This document shows, piece after piece, positions 1 through 64,000 of a stretch of 64,000 nucleotides of DNA. Location: assembly GCF_000149955.1 (NCBI RefSeq), contig NC_030988.1:5429710-5493709 (forward strand). Reading direction: 5' to 3'. Under the pieces are notes generated by a model. It did no database searches and was not told where the DNA came from. It was given only the letters and a program-made list of their open reading frames with translations. Every line of letters begins with the position of its first letter. The first letter of the stretch is position 1. Both the position numbers and the translations under genes were made by a program. The DNA is from Fusarium oxysporum f. sp. lycopersici 4287 (Eukaryota; Ascomycota; Sordariomycetes; Hypocreales; Nectriaceae).

Positions 1-87
1 ATCTCCTTTATATATCTCTCCTTTATACTCTTTATAAATCCTTATATAAATAGCACTCGAGCAAGATAGCTTTCCATAGCCTAATAT

Positions 88-114
88 AACCCTATCCTAA
101 CCCTAACCCTAACT
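88..114. repeat. telomere-like CCCTAA units
   Basis: About four units of CCCTAA/CCTAAC, one imperfect, lie 88 bases from the window start in the orientation expected at the left end of a chromosome. They sit exactly where the Copia-like reading frame stops resembling a protease. About 87 bases of AT-rich sequence lie beyond them, so they are interstitial in this assembly. Confidence 0.75.
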
Positions 115-382
115 CTCGCAATCTGAGAAGAGAGGGTCCTTGAGGTCCTTGAACGCGAATATCCACGTTCCCGTACCCGTGAATGGCCACTGGTGACTCC
201 CCTGCGTAGACGAAGTCTCCAGACGGTGCCGGTCGGTAGTTGAGGAACCTGCACACTTCATTGAAGATATGGATTGTCGATCCAGAGTCAAGGATGGCAG
301 AATGTCTGAGAGGGTAGGGGGCACAGTTGAAGGCTGCGATAAAGTTATGCGTCACTAGGTAGGTTGCCTTGACGTGTGCCAT
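115..382 (-). pseudogene. Copia-type aspartic protease, truncated
   Basis: This follows Gag in the same reading frame, separated only by the TGA at 397-395. It contains the active-site segment LDSGSTIHIFN of retrotransposon aspartic proteases and a downstream block (PVAIHGYGNVDIRV) typical of the fold. Homology stops about ten residues after SLLRL, where the frame runs into the telomere-like repeats and codes only Leu/Gly. The remaining Pol polyprotein is absent, so the fragment cannot be functional. Confidence 0.75.
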
Positions 383-394
383 ACCCCGCCTAAG

Positions 395-1592
395 TCACTC
401 GTCCTGAGTGGTTCTGTCTCTACTTTTGGACAATCGTTTGACTTCCTCCACCAAACCAGTATCGTTCTTGAGACGGTCATTTATTAATCGTTGTATCGCT
501 TGGTTGGGCTCCCATCCTTCGGCTTTCTGGGCTGGGAATAAGTACCAGCAGCCTTTCCAGTCATGGAAACCTAAACATCCTCGACAAGTAGGGCCATCCG
601 GGTTCGGATTGACGGTCGTCTCTGCTCGTTTTCGTTTTATTGATACTCCCCTTCCGCCGCCTCGTGCTCTACGCCCACGGCCTTGGCCTCGCGTATCTCG
701 ATGTGCATAGGATGTTTCGTCCGTCGCCCAATCTGAGGCGTCTCCTTGGACTTCAATAGTGTCATTATCGCGGTCTGTGATTGCAGGTCTGTCGTTCCTG
801 GATGCAGCGCCGTATGTGGCTGCGAATGCGCCTCTCTTGATTCCTGACGGCCTTCCGCTGGGGTTGGCCATCTTGGCCTCATATCGGATGTCGGCAGCCA
901 CCTCTCGATAGTTGAGTGTATTATTGAGGATCTGAGGGCGTCGGTGTTGTCGGAAAGTAGATGCCCAGCTGGGGAGAACGTGGTACATTGCTCGATTCAG
1001 ATCTTCTGCCCAGCATTGCGCGTCAAGAGCATCGGGGACTTTCTTGCTGATCGCTTCGGCCATGGTCGTCTCCCACTGAGTAACCCAGTCGTCGAGCTTG
1101 TTGATTTTTGGGGTTATCTGTACGACTTTGTGGTACTTATCGCGCGCTTCTGGTCGGAGGCGTTCGTTGTATACTACTCCAGATCTTCGTAGCTCTTGAT
1201 ACCACTTATCCAATCGGTCTCCCGTGATGCAGGATGTCTTCTGATACGTGGCCGAGACTGTCTTGAGGACAAACCCGACCAGCTTCTGCTCCTGCTTCTT
1301 TGTCTCTCTATATGCCGTCTCTTTCAGGGAGTAGATCCTGAGGTCGTGCTCGTATTCTGCTCTTCCTTCAGGCGAGAGTTCTCCAATTCGTCGAGGCGGT
1401 ACGTAATCTGAACCAGGCGTCATCGTGCCGCTCTCGGGATCGTCCGGATCCGCTTGTCTGGGGTAGTCCCGGATTTCTGGAAGTTTGCCACAGGTCGTAG
1501 GCGTGTGCCAGTTTCTTGAACTCATTGGACCAGGAATCCCAATCCTCCGGAGACGCGTAGGTGATGGTCCTTTCAGCGTGTTTCGTCGCCAT
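395..1592 (-). pseudogene. Copia-type Gag, frameshifted
   Basis: The most likely start is the ATG at 1592. The first ~35 residues, with a DSWSNEFKKLAHAYDLW segment, resemble the opening of Copia Gag proteins. Near 1495 the frame shifts by one base into a second open frame running to a TGA at 397-395. That frame carries an Arg/Gly-rich RNA-binding tract and a CCHC-like zinc knuckle (CRGCLGFHDWKGC, one residue short between the second Cys and the His), then a charged tail. The shift could be a decay mutation or a sequencing error; a programmed event is less likely because it falls near the N-terminus. The protein would package element RNA. Confidence 0.7.
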
Positions 1593-1802
1593 CGTGATAG
1601 AATGAACCGAAGGTCGTATGCGTTTAGGTGTGCGGGTCGCTGAGATGCAATTGAGACTCTTAATTGTCAAACATGACGTGTATTCGGTTCATTGATGTGA
1701 ATTGGTGTATTCCTGTTGTGTTCTGTTGAAATCTACCCCTTAGAGGTTTTACCATTTCGGCTGTAATCTTAAAGTATCCCTGCTTGCACGTGAGGCCCCA
1801 GC

Positions 1803-2396
1803 ACCTGTTCAACAAGAGTACCCCATTTCGCCATTTGGCAAAGCCTTGACGAGTACCTCGATTTTGACGCAGAACTGGGCGGTGTGGACCAGCGCAAACT
1901 GTTCACCTTCGCCAAAGAAAATATGCCAAAGCTTGGATACAAGGTGCGAGCACACTTGATGAACGCAATGGTGCCAGGTCTCGGAGAGGCGCAGAAGATG
2001 AGTTCAAGTGAGCCAAGCTCTAAGATCAATCTTGATACGCCAGAAGAAGTCGCCAAAAAGCTCAGAAAAGCCGTATGCGTCCCGAAACAGGTTGAAGGAA
2101 ATGGCATCATTGCGTTTATAGAACATGTCATTTTCCACGTCGAGTCACTGAAAACTGGTGGCAAGCCAAGGTTCACAGCTGAAACGCGGGAGGGCGAGGT
2201 TCTAGTCTACGAGGACATTTTCCAGCTGAAGGAGGATTACGAGAGCGATACTCTGACACCACAGATACTCAAACCTGCGTTGATAAAAGCGCTCAATGAT
2301 CTCCTTGGCCCCACTCGGAAGGATTTCGACGCAAATGAGGATTCGAAACGTGTTGCTGATCTAGCTTACCCAGCTGAAGTGAAGCCGGAGGAATAA
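1803..2396 (+). pseudogene. tyrosyl-tRNA synthetase, C-terminal part only
   Basis: The reading frame carries the family segment GGVDQRKLF, a KMSSS ATP-binding loop followed by EPSSKI, and the C-terminal part of the catalytic core up to KRVADLAYP, ending at the TAA at 2394. It matches the cytosolic eukaryotic enzyme that charges tRNA-Tyr. The N-terminal half, including the HIGH-type motif, is missing: upstream coding resemblance fades at about 1800, where the Copia fragment begins. There is no in-frame ATG before the conserved GTG (Val) at 1884, so I read this as a 5'-truncated duplicate or a gene broken by insertion. The identity of the family is strong; the non-functional status is an inference. 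Confidence 0.8.
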
Positions 2397-3082
2397 AGAA
2401 GGAGAAGAAGAATGGAAGCAGATCTCAAAGGCTGCATTTTCGGACCTCAACTCAGAGAGTTAAAGATGAGGTGCCCTAAACAGTAATTTGCTAACCTCTT
2501 CGGAGTAACAGACGAGGATTGGAGTTCCCATTAGCTAAGCCAGGTAGCCAAATTCCACCCCAGACTCAAGTGTTACTGTTTGCTCCAAACATGATCTATC
2601 ATTCGAAATGACCCCGCGTAGCTTAGCTGCAAATAATCGACACTAACCTTTAGAGGAAGACGCGTAAAATCGCATTACTTATTTTCGTGATAGATATATT
2701 TCGCTGTCATGACGTCAACATTATAGACACCACTTGTGGAGATATCATAAGCTTTAGCTATCAATCACGATGATGGTAGCATGAGAGATCAATATTATTA
2801 TGCGTTCTTTCATTAGCCACGTGCGAAAACTTCTTCGGTGCGACTTTCATGTGGGCATCGAATTCGTAGTAAGAAAGGACGCCAAGTAATGCGCCATGCT
2901 TGACGTCATATGGTTCATCGCCCTGCTCTCACTTCCGCCACTAAATACTTTTTATAAGTCCACGAAGCCAACGGAAAATAAAACTCTCTTCTACTGCCAT
3001 TTATCGTGTCTTGACATTTCAACTTCCGTGATTAACATCCTGACTGGACATCACTAGCATCACACCGGCAACATTAACTAAC
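2397..3082. other. intergenic, no gene seen
   Basis: AT-rich sequence with no long open frame, probably holding the 3' region of the synthetase fragment and the promoter of the small gene at 3083. A TATA-like stretch (CTTTTTATAAG) lies near 2947-2957. Confidence 0.5.
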
Positions 3083-3703
3083 ATGGCGGCTAAGAACCCT
3101 GATTCCCTCGTCGGCGAAGGGCCTTTTCATGCCCGCATCAACTCAGCCCAACCTGCAGCAAACAATTGGGTGAGTAGCCGCATACTACCTACTGATTTAA
3201 TTTGCTCAACGTTTCCAGCATAAGCCAGGGAATGAGCAGGGCAACGATGCCGTACCAGAGTACCACGCCGAGACTTTCCCGCCGGGAACTGCACAGCAGA
3301 AAATACATTCCACCCCAATCCCGACAGCAACTACACAACTGAAGCCCTAAACATGCCTGCCCTAGACATGCCAGGCTCGACTTCAAAGGATGTCCACAAC
3401 TCTATTGATAACTTGCACGGCAAACCATTGATCGGCCAAGAGAACCGTGAGATCAGAGGTGTTCATCCTAGAAAGAGAAAGAAGGAGCGCAGTGGCCTGG
3501 AGGGCGTCGGTGCAAGCACGACTTACTCCGTGTTTGATAAGGTGAGGGATACGGTTGCTGATAAGCCCAATGTCGAAAAGGGGCAGAGGGGATATTCTGG
3601 GAAGCTAGAGGGCGGACTGGCTGCTGATGGAGCAGAGTCCATGCCGCCCGTGACAGCAGATGAGCGGGCTGTTCGTGAAGGCCCTCATAAATATACTGCT
3701 TAA
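3083..3703 (+). pseudogene. small fungal protein, one-base frameshift
   Basis: The ATG at 3083 opens a 32-codon exon (MAAKNPDSLVGEGPFHARIN). A 48-nt intron (GTGAGT at 3171, CAG at 3216-3218) leads to an exon that reads naturally to PPGTA. There the frame breaks: continuing in frame gives a stop at 3350, while the next frame reads AENTFHPNPD and stays open to 3703. One missing base near 3294 would explain it. The protein would be hydrophilic, about 165 residues, without signal peptide or membrane segment, and Gly/Pro/charged rich. It resembles small stress- or conidiation-associated fungal proteins, but I cannot name a function. The break may be real or an assembly error. Confidence 0.55.
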
Positions 3704-4244
3704 CGATAAGTTGTCGGTATTAGAACCAAATAACATGCTCTCTTCCTGCATTGTGTCCCATTTAAGGATAGTGTATGTGACAATTGCCTACATCAAGTGT
3801 TGAGAGCTATAAAATTATCTGCTAGCCACGAGATTAAGCTCTAGGCTGCCAACATGTGTAGTTGGGACACGATAAAGAATTAAAAAGGTGACGAGCGGAA
3901 ACGTCAGATAAGATTGTTTCGGCCCATTGGCCCAGATTAACTTTGAACAGCACCCTGAAAATCAAGGATTAACCGAAGCAGCCATATCCATGTAAGTGAT
4001 CGGCCATTTGCTAGTTCCGTCATACTAAGAGCAAAGACTTTATTGGCTGGATGCAGGTCATATCTCATTTTTTGCATTTTGCACAGTATTGGAGTGGGTT
4101 TTGTTTGTTTGTTTGTTTGTTTGTTTGTTTGTATATTTTTCGTCTGGGTGGCTGTAACGAAGCCAGATCTCCTACTGGAGCAAAAGACGTGCTGAGCTAG
4201 CTAGGTACAGGGAAACCCCGCTTCCTTCACCATCCAGCATACCA
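3704..4244. other. intergenic with (GTTT)n microsatellite
   Basis: No gene recognised. About eight GTTT units occupy 4099-4132. The 15-mer AGTATTGGAGTGGGT at 4085-4099 recurs directly at 4764-4778. Confidence 0.6.
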
Positions 4245-4855
4245 ATGGCACAAAAGGTGCTGTATTTCTCAAGCCCGTCACCCGTCAGCGGGTTCGGGGG
4301 CAATCTATTGTCGAACTTTTTCCACCGACCAGAATTCTCTCGCGCATCACTACATCTGCCGACGCAGTCCACAATCTCCAGTAACCAAGTTGTAGCTCGT
4401 AGTCGACTGTCGCGGCGGCAGGGAAAAACCTCGGGAAGGAATCAGAGGCCGACGGTGCGGCTTGCCTTCAAAGGAGAAAAACCCATCGCAATCGGCGTCG
4501 TTGATCGGGAGGATGTCGCTACCGATGCCATGGGCATCGTCCTCCGATATCTAAGGCGTTCTGGTTCTGAGGTGCCGCCATTAGATCCGACAAAGGTGTT
4601 GTCAGAGAAGGCGAACTCTCCAAAATTCCTTCTCTGAAAACTGCTGTTAGGGAGCCGATAGCATCCCCGCAGTTTTGTGTGGTCGCGTGGCCTGCAGAAA
4701 ATCCCGCTCCTAACACGGCACTAACAGTGCGTGCCAAGAAAGAATTTTTACAGGGGAGAGTTGAGTATTGGAGTGGGTATGATTCATTACAACCCTACAG
4801 GGTATGTATACGGAGCATCAAGACAACTCAAGATATCGTCATTTCATTATCACAT
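4245..4855 (+). other. unrecognised open frames, possibly one broken gene
   Basis: An open frame from ATG 4245 to 4637 codes 130 residues with a plausible segment (KGEKPIAIGVVDREDVATD). From about 4571 a different frame opens and reads protein-like sequence (VREGELSKIPSLKTAVREP, then FCVVAWPAENPAPNTALTV) until about 4855. The two could be halves of one frameshifted or spliced gene. I do not recognise the family and no neighbour suggests a role; chance open frames are a real alternative. Confidence 0.25.
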
Positions 4856-5289
4856 TAACAACGATTCCAAATGAACATAAGGTTTAGTATAGAGTTCCAT
4901 GATTAGAGGGTAGCTTATGTACATAATGACTTTCACTTTCCATCATGTTCTGTAATAAGCGCGGAAACATTTCCCGGCAGTTTTTAGTGCAGTCACCTTC
5001 ATCCTTGAAACACTACTCAATTAGGCAGTTATCTGTCGCATACAAGTAGATTACGTCTCTGCATTCGTAATACTCAGAGCATTTGGACAGGAATAATGAC
5101 AGAGTATGATGGTGCTGGGAGCCTAGACACGTGAAAATGATGGTCATCATGCAAAAACCTGTTGCAAAGAGCCTTGTTCATTGGTCAGCAAGGTGTCTAT
5201 ATAATTTGCCTTAGAAACATACGCCCAGAGTTGGGGGACTCTGCCAAAGCCCATCTCACTTCAATCTTGCCAAAATCCACACTGCCAAA
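4856..5289. other. upstream region of the alpha-glucosidase
   Basis: No coding sequence seen. TATATAA at 5198-5204 lies 86 bases before the alpha-glucosidase ATG and is a plausible core promoter. Confidence 0.45.
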
Positions 5290-7399
<2,110 letters not shown>

Positions 7400-7962
7400 G
7401 GCTATCTGCACTGAGTTTGGTAGCGAAGGTAGCAGATTGCCATTGGTCTTAGTATGAGTGCTCGTTGACTTTGGGGCTACGGAAAGGGCTTATAGGTACA
7501 AGATTGCTTTGATATGGTCAGTAGTCAGTACAGAATGCCACGGATCTTCATCAACATGCATCGAGCTGTGATATCATGCTTTGTACGAGGGAAGGCCCCC
7601 GACTTTGATCACTTGCAGTTGAGACTTGTAGCTGAGAGCGTATATCACCACGGAGAACTTGGCTACTTTGATCACTGGTTCTCCTATGACAGGAGAAATG
7701 AGAAAATAGGATACTCAGGCTTCTGCTTCACCCTTCGTGAGCTTGTCTCGTGCGTGCGGAGGTCGATAGGACGGGGTTTGTTCAAAGCATGTTGGGCTTG
7801 CTCAACGGATGAGTTGCTGCTTCAGCCTTCTAGGTATAGGGGTTTCGCGATGGAGTCTTTGCGAGTTATAGAGTACCATTTAGTTACAACATAATTGGCA
7901 GCGTGAATTAGATTATCAGAGAGTGTACAACGATTATTTACTGTAAATAGGATCTTATAATG
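7400..7962. other. intergenic between convergent genes
   Basis: Separates the 3' ends of the alpha-glucosidase and the glycosyltransferase. A 126-codon open frame at 7514-7894 has no recognisable features and overlaps a dispersed repeat, so I do not call it a gene. Confidence 0.5.
7614..7648 (+). repeat. dispersed repeat, short fragment
   Basis: About 35 bases closely match the end of the 92-bp repeat found at 17051-17142 (same orientation) and 20229-20320 (inverted): all share the order CAGTTGAG, CTTGT, GCTGAGAGC, TATATCA with single differences. Confidence 0.6.
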
Positions 7963-9453
7963 TCAATCTGTATTCCATCCTTGGATATTCGATCCCGTCC
8001 TCATGCCCATCAACCATGTCTCGATATCCGCCTCATTATTACCTTTCAACCATTTCTTTGTTGTATCCCGCACAGTGGCTGAGACCCTCTCATACTCAGA
8101 CCGATCCTGCATGAGCTTGGTGATAGTTTTAACCCATGGCCCTACGTCCTGCTTGGGTACGGTATACCGCCCCGATTCATCGCGTTCGCCGCTGATAGGA
8201 TTTACCGGGATGATATAGTCCAGCCCAATCATTGACTCAGAGAGCGCACCTGAATTTGAAGACACGACTGGGATGCCCCGGAGGTGAGCTTCAACCACCA
8301 CCATGCCCCAGGCCTCGCACCAGAGGGATGGAACGACAAGCACTTTGATATCGCGCCAGAGATCTTTTTCTATTGCACAGCACGGACGGACTCTGCAGAC
8401 TGGTGAGCTGTATTCTCGGTACGCAAGGCTTACTAGATAATGCAGGGCGTACTCACGTCATGTTGGGCAAGTCTTCCATCTGCTTCACAGTTACGTCGTC
8501 GGCGCCCCAACTCATGTAGGTCAGAAACTCCAACTGCGGGCACGCTCTGGCGAGATTCACAAAGATGCACGAGCCCTTGATCGGACAAGGGTTTATCATG
8601 GCAACGAACTTCTTGTCCCAGTTAAAAAGCCGAGTTGGCATCTCGTGGTCCTTACCAACCAGGTACGTCCAGGGATGATGCACCAAGAACCGTGTCTGCA
8701 ACTGGCTGTGCTCAAGGGCGTAGTTCCGAATAGTATCAGACACGCTCCAAATACCATCGAGCTGTTGAAAAAGATCTGCCTCGCGCGTTGTACTTGAATG
8801 ACCAGGTACGCCACCAGCAAAGGGGCCAAAGGGAAGTTGCTCGGCCGTGTGGACAACTGCTATGCGAGACATGGTTAGATGAGCCAGCTCAGAGGCGAGA
8901 CTGGCTTTCATGGATAGACCGTCGTTGGATATAATGTGTGTTGGAGAAAACCGTCTGATTTCCCCTTGCAGGAATGAGATGAAGTCCATGAGCGGCGCCG
9001 ATGACGTTCCCTTCTACGGAGATGGTATTTAGCAATGTTATATCCAGGCCTCCAATGAGATAAGTGATCAATTACCTCGATATACTCGGCTGACATTCTA
9101 GCCAGTTGGTTGGGTGAATCTGCCTTGCCACCAAACACAGCATCAAACGCTTCGCTGTCCAGCGCCAGAGTCTCAACACCATCATCCATGCACAGCTCTT
9201 GCACTTTCACATCTATCCCGGGCTTACCATCTTCTAATCTCATATGCAGCACTGTGGTGCATACTCTCGGATCATGCTCGCCGCTACTATTCATATTCTG
9301 CATGTAATGCTCTACCTCTCCACGGTAGGAGTAGCAGAGTTGGCGGACACGATGACCCCTGGATGAGAGGTAGCGCAGCAGGGCGTTGTTGGCTTTGTAA
9401 CCGCCCGAGGAGGAAAAGAGGCCCTTTGCGGTCTGGCTAAGAAAGACACGCAT
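7963..9453 (-). CDS. GT4-like glycosyltransferase
   Basis: Three exons, 9453-9076, 9013-8457 and 8392-7963, give 454 residues. The protein has the two-domain GT-B layout: an N-terminal domain starting MRVFLSQTAKG, with an SSGGYKANNALLRYL helix, and a C-terminal sugar-nucleotide domain with SLWCEAWGMVVVEAHLRG, which holds the E-x7-E motif of retaining GT4-type enzymes, followed by GIPVVSSNSGALSES. It should transfer a hexose from an activated donor to an unknown acceptor in the cytosol. No transmembrane segment is seen. The start is the ATG that begins the conserved MRVFL strand; in-frame sequence upstream to 9699 is hydrophobic and not family-like. Acceptor specificity cannot be told from sequence. 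Confidence 0.8.
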
Positions 9454-10347
9454 AGTGGCTGTTTCTTTCTCTGGATAGTCACAGTAAGGTGTTGGATAAT
9501 TTTGGAGTGAAGTATAAACAGGAATTATAGCACATAAATATCTAGTTATACCGCTTGGAATTAAATAAAATAATAAAATGAGGTTGCAAGACCAATTAGA
9601 GTGAACCAGCAGCAGACAGGTTCTCATGCACAATAGGGTCAAAATGTCCATAGGTACAAGGTCGAAATTGAATACGTAGAGTTGCAGTAAGTTAGTCAAC
9701 AGTTCTCATCACAGGACCGCATACCAGACCTTCACTGTGACGCAATTGCGACCTCACCTATCAGCCAAATCCACTTCCCCTATGGCACCAAAACATAGAA
9801 AGGAGCTTTAGCCAGTTTTGATGTAATCAACTGTATTCTAGCTATCACTGACAATGGGCTATATTTGATATGTGATAGACGGTCAACATGAGAGATGTGA
9901 TCAAGGCTAATTCTGTCACTGGGGCGTTGAGGGCATTTGACATGCTGCTTGGAGTGTTTCACTATTAAGATGAAAACTCAAGGATAAGATTGGATTTGCA
10001 TACCAAGGTAGGGTATAAGGAAATCGAGAGAATCTATTATCAATTCTTTGTAATCATTTCCATAGAACTGATAATCATGCAAAACGCACTTCTTCTATGT
10101 CAGACGTATGTAAGATTACGCCGAATGCATCGCGAAGACAACATGGTCTCTTGTTCCCAGCCCCTCACGATGCCCTGTCTTGTCAGCGGTGATGAAAAAT
10201 TGATAATCGGACTTACTCAGCTTGAGGGGATTCCGACCAGGGTGTGAATTGAATATATTAACTCTTAGCCTCCTGAATCGGCGGTTTCTGTGATATGGAT
10301 CCCATTATATGCCATCTTGTTGATCGCGCATTCACTAATTGAACATC
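9454..10347. other. intergenic, no gene seen
   Basis: AT-rich stretch between divergent genes. Short open frames (for example 9780-9962 and 9990-10247) lack any family features. Confidence 0.5.
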
Positions 10348-11858
10348 ATGAACTCCTTGCAGCGAGCCCTTTCAAAATTTGCATTAAGCCCAAGTACAGA
10401 CTCTGAACGGCCGGAAACGAATGAAGATGATTTTGTCGAATTCAGGGACGGCGATGTTAAAAATCCAAGGAATTGGTCACTGGCAAGAAAACGGTACATC
10501 ACCTCCATCACCATGTTACTATTGGCAAACGGCAGTATCGCCAGTAGCATCACAGCAGGGAATACTCAGTCAATCACCGAAGAATTTGGCATTTCGAGTG
10601 TTGCTGCCCAGCTCACGACATCACTTTTCCTGCTGGGCTTTTGCGCCGGGCCTTTGCTGTTTGGCCCACTATCCGAATTCTACGGCCGTCAGTGGCTGCT
10701 ACACCTTACCTTCATTCTCTACTTCTGCTTTACGTGCCTGACGGCTTGGCCGCCGAACTTGGGTAGTCTGCTGGTTGGTGGTTTCTTGCTGGATGCTTTG
10801 CTGCAGGTCCCTTTGCCATTGGGCCTGGTGTCCTGGTTGATCTATGGGATAAGTGTGAGTGCGGTAATGCCATGGGCATCTTGATCTGTATATGTTGGAT
10901 CGGCCCGGCCCTGGGTACTGTTATATCTGGGTGCTTTGAGCTGGAGAGGGACTGGCGTTGGTCTATGTATGTTTGTCTCTGGCTTGGATCATTCATCATG
11001 ATTCCTATGCTGACGATTCCTGAAACGCATGGCCCGGCTGTTCTTACACGAAAGGCAAAAATGGCTCGGCAGCAAGGTCACGACGTACAGACCGCAGGGG
11101 AGGCTCCCAGACCAAAGCTGCTTCAGCTCTATAAGACTGCTCTGGCACAACCTTGGGTCCTCGTTCTCGACACTATTTCTCTGCTATGTTGCTTTTACTC
11201 CTGTCTCATTGCTGCTCTACAATATATGCTCTTCAGCATATATCCTATAGTGCTTCAGGAGCTGAGAGGATGGAATACCGCCGTGTCCCAGCTTCCCGTT
11301 CTCGGACAGGCCGTCGGTGCCGTGTTCGGCTTCCTGATGGTGTTTGATCATATGAGGCGTCGCAAGGCAAAGGCGAATACGGGGAGGGAGATGCTTCCAG
11401 AGGACCACATGGTTCTAGCCATGATGGGCGGCGTGGGCTTCCCGATCTCGATGCTCTGGCTGTGTTGGAGCGCCAAGTACAAGTCAGTATACTGTTGCAT
11501 TTTCACAAAAAAGAGACATCGGGACTGACTTTCCACTAGCTCCGTGCATTGGATCGTGCCTACAGCGGGTGGCACGGTTCTGGCGACATGCCTGATGCTG
11601 ATCCATGTGTCCTGCTTTAGTTACATAACTGACTCCTACGCGGACTACGCTGCTTCCGTCATAGCTGCCAATATTGTTGCGAGATGTATCAGCAGTGCGG
11701 GAGCTCCTCTTTTCACTAGGCAGATGTTCGACGCCCTTGGAGTCGGCGACGGAGGGTCGCTTATTGCGGGTGTGGCAGCGCCTCTTGCCGTCATACCATT
11801 CTTGTTCTACCGTTATGGCCACACTATCCGCTCACGCAGCAAATATGCTCTTGCTTGA
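10348..11858 (+). pseudogene. DHA1-type MFS drug/polyamine carrier, frameshifted
   Basis: Begins MNSLQRALSK. After NPRNWSLARKRY come membrane helices and the MFS motif GPLSEFYGR, typical of 12-helix DHA1 proton antiporters (fluconazole/polyamine type). Near 10787-10791 one base appears to be missing: the current frame degenerates and stops at 10884, while the next frame restores CFAAGPFAIGPGVLVDLWD and runs on through CECGNAMGIL. A 57-nt intron (11483-11539) joins the last exon, ending at 11858. Joined, the protein would be about 480 residues. As read it is truncated after roughly four helices, so it is a pseudogene unless the deletion is an assembly error. Confidence 0.75.
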
Positions 11859-13426
11859 GAAGGGCGCCAAAGGCCAAGCAAGATGAATCCACGTGTTTGG
11901 ATGGCGAGACCTTTGTGTAATAGGGGTCCCAAGCAGCGACGTCATTTGAGCGACAGGCAGCGACATCTCAACTTGACTAGAGCTTTTCAAGGGACGCACT
12001 AAATCTCGACGAAACTTTGATCCTACAGCTCCTCGACCCAATAGATTTACAGTAATAAACTCCCGTCCATCACATTGTGACAAACCAAACCTTGCATGTC
12101 GGAGCCGTCTAACTATTCCGCGATGCAACCGTTTGATGTCCAGGGGATCCTCACTCACACCACGTCTCATATCAGATCGTAACACACTGTGGGGCCAGCC
12201 CCCACCCCCAAATGCTACTCTCCGTTGGACTATCCTTTTGCTGATTGGCTTTATGCGTGATTGAGTTCACCGATGGCTGTCCAGGACTTTTGGAGGCTAT
12301 ACCGGAGTCCGGAGCCGTGCGATTTAGGCGTATGATTGGTGGGCGAAATATCGCTCATAACCGTTTAGTCTATCAAGTTCAGTTCATTTGAGTTGGCTGT
12401 ACGACCCTCGCTTGTCAGACTCGTCGTTTATCACATTCCAAAAATCATGCCATGGGCTGAGTGATTGCGTTCTTAAAAAACGACAGTAAGTATGATAGTG
12501 TATTAGTACTGTACACATTGAAGCTGAGGCTCATTATGCCAGGGACTGGAATACAATCTAATTGATCAAATTTTGTAACCGAGGATATATAGCTGCTCTT
12601 GTGTTTCTAATGTCAAAGAGGTTGGTAGGTCCTTGGTTTGTAAAAATTACTCCCAAGTCTTCATGAGGTGTAGATATCTTCTGGGGTTATATGCCTGTCA
12701 GCTTGCAGATCCGTAGCTAGAATACTGAGAACCGGACTTTTGTCATCTGCTTGTGGGTCGAGGGATATTGCATGCAGGATAACGAATCCAATCCAGGTAT
12801 CACTGCGGGGTAACCAGCTGTGCACATTCAAACAACTACCGTATGTATAACTTATTATGGATCGATAACTTTTTGCGATAAGCCATCCAGAAGCGGGGTA
12901 ACTGTGCGCGAACTGAAGGCTTTACATATCATGACGGCTAAATGACAAGATGAGTGTCCTTGCTCATCGTGTCCCTTGCAGCATCAGCACTGCAACACAC
13001 CAGTTTATGTCCTCGGAAGTGGGCTATGCTGTTGTCAAGCCATGTTATTTAAAACAAACGCATCAGATAGCATGCCAAATGTCTGTGATGCTCTATTGAA
13101 CGCCATTTACTCGCTCGCCTGGCTGCTAACTTTTAGGTTAAATCGAGCGGCGGGCTACTGATCAAAACAGACCTGGGTATTTAATGGATAAAGACGGAAG
13201 CAAACGTGTCGGCATTCAAGCAAAGGACATACAAAAAGTGAGTAAGCAGCTGACATAAGCTTGGTTCTCCATTGGATACAGCGAGAGCCCATTACCCGAC
13301 AGCAGTCTTTTGTCTCAGTGTGTGTGCTTTTGTCCCAGATGCTACGACTCTCGCTTTCTTCAACCTGGATTCCTTTTGTCACAGTTCCATATTTGTGTAA
13401 GGTCCCTAACAAACTTCGTTGTAGCA
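11859..13426. other. long intergenic region
   Basis: About 1.5 kb without a supportable gene. The last part probably contains the bZIP promoter and leader; an acceptor-like TTCGTTGTAG lies just before its ATG, so a 5'-UTR intron is possible. Confidence 0.45.
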
Positions 13427-14281
13427 ATGACCATGGAACAAGCTCCCACTACACATACAGATCAAACGTACGACCTGTCCGCGCTTGGTAACTTGGATGC
13501 TGCATCTCAATTCCTTGGAAATCAGTGGTATCTTGCGTCAAATGACGGCAATTACGAGCATTTACTCAGCGAAACCGGAGATTACATACCGCGGCTCCTT
13601 GGCGATCCGACTTTGGACCAGGGGGCTGAGCCTCTCTTATCTCAAGAGCTTACAACATCCCAGCAGGATTCATCATTGGCAATTATCACGAGCCCAGCTA
13701 GCAATGCCGAGTGTCGTCCAGAGTCTTCGGTGCACCAACAGGCTTCAGAACCCACAACCATCTCGAGTTCCCCCAGCAATATCGAGTACCATGGATCTCC
13801 ATCAAGGCAGCCTGAAGCAAAGAAACGCAGTATCAGCTTCAGCATGGAAAGTACGATGAGCTTGCCACAAGAAGATTCCACCACGAGTCCCCAGGGAGAA
13901 AACCCAGTCCAAGAGGCGGGCCCAAGCACGAAAAGGCGTGGCACTATCAAGACGGCCAGTACTTTGCTTACGAAAGATATCGCATACATCAAGAAGGTCA
14001 GGGAGAGGAACAAGCGCGCTGCGACCAAAGTCCGCCTCAAGCAACGAGAAACTGAGAAGAACCTCGAGTCTGCCGAAAAGGACTTGCAGCAGGCGAACCA
14101 CAGGTTGGCAGAATGTGCAAAGGAGCTAACTCATCAAGTCCACGACCTCAAGATGCAACTCCTTGAGCATGGCACCTGTGGCTGCGTCCTCATTCAGGAG
14201 TACATTGGCAATGAAGCAAATCGCTATGTTCAAGACACGAGTGGTAAGGCTTCTGGTCGCGAGCATACTCCTGATGGTTAA
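13427..14281 (+). CDS. bZIP transcription factor
   Basis: Single-exon gene of 284 residues. The N-terminal two-thirds is Ser/Thr/Gln/Pro-rich and probably disordered. Around residues 180-250 is a bZIP: the basic region VRERNKRAATKVRLKQRE has the N-x7-R signature (NKRAATKVR), followed by Leu-type heptads. A Cys pair (HGTCGC) and IQEYIGNEANR close the conserved part, an arrangement I associate with fungal ATF/CREB-like factors. It should bind DNA as a dimer in the nucleus. The frame is open 39 codons upstream of 13427, but that part is Cys/Phe-rich and unlike a bZIP N-terminus, so I use the ATG followed by TMEQAP. Target genes are unknown. Confidence 0.85.
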   Translation: MTMEQAPTTHTDQTYDLSALGNLDAASQFLGNQWYLASNDGNYEHLLSETGDYIPRLLGDPTLDQGAEPLLSQELTTSQQDSSLAIITSPASNAECRPESSVHQQASEPTTISSSPSNIEYHGSPSRQPEAKKRSISFSMESTMSLPQEDSTTSPQGENPVQEAGPSTKRRGTIKTASTLLTKDIAYIKKVRERNKRAATKVRLKQRETEKNLESAEKDLQQANHRLAECAKELTHQVHDLKMQLLEHGTCGCVLIQEYIGNEANRYVQDTSGKASGREHTPDG

Positions 14282-15284
14282 TCCTATGAGATTGCTGTGG
14301 TGGGCATCTTTTACTAAATCTAACCTGTCTATAATATTATAAAGCCCTCTACCGCTGAGATTGTACATTGCAACACTTTGGTAATCAGCGAGACTGCTTG
14401 TATCTATTGTTGCTTTGTGATCTAGCAGACTGAGAATGTAAGTAAAATTAGTATTATGTAGCTTTGATAGATACTAAAAAAGCAATGTGTTTTTGAGAGT
14501 ATTGTTTGAGGTCATAGACCTACTAATATTGCACGCCTTACCTCGACAAAGGGCAAGGCGCACGTGACGGATTATTCATCTTGTAAATGAGGCCGCACTC
14601 AGCCAATACACCATAGTCGTGTCATACTTACAGCTGGATACCCATGCCGAGCAAACCTGTGACATCACATATCAGTCAGTTATACCAGTGCTTGATCAAG
14701 GCCATCTCAGCGCTTACATGCATGAAATCCTATTTATCACTATCGCCAATGCGGTTAGAAGCTGTAGTATCGCTACGGTCATAGATCTCAGACTGCCTGA
14801 ACGCTGACGTACTTGGAGCGACTAGCAGATATGGCATGTTATAGTCTTGCACAAATCTGTTTTAGAGCTGGAGTGTCTTGACTAGATCCAGCTTGCGCTA
14901 GTTAAGCGAAACCCTGGGGACCAAATGTCCGACTTGGGATACGAAAGAAGGAGTACTGTACAAAGGCGTATATATGATGGTGATATTATGTAATTGGAAG
15001 TGGTACTGGGTCTCGGTTTGAGAATGATATTTGAGTTTGTATTGCATTAGATTGATGAAAGAATGAAAGAGAATACGCAGTTTGGGTATATGAGATTTAT
15101 ATGTGTCTTACATTAGGATGATGAAAAAATGCGAGAGGTTATGCATAACAACAACATCCTCATGATCTGGGAAGAAGTGCTGGGGATGTGATGCTGGACA
15201 TAAATTGCATAATGAAAGCCCGCTCTTGCTGATGGAATCTCGAGAATAACCATAATCAATCTACAAACAACACCAACGATCAAC
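14282..15284. other. intergenic, no gene seen
   Basis: About 1 kb of AT-rich sequence between the bZIP gene and the dehydrogenase; nothing coding is supported. Confidence 0.5.
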
Positions 15285-16698
15285 ATGACAGAAGTATCCA
15301 AGTATGCTCCATCATAGCCCCTGCGCTTGATTAATTTCTAATGTGTGCCACAAGACCAGTCTACACAACATCCTACAAGCCCCATCCTAGCGATAGGATG
15401 AAGGCAGCCACTTGGACGGGCACAAAGTCCATCGAGCTGTCCTATGTGCCTAAACCCACCATCACCGCGCCCGCTGATGCCATCGTGCACATCACCCACT
15501 GTACCATTTGCGGTTCGGATCTGCACATGTATAACGGCGATCTGAACAAGGTCATGGAGAAGGGTTTGATCATGGGCCATGAGGCTATCGGCATCGTCGA
15601 AGAAGTCGGACCGCAGGTCAAGACCCTCAATGTAGGAGACCGAGTCATCATCCTGCCCGTCATTGCATGCGGGGACTGCTTCTACTGTAAGCGGAAGGAG
15701 TTCTCGCTGTGTGACCGCACCAACCCGTCCAAGGAGTTGGAGCAAATGTACGGCCATCGCTTGTCTGGCATCTTTGGTTACTCCCTGATCACGGGAGGCT
15801 ACCCAGGAGATCAGGCTGAGTACTGCCGCGTGCCCAACGCCGATCTCACCTGCGTCAAGGCTCCGAAGGACATAGAGGCCAGTAAGCTTGTTGGCCTCGC
15901 CGACGTGACTCCTACCGCCTGGCACGGCAACGAGCTGGCCGAGGTCGGCAAGGAAGATGTCGTCGGCGTCTGGGGCTGCGGCGCCGTTGGCCTCTCTATC
16001 CAGCGTCTGGCGAAGCTTCGTGGAGCCAGCAAGGTCTATGCCATCGACAAAGACGAGCACCGCCTCGACATTGCCAAGTCGATGGGCATGATTCCCATCA
16101 ATGTCAAGGATCACTCCGATCCTGCTGACTACATCTTGTCCATTGAACCACATGGGCTGGACCGTGGCATTGAGGCGAGCGGCTTCAGGAGCACCAACTC
16201 AACTACTCATGCCACTATGAGAGCGCTGGGGGTCGAGGGGGACAGCTCTGATACTGTGAGCGCGGCGATCAAGGCGACACGCAAGGGAGGCAATGTCGCG
16301 TTGATCGGAGACTTTTTCTACAATACCAACAACTTCCCGATTGGAATGTTGATGGAAAAGGGCATCACCCTACGCGGAGGACAGCTCTACGCTCAGAAGG
16401 TAGCGTCCCTGACCTACCTCGTGTTATGGAAGGGTACTAACTGTCTTGCAGTACTTTCCGTTTCTTCTGGACCTGGTTGTCGAAGGGAAATACGACCCCT
16501 CTTTCATGTTTACCCATCACGGTACAGTAGCCAACGCATGTCTACCAACCATCGTGTTCTAACTCTTCTTCCTTCGCAGATAACTTCGAGAACATCTCAA
16601 AGAACTACGAAGCCTTCTTTAGTCACAAAACGCCTGGAGGATTGAAGGTATGTCTCTCAACTGCCTTTGGACGGGCACAGGGTGGGGGTTCAGTTTGA
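15285..16698 (+). CDS. zinc-dependent alcohol dehydrogenase (MDR)
   Basis: Four exons, 15285-15301, 15355-16399, 16452-16521 and 16580-16698, give 416 residues. Medium-chain dehydrogenase features: the catalytic zinc Cys in TICGSDLHMYNG, the GHEAIGIVEEVG signature, a structural-zinc Cys cluster (CGDCFYCKRKEFSLCD), and a Rossmann NAD(P) site VWGCGAVGLSIQ followed by acidic AIDKDEHR, favouring NAD. It resembles the fungal group annotated as zinc-type alcohol or glutathione-independent formaldehyde dehydrogenases. I chose the 17-nt first exon (MTEVSK) because splicing 15302-15354 joins smoothly to PVYTTSYKP. The alternative ATG at 15341 lies inside that intron and also gives an open frame. Substrate is unknown. 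Confidence 0.87.
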
Positions 16699-17050
16699 AT
16701 ATCAGTATATGCCCATTGGTCGGCCTGGATCTATCCACTATTGAGGAATGCAGTCTCAGCCTCCCTACACTTATTACAGTAGCAAGCCATCTTCCAGTCT
16801 TTACAGAATAGTATATGTGTATGTATCCACTCTCGTACCTTGACTCAATGGGTGAAACAAATTGAGGGTAGTCTGAAGGCCCTGTAGGTTTTGTATTGTA
16901 GTCGTAAGCTATCAGCCATGGGTCTCATCTCCAAATAGCATATCTATAAACACGCATTAAAGTTTCAGCGGAGTATTTCTTCTGCGGTCTAACAACGGTT
17001 TTAAACTCCCGCATACATCTATATTTGTCTGTAAGTACCAGCATTAGGGT
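16699..17050. other. intergenic, no gene seen
   Basis: 3' flank of the dehydrogenase; no coding or structural signal noted before the 92-bp repeat. Confidence 0.5.
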
Positions 17051-17142
17051 GTAGCAATTGGTCAGGCATTTTCGTATAATGTTTAAGTTTTGAACCAGAT
17101 GTGTTATTTACAGTTGAGTCTTGTGGCTGAGAGCTTATATCA
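17051..17142 (+). repeat. 92-bp repeat, left copy of an inverted pair
   Basis: Begins GTAGCAATTGGTCAGGCAT and ends GCTTATATCA. Its reverse complement, with scattered substitutions (roughly nine tenths identical by eye), is at 20229-20320. Together they bracket the regulator and the RTA1-like gene. No target duplication was identified. Confidence 0.7.
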
Positions 17143-17177
17143 CCTCAGAGAGAGTAAAATAACTACTAGTAACCTAA

Positions 17178-18538
17178 CTAACTCTTATCAAGTCTAGCTA
17201 TAATAGCCTTCGGCCACTTTGCCACTTTAGAAAACTTGGGGTTATCATCCAGCTGTAAGTCGATAGCCTCTACGAGTCTCCTGGACCAGCCTTTAACATA
17301 CCAAAACTGCTGCTCAACAAGGCTCAGCAGCACTGAAAAGTACGACAACAGAACAAGAGCGCATGGGTCATTGGCCTGGATGTCCGACATGATATTTGCA
17401 GAGATGACATATGGGAAGAACATGACCATGCCGATCTCTGCCTGGGGACCGGCATGTGCGATGAGGATCGCTGCCTTTCGCAGCTGCAGCGTGGCAAACT
17501 CGTAGTCTGCCCTGTTGCAGTCTGATAGATTAGTGCGATAAAAGGCGAAGAGACGGCGAAGTGCCTGAAATGTGTCCAGGGGCAGAGCACTTTGATCCAA
17601 TGGAGGGTCGAAACTTTTCATTGCTAGTCAGTTCATATCGGTTCCATGGGGAGAACAAGATCACGTACTCGTAAGAGGCCTCATCATTCTCTCCTATTAT
17701 CCAGATACCATGTGCCCATGCTGAGAACGGCGTCTCCGTGAGATTGCGTCCCGCACACAAGAGACTGGATCGAATACCACGTATCAAGACAAAGATCTGC
17801 AGGATATCGACCATAGCATCCTCGATCCGTCCCGCAGGAGAAAAAGCGTACATGACGGTTGTGGATGAGAAGCAGAACGCAGGCTGCCAGTTCTTTTCGT
17901 CGATGCTAGTAAATATTCTGCGGAACCCTTCCATGCCGCGGGTCTGGTGATAGGCTGCGAGATCCAGATACTTGTCCCTTCTTGCAGGCAGCAGGTGAGC
18001 CTTGTGCAGGGCGGCGACGGATAGTAGGCCGTGGGAGAGAAACGGTGTGTTATATGACATCTCGGGGAGAACCATGCGCCAGATGTGCTGCATATCCAGC
18101 CTCAAGGCAAGGGTGTTGGCTGTAATGGTGGAGTAGTGGTGCATCAGTTCCAGGCCGTGGGTTTGGAAATTCAGAGATGGGCTTGGCATCGAAAGAGTCC
18201 ATATTCCAGCCACGGACAAGGCATCGGGACAGGGGTTGGTCTATCTGTCATTTATCCCAGTCCGGCGTACGGGGTCTGTGTTCTGAGAGGACTGTCGGGA
18301 TGAGGTCAAGCTACATGTCATCCCACGACGGGCACAGTTGAAGCAAGAGGGAAGCCTTTCGTCGCACTATAACGGAGCCGTTGCAAAATCTTAGCAAAGT
18401 CCGCCAGTAGAGCTGGGAGGGAAAATCTAATCAGGAAGCTCCATAATATCGCGGCCATGACACACTTACCTTGACTTTTCTACGTTTGCACTCCCGGCAT
18501 CCGCTGCGAGACTTTGTGTGAGAGCGTCGTGGTTTCAT
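17178..18538 (-). pseudogene. Zn2Cys6 transcription factor with in-frame stop
   Basis: Exon 1 (18538-18470) and exon 2 (from 18366) together encode a perfect C-x2-C-x6-C-x6-C-x2-C-x6-C zinc cluster: Cys14, 17, 24, 31, 34 and 41, with KRRKVKCDERLPSC at its core. After codon 64 the frame meets TAG at 18243-18241, then continues uninterrupted in the same frame into the fungal-specific regulator region (HHYSTITANTLALR, FLSHGLLSVAALHKAHL) of the sterol-uptake-regulator-like type. A 55-nt intron (17668-17614) joins the last exon, ending at 17178. The full frame is 400 codons. The stop is most simply CAG changed to TAG. It may be a true null allele, readthrough, or a sequencing error. It is divergent from the RTA1-like gene. 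Confidence 0.78.
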
Positions 18539-19066
18539 TTTTGGCAACGTACGTCGTCACTGACGCGGAAAAGGATATTGATGGAGGGTTTCAGATCTAA
18601 CCGCGGGTTCGGGCAGAATGGACAGGTCAGTGGAAAGGAACTAACTTAGTTATAAGCTTATAAGGATGCTAAAACGCGAATACGCGGCATTCGGATGAAC
18701 CGGGAATTGTGGGCATCCAATGGCAGGGCTTAGTTTGTATTTGGCATGGATATCAAGTGGATCCACGTTTTCCCAGTATATCACATTATATCACATCTGA
18801 GGCTCAAGCGTTATCTCCAAGCTCAAGCTATGGCTGGGAAACCCAGGCACGTAGGCTGTCGGGTCTTTGATGTTGTGTTTGACATGGCCCCAGCCGGCTC
18901 GAAATGCTTTGTTACTCGAGGTGGCTACCGTTCTTTAAAACTGAGGTCTGCCCTCTCGTCATGGACGGAAGCCCAGCTCAAATCATCTCACCCAACATAT
19001 TTGGTCCAGTCTCATCTTTCGCCAAAGAACAGACAAACAGTATAACGCTTGTTACTCGCCGTAAAC
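18539..19066. other. shared upstream region of regulator and RTA1-like gene
   Basis: 528 bases between divergent starts. The open frame 18746-19045 has no family features and overlaps the probable promoter, so it is not called. Confidence 0.5.
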
Positions 19067-20085
19067 ATGGCTGCCAAGTGCGACCCCAACTATCGGCATG
19101 CCGACTGGTCCTTCTGTCGCTACGAACCCTCGACAGCCGCGGCCGTCATATTCGTCGTGCTATTCAGCATCACAACGATCGTCCATGTCTTCCAGTTGAT
19201 TAAGACTAAAACCTGGTACATGCTGGCATTCTGCCTCGGCGGCATCTGTTAGTTACTTCAGGAGCCTTTATCGTCCAACTTCGCTAACAATGATTACTGT
19301 AGCTGAAATAGCCGGATACATTGGCCGCGCGATCAACTCAACCGAGGACCCTGGCTGCTGGACATTAGGACCCTACGTCGTTCAAAGCGTCTTGCTTCTC
19401 ATCGCCCCTGCATTGATGGCAGCTTCTATCTACATGACACTGAGCCGTGCCATCCTCCTGACAGAAGGAGAGGTTCATGCAGTTATTAGGAGACGGTGGT
19501 TAACAAAGATCTTTGTAGTAGGAGATATTATATCGATCGAGCTCCAGTCCGCAGGTATGCACAACTGATCCCGCACTCCCACATCGAGTCATGGAAGCCC
19601 TGCTAACTGTTCATGTTGTTCCAGGCGGAAGCATGATGTCGGGAGCCAACGAGGGGAACAACCTCATGAAGATTGGAGAGTACGTCATCATCGGCGGCCT
19701 CTTCTTCCGGCTTGCCATCTTCGGCATCTTCATCGTGGTCGTCAGTGTCTTCCACCGCCGGATGAAACGGTCTCCTACCAACAAGAGCCTAGAGCCCTCG
19801 ATTCGGTGGCGCCATTACCTCACTACTCTCTACATCACGAGCGGTTTTATCTGGGTCAGGAGTCTGTTCCGAGTTATTGAGTACCTCGATGGCAACGACG
19901 GATATCTCATGAGGACTGAGGCCTTCATGTTCGTCTTCGACGCTACCCTGATCTGGATTGTGATGGTTTGGATGAACTGGTATCACCCCAGCGAGATTGG
20001 CCTGCTTCTACGAAATGAGCTACCGGTGACGAATGGTTTCGAGCTACTTCCGTTTCGACAACGATTTGAGAAGATCCGCTCTTGA
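19067..20085 (+). CDS. RTA1-like seven-helix membrane protein
   Basis: Exons 19067-19247, 19303-19554 and 19625-20085 give 297 residues. Hydrophobic stretches fit seven transmembrane helices. RTA1-family landmarks: FCRYEPS near the N-terminus, EIAGYIGRA after the second helix, APALMAASIYMTLSRAI, the GDIISIELQSAGG block (the family's GD-x-Q-G region), and RSLFRVIEYLDG...EAFMFVFDA near the C-terminus. Members are linked to lipid translocation and to azole or 7-aminocholesterol resistance in yeast; substrate here is unknown. The divergent neighbour is a Zn2Cys6 regulator that could control it, but that gene carries an in-frame stop. Confidence 0.88.
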
Positions 20086-20611
20086 GCCATATTTCGTTTA
20101 TCGGCAAGAGGATGTATCCAGGCTCAAGTATATAGTTGGCTATTAGAAGTGTACCTTAGGGAGGGGATGTGATATGATGCAATAGTACCAGCTTTAAGAA
20201 CCTTTTCTTTCTACTAAGTTCTCTGTGCTGATATAAGCTCTCAGCCACAAGTCTCAACTGCAAATAACACATCTTGCTCACAACTTAGACATTATACCAC
20301 AATGCCTGACCAATTGCTACCTTTTCTTTCTACTATAGAAGCCGTTGTTATAGCAGCTTAGTGTCAATCACCATGCGCTGGCATAATTAACAACAATGTA
20401 TGTTATCGTGGGCTGTTACAGGCTGGTTGACATGACAGCATTACCAGTAGAGTAGTCGTAAATGAGGGGCTCATTGAATCAGGACAAGCACTCCTGCGTA
20501 CCGAGCCAATGCGCCACAGATGCGGTGATTTATATGAATTTAACAGTACACTATTTCTTCTCGGGGGCTTATATAAGCAACATTATTACTAGTGTACTAC
20601 CTAGCAGAACA
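20086..20611. other. intergenic with inverted repeat copy
   Basis: 3' flank of the RTA1-like gene, containing the 92-bp repeat at 20229-20320. Nothing coding is supported. Confidence 0.5.
20229..20320 (-). repeat. 92-bp repeat, right copy of an inverted pair
   Basis: Reverse-complement counterpart of 17051-17142, ending CAATTGCTAC on the plus strand. It could be a MITE remnant or a pair of element ends. Confidence 0.7.
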
Positions 20612-23585
20612 ATTACTTGGGTAGGGCCTAGAGATCGGCCCCCCGTGCTTTCGTTACTACCTTCGGTATCCGTGCCTCAAGCACGGGGGGTGCACTGACA
20701 GGGAAAAGGGGCTGCTGACAGGGAAAAAATTTAGGTACCTCAATTTGGCTGCAAAACCCGCCAAATTTTTGTAGCTTCTTTATATGCACCTATGATGCCT
20801 ACAATTATTTATCTACCGCAACACCACAGCCTCTATTAATATCGCCACCTCGACAACAAATATTAAATCAATTACAACTATTGCAATAGTACTTCAATTA
20901 ATAAAAAAAAATATGACATCTGAAAGTCCAGAGCTTGCTCCATTAACACAACAAATATATATCAATCCTGAGACTGGTTTACCACGAATTTCCCGCTTCA
21001 CGGACTATAATATTGAAGAACGCACCATCGCAGCAAAGGCATTATATCTAGAAGGCTTTTATCCCTCTATGAGAGCCGCTGCACAAGCATGGAAAGTCAA
21101 CTATAAGAGACTTCGCAGTAGGATCAACGGCCATCATCCTGTGAGAGATAACGGCGGCAACAGGACGTTATTCAGCAAGGAAGAAGAGAAAGCTATACTC
21201 GCTTGGTGTTGGAGGAGAGTAACACAGGGGCATCACATACAACAACGCACACTTCGTCAGTATGCGAATTCCCTGCTTAAGGCTACACATCGTAAGCCTC
21301 ATGCCTCAAGATTCTGGGCTCGCCGCTTCCTCAGGCGGTATCGTGAAGTCTTTCATAGGAGAAAGAGCCGTACTCTCGCTGCAAATCGCAAAGCTATGGC
21401 AGACCGAGCCAATGTCGAAGAGTGGTTTGCAAAATGAACAGAATTTGTCAAGGGAAACGACATCAACTTCGATAATGTCTGGAATTTCGACGAGACTGGC
21501 TTTATAATAGGATATCTAATGAACGGTATTATGATATGGACTTTCCTCGATATCGACTCCCCTCTGTTAACAGATGCACATACGACTATTAGTGTGACTA
21601 TCGTGGAGTCAATATCTGCAACAGGAGGAATCATAGCCCCGTTTGTCATCATGCCCGGCGTACAGATTCCCTCCCGTTGGGTGGATAATGACCTAGACGA
21701 GCAGGCTACGATAGTCACAACACCAAAAGGCTATATCGACGATATCACGGCACAGGACTTCTTTGACCACTTTGAGAGACTTACCCGGCCTCAAAATACA
21801 TCAGATCTTCGAGTTGTTCTTTATGATGGATGTGAAAGTCATTTCACTAAAGAGCTTTATCAGAAAGCTCTAGATGCGAATATTATCTTATATCCCTTCC
21901 CTCCTCATCTGACACATATACTTCAGCCATTAGATGTTGGATTATTCAGTACATATAAGCATTGGCATCAGGAAGCCTTACTTAGGGAAATCGCCAATGG
22001 TGCTACGGACTTCAATAAAGCTGACTTTATGTTTCATTTACAGGAGATTCGCCGCAAAGCTACTAAGAAAAGTACTATTATCTCATCGTGGGCAAAATCC
22101 GGCATCTATCCTCTTGATCCCTCCGTTGTTATCAACAAAATGGTCAACCTTCTTTCATCCCTCTCTTTGGAGGTTGCTGAACGTGATCTTCCCGGCTATA
22201 TCACACCTGGGTTATCTTCCAACCACAGCAGTGACTTTCGCGATGATTCAAATGAAGAAGAAGTTGGCGAATCATCACGAGATATACATCAAAATACTCA
22301 TCGCAACGAGGGGATTCCAATGATGCCCCCCACGCCTCCAACGGTTATCTGGAACAATGTCAACACACCTCAGCTTAATCTACGGCAAATCAAGCAATAC
22401 GAAGGTTATGTGGCCCTTCGTATTGAATGTTCAATATCCTCAGGCGTGCCTCTGACCCCAAGTGTGTTACATGTTAATGAAAAAGTGCGAAAAGCACACA
22501 CAACCCTTGCCTTGAACGGTATCACAGCTACTCAGGAGATGCGCCGTTTGAAGGAGAAGAGCCTACGACGTTCAGAACGGGACGAAGGAACTACTATCAT
22601 AGCAAATTACGGGCCAATTACAGTTTATGATGCCAGACTCCGTGTCGCAAAGGATCAACATAATAGACGGGCAAATCAGGATGCAGAGCTTCGTCGTTAT
22701 TATGCCAAGGAGGTCAGAGACGAGGCTGTATATCTACGGCGGTGGCTTTTCTCTGTAAGGAAGCTACTACGGTCATCTTTGAAGGAATATCATCCTATTG
22801 AACAACATAGGAGTCAACCTTCATACTCACAGGAAGTGAGGCCATTCACAGTCAGTGAATTCTTCATCAAGACTCAATCCGAGCTTTGTATCAAGTCTAC
22901 AGAGCTTCTAGCTACAAGATATTGTGCTCACCGTGAGATGCACGCAAAGATGAAAGAATCCAAGCTATTGGCCAAGCAAGCAAGAGATGCACAGCAAGAA
23001 CATATACCTAAGATCTTCCCTTTTTACTGGAATCCTCCATTCCTTCTTCCTTTTGACTATAATATCAATATAGTCAAAGATGCAGTCGATTTGATAGCCT
23101 CACCTTCGAGAAAACAGCGTGGAAAGCAGAAAGCGTTGTCTGTTGATGATGATGAATTGGATATCGATGAAAGTGAAGATGATGAAGAGATTGAAGAAGA
23201 AGAAGAAGGAGAAGGAGAAGGAGAAGGAGAAGGAGAAGAAGAAGAAGAAGATGATGATATACCAGTTAAAGATACTATTGAAGTTAGGTAGGATGACTTA
23301 GTTGTTGCGAAAAAGAATGAATAACATACCTGATTTTGATGATATATTATGGTGTTGTGGTCCCGTAGATGCAGATGGGGGGTTAGTCCGGTCTGAATTA
23401 TGTTACTAACCGAGGGAAAGTCGGTACCTTCATTTGGCGGGTTTTGCAGCCAAATTGAGGTACCCCAATTTTCCTTGTCAGCAGACCCTTTTCCCAGTCA
23501 ATGAACCCCCCGTGCTTGGGCACGGAGCTTGCGGAGTGATACCACAAGCTAAGGGGGGCCGGTCTCTAGGCCCTACCCAAGTAAT
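20612..23585 (+). mobile_element. pogo/Fot-type DNA transposon A with long TIRs
   Basis: About 3.0 kb with inverted ends of roughly 150 bp. The left end reads ATTACTTGGGTAGGGCCTAG and the right end is its complement; both TIRs share CTCAATTTGGCTGCAAAACC further inside. If TA is the target duplication, it is at 20614-20615 and 23582-23583. Each end holds a nested palindrome; at the left, CCCCCCGTGCTT (20639-20650) pairs with 20679-20690. The TIRs are well conserved but the transposase has a stop codon. Confidence 0.85.
20913..23291 (+). pseudogene. pogo-type DDE transposase with in-frame TGA
   Basis: One reading frame of 793 codons interrupted once by TGA at 21435-21437. The N-terminus has a psq-type helix-turn-helix (MRAAAQAWKVNYKRLRSRI) and a CENP-B-like second DNA-binding domain. 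The DDE_1 catalytic core shows FDNVWNFDETGF (first Asp), VVLYDGCESHFT (second Asp) and THILQPLDVGLFS (third acidic position). The C-terminal 60 residues are Glu-rich, encoded by a GAAGAAGGA-type simple repeat. Without suppression of the stop, only the DNA-binding half (174 residues) is made, which could itself occupy the TIRs. CGA to TGA is a likely origin. Confidence 0.82.
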
Positions 23586-24013
23586 GCCTCTATCTGCGGG
23601 GTATTATCATTGTTATAGCATTATGACAGATATAGTGCGTAGGCGCTACCTAAACTGCGTTAAGCTTATGATGCACTTATGCGCTAGTGGGTGCTCTCTA
23701 GTCCCTGATATTCCCAGTCCAATTAAATGTTTGTCAGTTAAAGCAAGGTTGGACCAGAATGGACAGGATGTCTCTATAACGTATACGACAAGCGCGTGCA
23801 CGACAAGCGAATGCACCACTGCACCGTATAGTATTAAAAAACCTACCCTATAGTATTTCTTATTGATAAATAAAATAGCCAAAAATATGAAGAAAATATT
23901 TTTAATAATAGTATAGTTAGTGCTATTTGTATTTTAAAAGATTTTTAGCTATTTTACCTTCTATAGAAAATCATAAAATACAGTGTATCTTACAGTGTAA
24001 ATAGACTTTAAGG

Positions 24014-24251
24014 TGTCACAGCTCGACCAGACTGGCCTACCCTAGACCACTAACAAGGTAGATCCGGATCACGTGGCGATACGTTATCGCAGAGACTTTG
24101 TTTACCGACCAGATAGTTCCTGAACGTAGCTCCTCGAGCTACGTCTTGTTAATAGAGCCTGACCTGCCTGCAGTGCCTATCCGTAGCAATAGACCGTATT
24201 CTGCCTGAAGCGTTCCCCGTTCACCTGCCCTACCGAGCCCAGCCCGTGACA
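24014..24251 (+). repeat. 5' LTR of the gypsy element
   Basis: 238 bp starting TGTCACAG and ending CCGTGACA, so the termini form the inverted repeat TGTCAC...GTGACA. It contains a short inverted pair (ACGTAGCT, CCTCG spacer, AGCTACGT). Confidence 0.93.
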
Positions 24252-24285
24252 CTACGTAGCTCCCACCAATTGGACGCCGAACGCA

Positions 24286-25622
24286 ATGCCTGCCCACCCG
24301 ACTCCCCCCGCTATCCCAGGAAGCCGCGCCGAATATGAGGCATGCTATGCAGAGGACCCCGATAAGTGGTACCAATACCTAAGCGACGCCTACGCCTGGA
24401 TGAAAGAACAGGAATCCAACCAGGTCGCAGCCGATAGGAAGCTCGTAGAGCTCCAAGTCCAGGTCGAGACCCAGCAAGAGGAAATCCTGAACCTCCAGAA
24501 CACCCTACAGGCGGTACAGATCGAGAAGTCCGCCGCCATGATGCAGAGGTCATGGGTAGAGGACCGGCTTGATAAGAAAGAAAAGGAACTAGAGGCGGCC
24601 CGGGATGAAGCCCGCCAAGCTATAGCCTCTAGACTACCTACTCTGAGATTGTGGGAGCGGCTCCGCCTCCTACTACCCGATCTACCGCCTCCGCCTACCT
24701 TTCAGAACGACTACCCGACCCTGAGAAGTTTGAAGCTACCCGCGCAGACTTACGCCGCTTCCGTGATGCCATTACAGAGAAACTAACCGTTAATGAAGAC
24801 CGATACCCGACTGCAGTGAGCCGTATGGCTTATGTGAATAGCCGACTGAACAAGGAATCCTACAAGCTCATACAACCTTACATCTTTAAGGGAGCTTGCC
24901 GCCTTCCAGACTATCAGGATATCTTGGATATCCTACAGGGCGCCTATGGGGACCCGAACGAAGCCAGAACAGCACGACGGAAGCTAGATGTTATCAAACA
25001 GAGAGATAGAGACTTCTCTACCTTCTATGCCGAGTTTCAGAGCCTGAGCCTTGATAGCGGCCTTGAGGGAGATGCCCTGGCCCCTTTCCTCGAGAAGGCC
25101 GTATCGAAAGAGCTATCCGAGATGCTCCTGAATAACCCCCCTGCCGATTACAGCTATAATACATTAGTATCGCACTTCAAGGAACTGGATATACGCCTGC
25201 AAGAATACCGTGAGAAGAGCCGACCCTATATCCCTAAGAGGTCGAACCCTATACCTCGTGTAGGTCCTACACGCACACGGGCCGAGAGACAAGAGAGGAA
25301 GTCCCCCTCGCCCCGTAGGGGTCGAAGCCCCCCTGAGAATCCCCAGCTTGCCGGAGACCCCATGGACTTAAGCAATCAACGCCGCTATATCCGCCCGAAC
25401 TACCGCAGAGAGAATAACCAGTGCTTCCGTTGCGGGTCGTCATCTCACTACCTCCGCGACTGCCCTGAACCCGACACCCGGCCTGCTAAATTCCGACACG
25501 CAGCTATTCCCCAGAGCCCTTACCGCTATAGCCGTCACTCCTCTCCAAGATCCCCGGCTCTAGACCGATCCGACTCCCGCAACTCACGAAGGCACCAGGA
25601 AAACGGGGCGAGCCTGTCCTAA
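24286..25622 (+). pseudogene. gypsy Gag, apparent one-base frameshift
   Basis: The ATG at 24286 opens a coiled-coil-rich N-terminal part (heptads through VETQQEEILNLQNTLQAV). Near 24640 the capsid part continues in another frame: PTTRSTASAYLSERLPDPEKF, then the Gag core DRDFSTFYAEFQSLSL. It ends with a Ser/Arg-rich tail and a CCHC zinc knuckle, CFRCGSSSHYLRDC, stopping at 25622. The two open frames overlap by over 130 bases, so a programmed shift is formally possible, but it would fall inside Gag, which is unusual. More likely one base was lost in this copy or in the assembly. Gag would form the particle and bind element RNA. Confidence 0.75.
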
Positions 25623-25732
25623 GTCGGCGGCAGGCTCCCGCCTCACTACCACCCGCACTGAAGATCAGACTATCTGCCGCCTCGGTCCATGGGATTCCAG
25701 TTGAAGAGGAAGGGAACCAACGTTCTAACTTA

Positions 25733-28700
25733 ATGATTTTACCTGCTAACCTAATATCAACTGGAAAGGAACCAATACCTTCTTACGCTATGACAGATAG
25801 CGGAGCAGAAGGGAAAGGATTCATTGATGAAAGCTGGGCTAAGTCCCAGAACCTGCAATTCCGCCCCCTGAAGAGGCCTTTCGAAATAGAAGTATTCGAT
25901 GGCCGCCCTGCCGAGAGTGGACAGATCACCCACTACGTCCGTGCCGGACTCCGTATCGCCGACCACTACCAGAAGAATATGTTATTCTACGTCACCCGGC
26001 TAGCCAGCTATCCTATAGTCTTAGGAATGCCCTGGTTAAAGCAACACGATCCACAGGTAGGCTTCGCAGCCCACACCTTTACCTTTAATAGTCTATACTG
26101 TCAGAAGTTCTGTAATACACCAGCCAAGCCCACAAAAATCAAAGCCCTACAGACCGTCCCAAAGAAATTCCTCCGCCAGCTAGAACAGAACATTCCCCAA
26201 AGCCTGAGGAGGAAGGATATCCTTCCTATATCCCTACAAGCTGTCAGACTATATAGCCGGAGAACCCGCTGTCGCTTCTTCGCTGTCACCCTGGAACAGA
26301 TAGACAGAGCATTACAGAATAAGAGTGAGGATCTGAGACTGCCCGAGGAACTACGAGAGTTCCAGGACGTATTTTCGCCTAAAGAAGCAGAGAAGCTACC
26401 TCCGCACCGAGCCGGAGATCACCACATTGAACTGATACCCGGAGGGAAGCTGCCCTTCGGCCCGCTATATGGAATGTCCCGAGAAGAGTTGACAGCTCTA
26501 CGAGAGTGGCTCGATGAGAACCTGCGCAAAGGATTCATCCGACCTAGCTCTTCACCCGTCGCCTCCCCAGTGCTGTTTGTCAAGAAGCCAGGCGGCGGGC
26601 TACGATTCTGCGTGGACTACAGGGCCCTGAATAATATCACCGTAAAGGACCGCTACCCGTTACCCCTGATCAAGGAATCCCTGAACAACCTGTCCGGCAT
26701 GAAGTACTTCTCCCGCATAGATATTGTATCCGCTTTTAACAACCTCCGGATCGAGAAGGGCCAAGAATACCTCACGGCCTTCCGGACCCGTTTCGGATTA
26801 TATGAGTCCCTGGTCATGCCCTTCGGCCTGACAGGAGCCCCTGCAACGTTTCAACGTTATATTAACGACGCTCTGCGAGAGCACCTGGATATATTCTGTA
26901 CAGCTTACTTAGACGACATCCTGATTTACAGCCGGACCCGGGAGGAGCACATAGAGCACCTCAAGTTGGTGCTCCAGAGGCTGAGATCCGCTGGGCTCTT
27001 CGCAAACCCATCGAAGTGCGAATTCCTAGTGAAAGGGACGAAATTCCTGGGCCTGATCGTGGGCCAGGAAGGCATCAGAATGGACCCCGCGAAGGTTGAG
27101 ACTGTTAAGAACTGGAAAACACCGACCTGCCTGACAGATGTACAAGCCTTCATTGGCTTCGGGAACTTCTATAGGAGGTTCATCCGTGACTTCTCAAAGC
27201 TCACAGCACCCCTGAATAGACTGACAAAAAAGGATGTACCCTTTATATGGGACGATACTTGCGAGAAGGCCTTTGTAAGGTTAAAGGAAGCCTTTATAAC
27301 GGCACCAATTCTACGCCCGTTTGACTGGACCAAGGACGTGATCCTTGAGACCGATGCCTCTGATTATGTCTCAGCAGGCGTACTCTCACAGTATGATAAC
27401 GAAGGAAGGTTACACCCGGTGGCGTTCTTCTCAAAGAAGCACACTGCTACAGAGTGTAACTACGAGATCTACGACAAGGAACTGATGGCTATTATCCGCT
27501 GTTTTGAAGAATGGAGACCTGAACTGGAGGGAGCACCCTCACCTATCAGAGTTATTACAGACCACAAGAACCTCGAGTACTTCACGACCACGAAGTTGCT
27601 GAATAGGAGGCAGGCTAGGTGGTCTGAATTCTTGTCCCGCTTTAATTTCCAGATCACCTATAGACCAGGGAAGCAAGGAGTTAAGCCCGATGCCCTGACC
27701 AGGAGGTCAGAGGACCTCCCTAAAGAGGGGGATGAGCGCCTGGCGCACCAGAGCCAAGTAGTCCTGAAGAAGGAGAATTGGCAACTTCCACCGTTAAAGG
27801 TCCAGAGAGCCCGCATCCGACAACCGCACCGACAAGGTTCAATACCAATAGAGGAACCCATCCTTTCCTTAGAGCTACCAGAAGACATTAGCCGCCTGTT
27901 AGACCAAGCCTATAAGACCGATGAAGATCTACAGTCGATACTGCAAGCCCTAGAAGAAGGAGCCCCACGCCACCCGAAGATCACACTTGCCGAATGCAAA
28001 GTAATACAAGACCGACTGCTATACCGAGACCGCGTTTATATTCCGAATTACGACCCCCTGAAGACCGCACTCCTGAAGGCTAGCCACGAACACCCTATAG
28101 CTGGTCACCCAGGCCGCGCCCGTACTTATGATCTACTCTCCCGCGATTACTACTGGCCTGGAATGCTGTCATATGTTGAACGATGGGTTAAGAACTGTCA
28201 TACCTGCCGAAGAGCCAATCCTGCCCGAGAGGCAAGGCAAGGAGTCCTAAAGCCCCTACCGGTACCTGAACGAGCCTGGCAACACATATCAATGGATTTT
28301 ATCACCTACCTGCCGCCCAGCGAAGGACACGACGCCATATTGATTATAGCCTGCCGCCTCACGAAGATGAGACATATTATCGCCTGTAAAGGGACCTGTG
28401 ATGCAGAAGACACCGCCCGTTATTACCTGAAAGAGGTGTGGAAGCTACATGGCCTCCCACATACAATTATATCAGACCGGGGACCCCAATTTGTGGCTGA
28501 GTTCTGGAAGAAGCTTACCCAGCAGCTATCAATCAACTCGCTGCTATCAACCGCCTATCACCCCGAGACCGATGGACAGACAGAACGCTTAAATGCGATA
28601 TTGGAACAGTACCTGAGAGCCTATGTATCTTACTTACAAGATGACTGGAGCCGATGGCTCCCTCTGGCCGAGTTCGCTGCGAACTCCCTGAAGTCTGAGA

Positions 28701-29368
28701 CGACCGGTATGTCCCCGTTCTTCGCGAATTACGGATTCAACCCGCGGATGGGCTTCGAGCCTACAATTACAGTCAAAGGAACACCTGCCACAAGAGACGC
28801 TGAGAAGTTCGCGCAAAAAATGAATGAGATACTGGAATACCTACGCTCCGAGAGTATAGCCGCGCAAGCCCGCTACGAAACCCAAGCGAACCGTCACCGA
28901 CGACCTGCCAGACAATATCGTGAAGGAGATCACGTTTGGTTAGACGCCCGAAACATCAAGACATTGAGACCGCAGAAGAAGCTAGACTGGAAGAACATCG
29001 GCCCGCTTAAGATCACGAAGGTTATCTCCCCGTACGCCTACCGACTGGAACTGCCTGCCAGTATGAAGATACACCCGGTATTTCACACAAACCTGCTTAA
29101 GCCCGCCGCTACCGACCCGCTGCCGGGCCAGAATCCAGACCCGCCGCCGCCTGTCGAAGCTGAAGGAGTAGAGGAGTGGGAAGTCGAAGATATCGTAGAT
29201 TCCCGCTGGGACAGACGCGGCCGCGGAGGCCGTCCTAGACTGAAGTATACCGTGAAATGGGCTGGATACGCAGACCCAACAGAAGTCCCCGCAGACTATG
29301 TGGAGAACGCCGCCGAGGTTGTGGCTAACTTCCACAGGAGATATCCCGATAAACCTGGACCACAGTGA
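25733..29368 (+). CDS. gypsy Pol polyprotein with chromodomain
   Basis: An uninterrupted 1,211-residue frame. Domains in order: aspartic protease ([11 protein letters not shown] near residue 25); reverse transcriptase with [18 protein letters not shown] and the catalytic YLDDILIY; RNase H ([18 protein letters not shown]); integrase with an HHCC zinc domain ([11 protein letters not shown] to CHTCRRAN), then the catalytic D-D-E in [16 protein letters not shown] and TDGQTERLN; and a C-terminal chromodomain ([22 protein letters not shown]). The chromodomain marks it as a chromovirus and probably directs insertion to particular chromatin. All catalytic motifs are intact, so this copy could supply active enzyme. 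It starts 110 bases after gag in a different frame. Confidence 0.93.
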
Positions 29369-29407
29369 CCTATCTCGACAGAGCTCGATGCTAAGAGAGG
29401 GGGGTAC

Positions 29408-29645
29408 TGTCACAGCTCGACCAGACTGGCCTACCCTAGACCACTAACAAGGTAGATCCGGATCACGTGGCGATACGTTATCGCAGAGACTTTGTTTACC
29501 GACCAGATAGTTCCTGAACGTAGCTCCTCGAGCTACGTCTTGTTAATAGAGCCTGACCTGCCTGCAGTGCCTATCCGTAGCAATAGACCGTATTCTGCCT
29601 GAAGCGTTCCCCGTTCACCTGCCCTACCGAGCCCAGCCCGTGACA
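29408..29645 (+). repeat. 3' LTR of the gypsy element
   Basis: Matches the 5' LTR over all 238 bp by eye, from TGTCACAG to CCGTGACA, and is followed directly by the target duplication TAAGG. Confidence 0.93.
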
Positions 29646-29848
29646 TAAGGTTTATAGCTATATGTAATTTTTTAAAAAGTCTAAGAAAGGTAATGTAGCT
29701 TATTTTAGAACTTATATATAGGCTATTAAATTTATAGCTATTTTAGGTTTAAGTTAGGGTTTTTATAAGCTTTTAAAAATTGGATTTTAAGGTGTATAGA
29801 GTAGTGGTGCACTCGCTTGTCTGGTGCACGTGCTTATCGTATACGTTA

Positions 29849-30187
29849 TTCAACTCTACAAATTATGTCATAACTGCGACATGCACACATTATAAGTCAA
29901 TTAAAACTAGCTGGTCTGAAAGGGGTTATGTCATATTTGCAACATAGAGATCATCACACTCTAATATGCGCGACCAGGCAACGTAACAGGGCACGCGTTG
30001 TTGCATAAACTTGGAGTCATAGTCTGGTCAGCTTTCTAGCATTGGCGAGTCCATAAACCATAAATTACAAGTCATTGGCACTCTTGGCATGCTCGGCATC
30101 CTCTAAACTCCTTGGACAAGCTTTCAAAAGACCAATTTTACTGCAACTCCAATTTTTCCCCGCACCTGTCATTCTACCACATTCTAA
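29849..30187. other. intergenic, upstream of the 30.2-kb gene
   Basis: No coding signal between the right MITE end and the ATG at 30188; presumably the promoter of the following gene. Confidence 0.5.
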
Positions 30188-31186
30188 ATGGATAAATCCG
30201 GCAAGGAGATCGCATCGCCAGCATATAAGCCCCCGTTCCCGCCAACTTCTTCCTTGGTTTATCAGGATGACCTAGTCCTCCCTGCAGCCTTCAACGATAT
30301 ATCTCCCTTAGCAAGGGAACTGCAGCCACTGAGATATGAGGCCGGAGATGAGGTGCATAGATTTCTTTGCGCCTTTTTCGATCTTTCTCGATTCAATGCC
30401 ATACGCAAGATGTTATGGCTAATCGCCGTCCATGGAGCTCCCCGATCATTATACTACCAGAAATTCCTGCGTCGTGAAATTGTAATTGCAGAGGAACTGG
30501 ATCTTCATCTTGTTTGGGCTAAGTCGAGAATATTTATCAAGCCACTACCGGACTTTCTCCTCAACTACGATTTCTGGGAGGCCAACATATCCTGTGACCC
30601 TCAATTGCACCGAGCAGCGTGCGGGCTTCTGTACTCTTATTGTGGCCTTATTCGCTTTGGTCATGATTTGCGGGTGGCTCAAGAATCTCGTCTAATCAAT
30701 GAGAACCTGGACTACCGAGCTTGGTCGGAATTTGCCCGTATAATACTACCAAATCTCAACCCCAAGGACTCTAATATCATGGACAAACGATTCCAATACG
30801 GCGAGTTGCGGTTAAATCGGCTCGATACGATTTACCGATATTCGCCCTACAAGTTTTCCATATCCAGTATCCTTCAAGGCTTCCCCCATGCTTTGACCGA
30901 GAGCTATGTGCCTTACATGGACCAGTACAATAACGCAGTGTCAGCGTTTGGTATCATTGTTATTATTCTGTCGGCTTTCAATTTATCATTAGCCTCACAC
31001 TCGAAAAGTCCAGATCCTGATCTTCAGCAAGCAGCATACGGTTTCAGTATATTCGCGATGATTTTATGCGCCGCCCTTACTGGATTGTTTATTGTATTAC
31101 CCTTGGTTTCCTCACTAGCGACAATCTATGGCTCTTTTGCCATACGAAGACGACTTGAGAAAAGAAATGAGGACAATTACGCGTAG
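30188..31186 (+). CDS. conserved fungal protein with two C-terminal membrane helices
   Basis: An intronless frame of 332 residues. Most of the protein is soluble and rich in aromatic and charged residues (IFIKPLPDFLLNYDFW, LHRAACGLLYSYCGLIRFG, RFQYGELRLNRLDTIYR). Two hydrophobic segments follow near residues 258-275 (AFGIIVIILSAFNLSLA) and 293-318 (FAMILCAALTGLFIVLPLV), then a basic tail. The pattern resembles a family of uncharacterised fungal proteins I believe is catalogued as DUF6601; I am not certain of the accession. Function is unknown. It is the only intact host gene in about 15 kb of transposons and shows no decay, suggesting selection or recent arrival. Confidence 0.75.
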   Translation: MDKSGKEIASPAYKPPFPPTSSLVYQDDLVLPAAFNDISPLARELQPLRYEAGDEVHRFLCAFFDLSRFNAIRKMLWLIAVHGAPRSLYYQKFLRREIVIAEELDLHLVWAKSRIFIKPLPDFLLNYDFWEANISCDPQLHRAACGLLYSYCGLIRFGHDLRVAQESRLINENLDYRAWSEFARIILPNLNPKDSNIMDKRFQYGELRLNRLDTIYRYSPYKFSISSILQGFPHALTESYVPYMDQYNNAVSAFGIIVIILSAFNLSLASHSKSPDPDLQQAAYGFSIFAMILCAALTGLFIVLPLVSSLATIYGSFAIRRRLEKRNEDNYA

Positions 31187-31416
31187 CTTAGTTATTATTA
31201 CCCGCACTCTGTAGTCTTGGTATAATATACTTTGGTTGGGATGTTTACGCTTGAGTCATTGGAGCCAAGCAATACTGTGTTTGTAGCTATCTTCTTGTCA
31301 GAGATAATTGCTAGAAGATGTAATAGCCTGCAGATTTATTTAGAATTATTTAATATATATGTTGATGAGAGATGTATCGGCATAGTCTACAGAGATAACG
31401 ATTCTTCTGGTATATA

Positions 31417-31509
31417 TAACGTACTTGATAAGCGAGTGCCACATACAAGCGAATGCAACACTTATACTGTACAGCTAAAAGTAAAAATATTAGATTTCCT
31501 AAAACTAGC
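31417..31509 (+). mobile_element. MITE end fragment, related TIR
   Basis: Begins TAACGTACTTGATAAGCGAG and has a second box TACAAGCGAATGCAACA, the same architecture as the neighbouring elements. Pogo element B follows directly at 31510; the rest of this MITE was not found. Confidence 0.6.
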
Positions 31510-33355
31510 TAACGTGTTTGATAAGCGAGTTGACCAAAAATCCCTCAACTTTCATTATTACCATTTGATTAAATACTTCTCAACAACCTAATATGACACA
31601 GCCTTCAAATGAAGCTAGAACCCTTCTTGCCCTTCAGGTCCTTCAAAATAACCCAAAACTAAGCATCCGACGCGCTGCAAGTATATATAAGGTTAGATAC
31701 GGTACCCTCCGTAACCGAAAGAATGGCATGCAATCGCGGTGCGATTCTATCCCAAACTCACGGAGACTATCTGATCTAGAAGAGAAGATAATAGTCCAAT
31801 TCATTCTTGACCTAGATTCGCGAGGATGTCCCTCGCGACTGCGTTTTGTGGAAGAAATGGCCAATTCTCTGCTTGCAGACCGCAATGCATCACCTGTCGG
31901 CAAGCGTTGGGCTCATAACTTCGTAAAGCGACAACCAGAGCTAAAGACGCGTTTATTTCGGAGATATGACTATCAGAGAGCTAAATGCGAAGATCCGACT
32001 ATTATTCGTGGCTGGTTTAGGCTTGTGCAGAATACAATTGCAAAGTATGGTATCCGATCAGATGATATCTGGAACTTTGATGAGACTGGCTTTATGATGG
32101 GCATCATTATGGCCGGAATGGTGGTCACCGGTTCAGAAAGGCAAGGAAGGCCAAAATCAGTGCAGCCTGGAAACCGGGAATGGATTACAGTAATCCAGGC
32201 GATTAATGCGGAAGGTCAATTAATCGCGCCGTTTATCATTGGTGCAGGCCAATACCACCTTACGAATTGGTACCGAGAATGCGAGCTCCCCGGCGATTGG
32301 GTTATTGCAACGAGCCAAAACGGATGGACAAATAACGAGCTGGGTCTAGAGTGGCTAAAGCACTTTGATCGGTCTACAAGTAACCGATCAACTGGTCCCT
32401 ATCGTCTTCTGATCCTTGATGGTCACGAAAGCCACCACTCTGCCGATTTCGAGAGATATTGTAAGGAGAACAAGATCATCACGCTCTGTTTGCCTGCCCA
32501 TGCATCTCATCTACTCCAGCCTCTTGATGTTGGGTGCTTTGGGCCGCTGAAACAGGCTTATGGTCGAGAAATAGAGCATCTGATCAGATGCTCTGTAACC
32601 CACATTTCTAAGACTGAGTTCTTTTCTGCCTTTTATACTGCATTTAAAGCTACTTTTACAGAAAGCAATATCCGGGGAGGTTTTAGAGGAGCTGGGCTTG
32701 CTCCTTCAACCCGGAAAATGTAATCTCAAAGCTTGATGTGCAGCTACGGACTCCAACGCCTCCTCAGGAGGCTGTTGAACCTTCGACCCCATGGGTTTCA
32801 AAGACTCCAAAGACAGCTACTGAGGCCCAATCTCAATCTGAATACCTTGAAAAACGAATCAGGAAGCATAAGAGCAGCTCCCCAGAGTCAATAATTGAAG
32901 CTTTAAAGTCTAGTACTAAAGCAACAAAGGCAGCTTTACATCGGCTAGCCTTAGTAGAGGCTAGGTTAAAGGATCTTGAACAAGCAAATAAGATACTAGG
33001 CCGGCGCCGAAGGTCAAAAAGGACCAGACTACAGAAAGGAGGGGCAATGACTGTACAGGAAGCATCGCAAGTAATTGATCAGATGGATGTTGATGCGCAG
33101 GTAGTGGCTGAATCATATAGAAATGGTGCTCGAGGAAGGTCGGATCGACTGGGTGGTCGGCGTTGTGGTGTATGCGGTAAGGCCGGGCATAATGCAAGGA
33201 CCTGTCAGGTAGTAATTGAGACATCTGGGGAAGAGTATAGTGAGTGATTTTAATTGATTAGATAGTTTGTGATGGTTTTATGGCAATTTTCATTTAGATA
33301 GTTAAGATTTTTGGTCAACTCGCTTGTCTGGTCAACTCGCTTATCAAACACGTTA
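31510..33355 (+). mobile_element. pogo-type transposon B
   Basis: 1.85 kb with TIRs starting TAACGTGTTTGATAAGCGAG. The right end carries two tandem boxes ending in GAGTTGACC, the left end only one. The right end abuts the MITE at 33356 with no spacer. It encodes one transposase with a single frameshift. Confidence 0.85.
31593..33247 (+). pseudogene. pogo-type transposase B with zinc knuckle, frameshifted
   Basis: Opens MTQPSNEARTLLALQVLQ, with a psq-like helix-turn-helix (LSIRRAASIYKVRYGTLRNR) and a CENP-B-type domain. The DDE_1 core has DDIWNFDETGFMMG, LLILDGHESHHS and HLLQPLDVGCFG. Near 32690-32700 one base is missing relative to element C, giving a stop at 32723; the C-terminal part stays open in the next frame (32738-33247). 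That part holds coiled-coil sequence and a CCHC knuckle, CGVCGKAGHNARTC, near the end. Otherwise it looks complete, so decay appears recent. Confidence 0.83.
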
Positions 33356-33798
33356 TAACGTGCATGATAAGCAAGTGCTCCAGACAAGCAAGTGCTCCAC
33401 TACCCTATATACCTTAAAATTCAGTTTTAAAAAGCTTATAAAAAGCTTAACTTGTGCCTAAAATGGCTATAATTTTAATAGCTTATATATAGGTACTAAA
33501 GTAAGCTATAATAAATTTTTAAGATGTTTAAAAAAAATCCTATATAGCTATAAGCCTGAAAGTTTATTTACACTGTAAAAAACACTGTATTTTAAGGTTT
33601 TCTATATAAAATAAAATAGCTAAAAGTCTTCAAAAAATACAATTTGATAAAGCTAGCTATACTATTATATAAAATATTTTTATTAGAGTTTTAACTATTT
33701 TATTTAAGGTTTTAAATACTATAGGGTAGTCTGCCTTTATATTACACAGTATAGTGGAGTACTTGCTTGTATGGAGCACTTGCTTATCATGCACGTTA
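33356..33798. mobile_element. MITE 2, same TIR superfamily
   Basis: A 443-bp AT-rich element without coding sequence. The left TIR is TAACGTGCATGATAAGCAAG followed by GCTCCA and a tandem GACAAGCAAGTGCTCCA box; the right TIR is its complement with two substitutions. It is a non-autonomous partner of a pogo-type element with matching box sequence, which is not present in this window. Confidence 0.8.
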
Positions 33799-34219
33799 CG
33801 AGTAATTAAAATTTACGAAAAATGATTTTGGATTTATTGGAGAAAAAGTTATACAATTTTCTTTTTATTAAACTTTTATTTAATTTTTTAAGCCATTAAT
33901 ACCAAAGATTAACAAAAGAATACAGTGTGAACAAGCTTTTTTGTATTAACTCTATAAATAATAATAGATAAAATTTAGTAAAATTCTCCTGCATAAGTTT
34001 CTATCTAATTACCCGTTGGCTCGACCTGACGGTGGCCAACTTAGCAAGCTAAGTTGGGCACAAAACCTTGAGACACGCACAAAAGGGTGAGACATATCTT
34101 CATTGGTGCAATCTACCTCCTTCAATGTTATCCGGAGATTGAGCATGGAAATAACCGGGAATAAAATACTGTAAATTACACTAACAAACTTACATTAAGT
34201 TTACTAGTTATCAAGATTG
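33799..34219. other. AT-rich intergenic, no gene seen
   Basis: Between MITE 2 and the assembly gap. No recognisable element ends or coding sequence. Confidence 0.5.
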
Positions 34220-34432
34220 NNNNNNNNNNNNNNNNNNNNNNNNNNNNNNNNNNNNNNNNNNNNNNNNNNNNNNNNNNNNNNNNNNNNNNNNNNNNNNNNN
34301 NNNNNNNNNNNNNNNNNNNNNNNNNNNNNNNNNNNNNNNNNNNNNNNNNNNNNNNNNNNNNNNNNNNNNNNNNNNNNNNNNNNNNNNNNNNNNNNNNNNN
34401 NNNNNNNNNNNNNNNNNNNNNNNNNNNNNNNN
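34220..34432. other. assembly gap (N run)
   Basis: 213 unresolved bases. Open frames drawn through the Ns have no meaning. It lies next to repeated element ends, a likely cause of the gap. Confidence 0.99.
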
Positions 34433-34439
34433 ATTTCCT

Positions 34440-36288
34440 TAACGTACATGATAAGCATGTGCACCAAACAAGTATGTGCACCAAAAATCCCTCAGCCATT
34501 ACCAATGCCAGTTTAATCAATTAATGCTCAGCCAATGACCATGCCTCAACTTTATTCTGAATGTCAAATTCTTCTTGCACTTCAAGCGCTTCGAAATAAC
34601 CCAAAATTAGGTCTCCGAGGCGCTGCTAGGTTATACCAAGTTAACTATTGGGCGTTGCGTCGCCGACAAAATGGGATCTAATCGCGACGTGACTGGATCC
34701 CGAAATCACGCAAACTAACTGATCTGGAGGAAGAGATTATAGTCAAGTTCATTCTCGACCTAGATTCGCGAGGATTTCCCCCCACGACTACGTGGTGTGG
34801 AAGAGATGGCTAACCGACTGCTCGCCGACCGCGACGCATCACCGGTCGGCAAGCGTTGGGCTATGAACTTCGTTAAGCGACACAAAGAGCTCAAAACGCG
34901 TTTTTTTCGTAAGTACGACTACCAGAGAGCCAAGTGCGAAGATCCGACTATTATTCGCAACTGGTTCAGGCTCGTGGAGAACACAATCGCTAAGTACGGC
35001 ATCTGATCGGATGACATCTGGAACTTTGACGAGACCAGCTTTATGATGGGCGTTATTGCAAGTGGAATGGTCGTCATAGGTGCAGAAAGGCGTGGAAAGC
35101 CGAAATCAGTGCAGCCTGGAAATCGGGAATGGATTACTGTCATCCAGGCGATCAATGCGGAACGTCGAGCGATCCCGCCGTTCATTATAGGTTCGGGCCA
35201 GTATCACCTTGCCAACTGGTACCGAGAAAATAACCTCCCAGGCGATTGGGCTATTGCAATAGCCCAAAATGGCTGGACTGACAATGAGATGGGCCTCGAG
35301 TGGCTAAAGCACTTTGACCGGTTTACAGCTAAGCGATCTAATAGTCGCTATCGTCTTCTGGTCCTTGATGGCCACGAAAGCCACCACTTGGTCGACTTTG
35401 AGAGATATTGTAAGGAGAACAAGATCATCACGCTTTGTATGCCGCCTCATTCGTCTCATTTACTTCAGCCTCTTGATGTCGGGTGCTTTTCCATGCTTAA
35501 GCAGGCATATGGCCGGGAAATCGAGCATCTGATCCGATGCTCTGTAACCCACGTTTCCAAGACCGAGTTCTTCTCGGCTTTTTATGCCGCATTTGAGGCC
35601 ACAATGACGGAGAAAAATATAAAATCAGCCTTTAGAGGAGCCGGGCTTGTGCCTCTTGACCCGGAAAGTGTGGTCTCAAAGCTTGATGTGCGGCTGCGGA
35701 CCCCAACGCCTGCCGAGGAGGTAGCTAGCCCCTCAACCCCTTGGGTCTCAAAGACGCCAAAAACCGTGCTTGAAGCACAATTTCAGTGTGAATACCTCGA
35801 TAGACGAATTAGGCGGCACCAAAGTAGCTCCCCAGAGTCAATTCTAGGAGCTCTGAAGTCTCTTGCTAAGGGAACCAAGGCGATAATGCACGAGAATGCC
35901 TTGTTAAGGGCTGAGAACCAAGACCTTCGACAAGCAAATGAGATACTAAGTCGGCGGCGGAATATGGAAAAAACCAGACTTCAGAAGGGAGGGGTGATGA
36001 CAGTAGAGGAAGGAAGGCAAGCGATTGGTCAGATGAATGTTGACGGGCAGGCAGTGGAAGAATCGTTGAGAAGTGGTAGTCAGGGAAGGTCGGTGCAAGC
36101 AAAGGAAAGGCATTGCGGAGCATGCGCAAGATGGGGCATAACGCAAGAACATGTCAGATAGTTGTTTCAGTGTCTGAGGAAGAGTATAGCAGCTAGTTTC
36201 AATTGATTTAGAGGTTCGTTGTGCTTTTGTGACGATTTACATCTTCTGGATCGATGTTTGTTGAGGCACTCGCTTATCATGTACGTTA
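34440..36288 (+). mobile_element. pogo-type transposon C, degraded
   Basis: TIRs start TAACGTACATGATAAGC. The left end has two boxes sharing ATGTGCACC; the right end has one box with GAGTGCC. The interior is colinear with element B, roughly four fifths identical by eye, but has several inactivating changes. Confidence 0.82.
34535..36161 (+). pseudogene. pogo-type transposase C, several breaks
   Basis: Same architecture as transposase B: helix-turn-helix, CENP-B-like domain, DDE_1 core (NFDETSF, LVLDGHESHHL, LLQPLDVGCFS) and coiled coil. Breaks relative to B: CAA to TAA at 34679-34681; a frameshift near 34780; CGA to TGA at 35004-35006; and a one-base loss in the terminal zinc knuckle near 36125. 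The Gly of the conserved DETGF is Ser here. It retains the base that B lost near 32695. It cannot make an active enzyme. Confidence 0.83.
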
Positions 36289-36364
36289 ACCTATAATATA
36301 ATAGCACTATATTCAACTCCTATATTAAAAAATGGTGAACTAACCAATTTACCATTATAATAAG

Positions 36365-36882
36365 TGATAAATGTCTTGGTCGACAAAAGAGAGCAGATTT
36401 CAAATATTATTCCGGCCCGTCACGACGCCGACCGATCGAAGGTCAACCAAGGAGTCGGTGAGGAGCAAAGCGCGAAACAGAGGTTCGAGCGGACTTTCGG
36501 GATGGCGGGCCACGTTTTGCGCCGCGTAAAAGTATCCCGTACCCTTTTTCACCTGGATGGGACCTCTGGGTGGTGACCATTTGGCAGGACTGCCTGGGAC
36601 GGCGATGGTGGGCGTTGGAGACTCGATCCAGTTGTAGGACGCGAGGTGACGGAATTCTGTGATGCTAGGGTTAGGGCAAGACCATTGTCGCCTGGCATAA
36701 GAGACGAATCTCAGTAAGTGAGTCCATGGTAGAAGGGATGTGACTGTATTGGTAAAATCGGTAGATAGTAGACGTCTTGATCTTGATACATGCGAGAGTA
36801 AGACCGCTATAAGACCGAGACGAGCTAGAGTCAAAACCTGCAACAGAAACGACACTCTTTGGATTTTAATCGAACCTCGCAA
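36365..36882 (-). pseudogene. fragment of a fungal protein often mislabelled GGPP synthetase
   Basis: The minus strand reads YNWIESPTPTIAVPGSPAKW, then GYFYAAQNVARHPESPLEPL and GVVTGRNNI. This order matches a large fungal family frequently annotated geranylgeranyl pyrophosphate synthetase although its activity is unproven. At 36384-36382 the next codon is TGA where family sequence suggests Arg, and similar sequence (NLLSFVDQ) continues after it. The rest of the gene is absent, cut off near 36365 close to transposon C. The first coding exon, probably around 36730, cannot be fixed. Confidence 0.6.
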
Positions 36883-37524
36883 CGGAAATGTATACTTCTG
36901 GGTCCTGTCAGCTGGTCAAGGCTAAATAGGAAGGTTGCTCTGCCGGAGGCCCACCACTGAGTATGTTTAGGCGCCTAGGTAGGTGCGTTCTCGGTGACCA
37001 CTAGTGCATGTACACGTCACATGTAACATTTGCACCAAACCACTACGCCCCGGTGCAAAATATTGGCCAATAACTGGTATTGTGTTAATTATATTGGTGG
37101 CTATAGCTGCTTATAGAAGCCGTACGGCGCCGTCACGGTGACCAATCGTAACATCACATCTCTATCCGAAGACATGTGATAACAGAAAAGAGAGACGATG
37201 GTACACTACAAAATATACAATGATTGATTTTCTCAATTCCATTGACGTTAACTAAGCACGAGCATGGAGAGTTGGCAGCTGATATGTTCTTCGAAGCCAT
37301 TTAGAGATATATTGGCCCTAAGTTCTGTTATTCTTAGAAAGAGCACCGACGATGAAGAGCAATTTAAAGAAGCAAGTACGTGTTAAGTAAATACTGAGTT
37401 GCTTCTGCTGGCAAATATGATTTAGTAACTTCAGCAAAATCAACATGCAACTCGAATCTGAATAATCGTTATCGATATAGATAATACTATTTATTATTAT
37501 ACTAGTCTAAGTCACTGTAATCAC
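36883..37524. other. intergenic, 3' flank of the kinase cluster
   Basis: No gene recognised. It separates the transposon/pseudogene zone from the first kinase gene. Confidence 0.5.
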
Positions 37525-39059
37525 TCAGTCAAAAGCTTGCATAGCTTTCCATGCAGTGTAAGGCCGTTCCACGATCATTTCCTTGGCTGTGGGCAAGGCC
37601 GAGCGACCCTCCCCAAATCTGATACTGGAGCTCATAATCTCGCGCCATCTCCTGCCAGGAGCAATCTTGCCTGAGATAGTGTTAGGCACTAGGCTGTCAC
37701 TATTGATAGGAACCAGGGCTGGTCGCCCCAAGATAGTCTCCATGGCTTGTTGGGCAAAGGAAACTGCCTCCTTGGCATCCGATGGGACTCCGGTCTCATC
37801 TAGCGCCCGGATCTTTGTATCCGGAAGTTGCTCCCTGAGATATTTGATGATGGTCGGGTTTCGGGCACCACCGCCGCACATATAAACCTCTGCAATCTCA
37901 TCCACGCTGATACCGAAGTGAGGGAAGAATGTGCGGTATTGCTTGATGATATTCTGGGCCGTTATTCGAGTAATGGTTGCTAGTGTGTCGTACTTATCGC
38001 ACCCAGCAGCAAGACACTCGTTAAGCAGTTCTTGACCTTCATTGTCCCCAAATGTCTCCCGTCCTGTGGTCTTGGGAGGAACGTGGTTGCAGTACTTGTT
38101 TGTACTCAGAAACCTATCGACAATGTCCTGGCGCACGGTGCCTCTGGAGCTCCATTCGCCGTCTCTGTCATATTCCATCTCGCCGTTAGTGAAATATCTC
38201 ATGGCGTTGTCAATGAACATGTTGCCCGGGCCGCAGTCCCTAGAGATGTTAGTCGCTTCATTAGGGTGCTATGTAGAGGATTTCTCACCAGTCGACCATT
38301 GCGTCCACCCCGCCCTCGGAATCAGGGGGGATGACACAAAGATTGGCAATTCCACCAATATTCTGACAGACACGCCACTTGGTCGGGTGATGAAGCAGAA
38401 GGCCGTCAATCAGAGCAACCAAGGGGGCACCCTGTCTACCCACGGCTTGCTCTGCCATTCGGAAGTCTGTCACAGTTGTGATACCGGTGATGGCACTAAT
38501 AACTGTGCCCTCCCCAAGGCAAAATGCAGAACGTGTCTCCCCCTCTTCCGGCATGGACAGAAGCCAAATGGTCTGTCCATGTGATCCGATGAGGTCAATG
38601 CTGTCTATTGATATCTCGTGTTTATCGCAAAACTTTTTGACTGCATCACCAAACATCTGTCCAAGTTGCACATTGAGTTGCGACATTTTTGAGGGAGTCG
38701 TCTTGGTCTCCCGAAGCATCGTGAGAACGGGTTTCTTGATCCATTGAGGTACGGGGATCTCATCATACTAAGTATATGGTCAGCACCAGACGAGTAGATA
38801 GATACCGCGAAGTGAAACATACTTTAATGAGATCCATGTGTAGAGGGGCATCCGGAGACTCTTGGTAATATCGAACAAGTGCACAGTCGATACCGTCCAT
38901 GGCAGTGCCACTGTTCATTCCCAGGACGGTTAAGTCAAGCGCACCAGTGGTAGATGACCGAACATGGCCATTTCCATTGAAGGAATGGCCATTGGATTCA
39001 TGTGGTTGACCGTTGGTAACGCAACGGCTCCCATTTTGCTGGGTTTGTGGTCGTGTCAT
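37525..39059 (-). CDS. AnmK/levoglucosan-kinase-family sugar kinase, paralog 1
   Basis: Exons 39059-38823, 38767-38289 and 38239-37525 give 476 residues. Family motifs in order: [19 protein letters not shown] (phosphate-binding loop), [27 protein letters not shown] with the presumed catalytic Asp in [27 protein letters not shown] and MCGGGARNP. Family members open a 1,6-anhydro bridge while phosphorylating O6: bacterial AnmK acts on anhydro-N-acetylmuramate, yeast levoglucosan kinase on levoglucosan. Relative to paralog 2 it has a 45-residue Asn/Gly-rich N-terminal extension and differs at two conserved sites (DFRxxE for DFRxxD, DCGPGN for DTGPGN). It shares a divergent promoter with the DUF89 gene. 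Substrate is inferred, not shown. Confidence 0.87.
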
Positions 39060-39641
39060 GGTGAGATGATATGTTATGAAGTATGTGGAAACCTTAGCAA
39101 TATCTCTGCGAGACAGATCAGGTGAGATAATATATTAAGTTCAGTATGTTCGAGATCGTTGAATAGCTTCGGAATTTGTTCACGGACATGACTGCGCATT
39201 TAATATAATGTGGTATTCGATGGCGCCTCGATACGAATCGCATTGAGACTCCCCTGTTTGGAAGTTCGTGACGATGAGCGAAGAGCAATAGCAATTAGTA
39301 AACTTCCCGGAGGAGATGGTCCTCTGTTAGTGACTAGCTTACTCCACAGAGGGATCGCAAGCTCTAATTTCTTAGTATTTACACTAGTTTAACCTCTCTC
39401 GAGTCGAAGTGCCTTTTTGGGCAAGTCGTCTCGATGCTGAACTCGAGGCGCAAACCTTAATTATTTCCGTGTTGTCTCCGCCAATAAGCCTAACCAGAAT
39501 CAAATTGTCGGAAAGTTATCTAATCAATTGACAAATGCAAGTCCAGTAGAAAGGGAATAGAAACCTATTTATTCTCATCATAACACGACCTTGAATTTCT
39601 CATCCTGTTACTTGACAATAAGAGACTGTCAGCGAAAGAGT
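39060..39641. promoter_or_regulatory. divergent promoter, kinase 1 / DUF89 gene
   Basis: 582 bases between two start codons. TCGAGTCGAAG at 39399-39409 and the inverted TCGTCTCGA at 39426-39434 match the motif repeated in the promoter at 42966-43461. An open frame at 39210-39392 is not gene-like. Confidence 0.45.
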
Positions 39642-41066
39642 ATGCATAAAGAAATGGCAATCCCTCGGTCTGTGTGGACGTCCGACCATGGCAGCATGGC
39701 GCACGAGACTGCCAAGTATCGCTGGCCTAAGCTTGTACAGGGCATGATCGATGATGTCCGTTTTACCGGCGCTGAGCTTGCTCCATCCCGTGCCCTTGAC
39801 GAAATCAATTCGATAGAGAGAAGCCTTAAAAGACTCAGAGAGGAAATTACTGGTGATGATCAGCTGTGGTGAGTGCTCCTTATGAACTTCTCTCGTCGGT
39901 ATATCACTAAATAAAGCTCAGTCCCCTCGAAGATGATGGCTCGGTAGATATTGCGTCGTACAATCAGCTTCTCCTTAATATGGGCGAGTTGACCTGGCTC
40001 AACTGTCCATGGTTGTATGGTGAATGCTACCTGTATCGGTCAGTCTTGGAGTTGTTGTGTGCCGCCAAATGATGCTAACTTCTGCAGGCGAGTGCAGCTG
40101 TTATTTTCCATGTCATCTTCCTGGAAAGGGTACGATGTGTTTAAACGTCAAAAGGATTCTACCCTTGTCAAGTCGCAGAAGGCCGTCCAGGAGCTGGCGA
40201 GCAGGGTCACTCAAGTCATCGCAAACCCGATACAACCACTCCAAAGCTTGGACGACGATGCAGCGAGACTTGTCTTTTCTGAAATGACCGAGCTGGCTTT
40301 ATGGGGAAACGCAACAGATCTGTCTCTTCTGACCAACCTCAGTCTGGAGGAAATTCAGAAGTTACAAGGAAGCGCAGCGATCGAGGAGAGCCAGCGGAAC
40401 ATTGTCGACAATGATACATCACATGTGTGGCATTATCTGCGAAAGACTCAGTTGACTCAAAAAAATCGACATATCGACATCGTTCTTGACAATGCTGGAT
40501 TTGAGCTATTTGCAGACGTCCTCTACGCGGCATACCTCATTGCATCTGGACTCGGAACGAGCATCACTCTCCATGCGAAATGTTTTCCCTGGTTTGTCAG
40601 CGATGTATTACCCAGCGATATGGACTTCCTCCTCGACCATCTGCGGTCCACAGGCTTGAATTTTTTGGCCACTCAGATCAAGAGGTATCTCGAACTCGGC
40701 TTAATGCGTATCGAGGTTCATTCGTTTTGGACGACGGCTTGGTCATTTCATGAGATGGTCGCTGTAGCACCTGATCTATTTCAGCGTTTTCAGGACAGCT
40801 ATTTGACTATATGGAAAGGAGACTTGAATTATCGAAAGTTGACCAGAGACGGTCTCTGGCCACACACAACGACTTTCAAGTCTTCGCTTGGTCTACTAGG
40901 GCAACGAAGTGGTGTCAAGGTCCTCGCGTTGAGAACAAACAAGTCCGATACTTGCGTTGGAATAGGAAGTGAGGAGGCTGTCAAGCGACTTAACCGGGAG
41001 GCACCCGGGATGGGATGGGTTAGGGATGGGAAACATGCCGTGATATCATTCAGCGACGGCGTCTGA
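39642..41066 (+). CDS. DUF89/ARMT1-like metal-dependent phosphatase
   Basis: Exons 39642-39868, 39922-40038 and 40088-41066 give 440 residues. An N-terminal helical domain (TAKYRWPKLVQGMIDDV, AELAPSRALDEINSIERSL) precedes the catalytic domain. The latter carries the metal-binding DNAGFELFADVLYA (Asp249, Asn250), a Cys-less LHAKCFPWFVSDV strand region and WKGDLNYRKL. These fit the subfamily of damage-control phosphatases that includes the yeast enzyme active on fructose 1-phosphate and related sugar phosphates. In this cluster it may remove phosphate from side products of the kinases or act in the pathway itself. Its stop codon is only 16 bases from that of the convergent regulator gene, so the transcripts must overlap. 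The start could also be the Met at 39654. Confidence 0.87.
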
Positions 41067-41082
41067 GACAGATAATGTACTA

Positions 41083-42965
41083 CTAGCATTTTGACCACTC
41101 CTCTCGCAAAACATTGATTATCCAGGCAGTTGGCCAGGCATGCGATGACTCGAGATCCTCAAGCATGCTTACCAGGCTTGTTTGCTCTCGCTCATCTGTC
41201 ATCAAGGGAGCCCCTTTCATAGGTTAGACAATTCTGAGTTTTAACAATATGGTACGACCTACAAATAAATGTAGAGTGGCATAATGTGATGAGGGGTGGC
41301 ACAGTTCCCGGCGAGCCTTTGCATGCTCCACAAAGGGCTCGGGCGTGCTCCATGACAGACTCCTGAGGTGATGTCAATTGAGGCAAGTTACTCTATAACC
41401 CATGAACTCACATCAGATTCCGCCAGGGTTCGGCGGACATTTCGAATGACAAATCGCGGAGATGGACGGTAGACCTTTAAAAGCATCCTAGCCAGGTGAT
41501 AGAATCCAAATGCCATAACTGATAACCATCAGGTTCCATGGACTAACGGCGAATTGTTCAGGAATTTGTGCCTACCATGCCAATCTGCTGTAAACCAAAT
41601 CTCTGGAAAAGGATCTGCTCCCAGCTCTGGTTCTCCAGACCATAATGGATCAAACGTACTTGGCTTCGTCTTGTTCCAGTTCTCAACGGCCTCGGACAGC
41701 TCGTACCATCTTTGCATCCTTGTCGATGATTCTGAGTACAAGACACTTCCACTAAAACAGAAATGCATCACTGTAGCGCAAATCCATGTCATGGTATTTG
41801 CCCAGGCAGTCTCTGACTTGACATCGACAGCTTGTTGATGGACGACGGGTGGTGGTGGCATCAACACCAAGTCAAAATTCAAATTGGGCGGCTGCTGATT
41901 GATGCAGGCGTTGTAAAAGGATTGTCTGACATAAACCCAAAACGCAGCTTGAGAGAGGGTAGGTGCCGAGGGATCTACTTGTTGTCCTTGAGATGCCTTG
42001 AGCAGAGCACTCAACCCAGCAAGATGTCTCTCCTGATCACCGCCCGTCACAGTTACTGAGGTAAGGTTAGATGAGGAGAGTTACTGCGCAACGGGACTTA
42101 CCACTCAGTTGTTCGCATACGCGCAATATGACTATGGCGCAGAGGATAGTCTCGTCGTGGGCAATGGTCTCGGTACTTAGCAAGGGAATGAGAAGCACTA
42201 TACACTTTTCTTGGAATTCATCAGCTGTATTGTTATCACCTAAATGGCGAGCGGCATAAGAAATGATAGCATATAGAAGAATGGGTGAGCTCTTGGCCAG
42301 GACAGTCACATTAAGCGTAAACTGTCGTGATGCATCCGTACAGTCTAGCCACCGAGCCACGTGCGTGGAAAAGTGGTGTAGATAGAAAGCCTCCTGGCGT
42401 TGAAGCGCAGGAGGGACAGGGGTTATCCTAGGTACGCTCATGGGAGAGCCACCACTGTACTGGTTTGGAGATTCATGTTGACTAAGGTCGAAGATGGAAG
42501 CAGCTGAAGGCGGCGACGTCCGATTCTCGGGGCACCAAATTGAATCCGGCTGCTGTAGAGAGTTGAGTGGTGATGAGGGCCCTTCCGCCGATGGATTATC
42601 TCCTTCCGGAGGATGTAAGGAATGTTCACCATGGACCGGATGTTCCATTTGCTTTGGCCGGTATCGCTTAATCTTGAGCTGAGGGGATGAATCGTCCCAA
42701 CGGCACAGTCGGTCCCTCTTGAGGCACTAGTTTCACTTAGCTCCATCATCTTCTCGGTTCGGCAACTGGATATGCTTAACATACCAGTCCGCAAGTCGGT
42801 CTCGTCTCATCACCTGTGAAGTCAGTATAACGAATTTCGCTCTGTCCCTGGAGACGTACATTTGACCCGACGTTCTCGGCACGTAAGGCTATTCCATGTC
42901 ACCTATCATTCTGGAGCATCGGCTCATCTGACTTACCAGCCGTTACGAGATCGCAACTGACCCAT
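41083..42965 (-). CDS. Zn2Cys6 transcription factor of the kinase cluster (1)
   Basis: Eight exons: 42965-42937, 42888-42860, 42813-42785, 42726-42102, 42055-41576, 41518-41412, 41362-41263 and 41213-41083, giving 509 residues. Splicing assembles a perfect zinc cluster with Cys10, 13, 20, 27, 30 and 37 (GCLTCRERRVKC, then DETRPTCGLCLKRDRLC). The first three exons are each exactly 29 nt. Downstream are fungal-specific regulator segments (SSPILLYAIISYAARHLG, FGFYHLARMLL) and a typical C-terminal SSHAWPTAWIINVLREEW. It probably binds CGG-type sites in the nucleus and controls the cluster. It is divergent from MFS 1 and convergent with the DUF89 gene. The micro-exon models were inferred from frame and motif, so they need RNA evidence. 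Confidence 0.82.
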
Positions 42966-43461
42966 GTTACCCGGGCTGTTGTTTGCTTGCAGAAGCAGGG
43001 AAAGGATTTCGAGACGAATGAAGCAGAGATTCGAGACGAAGGATTCCGGGGGAGCGGAACTACCCGTTTATGCTGACTTTACTAGTGCAACATGCCCGCA
43101 TCTATGCTAAATTGTTCCAGTTTGCGCCATTATGGGTCCATTACTGGCTAATAATTTATCATCATGTTGTCAGAAAATCGGGGCCGCAACTTTTGAAACT
43201 AACTTTTGTTGGTAATTCGAGACGAGGACACAGCTCGCTAACATTCCGTAACAAATCCTCCGCGTGGCGCCGTGGCCAAATCCCCACGGGGTTAGAGTAG
43301 TCTAAGCTCGCAATCTCTGGGGAGAAGAAATAGATATAATGGGGGCATCTTGAACATCATGAGAACCTTTCCAATCGGCCATATCAAAACACAACCAATA
43401 ATACCTTGACACAACTGCACATACTACTGTATTAGTGTTACGACATTAATTCATCTGCATC
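42966..43461. promoter_or_regulatory. divergent promoter, regulator 1 / MFS 1
   Basis: 496 bases. TTCGAGACGAA occurs at 43008-43018 and 43030-43040, and TTCGAGACGAG at 43216-43226, all in the same orientation. A palindrome CCCCACGGGG lies at 43282-43291. The repeated motif recurs, slightly changed, in the kinase 1/DUF89 promoter. Confidence 0.5.
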
Positions 43462-45262
43462 ATGTGGAATCGCCAGAGCTGGAAGTCCATGTCCGGGCAG
43501 CAGCTGCTCAGGCTTGTTACAACTGCCTCCGCCGTTGCAATCTCCTACGAAGGCATCAGTCAGGGCGTTATGGGCGCTGTGACTGTCTCACCGGAGTTCG
43601 GACGACGCATGGGATACACAAACGATAAAGACGAAGTCGTCAAACCCATGCTGCAGGGCGGTATTGCCGCCGTATATTACTGGTATGTGTCCCCTTAGTC
43701 TGACAGGAAACAATAACTAATATTACTAAGTGGCTCTCTCTTCGCAGCCTTTTGGGCTGGCAGCTTCTCCGACAACTACGGACGTATCAAGGGCATGTGG
43801 ATGGCATGCTTCTGGTGTATGACCGGGGTTATCCTGCAAGCCTCTGCTGTCAACCTCGCACACATGCTTTGCGCACGATTCGTTGCTGGCATGGGTGTGG
43901 CTTTCATCCTCGTCATTGCCCCTATGTGGACGGCCGAGCTTTCTGCTGCATCACACAGAGGCAAGCAAATCGCTCTCACATTCTTGGCCAATTTCTGCGG
44001 CATCGCCCTCGCAGCGTGGATCGGTTTCGGCACGTCCTTTACTGAAGTGGGCGGTGGACAGTTTCGCTGGCGGTTCGAGTTTGCGATTCAAATCATTCCC
44101 GTAATCTCCCTGGCGGTACTGAGCCTCTTGGTCCCGGAGTCCCCGCGATGGCTGGTCAAGGCCGGGAGACCTGATGAAGCATTAGAAATTATTGCAAAGC
44201 TGCGGGGGGATGGTGACTCTCAACACCCTGATGCGCAGAATGAATATCGAGAGATTGTGACGGTAGTGGAAGAGGAGTCTCAGTACGCCAAAACCAACTA
44301 CTTCAAGATGTTTTTCGGTATCGGATCCGGAGACATTCATCTTGGCCGCCGCATCCAGCTTGCCTTCTGGCTCCAGGTGCTCATGCAGTATGGCACTGGA
44401 ATCGCAGCCGTGGTTATATAGTGAGTTATGCTTCTTTGAAAAAAGATAGTTTGCTAACTGCGTTGTAGTTCTGGAACCATCTATCGTACAGCCGGCTTTG
44501 ATAATGTCAAGTCCGGTTGGCTGTCCGGTTTACTGATGCTAGTTGGCATCTTGGGTACAGCTATCGCAGCCTTTACCATCGACAGGGTAGGTCGCCGAAG
44601 AACCCTTTACTGGGGTGCCGTAGCACTCAGTATCACCCTGTTCATTATCGGCGGCCTCTTTCGGGGAGCCATTGACAACCCAGACAAGGCTGTTCAATAC
44701 GGCACAGCAGCTTCAGCCATGGTCTTTATCTACCTCTTAATCTTCAGTTCTTCTTGGCTATTGATCCCTTTCATATATCCCACCGAGATCTTTCCCACCT
44801 GGCTCCGAGCCAAGGGGAATGCCTTTGGCGTGGCCGGCTGGGCTGTCGGCTACGGTGGAGGTTCTCTCTTGGTGCCTATTATGTTTTCTGGAATTAACGA
44901 AAAGGTATGGACTCGCCTCAACTACCCATGACTTTCTCATTTCTGACTTGGCTTGCAGACTTTCTACGTGTTCGGAGCGTAAGTATCCTTTGATCTGTCC
45001 GAAACTGGAAGTGGCCGCTGACCTTTTTACTAGTGCTATGTTTGCATACATTCCCTTGGTGTACTGCTTCCTCCCCGAAACTGCCGGCCGTACATTAGAA
45101 GAAGTGGACTATCTCTTTGCTAGTAAGAGTCCGTTCACTTGGGATGAGGAGAAAGAATTTGCGAAGCGTACAGCTCTCTTGCATGAAAGATTGAATAAAG
45201 GGAACGGGAGCGACGGAATGGCACAGGACAAGTCAATTGAATCACATGTCGAGGCTGTATAA
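43462..45262 (+). CDS. MFS sugar transporter 1 of the kinase cluster
   Basis: Exons 43462-43682, 43731-44420, 44469-44904, 44959-44978 and 45034-45262 give 531 residues. Twelve hydrophobic segments and sugar-porter signatures are present: FSDNYGRIKG (D-x-x-GR after helix 2), LVPESPRWLVKAGRPDEAL after helix 6, IDRVGRRRTLYWG between helices 8 and 9, YPTEIFPTWLRAKGNA, and PETAGRTLEEVDYLF after helix 12. This is the proton-coupled hexose/disaccharide family at the plasma membrane. The first intron (43683-43730) uses the TACTAAG acceptor; the more obvious downstream CAG gives the wrong frame. It would import the cluster's sugar substrate. It is about half similar in layout to MFS 2, and they may differ in affinity. 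Confidence 0.88.
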
Positions 45263-46075
45263 GCTATGTTCTGTATCATCTCGCATATAGTCAGAAGCTA
45301 ACTAGCAAGGGGTCGCACGTACTTATATAGCTGCTAAATGGAGGTAGTATAAGGAATCAGATTGGAGAATGTTTAGCCGGACTATAGACGATTGTTTTGC
45401 AGGCTCTACATTGCTACTAAACATAACATATAGGCAAGGAATGGCGGCTAGTCATTCATAGATTAACGCGTGGCTGTAGTAAGCATCAGAGGCTGATTGC
45501 ATGTATGTAGTAGTGGATTAATATATGGCCGTAATAATAGAGGTGCTGCGTTTGGTTTAACATGTTATAGCTGATTCTATGGCAACTAAAAATCCGGAGA
45601 CTTAAGGACACCATCGTAGCCGTGTAAAAGTTATAGCCTTACGTCTGTGGCTATAGTTATATCTATAGCAGACATTTCGATACTGCTGGTAGTCTCCGAT
45701 GTCATATTATTATTGAGTTTCATTAGGGTGATTAAGCTGATAATCAGCCTTAGGGAATAAGCTGTTTCAAGGATAGATTTTAGGTCAAGTGTTGGGTGGT
45801 TGAAAGGGTTGAAGGAACAGGGTCGAAGTGTAAAGCTGGACGTGAGAATGCCTTTGACTATGATATAATTGAGTGAACTCATCACATAAATCGGCAGGAT
45901 AGGTTAAGGCCAAATAGGTATAAGAGAACCCTGTTTTGATTGAGTGGCCTGAACTTAATAATTACAATAATTAATATTCATGGGGTTGTTCTACATAGAA
46001 ATAAGCCTTAATTTCTTGCAGGTATATAAAACTTTCGACACATACAAGTCTATCAGATAAGGCAGTAAAAAGAGT
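45263..46075. other. intergenic between convergent genes
   Basis: About 0.8 kb, AT-rich, with no supportable gene between the 3' ends of MFS 1 and kinase 2. Confidence 0.55.
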
Positions 46076-47413
46076 CTATTGCTTTATAGTACTAAACACT
46101 TGACCGCCAACATAATTAACAAGCTCTTTGACAGGTGGCAGATACTCCAAATCACCCCCAAAGCTCATTCCCTTCTTCAAGAGTTTACGATAATTTTTGC
46201 CTGGGCTTACCTTGCCGAGGATATACTCCCTTCTGGTCTCGACGCGTGAAGGAACAGGGATACTTCGCCCGACTACAGCCTCCATCCCTTGCCAGGCAAA
46301 TGTGATAGCTTCCTTGGCATCTGACGGGATACCAGCCTCGTCAAGCATGGTGATTCTCGTGTCAGGGAAGGCGTTCTGCATATACTCTGTAATGTTGGGG
46401 TTTCGCGCTCCGCCGCCGCACATGTATATTTCTGCTAGCGGACCGTACTGGGTTGGCATGTATCGCTTGTAGTGTTGCACAATAGCCTGAGCGGTAATAC
46501 GCGTGATGGTGGCCACAATATCATTTGGGGACATTCCCTTCTCGAGGCCACGATCGATTAAGTTGTGTGCAATCGTATCTCTGAAGACTTCCCTACCCGT
46601 CGTCTTGGGCGGATCAAGAGCAAAGTAGGGATGAGTTTGCAGGAACTCGTCGACCATCTGCTGGTCCACCTCTCCAGCTCGACCCATTTCACCGTCCTTG
46701 TCGTACTCTTTCTCGCCATCTGTAAAGAATCGCACCGCCGCATCGATAAAAACATTGCCAGGTCCAGTATCAAAGTCAAAGAACTCAGTGTTCAATGCAC
46801 CATCGACATCAGGCGGGATGAAACAAACATTTGCAATGCCGCCAATGTTTTGACAGGCTCGAAACTTGGTGGGGTGGTGAAGAAGCAGAGAGTCGAAGAA
46901 GCCGATGAGAGGAGCTCCCTGACGACCAGCGGCCTGATCCGAGACACGGAAATCAGTAACCGTAGTGATTCCAGTTCTAGAAGCAATAAAGCAACCCTCT
47001 GCCATGGTCAAGGCAGATTTTGTTTGCCCCTCCTCTGGGATACTGAGCAACCAGATGGTCTGGCCATGAGAGCCGACGGCATCAATGGATGACAGTGGAA
47101 TACCATGTTTCTGTGAGAATTGCATAACAGCACCTGAGAATGTCTCGCCAAGCAGGACATTGACCTCTGATAGTTCCTCGGGTGTGGTATTGTTGTGGAG
47201 GATCATGCGCATCACCCTTTTCTTGATGGTCTGTTCAAGAGGGATCTCGTCGTACTTCAAGAGCTCGAGATGCATCGGTGCATTTGGTGAGGCTTGTCGA
47301 AAGCGACACAAGGCGCAATCAATACCGTCCATGGACGTGCCAGAGTTTAAGCCCAATACGGTAATGTCCAGAGGCGCGTGAGCGTCTAGGAGAAGACCTT
47401 CGGTAGATCCCAT
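46076..47413 (-). CDS. levoglucosan-kinase-like sugar kinase, paralog 2
   Basis: An intronless frame of 445 residues from the ATG at 47413; an in-frame ATG at 47467 would add 18 residues. All AnmK/levoglucosan kinase motifs are present: [53 protein letters not shown] (catalytic Asp154), [31 protein letters not shown] and MCGGGARNP. From memory of the family, its overall wording is much closer to the characterised yeast levoglucosan kinase than to bacterial AnmK; for example AAGRQGAPL has Arg where bacteria have Gly. Expected reaction: levoglucosan plus ATP to glucose 6-phosphate, in the cytosol. It shares a divergent promoter with MFS 2. Unlike paralog 1 it lacks introns. Confidence 0.9.
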
Positions 47414-47928
47414 GGTAAAGATTCTGTAATATGAACGAAATAATTGTGAGAAACTGCTCGACAGCATATAGTTTGAAAGTAGAAGGCAAGGCTGCTATTT
47501 ATCCTATCCTTTAATGTCTGAGCCACCTCCAGATTCTGGGGTAGTTCCGGAAGAGGTGGTTTCGCCTCTCATACCTCGCCTAAGCAGTTAAAAGCTTAAA
47601 CTGTTAAATGGTTAAGCGGGCCTTTCGCTCCTGTCTTAAGGGCCACGAGTTTAAGCGTTTAAGCGTGCCAGACGCCACTCGGTTCTCGCCACTAACAGTC
47701 GCCACCCCGCAAAATTTGTGATTCGACCTGGGGAACCACGGGGAATTAGCTTCAAGGTTAGTCACTTGAAACGTTTCCTTGGTTCTTAGACAACCCCTTC
47801 TTTGATCATGTTGCGAAGGATATAAATCTCGTCGATTCCACTTCATGCCTGGGACTCAGGACACTGTTCATCAATCATCCCATCAGTACCGCAAATATAC
47901 CGACGTCCGAGCTACTGCATTCTACACT
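47414..47928. promoter_or_regulatory. divergent promoter, kinase 2 / MFS 2
   Basis: 515 bases. TATAAAT at 47821-47827 fits the core promoter of MFS 2 and argues for its start at 47929, not 47845. TTTAAGCG occurs in tandem near 47650-47665, with related TTAAGCG copies nearby. Confidence 0.5.
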
Positions 47929-49784
47929 ATGATCAACTTTCACGTCTGGAGGCATGTGCCTGGCAAGGCGTTGTTGTTTCTTATTAACCTTGTCGCTTCA
48001 ACAGCCTTGATCTTTGAAGGTGAGTTAGCCACAATTATTGTTGAGATGAACCAACTGACATAACATAGGGTTTAACCAAGGTGTGCTGGGGACTGTGAGC
48101 GAGACCCCTGGCTTCATCGATATGGCTGGCATTGGCTCCAATGGAGTTGTAACCAACTCAACCAAACAAGGTGGTCTTGCAGCAGCTTACTACTTTGGAG
48201 GCATGTGGGGTTGTTTTACAGGTGGTTAGTCAATTAGACATGCCTTGAAGAAGTCGGGATCATACTAATGACGGTTATAGGATGGGTTGGGGACAAGATT
48301 GGCCGCAAACGCGGTGTCTTAGTCGGCACGCTCTGCGGCATTCTCGGTGCTGCTCTCATGGCGGGCAGTATTAACTCCAACATGTTCCTCTGCGCTCGAA
48401 TTATCGCTGGTCTAGGGATTGGCTTTCTTAATGCCATCGTACCTCCTTGGGTTAGCGAACTGTCCGAAGCCCATGATCGTGGCTCTAGCTTCTCTCTGGT
48501 GTTTGTTTCCAACTATCTAGGCATCGCCATCGCATACTGGCTCAATTTTGGTCTTCGCAACACCAACACGGAGTTCCGTTGGCGCTTTCCGCTCGCCTGG
48601 ATGGCCATTCCTCTTATAATTGTGGACATTGCTCTCCCATTCCTGCCCGAGTCTCCTAGGTGTGTTTCTGTCATAACTGAACCTTGAAGAACTTGTATAC
48701 TGACAAGACTAGATGGCTCATTGCAAACGGGAGAAGAGAAGAGGCTGTCGATATCCTCTGCAAGCTTCGAGGCGACCTGACTCAAGACACACCCAAAATA
48801 GTTACCGAGCTTGCGCAAATCGACTCAATTGTCGAAGCCACCCATAACCGTCGCAATGACCTCCTCAACATAGCACTCGGCGGTCGATATTCCGGCAACC
48901 TCCATCTTGGAAGGCGAGCAGTCATGGGCTTTGCACTTCAGTGGATCCAGCAATGGACCGGCATATTGGCTATTGCTGCTTGGGCCGGCACCCTGTTCAA
49001 CCTGGCTGGTTTTGATACACACAAATCTATCTGGTTGGCTGGACTTGCCAACACTTTTGGCATTCCGGGAACTGTAGCAGCATCTTTTGTGATCGATCGA
49101 ATTGGTCGCATCAGATCCTTGATGGTTTCTTTCGTCACTCAAGGTATCGCACTGTTCCTTGTTGCTGCCTTTATTAAGACCTCCCAAGACGTGGCTGCTA
49201 CAGATTCTGAGAAGTCTCAACAGCTTGGTACTGCCGCGGCATCATTTGTCTTCGTCTATATCTGGTAAGGCACATTGCTAAAATTGTAGTTATTTTTGCT
49301 AACTTGATTCAGGTTCTTCACCATGTTCAACATCATTCCATGCTGGATCTATGGAACCGAAATCTGGCCCCAGGAGATTCGCGCCAAAGGTTACAGCTTC
49401 ACAATCTTCGGTTGGGCATGTGGCTGTGGCATGACTCAATTCGTCATTCCCATCATGCTTCAGAGGCTCGGCTGGGCTACCTATATATTTTTCGGGGCCA
49501 TGAATGTCGTTGCTATGCCTCTTGTCTGGTTCTTCTTCCCCGAAGTATCTAAAAAGTCCCTCGAGGAGATTAACCTCTTGTTCACGAGCAACAGTCTCCT
49601 CGTGTCTAAGAACATGGAGGAATATGAGAGGCGCTTGGCTGAAGCAGGCGGAGACGTCGCAGTAGCATCGAGACAGTTGCTTGATGAGGTCGATGGATAT
49701 GTTCAGCAGGTTCATGGCACTGAGAAGGATTTGGAGAACTGCGGAAATGGTACGATTGAGCAGCAAGATGTTATCGATGGTTAG
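47929..49784 (+). CDS. MFS sugar transporter 2 of the kinase cluster
   Basis: Exons 47929-48019, 48069-48221, 48281-48659, 48713-49264 and 49313-49784 give 548 residues. Sugar-porter motifs: GWVGDKIGRKRGV after helix 2, LPESPRWLIANGRREEAV after helix 6, IDRIGRIRSL between helices 8 and 9, YGTEIWPQEIRAKGYS, and FPEVSKKSLEEINLLF after helix 12. It has twelve predicted membrane segments and a long acidic C-terminal tail. An upstream in-frame ATG at 47845 is only 24 bases after the start of a TATA box, so I prefer 47929. Paired divergently with kinase 2, it is the most direct candidate for uptake of that kinase's substrate. It converges with regulator 2, 55 bases apart. Confidence 0.88.
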
Positions 49785-49839
49785 CTTGTTGATATGCGAG
49801 ATTGCACCTCGTAGCTGAAAACTCTTTAACACTAAAATA

Positions 49840-51718
49840 TCAATTCAAGTTGAAGTTCCACGTCAGGTCTCCAAGATGCTCTCCATTTTCTGGAAACGTC
49901 CAGTCCAATGCACCATCTGGGATGATCTCCTGATAGCTTTGGGCTACTTGGCTGTCCAGTACCGATTCTTCCATCATGCCTTCAGATGCTGTCAGGACCG
50001 CGGCTGATGGGGCAATCTGTCGCTGTCTAGTCATGTACTCATCAATTCGAGAAACTTGTGATCGGAGCTTCTCGCTCGCACTGGTGCTGTGGTGGATAAC
50101 CTCCAGGTTCTCTAACAGCAGCGCCATTGAGAGCATTACTCCCCGTACACGAGTATAGTCGGCCTCGCTGAGCGGCTCTTCTAACACATTACCTAAAATC
50201 GATCCAATACCTCCAAGGTGGTGCAGGAGCGGGGTGCTGATAGAAAGCAGATAAGCAATCGGTATAGAGACAAATGCTTCGACGACTTCGCTGGCGATCT
50301 GGCAACGCTGTTCGATGCTGGTTCCGCTACCGGCGAAGAGGACAATACGCAGTAGCTGAAATGTGGCAGTGATATTCGCGGCCTGGAACCCGAAACGATC
50401 TTTCTTGACGTTACAGACCATTAGGGGCGTTTCTTTGAAGCAATCTGGCAAGTTGAGGTACATTCGAAAGACGCTCTCGCGAACTGATGCTTTTGCAGCA
50501 GTAAAGTCCTCCTCAAACATCCCTATCAAGAACGAATTTGTGGTTTGTCGCCTTCGGTAGCCTCGGAGCCGCGTCAAGGCATGTTCGAGGACGCGATACA
50601 AGTCTGTGATGAAATTCCACCCTGATAGCCAGCACTCCGCTCGTCCTGCAAAAGACTGACTGTCGTTTCCAGGTGTTGGATCTTGTGCTGTTATTCCGTT
50701 ATCGTCGATCATGTCATCGTCAACTTCTGTTGGATAGGCTACGTAAGATTGGCACTCGCTACATCGAATGATGCCACCCCAAACCACTGCCGTGTAGATG
50801 TCGAGTGTATACATAGACCAAAACTAAAAAACATTGTTAGCTTACTTGTCGCAGGAACGATGATTTGGCATGTCGGACCAGTCTTCTCCTCTCCTCTCGT
50901 TCCACGACGTCAATATTGCGTGGCCAATTGGCCTCATTATGTAATCCATCCATCGCCACCAGAGTGTGATACGAGCCAAGATGGTGGTGCATGTCGCGCG
51001 TCTTTCCATTTTGAATAGCTGCAATGGCAAGAATTGCATGCGCTCGAAGGATGTGTATGTTTGACTCTGTCGCGAGCTCCAGGAGCTGTTTCTTGGCCTC
51101 ATCGTAGAACAATTCTGGTTGTATCTTATATAGTGGCTCGAGGTCCCATTTGGGGTTTGTTACTGACCCGTCTCGTATGCGACCACTGACCAGGGCACAA
51201 AGAGCCATCGTGACAGAAAAGATGGATTTCTCGCTTGTGTACTCGGCTCGAGAGACTCTTCTAACGAACGTTGGCTGGTGAAAGAACGGGAATATTGGGT
51301 AAACAACCTCGAAATAGATCTCAATTAGGTCCATGATGCTGGCTTGGCTGGCAATATGTGGTGCCTTCCATTGATTGTCGTGAACAGAGACGGCTCGCGG
51401 CCTGGGTACGCATCTCACATCATGGGATGGATGGCTACTTTCTTGGGCCGGTTCAGCATTCGCAGCGTTAAGAGGCGGACGCGCAGCGTCTTCTGAGTAG
51501 TTCTTATGGTCTGTTGATTCATCCCGAGGCTTTGTCCCGCGTCGTCGAGGTGTTCGATGATAGGTGCATTCTTGTGCAAAGTCTTTGCAGTTTTGACATC
51601 CCTGGTTGTCGCTTGATGGCCGGCATCTAATGCTGCGTTGATGGCAGTAGTCGCACGCTTGTGTAATGCGCCTACGCTTAGTATTTGACTTCTTGGGGGC
51701 TTTATTGCCATTTGCCAT
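49840..51718 (-). CDS. Zn2Cys6 transcription factor of the kinase cluster (2)
   Basis: Two exons, 51718-50879 and 50823-49840, give 608 residues. The zinc cluster is of the XlnR/AmyR-like spacing: Cys22, 25, 32, 41, 44 and 51 (ACDYCHQRSIRC, eight residues, CQNCKDFAQEC), followed by RTPRRRGTKP. The middle region has the fungal-specific factor domain: IDLIEIYFEVVYPIFPFFH-type sequence (here IMDLIEIYFEVVYPIFPFF), then RRLFWSMYTLDIYTA across the intron, and YPTEVDDDMI. The XlnR/AmyR-type linker is common among regulators of carbohydrate use, which fits a sugar-catabolic cluster. It lies at the cluster's edge and converges with MFS 2. Target sites are unknown. Confidence 0.87.
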
Positions 51719-52104
51719 GGTGCTCTATCAATTCACATACAGAGGCAAAATAATCTGTTCTCGGTAGCTAGAACCTTGAGGCAAATTCAGGTTAACTAAA
51801 ATAATGAGGTCATGTGATAGAAAGTGCTAAGCTTATTTCAGTATCACGTATATAATAAGCGAGCGAGACAATATACTATAGCAAACGTGGCTTACCCTAT
51901 AGCTTTCTTATACTTAAATAAAATAGCTAAAAGTCTTATTAAATAATAAAGTAGTTTTTAAAGATTTTTAATTATTATATTTTATAAAGAAAACCTTAAA
52001 AGATGGTATAAATTATAATATAAATAGACTTTAAAGCTTCTAGCTTTTAATGTGTTTAATAAGTAATTGCAAATCGGGTCTACTACACCCGATTTCACCT
52101 ATTG
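51719..52104. other. upstream of regulator 2 plus MITE remnant
   Basis: The promoter of regulator 2 runs into an AT-rich remnant of the MITE family (about 51846-52070), then directly into the hAT element. Confidence 0.5.
51846..52070. mobile_element. degraded MITE fragment
   Basis: Starts near CACGTATATAATAAGCGAGC, resembling a decayed TAACGT...GATAAGCGAG end. Interior strings such as AAATAAAATAGCTAAAAGTC and AAATAGACTTTAA are shared with the MITEs at 23777 and 33356. The other end was not found. Confidence 0.6.
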
Positions 52105-55100
52105 CAGGGTTGCAATCCACTCCACTGAATCCACGCGTGGATCCACTGAGTGGATCCACGATCCATTCCACGAGGCTGGTCGGCTGGTGGATTATGTAAT
52201 CCATCCATTCCACTCGAAGCGCTCGTGGAGTGGATGGAGTGGATTTGAAGTGGAGTGAGTTAGGGGCTCCCTGCCAAGTTAGGTGTGAGCGCTTAGCTCT
52301 GACTGACAGCTACCCTAGAACAAAAAAACAATGAACTCTCTTGACATCGCAGCTTTTACTGGCATTTAACAAAATCAGTGCCGTTAGAACCGCCGCATTT
52401 TTCTCATTGGAGCTATATAAATCACAGTATGCCGGCTAAAGCTTTGCATGACAAACAACAAAGTGAAGGAAAAAGTAGTCCACCATTCATTCACTTTTCA
52501 ATGACAGAAGGGGGCTCGGATTGCCCCCGCCACCGACTAATTTAATGTAGTCCCAAAGACCCACGAAAGCTTGAGAGCTGCAGGAAGCTCCCTTTATCTC
52601 TCCTTTTTCGTCTTTTCCTCACTTTCATCCCTAGCGTCAGGATGCTTGCGCCCAGTTAGTTGTCAATATACTCCGTTGGGACTGTTACAGTATGCCTGCC
52701 TTGCCTCGGCCATGGCATTTATCTTATCATTACCGAAATGGGGATTCCATCTGCTCCTGGTCAGGGGTAGCTCTGGCGAGAGCTCAAGGGCCGCGATAGA
52801 GACGATCTTCTTCACCTTCTTTAATCGTAACATTTTCTTGTTACGCTTTGCCCTATTTTCCACGCGATTTTGACACGGCCACGAGCTTTCATTCAAGATG
52901 GCTTCTTCCGATTCTTGCCTTATTACTCCCATCCAACGCCGTCCCCGACGCCTTCTCTGTCGCCTTCAACCCCGACGCCCGTGTTGAGACCGACCGAGAC
53001 CCCTCCGGAAGACGAAGACAATCACGAAGCAACCCTTCGATATCACTTCCGTGGCTGGGCACTCTCCGAACGAAGCAGAGAAACTGCTTCTTGGGCCTGG
53101 CCTTTTGGATATTACATCCAAAAGGACGAGCAGCGCAGATGGGTCTGTCGAGCCTGCATTCGCAAGAGGAACCCTTGTCCAGGCAACTTTGACTCCGATG
53201 GCATTCAAAACGCGTATAATCACCTATTTTCTGAACATGGAATCCGCGCTCCGTTTAGCAAGACGAAAGGAACCGCTGAAAAGAAAGCTGATTCTCTAAG
53301 TGTTAAGGCGACGGGGCAGAAGTCCATCGTGGAAGCCTTGAAGCTTGACTTGCACAACCCACGAGAACAAGCAATTGCAAACACTGTTATTAAGCGTTTC
53401 GACCGCGATCACTTTCAACGGCTTCTAATGAACTGGATCGTCGCTAGAAACCATTCTTTTTCCATTGCAGAAGAAAACGAACTGCGAGAAATATTCGACT
53501 ACTTGAACCCGTCAGTCTCGGTTCGTGACGCCAACCTTACCCACACGACGATCAAGGAAAAAGCCACTTCAGCGTTCAAACAACACAAGCAGAAAGTTGT
53601 CGAGGTACTCCGCAAGGCGCCTGGCCTTATCCACATCTCATTTGACGGCTGGAGGTCTGGAAATCGGCATGCTTTATATGGAGTGTGTTGTTTTTTCAGG
53701 GACGAAAACAACAAGCCGTGCAAGGTTACAATAGGGGTCCCCGAGCTCAGCGTCAGTCACACAGGGACAAATATCGCGGCCGAAATCCTCGACGTTATCG
53801 AAGCCTATCAGATTCAAGACAAGATTGGATATTTCACGCTGGATAACGCGGAAAACAACGATACTGCTATGGAGATAATTGGTGGAGAGCTGGGCTTCGT
53901 TGGCAAGACTAGGCGAGGGCGCTGTTTTGGCCGCACTCTGAACCTCTCGGCCAAAAGCATACTTTTCGGCCACAAAGCTGACGCGTTCGAACGGCAACTA
54001 TCTGGGCAGGCGCCTTTATCAGAAGCCGAGCACTTGCTTTGGCAGAAGAGGGGTCCAGTGGGCAAATTGCACAATGTTGTGGTATTTATCCATAGATCTG
54101 ACAAGTTGACTGACTTGCTTCGAGAGCTCCAGCGGACCGCCTTCGACCAGTCGCCTGACCCTAAAGTCAGGACTAAGAAGCCTTTGGACGTTGTTTTGGA
54201 TAACGATACTCGATGGCTTCGCAGTTATACATGATCCGACGTGCGCTTCAGCTGCGTGATCACATTGAACTGCTTATCGCGCGATACCGGGTGGAGTTCG
54301 AACAACAGCATAAGACCAAAAGGGGCACCACAAAGAAGTCTGCCAAACTGCCATATATTTGCGAGCCAGAACACCAGTTATCTGACAAGGACTGGGAGGT
54401 TCTCGAAATCTTTTCGCAGCTTCTAGGCTATTATGAGTGCACGATTAAGATGCTTGAAGGCGATGGCCAAATCCGCAAGCGGAAGCGTGGATGGATGGGC
54501 TCATATGGTAATGTTTGGGATGTTATCCAAGGCTTCGAATTCCTTCTTGACAAGCTTGAGGACTATAAGGCTATGGCTGAACGCTTTCCTGACGCCGAAC
54601 ACTTCAGGATTAACATCAATTTGGGTTGGCAGAAGCTTGATAAGTATTACCAGCTGTTAAGCGAAACGCCTATCTATTATACTGGGCTGGCGCTCCATCC
54701 AGCGTACCGCTGGAAATGGTTCGACCGCAAGTGGGCCGGTAACCCTGAATGGATTCGTCAGGCCAAGCGAATCGTTCACGATGTATGGCACTACGAGTAT
54801 CGTGAGGCCAGGTTACCTCGAAGGGCTGTGAATGACGAAAAACCAGCTCTCAAACGGCGGAAGACGTACAGCAATCCGTTCCAAGAATACCTGGAAGAAA
54901 ACCGCTGCGCAGCATCAGCGACGCAAGGTGACGACAGCCTCGAGCCGTTTGAAGATGAGTATCAGCACTGGATTTCGAACCATGAGAGTGGTGATGCCCA
55001 AGTTCGTGACCCTCTTGCTTATTGGCACGAGAAAAGGTTCAAGTATCCACGTCTGTCACGAATGGCCCTTGATTTCCTTACGATCCAGCCGATGTCCGCT

Positions 55101-55594
55101 GAGTGTGAACGTCTTTTTTCAGCAGCAGGGCGTATGGTAACACCTCTGCGAAGTCGGCTTGAAGCACAGGTTATTGGGACGTGTCAAGTCTTGCGTTCAT
55201 GGCTTAGGGCGGGTATTATTCGAGATTTGGACCCTTTCTTTGTCTCAGTAGCCGAAGAGAAGGACAACCTCAAGATGGCTCACATGACGGACGACGAGCT
55301 TCAAGAGTGGGCAACAGCGTGGCTTGAGAATGTGGTGGAGTGCCACCAAGAAGAAAGTAGTTGGGAATAGCTTTACTACCACGAACAGCGGTACTTAATC
55401 AGGTCAGGGCGGGCGTCGAGAATAACTTCACTCAAACAACTGCTGACATAATCGACTCATCCACTAATCCACGACGTCCATTCCACTTCACGATAGCTTC
55501 AAATGGATCCACTACACCGACGGGCTCCGTGGATTAAGGTCCATCCACTCCACTGGCTCCGCCAGTGGATTTAGTGGAGTGGATTGCAACTCTG
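52105..55594 (+). mobile_element. hAT-type DNA transposon
   Basis: 3.5 kb with TIRs CAGGGTTGCAATCCACTCCA on the left and CAGAGTTGCAATCCACTCCA on the right (reverse complement). The subterminal ~150 bases at the left contain 14 TCCAC or GTGGA units and the right end is similarly dense, a likely transposase-binding array. No 8-bp target duplication is visible. Confidence 0.82.
52870..55370 (+). pseudogene. hAT transposase, one frameshift
   Basis: Two overlapping open frames (to 54234 and from 54213) together read as one hAT transposase of about 830 residues. A BED-type zinc finger lies near the start (RRWVCRACIRKRNPC with a later HLFSEH pair). The catalytic region has ISFDGWRSGNRHALYG and LDNAENNDTAM, and the C-terminus holds the hAT dimerisation domain (DPLAYWHEKRFKYPRLSRMA, SAECERLFSAAGR). 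At about 54217 the frame shifts after DNDTRWL; one lost T would explain it. The true start is uncertain: no ATG opens the first frame at its proline-rich beginning, and an ATG at 52899 lies in another frame. Apart from this the sequence looks well preserved. Confidence 0.83.
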
Positions 55595-55843
55595 AAGGGA
55601 TATATAGGGTTGGAACAGCCCAGCTCTGTGAAAAGATTGCTTGCCATGATTTGACCTGTCGGGAGGTTCTGATTCTCGAATACAGTCTGCATAATGTCTT
55701 GAAGCACAAAAGGTTGAAGTCTGAGCAGGAGCTTTACGCGGTACGTTCTGTGTATGGTCAGAATTCGACGTTGTAACCCTGGTCCAATCACAGACCAGAG
55801 TCGATCCCCAGCAAAACTCAAGGCTACCCCGCGACTAGTGACT
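55595..55843. other. spacer with short unrecognised open frame
   Basis: The plus strand is open to 55776 (EGIYRVGTAQLCEKIACHD and onward), just outside the hAT end. Protein-like but unrecognised; possibly a remnant of the target gene. Confidence 0.25.
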
Positions 55844-56640
55844 TTAGTAAATTACCTTGATGATATTGGTGTTCCTAGCCCCTCTAATCACTGCTGCGCA
55901 TCTCCATCTCTCGTCCTTCTTTCTTGTCCTCACAGCGTCTTCGATAGCCTGTCGGACCTCTCCGATCTGCGCCTTGTCGCTGTCATCGTCGCCCGCTCCG
56001 GAGATATCTATCATGCAGAAAAGGTCCTCTCCACAGGGTAACGAAAGCGGCGGCGCAGGTGATGACACGGCTCAGGACGTCCAACACCGCCATTCGGCCC
56101 CTCCGTTGGTGATATACGAGCTATGTCTGCAAGTGGCTGCCTGGGGTTCGTCTGGGCGGAGCCGACTACAGCATGCTGCGCCATGATATCTGATTTCTCG
56201 TGGATGTGTTTGATCTATTCGGCGGCCTACACTTGCAGGGGCTCGATATCGCGTGAGGCGTGCTGCTGCATTCGTTTGAGCTCGTCAACCTGTTCCTGCA
56301 TCAGCTTTCGTTCCTGTGCGGCTTGCGCCTGAATGCCTTGAATATCTTGTTGCAGCTGCCTAATCGCTTTCTCCTGGCCTTCGATCATTTGCTTGAGCAC
56401 CTGCTGCTCCTTTTCCCAAGCGTTCCACAGAGTCTCGATGGTTCTCTCGTGAGACGTCGTGATTTCCTTCACGGTTTCTTGCTGTGCCTTCGCCATCTGT
56501 TTCATTGTTTCGTCGCGGATTTCGCGGACCAGGGCTTGCATCACTATCCCAACATTACCGGACAAGTTCTCCATCCCTTTCGCTGTTAGCTTTCGCAGCC
56601 GGTCTGATTCGCGACGATGCTGTCCGCAACCGCGTCCATC
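55844..56640 (-). pseudogene. non-LTR retrotransposon (Tad-like) ORF1 fragment
   Basis: The upstream part, from the ATG at 56574, encodes a long coiled coil (EKEQQVLKQMIEGQEKAIRQ and neighbours) ending at a TAG at 56229-56227. Sequence in other frames then continues with family-like pieces (TNPRQPLADIARISP), and the segment at 56068-55844 reads EVRQAIEDAVRTRKKDERWR followed by ARNTNIIKVI. This order matches the ORF1/Gag-like protein that precedes the endonuclease-reverse transcriptase in fungal LINEs. Several stops and frameshifts break it, and it ends before the zinc-knuckle region. No reverse transcriptase is nearby. Confidence 0.6.
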
Positions 56641-57189
56641 GCGCCGTTTCGCGTCACGTCGCGCCCCGCTTGACTTTCCAAACGCTGCCTCCCCAATGTT
56701 AACAAAGATTATAAAGATTGTAAAGATTGTATGGTGTTTTTCCTGGCTGAGATGAACATAAACACGGATTCTGACTGGGTCAGGGGTGCGGTGAAGCTGG
56801 GCCTAATAGTGGCGAGGAGAGATGAGCTAAGAGCTCAAATGGTGAGATTTAAAATATTTGAAATATTTGCATAAATATTTCAAACAACAAATCCAGCGTC
56901 GCGGGCTATCAAATATCTCAATTATGACCACGAATTTGATTTGTTTGATTTAAGGGCAGCGCTGGCTGTGCATACTCGCTGTGAAAATATATATAGAAGA
57001 GTAGTACTTATATCGTCTACAGTTTGTTTGAAATCAAACCCTGGGCCCCCAATGAGACAGCCTATACAGCAGCGATTATCCCCATTTACTATCAACTCAA
57101 ACAGCGGCCAATGTTTTTCTTTCATCAAAGAGTGACTCGAAAATTGCCGTACACGTCATCGCAGTTGCATCCAACAAAATGCTCTCCCG
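56641..57189. other. AT-rich intergenic with a perfect hairpin
   Basis: No gene seen. Contains the 12-bp inverted repeat at 56857-56884. Confidence 0.5.
56857..56884. repeat. perfect inverted repeat
   Basis: TTTGAAATATTT, a GCAT spacer, then its exact reverse complement: a 12-bp stem with a 4-base loop in AT-rich DNA. Confidence 0.85.
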
Positions 57190-58476
57190 TTGCCAAAGCG
57201 TATTATTGTCGTCGGAAAGCCAAGTGGGGAGCCCACTTCACACGACACAGGAAATATTCATGGTCCCTATGCAAACTTGAGCTATTGCTGGGGTGATAGC
57301 CAGCATCTCTTGAAGACAACGTCTACTTCATTAGAAAAGCATAAGAAAGGTATATCTTTAACGCAATTGCCTAAAACAATTCGTGACGCTGTTTATATTA
57401 CAAGGGAACTTGCAACTGACTACCTTTGGGTGGACAGACTTTGTATTTACAAGACAGTGTGCAAGATTAGGAGGTCGAATCGGCGAAAATGGGTGAATGC
57501 TTCAAAAATGCGCATGCTACAATAGCTGCATCTGCTGCGTCCCATGCATAAAGCGGAATCCTTCGTGCCAGGCGGGGAATAACGCAAGCTGTTGAAGAAG
57601 AATATGAGTTGGTCGACGGAACAACATGCAACATTGTTATCCAGGAGAGAAGTCACAGCTATGAGAAACTGGAAAGTTTAGTGCACGGCTTTGGTCCTCT
57701 TTCTAAACGTGGGTGGGCTTTTCAGGAGAATGTACTGTCTACAAGAACAGTCCATTATACAGACTCAGAGCTGGTCTGGGATTGTTGCACTGAGACAATT
57801 TCCGAAGATGGGTCGACACATGAGAGAAACCAGCATAGTATATTGGCCTACAATATGCTAAATCTTCAGCCTAATCCAGACCGACTGTAGCAAGACCTGG
57901 TAGAGAACTATACTCGTCGAGATCTTACTTATCATTCTGACAGGTTGCCCGGAATTGCTGGAAGTGCTCAAATAATGCAGAGCCGAATGGGTTTCCAATA
58001 TATCGCCGGGCTATGGAGAGAAGCAATAATTTTAGATCTTCTCTGGAGCACTTCATGGCAGCACTATAACACGACACCCACAAAGCTGGCAGGCAAGGCG
58101 GGCACACCTAGGTATGAAAATCGCCCAGTCACCTTGATAAGCCCTTCCTGGTCATGTGCACCAACGCCTGCTGCTATCAGCTTTGCATTGCCTGGAGATG
58201 TTGGGCTTCACGATCAATGTGCCATGGTCAAAGATATCAATTGCAAGGCTGAGGGCGATAACCTATTTGAAGAAGTCATACATGGCTCGCTCCAGCTTGT
58301 GGGCCTTTTGCGACAAATGCGTTTTAAATGCGGTGATCCACGAGAACCTTATTTTTGAAATAAGTATTATCCGCCCACAAAACCCAGATCTCCATTGGAG
58401 TCAAACTGTCCACAATGGTGATAAGGTGGAAACGGCATGTTTTATACCAGATAAATTTACCATCTTGTTGCAGTAA
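57190..58476 (+). pseudogene. HET-domain (heterokaryon incompatibility) gene, multiply broken
   Basis: The frame begins with HET-domain landmarks: YANLSYCWGDSQ, LPKTIRDAVYITRELATDY and LWVDRLCIY. One base is missing near 57447; the following frame reads QDSVQD, a TAG at 57468-57470 where Trp is expected, then FKNAHATIAASAASHA and a TAA at 57549. Later parts are GPLSKRGWAFQENVLSTRTV and, after another TAG at 57888-57890, NYTRRDLTYHSDRLPGIAG and YIAGLWREAIILDLLW, all typical of HET proteins. Intact relatives act in non-self recognition between fungal strains. With at least one frameshift and three stops this copy is dead. Both TAG stops fit TGG to TAG changes. Confidence 0.8.
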
Positions 58477-58663
58477 AAGTCACCGAGAAAGGTGGCGTAG
58501 TGAGGTAGGTATTGTGATTATATGTCGCCCGACGAGCGAGTTTGGAACGAGTCGCGTTCTCTGTCGTCGCATAAACCTCCCAGTCGGCTTCGGGCCCGCC
58601 GTTTGAGGTATACATAGACATGATGCAGTATCGGCTGAACGCAAGACATCGCAGCAATGCTGG
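58477..58663. other. short spacer
   Basis: Nothing recognised between the HET pseudogene and the 3' end of the Ecl1-like gene. Confidence 0.4.
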
Positions 58664-59119
58664 CTAGTAAGACCGCCTCCGCTGCACTGTCGCCTGCTCG
58701 AATAAGACAGCGTATGCTCGCAGTTCCATCCTCGCCTTGTTTGACAGGTGACCTGCCTCGCGGGTGGAGGACGTACTCTGCATGGAGCCAAGGCTACTAT
58801 GAGAGTTTACGTGTTTGAGATTTTGAGTTGCAACAAAAGAGCTGACCTGCTCAGTATCGGGCATCATATAATGGATCCAGTGCCTTTTCTGAGCCGTAGT
58901 CTCGCAGGATCGTGCGGTACTTAGGCCATACGCCCAGGAGACATAGAACTCGGTGGGTGGTGGAGGGAATCCAGGGGAGCTCACTTGCGAGCTGGGCGGC
59001 AACGTTAACCTTTCTGAGTCTATCATCTGGCAAGGCTCAGAGCAGTAGGTTGCAGCGTCAGATTGCACCTGCTTGTCGCAGGCAAGGCAAAACTGGTAAG
59101 TCCAGAGATCGAAAGCCAT
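58664..59119 (-). CDS. Ecl1-like lifespan/stress regulatory protein
   Basis: An intronless frame of 151 residues from the ATG at 59119 (MAFDLWTYQFC); an upstream in-frame ATG at 59176 would add 19 residues. The N-terminus has the short zinc-binding pattern of the ECL1/2/3 family: FCLACDKQV then YCSEPCQMIDSERL, four Cys in two pairs. The middle is Ser/Pro-rich, and the C-terminus ends HLSNKARMELRAYAVLFEQA and a basic QRRRSY, a tail I recognise from Aspergillus and Penicillium members. Fission yeast homologues extend chronological lifespan and respond to nutrient limitation. Unlike its neighbours it has no breaks, so it appears to be under selection. It probably works in nucleus or cytosol as a regulatory factor. 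Confidence 0.75.
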   Translation of the reverse strand: MAFDLWTYQFCLACDKQVQSDAATYCSEPCQMIDSERLTLPPSSQVSSPGFPPPPTEFYVSWAYGLSTARSCETTAQKRHWIHYMMPDTEQVSSFVATQNLKHVNSHSSLGSMQSTSSTREAGHLSNKARMELRAYAVLFEQATVQRRRSY

Positions 59120-59958
59120 GGTGTCTGTGTATATGTGAGGGCAATTGCGGTAACAAGAGCTCTGACTGGTAGACAAGAAGGATTAGGTATACCCGAGGCC
59201 CTTTCCCCTATGCCACAAAGGTTAAGATAGGTGTTCAGACGAGCAATCTACCAGTTTCAAGGTGCTAGAGGGTCGTCAAGAATATAACTTCGTAGCAACT
59301 AATAGTAGGGAAGAATGTTACAAAAGCAGAAAGGTATAAAGTAGAGGAGCATCATGTCCTAATCAGGCTTAAGATAGTACAATAGCAGACAACCTCTCTA
59401 CATAAGAGGATGCATTACGTGTAGATCTTCCATCGTTAGCGAGCGACCTTTTCTGTTTTTGTTCCTTTATTAATCAAATGACGTCACTAACCTCCAACGC
59501 CGGGGTCACCCGCAAATCCTTCAACCTCAATGCACGTCGTGTGATGTCTCATCTATCGTCATGGCCTCGTACATGGCTTCTTTTGGCCGGTGACAGGTTA
59601 GGCACGTGGCAGCATTCCGTCTCGGCTTGGAAAAGCCTTGGTGATATATTTGATGCACCTTGAGAGCATGTCCAAATGGTAGTAGCCAAAGTCGCACCCA
59701 TCCGGCGCCGTCTTGGCGCACAAGACCAGTATGCTCGAGGCAAACCCCCCCCCTCTCAGTGTGCAAGCCGCACGGCGACTGATAGGTGGGCACCCGGATG
59801 CCCCCATTTATCCTAGGGCGCCTGGGCGGGCCCACTGACTAATCGCCACAAAATGCCTCCTCCCATTGGTGCGTGCTAGACGCTCTTGGACCTGCAAGCT
59901 CTGAAAGACATTTCTTCCCGTGCGTAATAAGCTTCATTCACGTATGGTATACTTCATG
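59120..59958. other. intergenic, no gene supported
   Basis: Several overlapping open frames of 60-100 codons (59478-59835, both strands) lack family features. The region likely includes the Ecl1-like promoter and the outer end of the piggyBac element. Confidence 0.45.
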
Positions 59959-62157
59959 CTATCTCTTCAAGCGGCACAAGGCAACATCAGGTCACTCGTC
60001 CCACTCTTCCTTACTAACCCCACAGGTACCTATGGAGTACGTCAGTTCCCGTCAGACAGCTGCTTCAATCAACGCCATACAAATCGATTAAAATCCTCAT
60101 ACAATTGACCGTAACGAGTCTCATAAAGAACAATGAGCCCCCAAAAGGTACAAGATTATATAGATGATCACAGCTTTAACACTCCGCCGTTAAGGGCGGC
60201 TAATGACCCCACCGGCGTGCCTAATTTTCCGCCCGAAGAAGGCCGAGGTTATGATTTTCAACCTTTCAACCTAGAATATCATGATTTCAAGACCAACCTT
60301 CTGCCCAAGGAACCACTTGACTCCAACTTTTCGTACCTATTTCCCTCATACAGTCATGGATTGAATACACCAACAGCTGGGTCGCTCACCTGATCGAAAA
60401 CCACGTTATTGACAACTGGAATACCCCCCTTTCTAAACATTCACGCATCTTCAAATGGGAAGGCATCTCCACTGCAACAGCCTATGTGTGGCTTGGAGTC
60501 GTTATTTACCTAGGAATTTATAGGGAAATATCGATAAAGGACCATTGGAAGGCTCCTAGCCTAGGAGATTAACGCCCTCTTCACTCGATCATCAAGTTCA
60601 TGCCGTTACGGAAGTTCGAGCTGATTACAAGGTATTTCCGTACTTTTGACTACACCAAAGTCGATGTGAGGGATGAGGGTGATCTTCCAAAGACCTTCCA
60701 AGCGGCTAAAGAATGGTCTGGCCACATACAGAAGGCGTCTTCCGAGCTCTATCTTCCAGGGACTAATCTGACTGTAGATGAGTGTATGATCCCGTTTACA
60801 GGCAGATCGAAAGAGACAACGGTCGTCAATAATAAGCCCATACCGGTGGGCTTCAAAGTCTGGGTTATCACCCAACAGGGCTTCTTTATGCAGTGGCTTT
60901 GGCATGTGAAGGCATCACCTTACAAAGCTGTTATCGTCGAGCTACCTACACCAAGGTCGGTTGGCAAGAAGGGAAGGCTACAGACCGAGATCCCTCTAAG
61001 CAATACACAGAGCGTCGTGGTCCACCTACTAAAAAGGCTGCCCGCTCAGACATATCACGTCTTTACGGATAACCTCTTCTCGTCACCACAGCTCTTCCGC
61101 CTTCTTCGGCAGCTTGGCTGCGGAGCCACAGGCACGGCACGCCCTAACTGCGGTATCACCACCCTAATAAAGCAGATAAAAGAGACCGGAAAGGCTCCTG
61201 ATGGCACGATTTTGAAGTATAATGAAGTGGTATTCATCCCGACAGAAGATAACCAGGTATGGATGCACTTTATATGTATTTCCCTTACTAATCTGTCCCT
61301 TTTGATATCCCCTAGGACATCCAAATCGCTTGGAAAGATAGCAATATCGTGCTCTTCCTTTCAACTGTGCATAGCGGAGCCCCTCACGAGCGCACACCAA
61401 AAAAGAGGAAATTGCCCGCCAAAAGAGGCACAAAGGCAGAGGCACAACGCCTGAAGCAGATCTTCAATGGAGATAGCTTCAAGATGATCCTTATTCCTAC
61501 TGTTGCCGCTCAATATAACGATGAAATGAACCACGTTGACCGCGGCGATCAGATTAAGTCCTATACAACATACGAGCATCGATTCCGCCGGGGTCCTTGG
61601 CAGGCGCTGCTTTGGTCCTTCCTTCTTGAAGTCGCACTTGCGAATAGCTTCATTTTACAGCTTAAAACACGGCAGCCTCATTGGAAGCCCTATCGCATGC
61701 TGAAGGATTAGAAGGAGTGCATTTACAACGCCATTTTCAACCAATATGCTTCAGGAAGTCAAGCAAGGAAGAGAAACCGCACAGGGAAGGAAGAAGACAT
61801 TGAAGATATAGAAGCACGGCAAAAGCACCTACAAAGAGATATCAACCACGTCTTCAGAGGCCTAATTTCAAGCTGCTTGGCTTGCAAGGGCTTCCAGCAA
61901 GGGCAGCCTCGACCCTTCAAAAAAAGGGAAGGAAAAAGGAGGCTTTCTCGAGCCTATTTCAGGAAATGCGCAAAGTCCGAAGACCCGATACGGTTGTAAA
62001 GTATGTGATGTAGCTATTTGTAACAAAACTGACTGTTGGTACTTCTATCACACGCTAATTTAGGTGTGGAGGAAGGTACCGATCGTTACGGTCATTTTGA
62101 TTGGCGCCGGACCCTTGTCGTGACCCCTCTGTTGCCTTGTGCCGCTTGAAGAGATAG
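59959..62157 (+). mobile_element. piggyBac-type transposon, copy 1, decayed
   Basis: The transposase is enclosed by a perfect 28-bp inverted repeat (59959-59986 and 62130-62157; core TCAAGCGGCACAAGGCAACA). Similarity continues weakly inward to GGTCAC. These may be subterminal rather than terminal repeats; no TTAA-flanked end was identified, so the boundaries are minimal. Confidence 0.72.
60133..61999 (+). pseudogene. piggyBac-type transposase, copy 1
   Basis: Starts MSPQKVQDYIDDHSFNTPPL. A frameshift near 60340 leads to LIQSWIEYTNSWVAHLIENH. The DDE_Tnp_1_7 core follows: FELITRYFRTFDYTKVD, LTVDECMIPFTGRSKE (first Asp), HVFTDNLFSSPQLFRLLR (second Asp) and MNHVDRGDQIKSYTT (third Asp). A 59-nt intron (61257-61315) joins DNQ to DIQIAWKDSN. 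Two in-frame stops occur, TAA at 60569-60571 and TAG at 61709-61711, the latter probably from Trp. The frame resumes to a Cys-containing tail ending at 61999. It would be a cut-and-paste transposase but cannot be made intact. Confidence 0.8.
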
Positions 62158-62917
62158 CCCGCCATAACAGGGAACGGGTAAAACCAAACGCTGATAATTT
62201 TTTGGGTCCCGTGCCTACCATTTCCCCCTTCCTCTCCAGCACCTACTTTAGGCTTATTTTAATCAAAATGAAAAATGACAGGCAACGACATGCTTTTTAT
62301 TAGCGCTGTCAATCGCCTCAAGGATCATCCCCGCTACTTCACACGAAGTGACCCTTCAGCTCGGCCATTCCCCGCCACGGTTTTAACATGGCTGAGAGTA
62401 TATTAATATGAGAAAAAGAAGGAAAAGCCAAAAAAATAAGGAGGGTAGATGACCGCCTTCCCGAAGCTCTATGCCTCCCGGCCTGTTTCACACTTGACCT
62501 TATGTCCTCATACCCCACCACTCCTCTAAACTTGAGCGACCCAGAGCGTAAATGAGAGTATGCATACCAGCCAGTCCAATAGTCAATGGCTAGGAGGTTT
62601 TGGCCGGCGGAGTTTTTGCCACCGTCCCACTTGACCCTTGCATGATGGGAGTTTAGCTTTGTGTTCTCGTCTATGGTATGAAAGTAGTTTTTTATTCACC
62701 ACTGCAGTTCCCGGGCGGCCATCTTCTCCGACTCTCTGGTTAGAGTTGTGATGTTTCCAACTATCACTTCAGTCGGCATAGCCTTTGGGAAAATCACTCA
62801 CCCCACTTGCCTTATGCAATCATTCTCAGTGCGAGAGGTGCAAGTTCCGGATTGTGGATTTTATGAAGCATTTTCAACAAAATCCCCATACAAATTCTGT
62901 TCAATTTGATCAATGAC
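62158..62917. other. intergenic between piggyBac copies
   Basis: No gene seen; low coding potential on both strands. Confidence 0.5.
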
Positions 62918-63390
62918 ATGGAATCAATCCTTCAAGGAACGCAGTCACCTAGTGCCTACAGTGGCGAGAGCTTTGAGACCCCAAATCGAGCTGCCCGCCA
63001 GATCTTCCGGCGGATGAGAGCTGCGGGCACGAGTTGGTGCCTTTGAACGTAGAAAAACGCAATTTTCACATCAACATATTGTCCCTAACACCACTCGAGC
63101 TATTCCGCCTTTTTGTGTCTATTTGTCTTATTCAAAAATGAGTTGTTTATAGTGAAAGATGGGTTGCATATCTCCTCAAAAATGGCGCAGCTCATAGCTG
63201 GAATACCCCCGTTACGAGCAACTCAAGGACCCTAACCTGGGAGAGGCTCTCACCTTCAAAAGTGTGTATGGCTCGGGTTCCTAATTTGCCTAGGAATTCA
63301 AAGGGAAAAATCGATCAGAAACTGTTGGAATGTCATTAGGCAAGGGAGTTCACAGCCGCCTGCACGAAATGATCAAATTCATGACCCTCG
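62918..63390 (+). pseudogene. piggyBac-type transposase, copy 2, N-terminal remnant
   Basis: The ATG at 62918 reads MESILQGTQSP, with SFETPNRAAR matching the SFNTPPLRAA of copy 1. Then comes LSLTPLELFRLFVSICLIQK, a TGA in place of the conserved Trp, WVAYLLKNGAAHSWNTPVTS and, shifted, a nucleotide match to copy 1 around 60490-60605 (shared CCTAGGAATT, ATCAA-TTCATG). The DDE core is absent. Decay is much older than in copy 1. Confidence 0.65.
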
Positions 63391-63747
63391 ATTTCCCCGA
63401 CAGCTAGCACCATGGGCCTTAGCCCAATTGGGAATGCATAATGCATGTAAGTCTTACGACCGTGCTAGCGCGTGACAACTAGCTTCGGGGACACGGGGCT
63501 GGAACTAGATGCGCATTGACCTCCCCCCTCCGCCACAACAACAATAATTACTCAATCTCGAGCTTGATCTCATCCAGGGAAGACGATCAGGGTAAGCGAG
63601 AGAATTGTACGGATACTCTGTAGCATAGTCAACAAGCGGGGGACACTGATGCTGTGGACATCTGATTCATGAAATAATCTAGGTGAAAGCCTCATGCTTA
63701 TTGCGGCACAATCCATTGTAGACTGGGCTCTGGGAGGCTGCTTATCC
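63391..63747. other. intergenic, no gene seen
   Basis: No recognisable coding sequence or repeat before the inverted pair at 63748. Confidence 0.45.
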
Positions 63748-63932
63748 CTTTAGGCGGCACAAACCTCCAAGAGGTCACATTACCAACTTGACCCCACGTA
63801 CATAAGAGTTGCAAGATTTGATAGTCACGATAGAATCAAATTCGGAGTCACTCTTCTGTAACGGCATGACTCCTACTCTGATTGATCCCATACCCCTGTC
63901 GTGACCGCCTTGGAGGCTTGTGCCGCCTTAAG
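63748..63932. repeat. inverted repeat related to the piggyBac subterminal repeat
   Basis: The left arm at 63748-63778 (CTTTAGGCGGCACAAACCTC...GGTCAC) pairs with 63901-63932 with a few mismatches. The GGCGGCACAA core and the GGTCAC end recall the copy 1 repeat, suggesting a small non-autonomous piggyBac-like element. Confidence 0.6.
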
Positions 63933-64000
63933 TATGTGTTTATTTGCTTCCTCGCCTATTGATATTTCCGCGGACCCCACCTTCGCCTTGCATGGGACCC

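What the first reader, a model, noticed from the sequence alone, without database searches (positions are those of the whole stretch)
37525..51718. Putative anhydro-sugar (levoglucosan) utilisation gene cluster
Seen: two AnmK/levoglucosan-kinase-family genes, a DUF89 phosphatase, two MFS sugar porters and two Zn2Cys6 regulators, contiguous and bounded by transposon remnants. Known: the yeast (Lipomyces) levoglucosan kinase belongs to the AnmK family and makes glucose 6-phosphate; DUF89 subfamily enzymes dephosphorylate sugar phosphates. Inferred: the seven genes form a dedicated pathway for uptake and phosphorylation of a 1,6-anhydro-sugar, from pyrolysed cellulose (levoglucosan) or from peptidoglycan turnover (anhydro-muramate). 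I know of no described fungal cluster with this composition.
Basis: partly seen in the sequence, partly recalled or inferred. Interest (0 to 1): 0.85.

Follow-up and report, generated by a model that had tools for sequence, protein, structure and literature searches.

The report
Two fungal anhydro-sugar use modules
A mould related to Fusarium oxysporum carries, side by side, a textbook levoglucosan (burnt-cellulose sugar) kinase and a second gene set, apparently undescribed and kept together across many fungi, that pairs a different kinase of the same family with a sugar-phosphate phosphatase, a sugar importer and its own switch.

Summary
In detail: seven intact genes at 37525-51718, flanked by transposons. 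The reading as one seven-gene pathway does not. There are two modules. Right: kinB is a clear levoglucosan-kinase orthologue (72% identical to the Lipomyces enzyme), beside transporter MFS2 and regulator TF2. Left: kinA-DUF89-TF1-MFS1. KinA belongs to a separate, well-supported fungal clade, 51% identical to levoglucosan kinase, with 30 clade-fixed differences, two of them next to the catalytic Asp. Among listed database hits, 23 of 61 kinA-type rows share a contig length with this DUF89 and/or MFS1; 0 of 37 levoglucosan-kinase rows do. The left module has its own promoter motif, TCGAGACGA: four exact copies in 64 kb, all in its two divergent promoters. The same four genes recur, ~97% identical, on a second contig; every part readable there is open. 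I infer that kinA phosphorylates a different anhydro-sugar whose phosphate is not glycolytic, and DUF89 releases the free sugar (galactosan to galactose 6-phosphate to galactose is my favourite). The substrate is untested. A peptidoglycan role is disfavoured: no MurQ etherase match reaches its cut-off in the genome.

The parts
37525..39059 (-). kinA: AnmK-family kinase of a distinct fungal clade (exons 38823-39059, 38289-38767, 37525-38239; 476 aa)
   Evidence: gene model; PF03702 4.8e-81; clade
39060..39641 (.). divergent kinA-DUF89 promoter; one exact TCGAGACGA (39426-39434, - strand) and three one-mismatch copies
39642..41066 (+). DUF89 / ARMT1-like sugar-phosphate phosphatase (exons 39642-39868, 39922-40038, 40088-41066; 440 aa), RTNK motif
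41083..42965 (-). TF1: Zn2Cys6 regulator, 8 exons, 509 aa
42966..43461 (.). divergent TF1-MFS1 promoter; three exact TCGAGACGA (43009, 43031, 43217)
43462..45262 (+). MFS1: sugar-porter family transporter, 5 exons, 531 aa
   Evidence: close relative P0241 over the NCBIfam sugar-porter cut-off; linkage
46076..47413 (-). kinB: levoglucosan kinase orthologue, intronless, 445 aa
   Evidence: PDB 4yh5 E=1.2e-211; 72% identity
47414..47928 (.). divergent kinB-MFS2 promoter; no TCGAGACGA; three GTTTAAGC copies (weak)
47929..49784 (+). MFS2: sugar-porter family transporter, 5 exons, 549 aa (about 39% identical to MFS1)
49840..51718 (-). TF2: Zn2Cys6 / Fungal_trans regulator, 2 exons, 607 aa (Zn cluster match marginal)
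21438..36161 (+). left flank transposable-element frames: DDE_1 at 21438-23291, 31569-32723, 35007-36161; reverse transcriptase/integrase (Gypsy, label recalled) at 25532-29368
54204..61454 (+). right flank transposable-element frames: hAT dimerisation domain 54204-55370, DDE_Tnp_1_7 60573-61454

Best explanation
Two neighbouring anhydro-sugar catabolic modules. Module 2 (kinB, MFS2, TF2) imports levoglucosan and converts it with ATP to glucose 6-phosphate. Module 1 (kinA, DUF89, TF1, MFS1) is a separate fungal unit found in several classes. MFS1 imports an anhydro-sugar other than levoglucosan. KinA opens its 1,6-anhydro ring and phosphorylates it with the family's conserved catalytic Asp. 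The product is a hexose phosphate that glycolysis does not take directly, so DUF89 removes the phosphate and the free sugar enters its normal route. TF1 controls the unit through TCGAGACGA sites in its two divergent promoters. Shown here: gene content, clade separation, substitutions beside the catalytic Asp, linkage in hit lists from other fungi, shared motif, an open and mostly conserved second copy. Inferred: transport, kinase and phosphatase substrates, order of steps, TF1 binding, the grouping of MFS2 and TF2 with kinB. Leading substrate guess: galactosan (to galactose 6-phosphate, to galactose).
For: KinB: 72% identical to Lipomyces levoglucosan kinase, E=1.2e-211. KinA: 51% to the same enzyme, in a clade of 32 with support 1.0; the clade of levoglucosan kinase has support 0.99. 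30 positions are fixed differently (at least 95% in each clade), including both neighbours of the catalytic Asp (F211 to W239, T213 to C241, LGK to kinA numbering), D156 to E185, W368 to Q402, F169-F170 to L198-I199, T133-M134-A135 to C162-L163-G164. Locus tags agree in Thermoascus, two Penicillium assemblies, Exophiala, Fusarium lateritium and Vermiconidia. The cluster DUF89 is about 40% identical to the genome's C4 paralogue in the main matched stretch and differs in the RTxK motif. Motif: 4 of 4 exact copies in the window lie in module 1 promoters; 0 of 2000 paired shuffles repeat the pattern; the close motif pair occurs in the genome only here and in the second copy. Second copy: no frameshift or internal stop in readable parts, dN/dS 0.06-0.37.
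Against: No substrate has been tested. KinA is still 51% identical to levoglucosan kinase with the same fold, so it might use levoglucosan too. Several of kinA's clade residues are those of bacterial AnmK (G164, V196, W268; C241 as in the Pseudomonas chain), so part of the difference lies on the levoglucosan-kinase side. That the substituted residues line the sugar pocket is inferred from closeness in sequence; no coordinates were available, and the model is of low confidence at 185-189. DUF89 enzymes are regarded as damage-control phosphatases, and its role could be clean-up. MFS1 close relatives are missing from the 120 listed hits for Fusarium species other than F. oxysporum, apart from a partial one, so the four-gene unit is not universal. 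TF1 linkage elsewhere was not searched. The dN/dS values rest on few changes (DUF89 4 synonymous, 5 not; TF1 16 and 19) and were not tested for significance. The modules are adjacent here, and the second copy also holds the 3' end of kinB, so the adjacency is older than the duplication.
Confidence: 0.55

Rival explanations
1. One levoglucosan pathway: both kinases act on levoglucosan (high and low affinity), both porters import it, and DUF89 is a damage-control enzyme that hydrolyses stray sugar phosphates.
For: Contiguity of the seven genes; a close kinA relative has the family fold (TM to target 0.92 with 4zfv) and kinA keeps the catalytic Asp; part of kinB is also in the second copy. DUF89 members are described as damage-control enzymes (passage of PMC8669784).
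Against: KinA-type and levoglucosan-kinase rows never share a contig length in the listed hits (0 pairs), and lie on contigs of different length in Stachybotrys elegans and Thermoascus crustaceus. Separate promoter motif. Clade-fixed changes beside the catalytic Asp.
Confidence: 0.25
2. Peptidoglycan salvage: kinA (or both kinases) phosphorylates 1,6-anhydro-MurNAc taken up from bacterial cell walls.
For: Family name; kinA shares the DCGPGN motif with the Pseudomonas aeruginosa AnmK chain and a few other residues with bacterial AnmK.
Against: No MurQ match above cut-off in the genome; the one partial stretch scores 24.2 bits against 302 (the search is exon by exon, so a gene broken by introns would score lower than it should). 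KinB and P0001, a close relative of kinA, score below the cut-offs of all 14 NCBIfam AnmK models that they hit. No etherase or amidase among the seven genes. The porters are sugar-porter type.
Confidence: 0.05
3. KinA has left anhydro-sugars: it phosphorylates an ordinary sugar or sugar alcohol, and DUF89 reverses or polices that phosphorylation.
For: W368 and F211, the same in levoglucosan kinase and the two bacterial AnmK chains compared, are replaced in the kinA clade.
Against: The catalytic Asp, GPGN and SHGQT are invariant over the 35 aligned sequences of both clades.
Confidence: 0.1
4. No functional unit: neighbours gathered by transposon activity.
For: Transposable elements on both flanks; the module copy lies on a contig whose first 251 bases are repeated at 22 other places.
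Against: Linkage in hit lists from many fungi, one a basidiomycete; shared motif; open second copy with dN/dS below 0.4.
Confidence: 0.05

Closest known systems
Levoglucosan kinase (Lipomyces starkeyi, PDB 4yh5, 4zfv, 4zlu; also reported from Aspergillus niger and red yeasts)
   Same: KinB is an orthologue (72% identity, same clade); kinA shares fold and catalytic Asp
   Different: KinA is a sister clade at 51% with fixed changes beside the catalytic Asp; in the hit lists it is linked to DUF89 and MFS1, which levoglucosan-kinase rows are not
Bacterial AnmK-MurQ muramate recycling (P. aeruginosa 3qbw, 8bre)
   Same: Same superfamily; ATP-driven opening of a 1,6-anhydro bond is the family chemistry (recalled)
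   Different: No MurQ above cut-off; sugar-porter uptake; a phosphatase in place of an etherase
DUF89 subfamily III damage-control phosphatases (yeast YMR027W, S. pombe SPAC806.04c and SPCC1393.13, human ARMT1)
   Same: Same family; Asp-Asn and RTxK signatures; sugar-phosphate substrates expected
   Different: About 40% to the genome's C4 paralogue; RTNK, where the C4 paralogue and SPAC806.04c have RTCK and SPCC1393.13 has RTIK; co-located with a sugar kinase and porter, which suggests a pathway role rather than clean-up
Fungal catabolic gene clusters (such as the GlcNAc cluster of Trichoderma reesei, PMC4950302, seen only as a search listing)
   Same: Enzymes plus transporter plus regulator (general kind, recalled)
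   Different: Different chemistry; a kinase followed by a phosphatase

Membership tests
Levoglucosan kinase (kinB) | AnmK domain and orthology to characterised Lipomyces LGK | tested here: met
   72% identity; clade support 0.99
Levoglucosan kinase (kinB) | catalytic Asp in FDTGPGN | tested here: met
   its catalytic role is recalled
Levoglucosan kinase (kinB) | ATP-dependent conversion of levoglucosan to glucose 6-phosphate | not testable with these tools
   needs assay
Levoglucosan kinase (kinA) | membership of the LGK clade | tested here: not met
   separate clade, support 1.0; 51% identity to LGK
Levoglucosan kinase (kinA) | LGK-type residues next to the catalytic Asp | tested here: not met
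   F211 to W (32 of 33), T213 to C (33 of 33), D156 to E (33 of 33), W368 to Q (32 of 33)
Levoglucosan kinase (kinA) | activity on levoglucosan | not testable with these tools
   needs assay
AnmK muramate kinase (kinA, kinB) | NCBIfam AnmK equivalog cut-off | tested here: not met
   best 357 (P0001, 92% identical to kinA; kinA itself was not scanned) and 364.3 bits (kinB) against cut-off 387; below all 14 models hit
AnmK muramate kinase (kinA, kinB) | MurQ etherase in the same genome | tested here: not met
   24.2 bits against cut-off 302, partial; exon-by-exon search
DUF89 subfamily III sugar-phosphate phosphatase | PF01937 and similarity to fungal subfamily III structures | tested here: met
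   4.1e-78; SPAC806.04c 1.1e-100, SPCC1393.13 8.8e-90, YMR027W 4.6e-80
DUF89 subfamily III sugar-phosphate phosphatase | metal-site Asp-Asn-Asp and RTxK signature (features recalled) | tested here: met
   D249, N250, D287; RTNK at 397-400
Sugar porter (SP) MFS family | NCBIfam TIGR00879 SP subfamily cut-off | tested here: met
   P0241, 98% identical to MFS1, 240.9 against 237.8 bits; MFS1 and MFS2 themselves hit PF00083; MFS2 was not scanned against NCBIfam

The most novel reading that the evidence does not exclude
Module 1 is a eukaryotic pathway for galactosan (1,6-anhydro-galactose, from burnt hemicellulose). KinA makes galactose 6-phosphate, a dead end for fungal metabolism, and a dedicated DUF89 phosphatase turns it into galactose for the Leloir pathway. 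This would be a first catabolic (not damage-control) role for a DUF89 enzyme and a first pathway for a pyrolytic anhydro-sugar other than levoglucosan.
Probability: 0.25. Interest if true: 0.75.

Novelty: new variant of a known kind. Interest (0 to 1): 0.55.

Why it matters
Biomass burning is estimated to make about 90-100 million tonnes of anhydro-sugars a year (passage of PMC5840395; abstract start of PMC4752346). A 2016 paper states that utilisation pathways had been reported only for levoglucosan (PMC4752346, passage). A conserved kinase-phosphatase-porter-regulator unit in fungi would give a testable route for the others. It would also give a DUF89 phosphatase, a family seen mainly as damage control, a defined metabolic partner.

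Tried and rejected
One levoglucosan pathway with seven genes: set aside because linkage, motif and clade evidence split the cluster. Muramate salvage: set aside for lack of a MurQ match and of AnmK equivalog scores. Decay of the locus: rejected; the genes are open here, and the readable parts of the second copy are open too. Repeat-induced point mutation of the copy: no excess of C>T/G>A over the reverse (32+32 against 30+29). A shared motif across all three divergent promoters: none of 8 bases or more. A kinB-MFS2 motif (GTTTAAGC) exists but is weak: 76 of 2000 shuffles have some 8-mer at least three times, and 7 of 100 window shuffles reach the count. With one mismatch allowed, TCGAGACGA is not rare in the window as a whole (15 found, 11.25 expected, 14 of 100 shuffles reach 15); the argument rests on exact copies and where they lie. 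The structure model of a kinA orthologue only confirmed the fold; no coordinate file appeared, so no pocket was measured. Synteny in other fungi could be read only through contig lengths and locus tags, because no other fungal genome could be searched here. The hit lists are centred on the query and cut at 120 rows, so absence from a list is weak evidence.

Papers: the Lipomyces LGK and two P. aeruginosa AnmK structure papers are not held; what I say of their chemistry is recalled. Passages only were read, in eleven papers; no paper was read whole.
Full report
What is there. The window lies at 5.43-5.49 Mb of a 5.63 Mb contig (C3) of a 61.2 Mb genome in 71 contigs. The closest listed relatives of DUF89 (96%) and MFS1 (98%) are from Fusarium oxysporum. 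They form three divergent pairs (kinA/DUF89, TF1/MFS1, kinB/MFS2) plus TF2. Transposable-element frames flank both sides.

Kinases. KinB is a levoglucosan kinase by orthology: 1.2e-211 to the crystallised Lipomyces starkeyi enzyme, 72% identity over the aligned chain, inside the clade of that enzyme (42 tips, support 0.99). KinA also matches that enzyme best (2.1e-144), but at 51% identity. It falls with 31 other sequences (67-92% identical to it; Fusarium, Stachybotrys, Trichoderma, Exophiala, Aspergillus, Penicillium, Aureobasidium and a Tremellales basidiomycete among them) in a clade with support 1.0. P0076 from Saitoella sits at its base; P0081, also Saitoella, groups with levoglucosan kinases although it was in the first 81 rows. 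Only 33 of those 81 rows (430 residues or more) were put on the tree. Between 33 kinA-type sequences (kinA, the 31 others and P0076) and 41 levoglucosan-kinase-type sequences, 30 alignment positions are fixed differently at 95% or more. They include both residues next to the catalytic Asp (Phe-Asp-Thr becomes Trp-Asp-Cys), Asp156 to Glu, Trp368 to Gln and Phe169-Phe170 to Leu-Ile. Some of kinA's residues at these 30 positions (G164, V196, W268, and C241 in the Pseudomonas chain) equal those of bacterial AnmK, so part of the difference arose on the levoglucosan-kinase side. The catalytic Asp and the GPGN and SHGQT motifs are invariant over 35 sequences of both clades. A structure model of the close orthologue P0001 (mean pLDDT 82, but below 50 at 185-189) matches levoglucosan kinase 4zfv at TM 0.92 and bacterial AnmK at up to 0.90, normalised by target. 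So the chemistry is probably kept and the sugar specificity probably changed; that these residues contact the sugar is inference.

Phosphatase. The cluster DUF89 is closest among solved structures to S. pombe SPAC806.04c, then SPCC1393.13, then yeast YMR027W. The genome has another DUF89 gene on C4, about 40% identical in the main matched stretch. Of 95 aligned cluster-type sequences (the 94 of 120 listed hits with at least 415 residues, plus this one), 94 have Asn at 399 in the RTxK motif; R, T and K are each kept in 90. The C4 paralogue and SPAC806.04c have Cys there and SPCC1393.13 has Ile. Yeast YMR027W works best on fructose 1-phosphate and is regarded as damage control (passage of PMC8669784).

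Linkage in other fungi. No other fungal genome could be searched, so I compared the contig length printed for each protein hit. Rows with a contig of 5 kb or more: first 81 rows of the kinA search 61, the 39 levoglucosan-kinase rows that follow 37, DUF89 101, MFS1 95. Identical lengths: kinA-DUF89 17 pairs, kinA-MFS1 11, DUF89-MFS1 8; levoglucosan kinase with DUF89, MFS1 or kinA none. So 23 of 61 kinA rows have at least one partner, against 0 of 37. On long contigs this shows the same contig, not neighbourhood; of the six kinA-DUF89 pairs on contigs over 1 Mb, four are backed by locus tags and two (Stachybotrys, Coniochaeta) are not. Locus tags, as far as the shortened names show them: six assemblies give tags for both kinA and DUF89. 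Five are one or two numbers apart (Fusarium lateritium 004781/004780, whose listed contig lengths differ and which is not among the 17; Thermoascus 2429/2428; two Penicillium assemblies 008316/008315 and 006329/006328; Exophiala spinifera 07891/07893). The sixth (Didymella) is on one 59.7 kb contig with distant numbers. For kinA and MFS1, three of four assemblies are two or three apart (Thermoascus, Exophiala xenobiotica, Vermiconidia); the fourth (Saitoella coloradoensis) is unlinked, and its kinase is the one that groups with levoglucosan kinases. In Stachybotrys elegans and Thermoascus crustaceus, which have both kinase types listed, the levoglucosan kinase is on a contig of another length than kinA. 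Limits: lists are query-centred, cut at 120 rows and clustered at 90%, and the levoglucosan-kinase rows come partly from other species than the DUF89 and MFS1 rows, so the zero is not a matched control. TF1, TF2, MFS2 and kinB were not used as queries of the protein database, so the grouping of MFS2 and TF2 with kinB rests on position here.

Regulation. TCGAGACGA occurs four times in 64 kb (0.47 expected; 0 of 100 shuffles reach four): three in the TF1-MFS1 promoter and one in the kinA-DUF89 promoter. In 2000 paired shuffles nine had some 9-mer three times in the first promoter, and none had it also in the second. Two copies within 30 bases occur in the genome only here and in the second copy of the module (2 sites, backward control 0). 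Allowing one mismatch the window holds 15 sites against 11.25 expected; 7 of the 15 are in these two promoters. The kinB-MFS2 promoter has none. TF1 as the binder is inference.

Second copy. Contig C45 (17.2 kb) holds the module again: it aligns to 36908-38506, 40496-45639 and 45708-46183 at 97.2, 97.4 and 95.4%, and ends 108 bases into kinB's 3' end. A 2.07 kb N run hides the rest of kinA, the kinA-DUF89 promoter and part of DUF89. The readable parts of kinA (311 codons), DUF89 (190), TF1 (510) and MFS1 (532) have no gap and only the terminal stop. Synonymous and non-synonymous changes are 9 and 2, 4 and 5, 16 and 19, 23 and 10; dN/dS is 0.06, 0.37, 0.35 and 0.13, not tested for significance. 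Coding divergence is 1.9%, non-coding 4.2%. The three TF1-MFS1 motif copies are kept. A search with the kinB-MFS2-TF2 stretch found no second copy, only a 212-base piece on C7.

Function. The best MurQ match is partial, 24.2 of 302 bits (the family is found over cut-off in 5 of 14 control genomes, and introns could lower a true score). A galactokinase domain is present. A kinase followed by a phosphatase makes sense when the kinase is needed to open the anhydro ring but the resulting phosphate is not a glycolytic intermediate. Levoglucosan gives glucose 6-phosphate and needs no phosphatase; galactosan would give galactose 6-phosphate, which (recalled) fungi do not use directly. This is the reason for the galactosan guess. 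It is a hypothesis without assay.

Literature. Six papers hold 'levoglucosan kinase' with 'fungi' and three hold it with 'gene cluster', seven different papers in all. I saw passages of two of them, PMC5651581 and PMC8753852, and listings of the rest; nothing seen describes such a cluster. One paper lists AN3498 (MFS) beside AN3499 (AnmK-type) in Aspergillus nidulans in a table around another cluster (PMC8762651, passage). The library holds only open-licence papers, so 'undescribed' means not found in these searches.

Noticed in passing
L006/L007 (G000 contig C45, 7321-17210): A second copy of kinA-DUF89-TF1-MFS1, ~97% identical and open in its readable parts, on a contig whose first 251 bases are repeated at 22 other places in the genome.
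   Followed up: yes
window 49834-50045 and L015 (G000 C7:1501829-1502040): A 212-base, 99.5% identical fragment of the 3' end of TF2 lies between other open frames on another contig; how it was copied is unknown.
   Followed up: partly
kinA, window 37525-39059: The nearest kinA relative on the tree is from Trichoderma gamsii (support 0.87), closer than the Fusarium fujikuroi protein; possible gene transfer or unequal paralogues. The database is clustered at 90%, so nearer Fusarium proteins may be hidden.
   Followed up: partly
MFS1, window 43462-45262: Close full-length MFS1 relatives are listed only from F. oxysporum (97-98%); the next is from Hortaea werneckii (76%), though other Fusarium species have kinA and DUF89 genes. 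A partial one from F. chlamydosporum (74%) and an unnamed 90% fragment are listed too.
   Followed up: no
window 25532-29368: A reverse transcriptase/integrase frame (Gypsy type, label recalled) of 1278 codons is open from end to end.
   Followed up: no
window 52075-52300: A dense block of short repeats built on GGATCCAC / GAGTGGAT lies upstream of TF2, before the hAT element.
   Followed up: no
window 47594-47664: Three GTTTAAGC copies in the kinB-MFS2 promoter may mark a separate regulator site; statistically weak.
   Followed up: partly
literature, Ophiostoma novo-ulmi OphioH327g4206: An AnmK-annotated gene of another fungus is reported as over-expressed in mycelium (logFC 3.67; PMC4632067, passage); which of the two clades it belongs to was not checked.
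   Followed up: no
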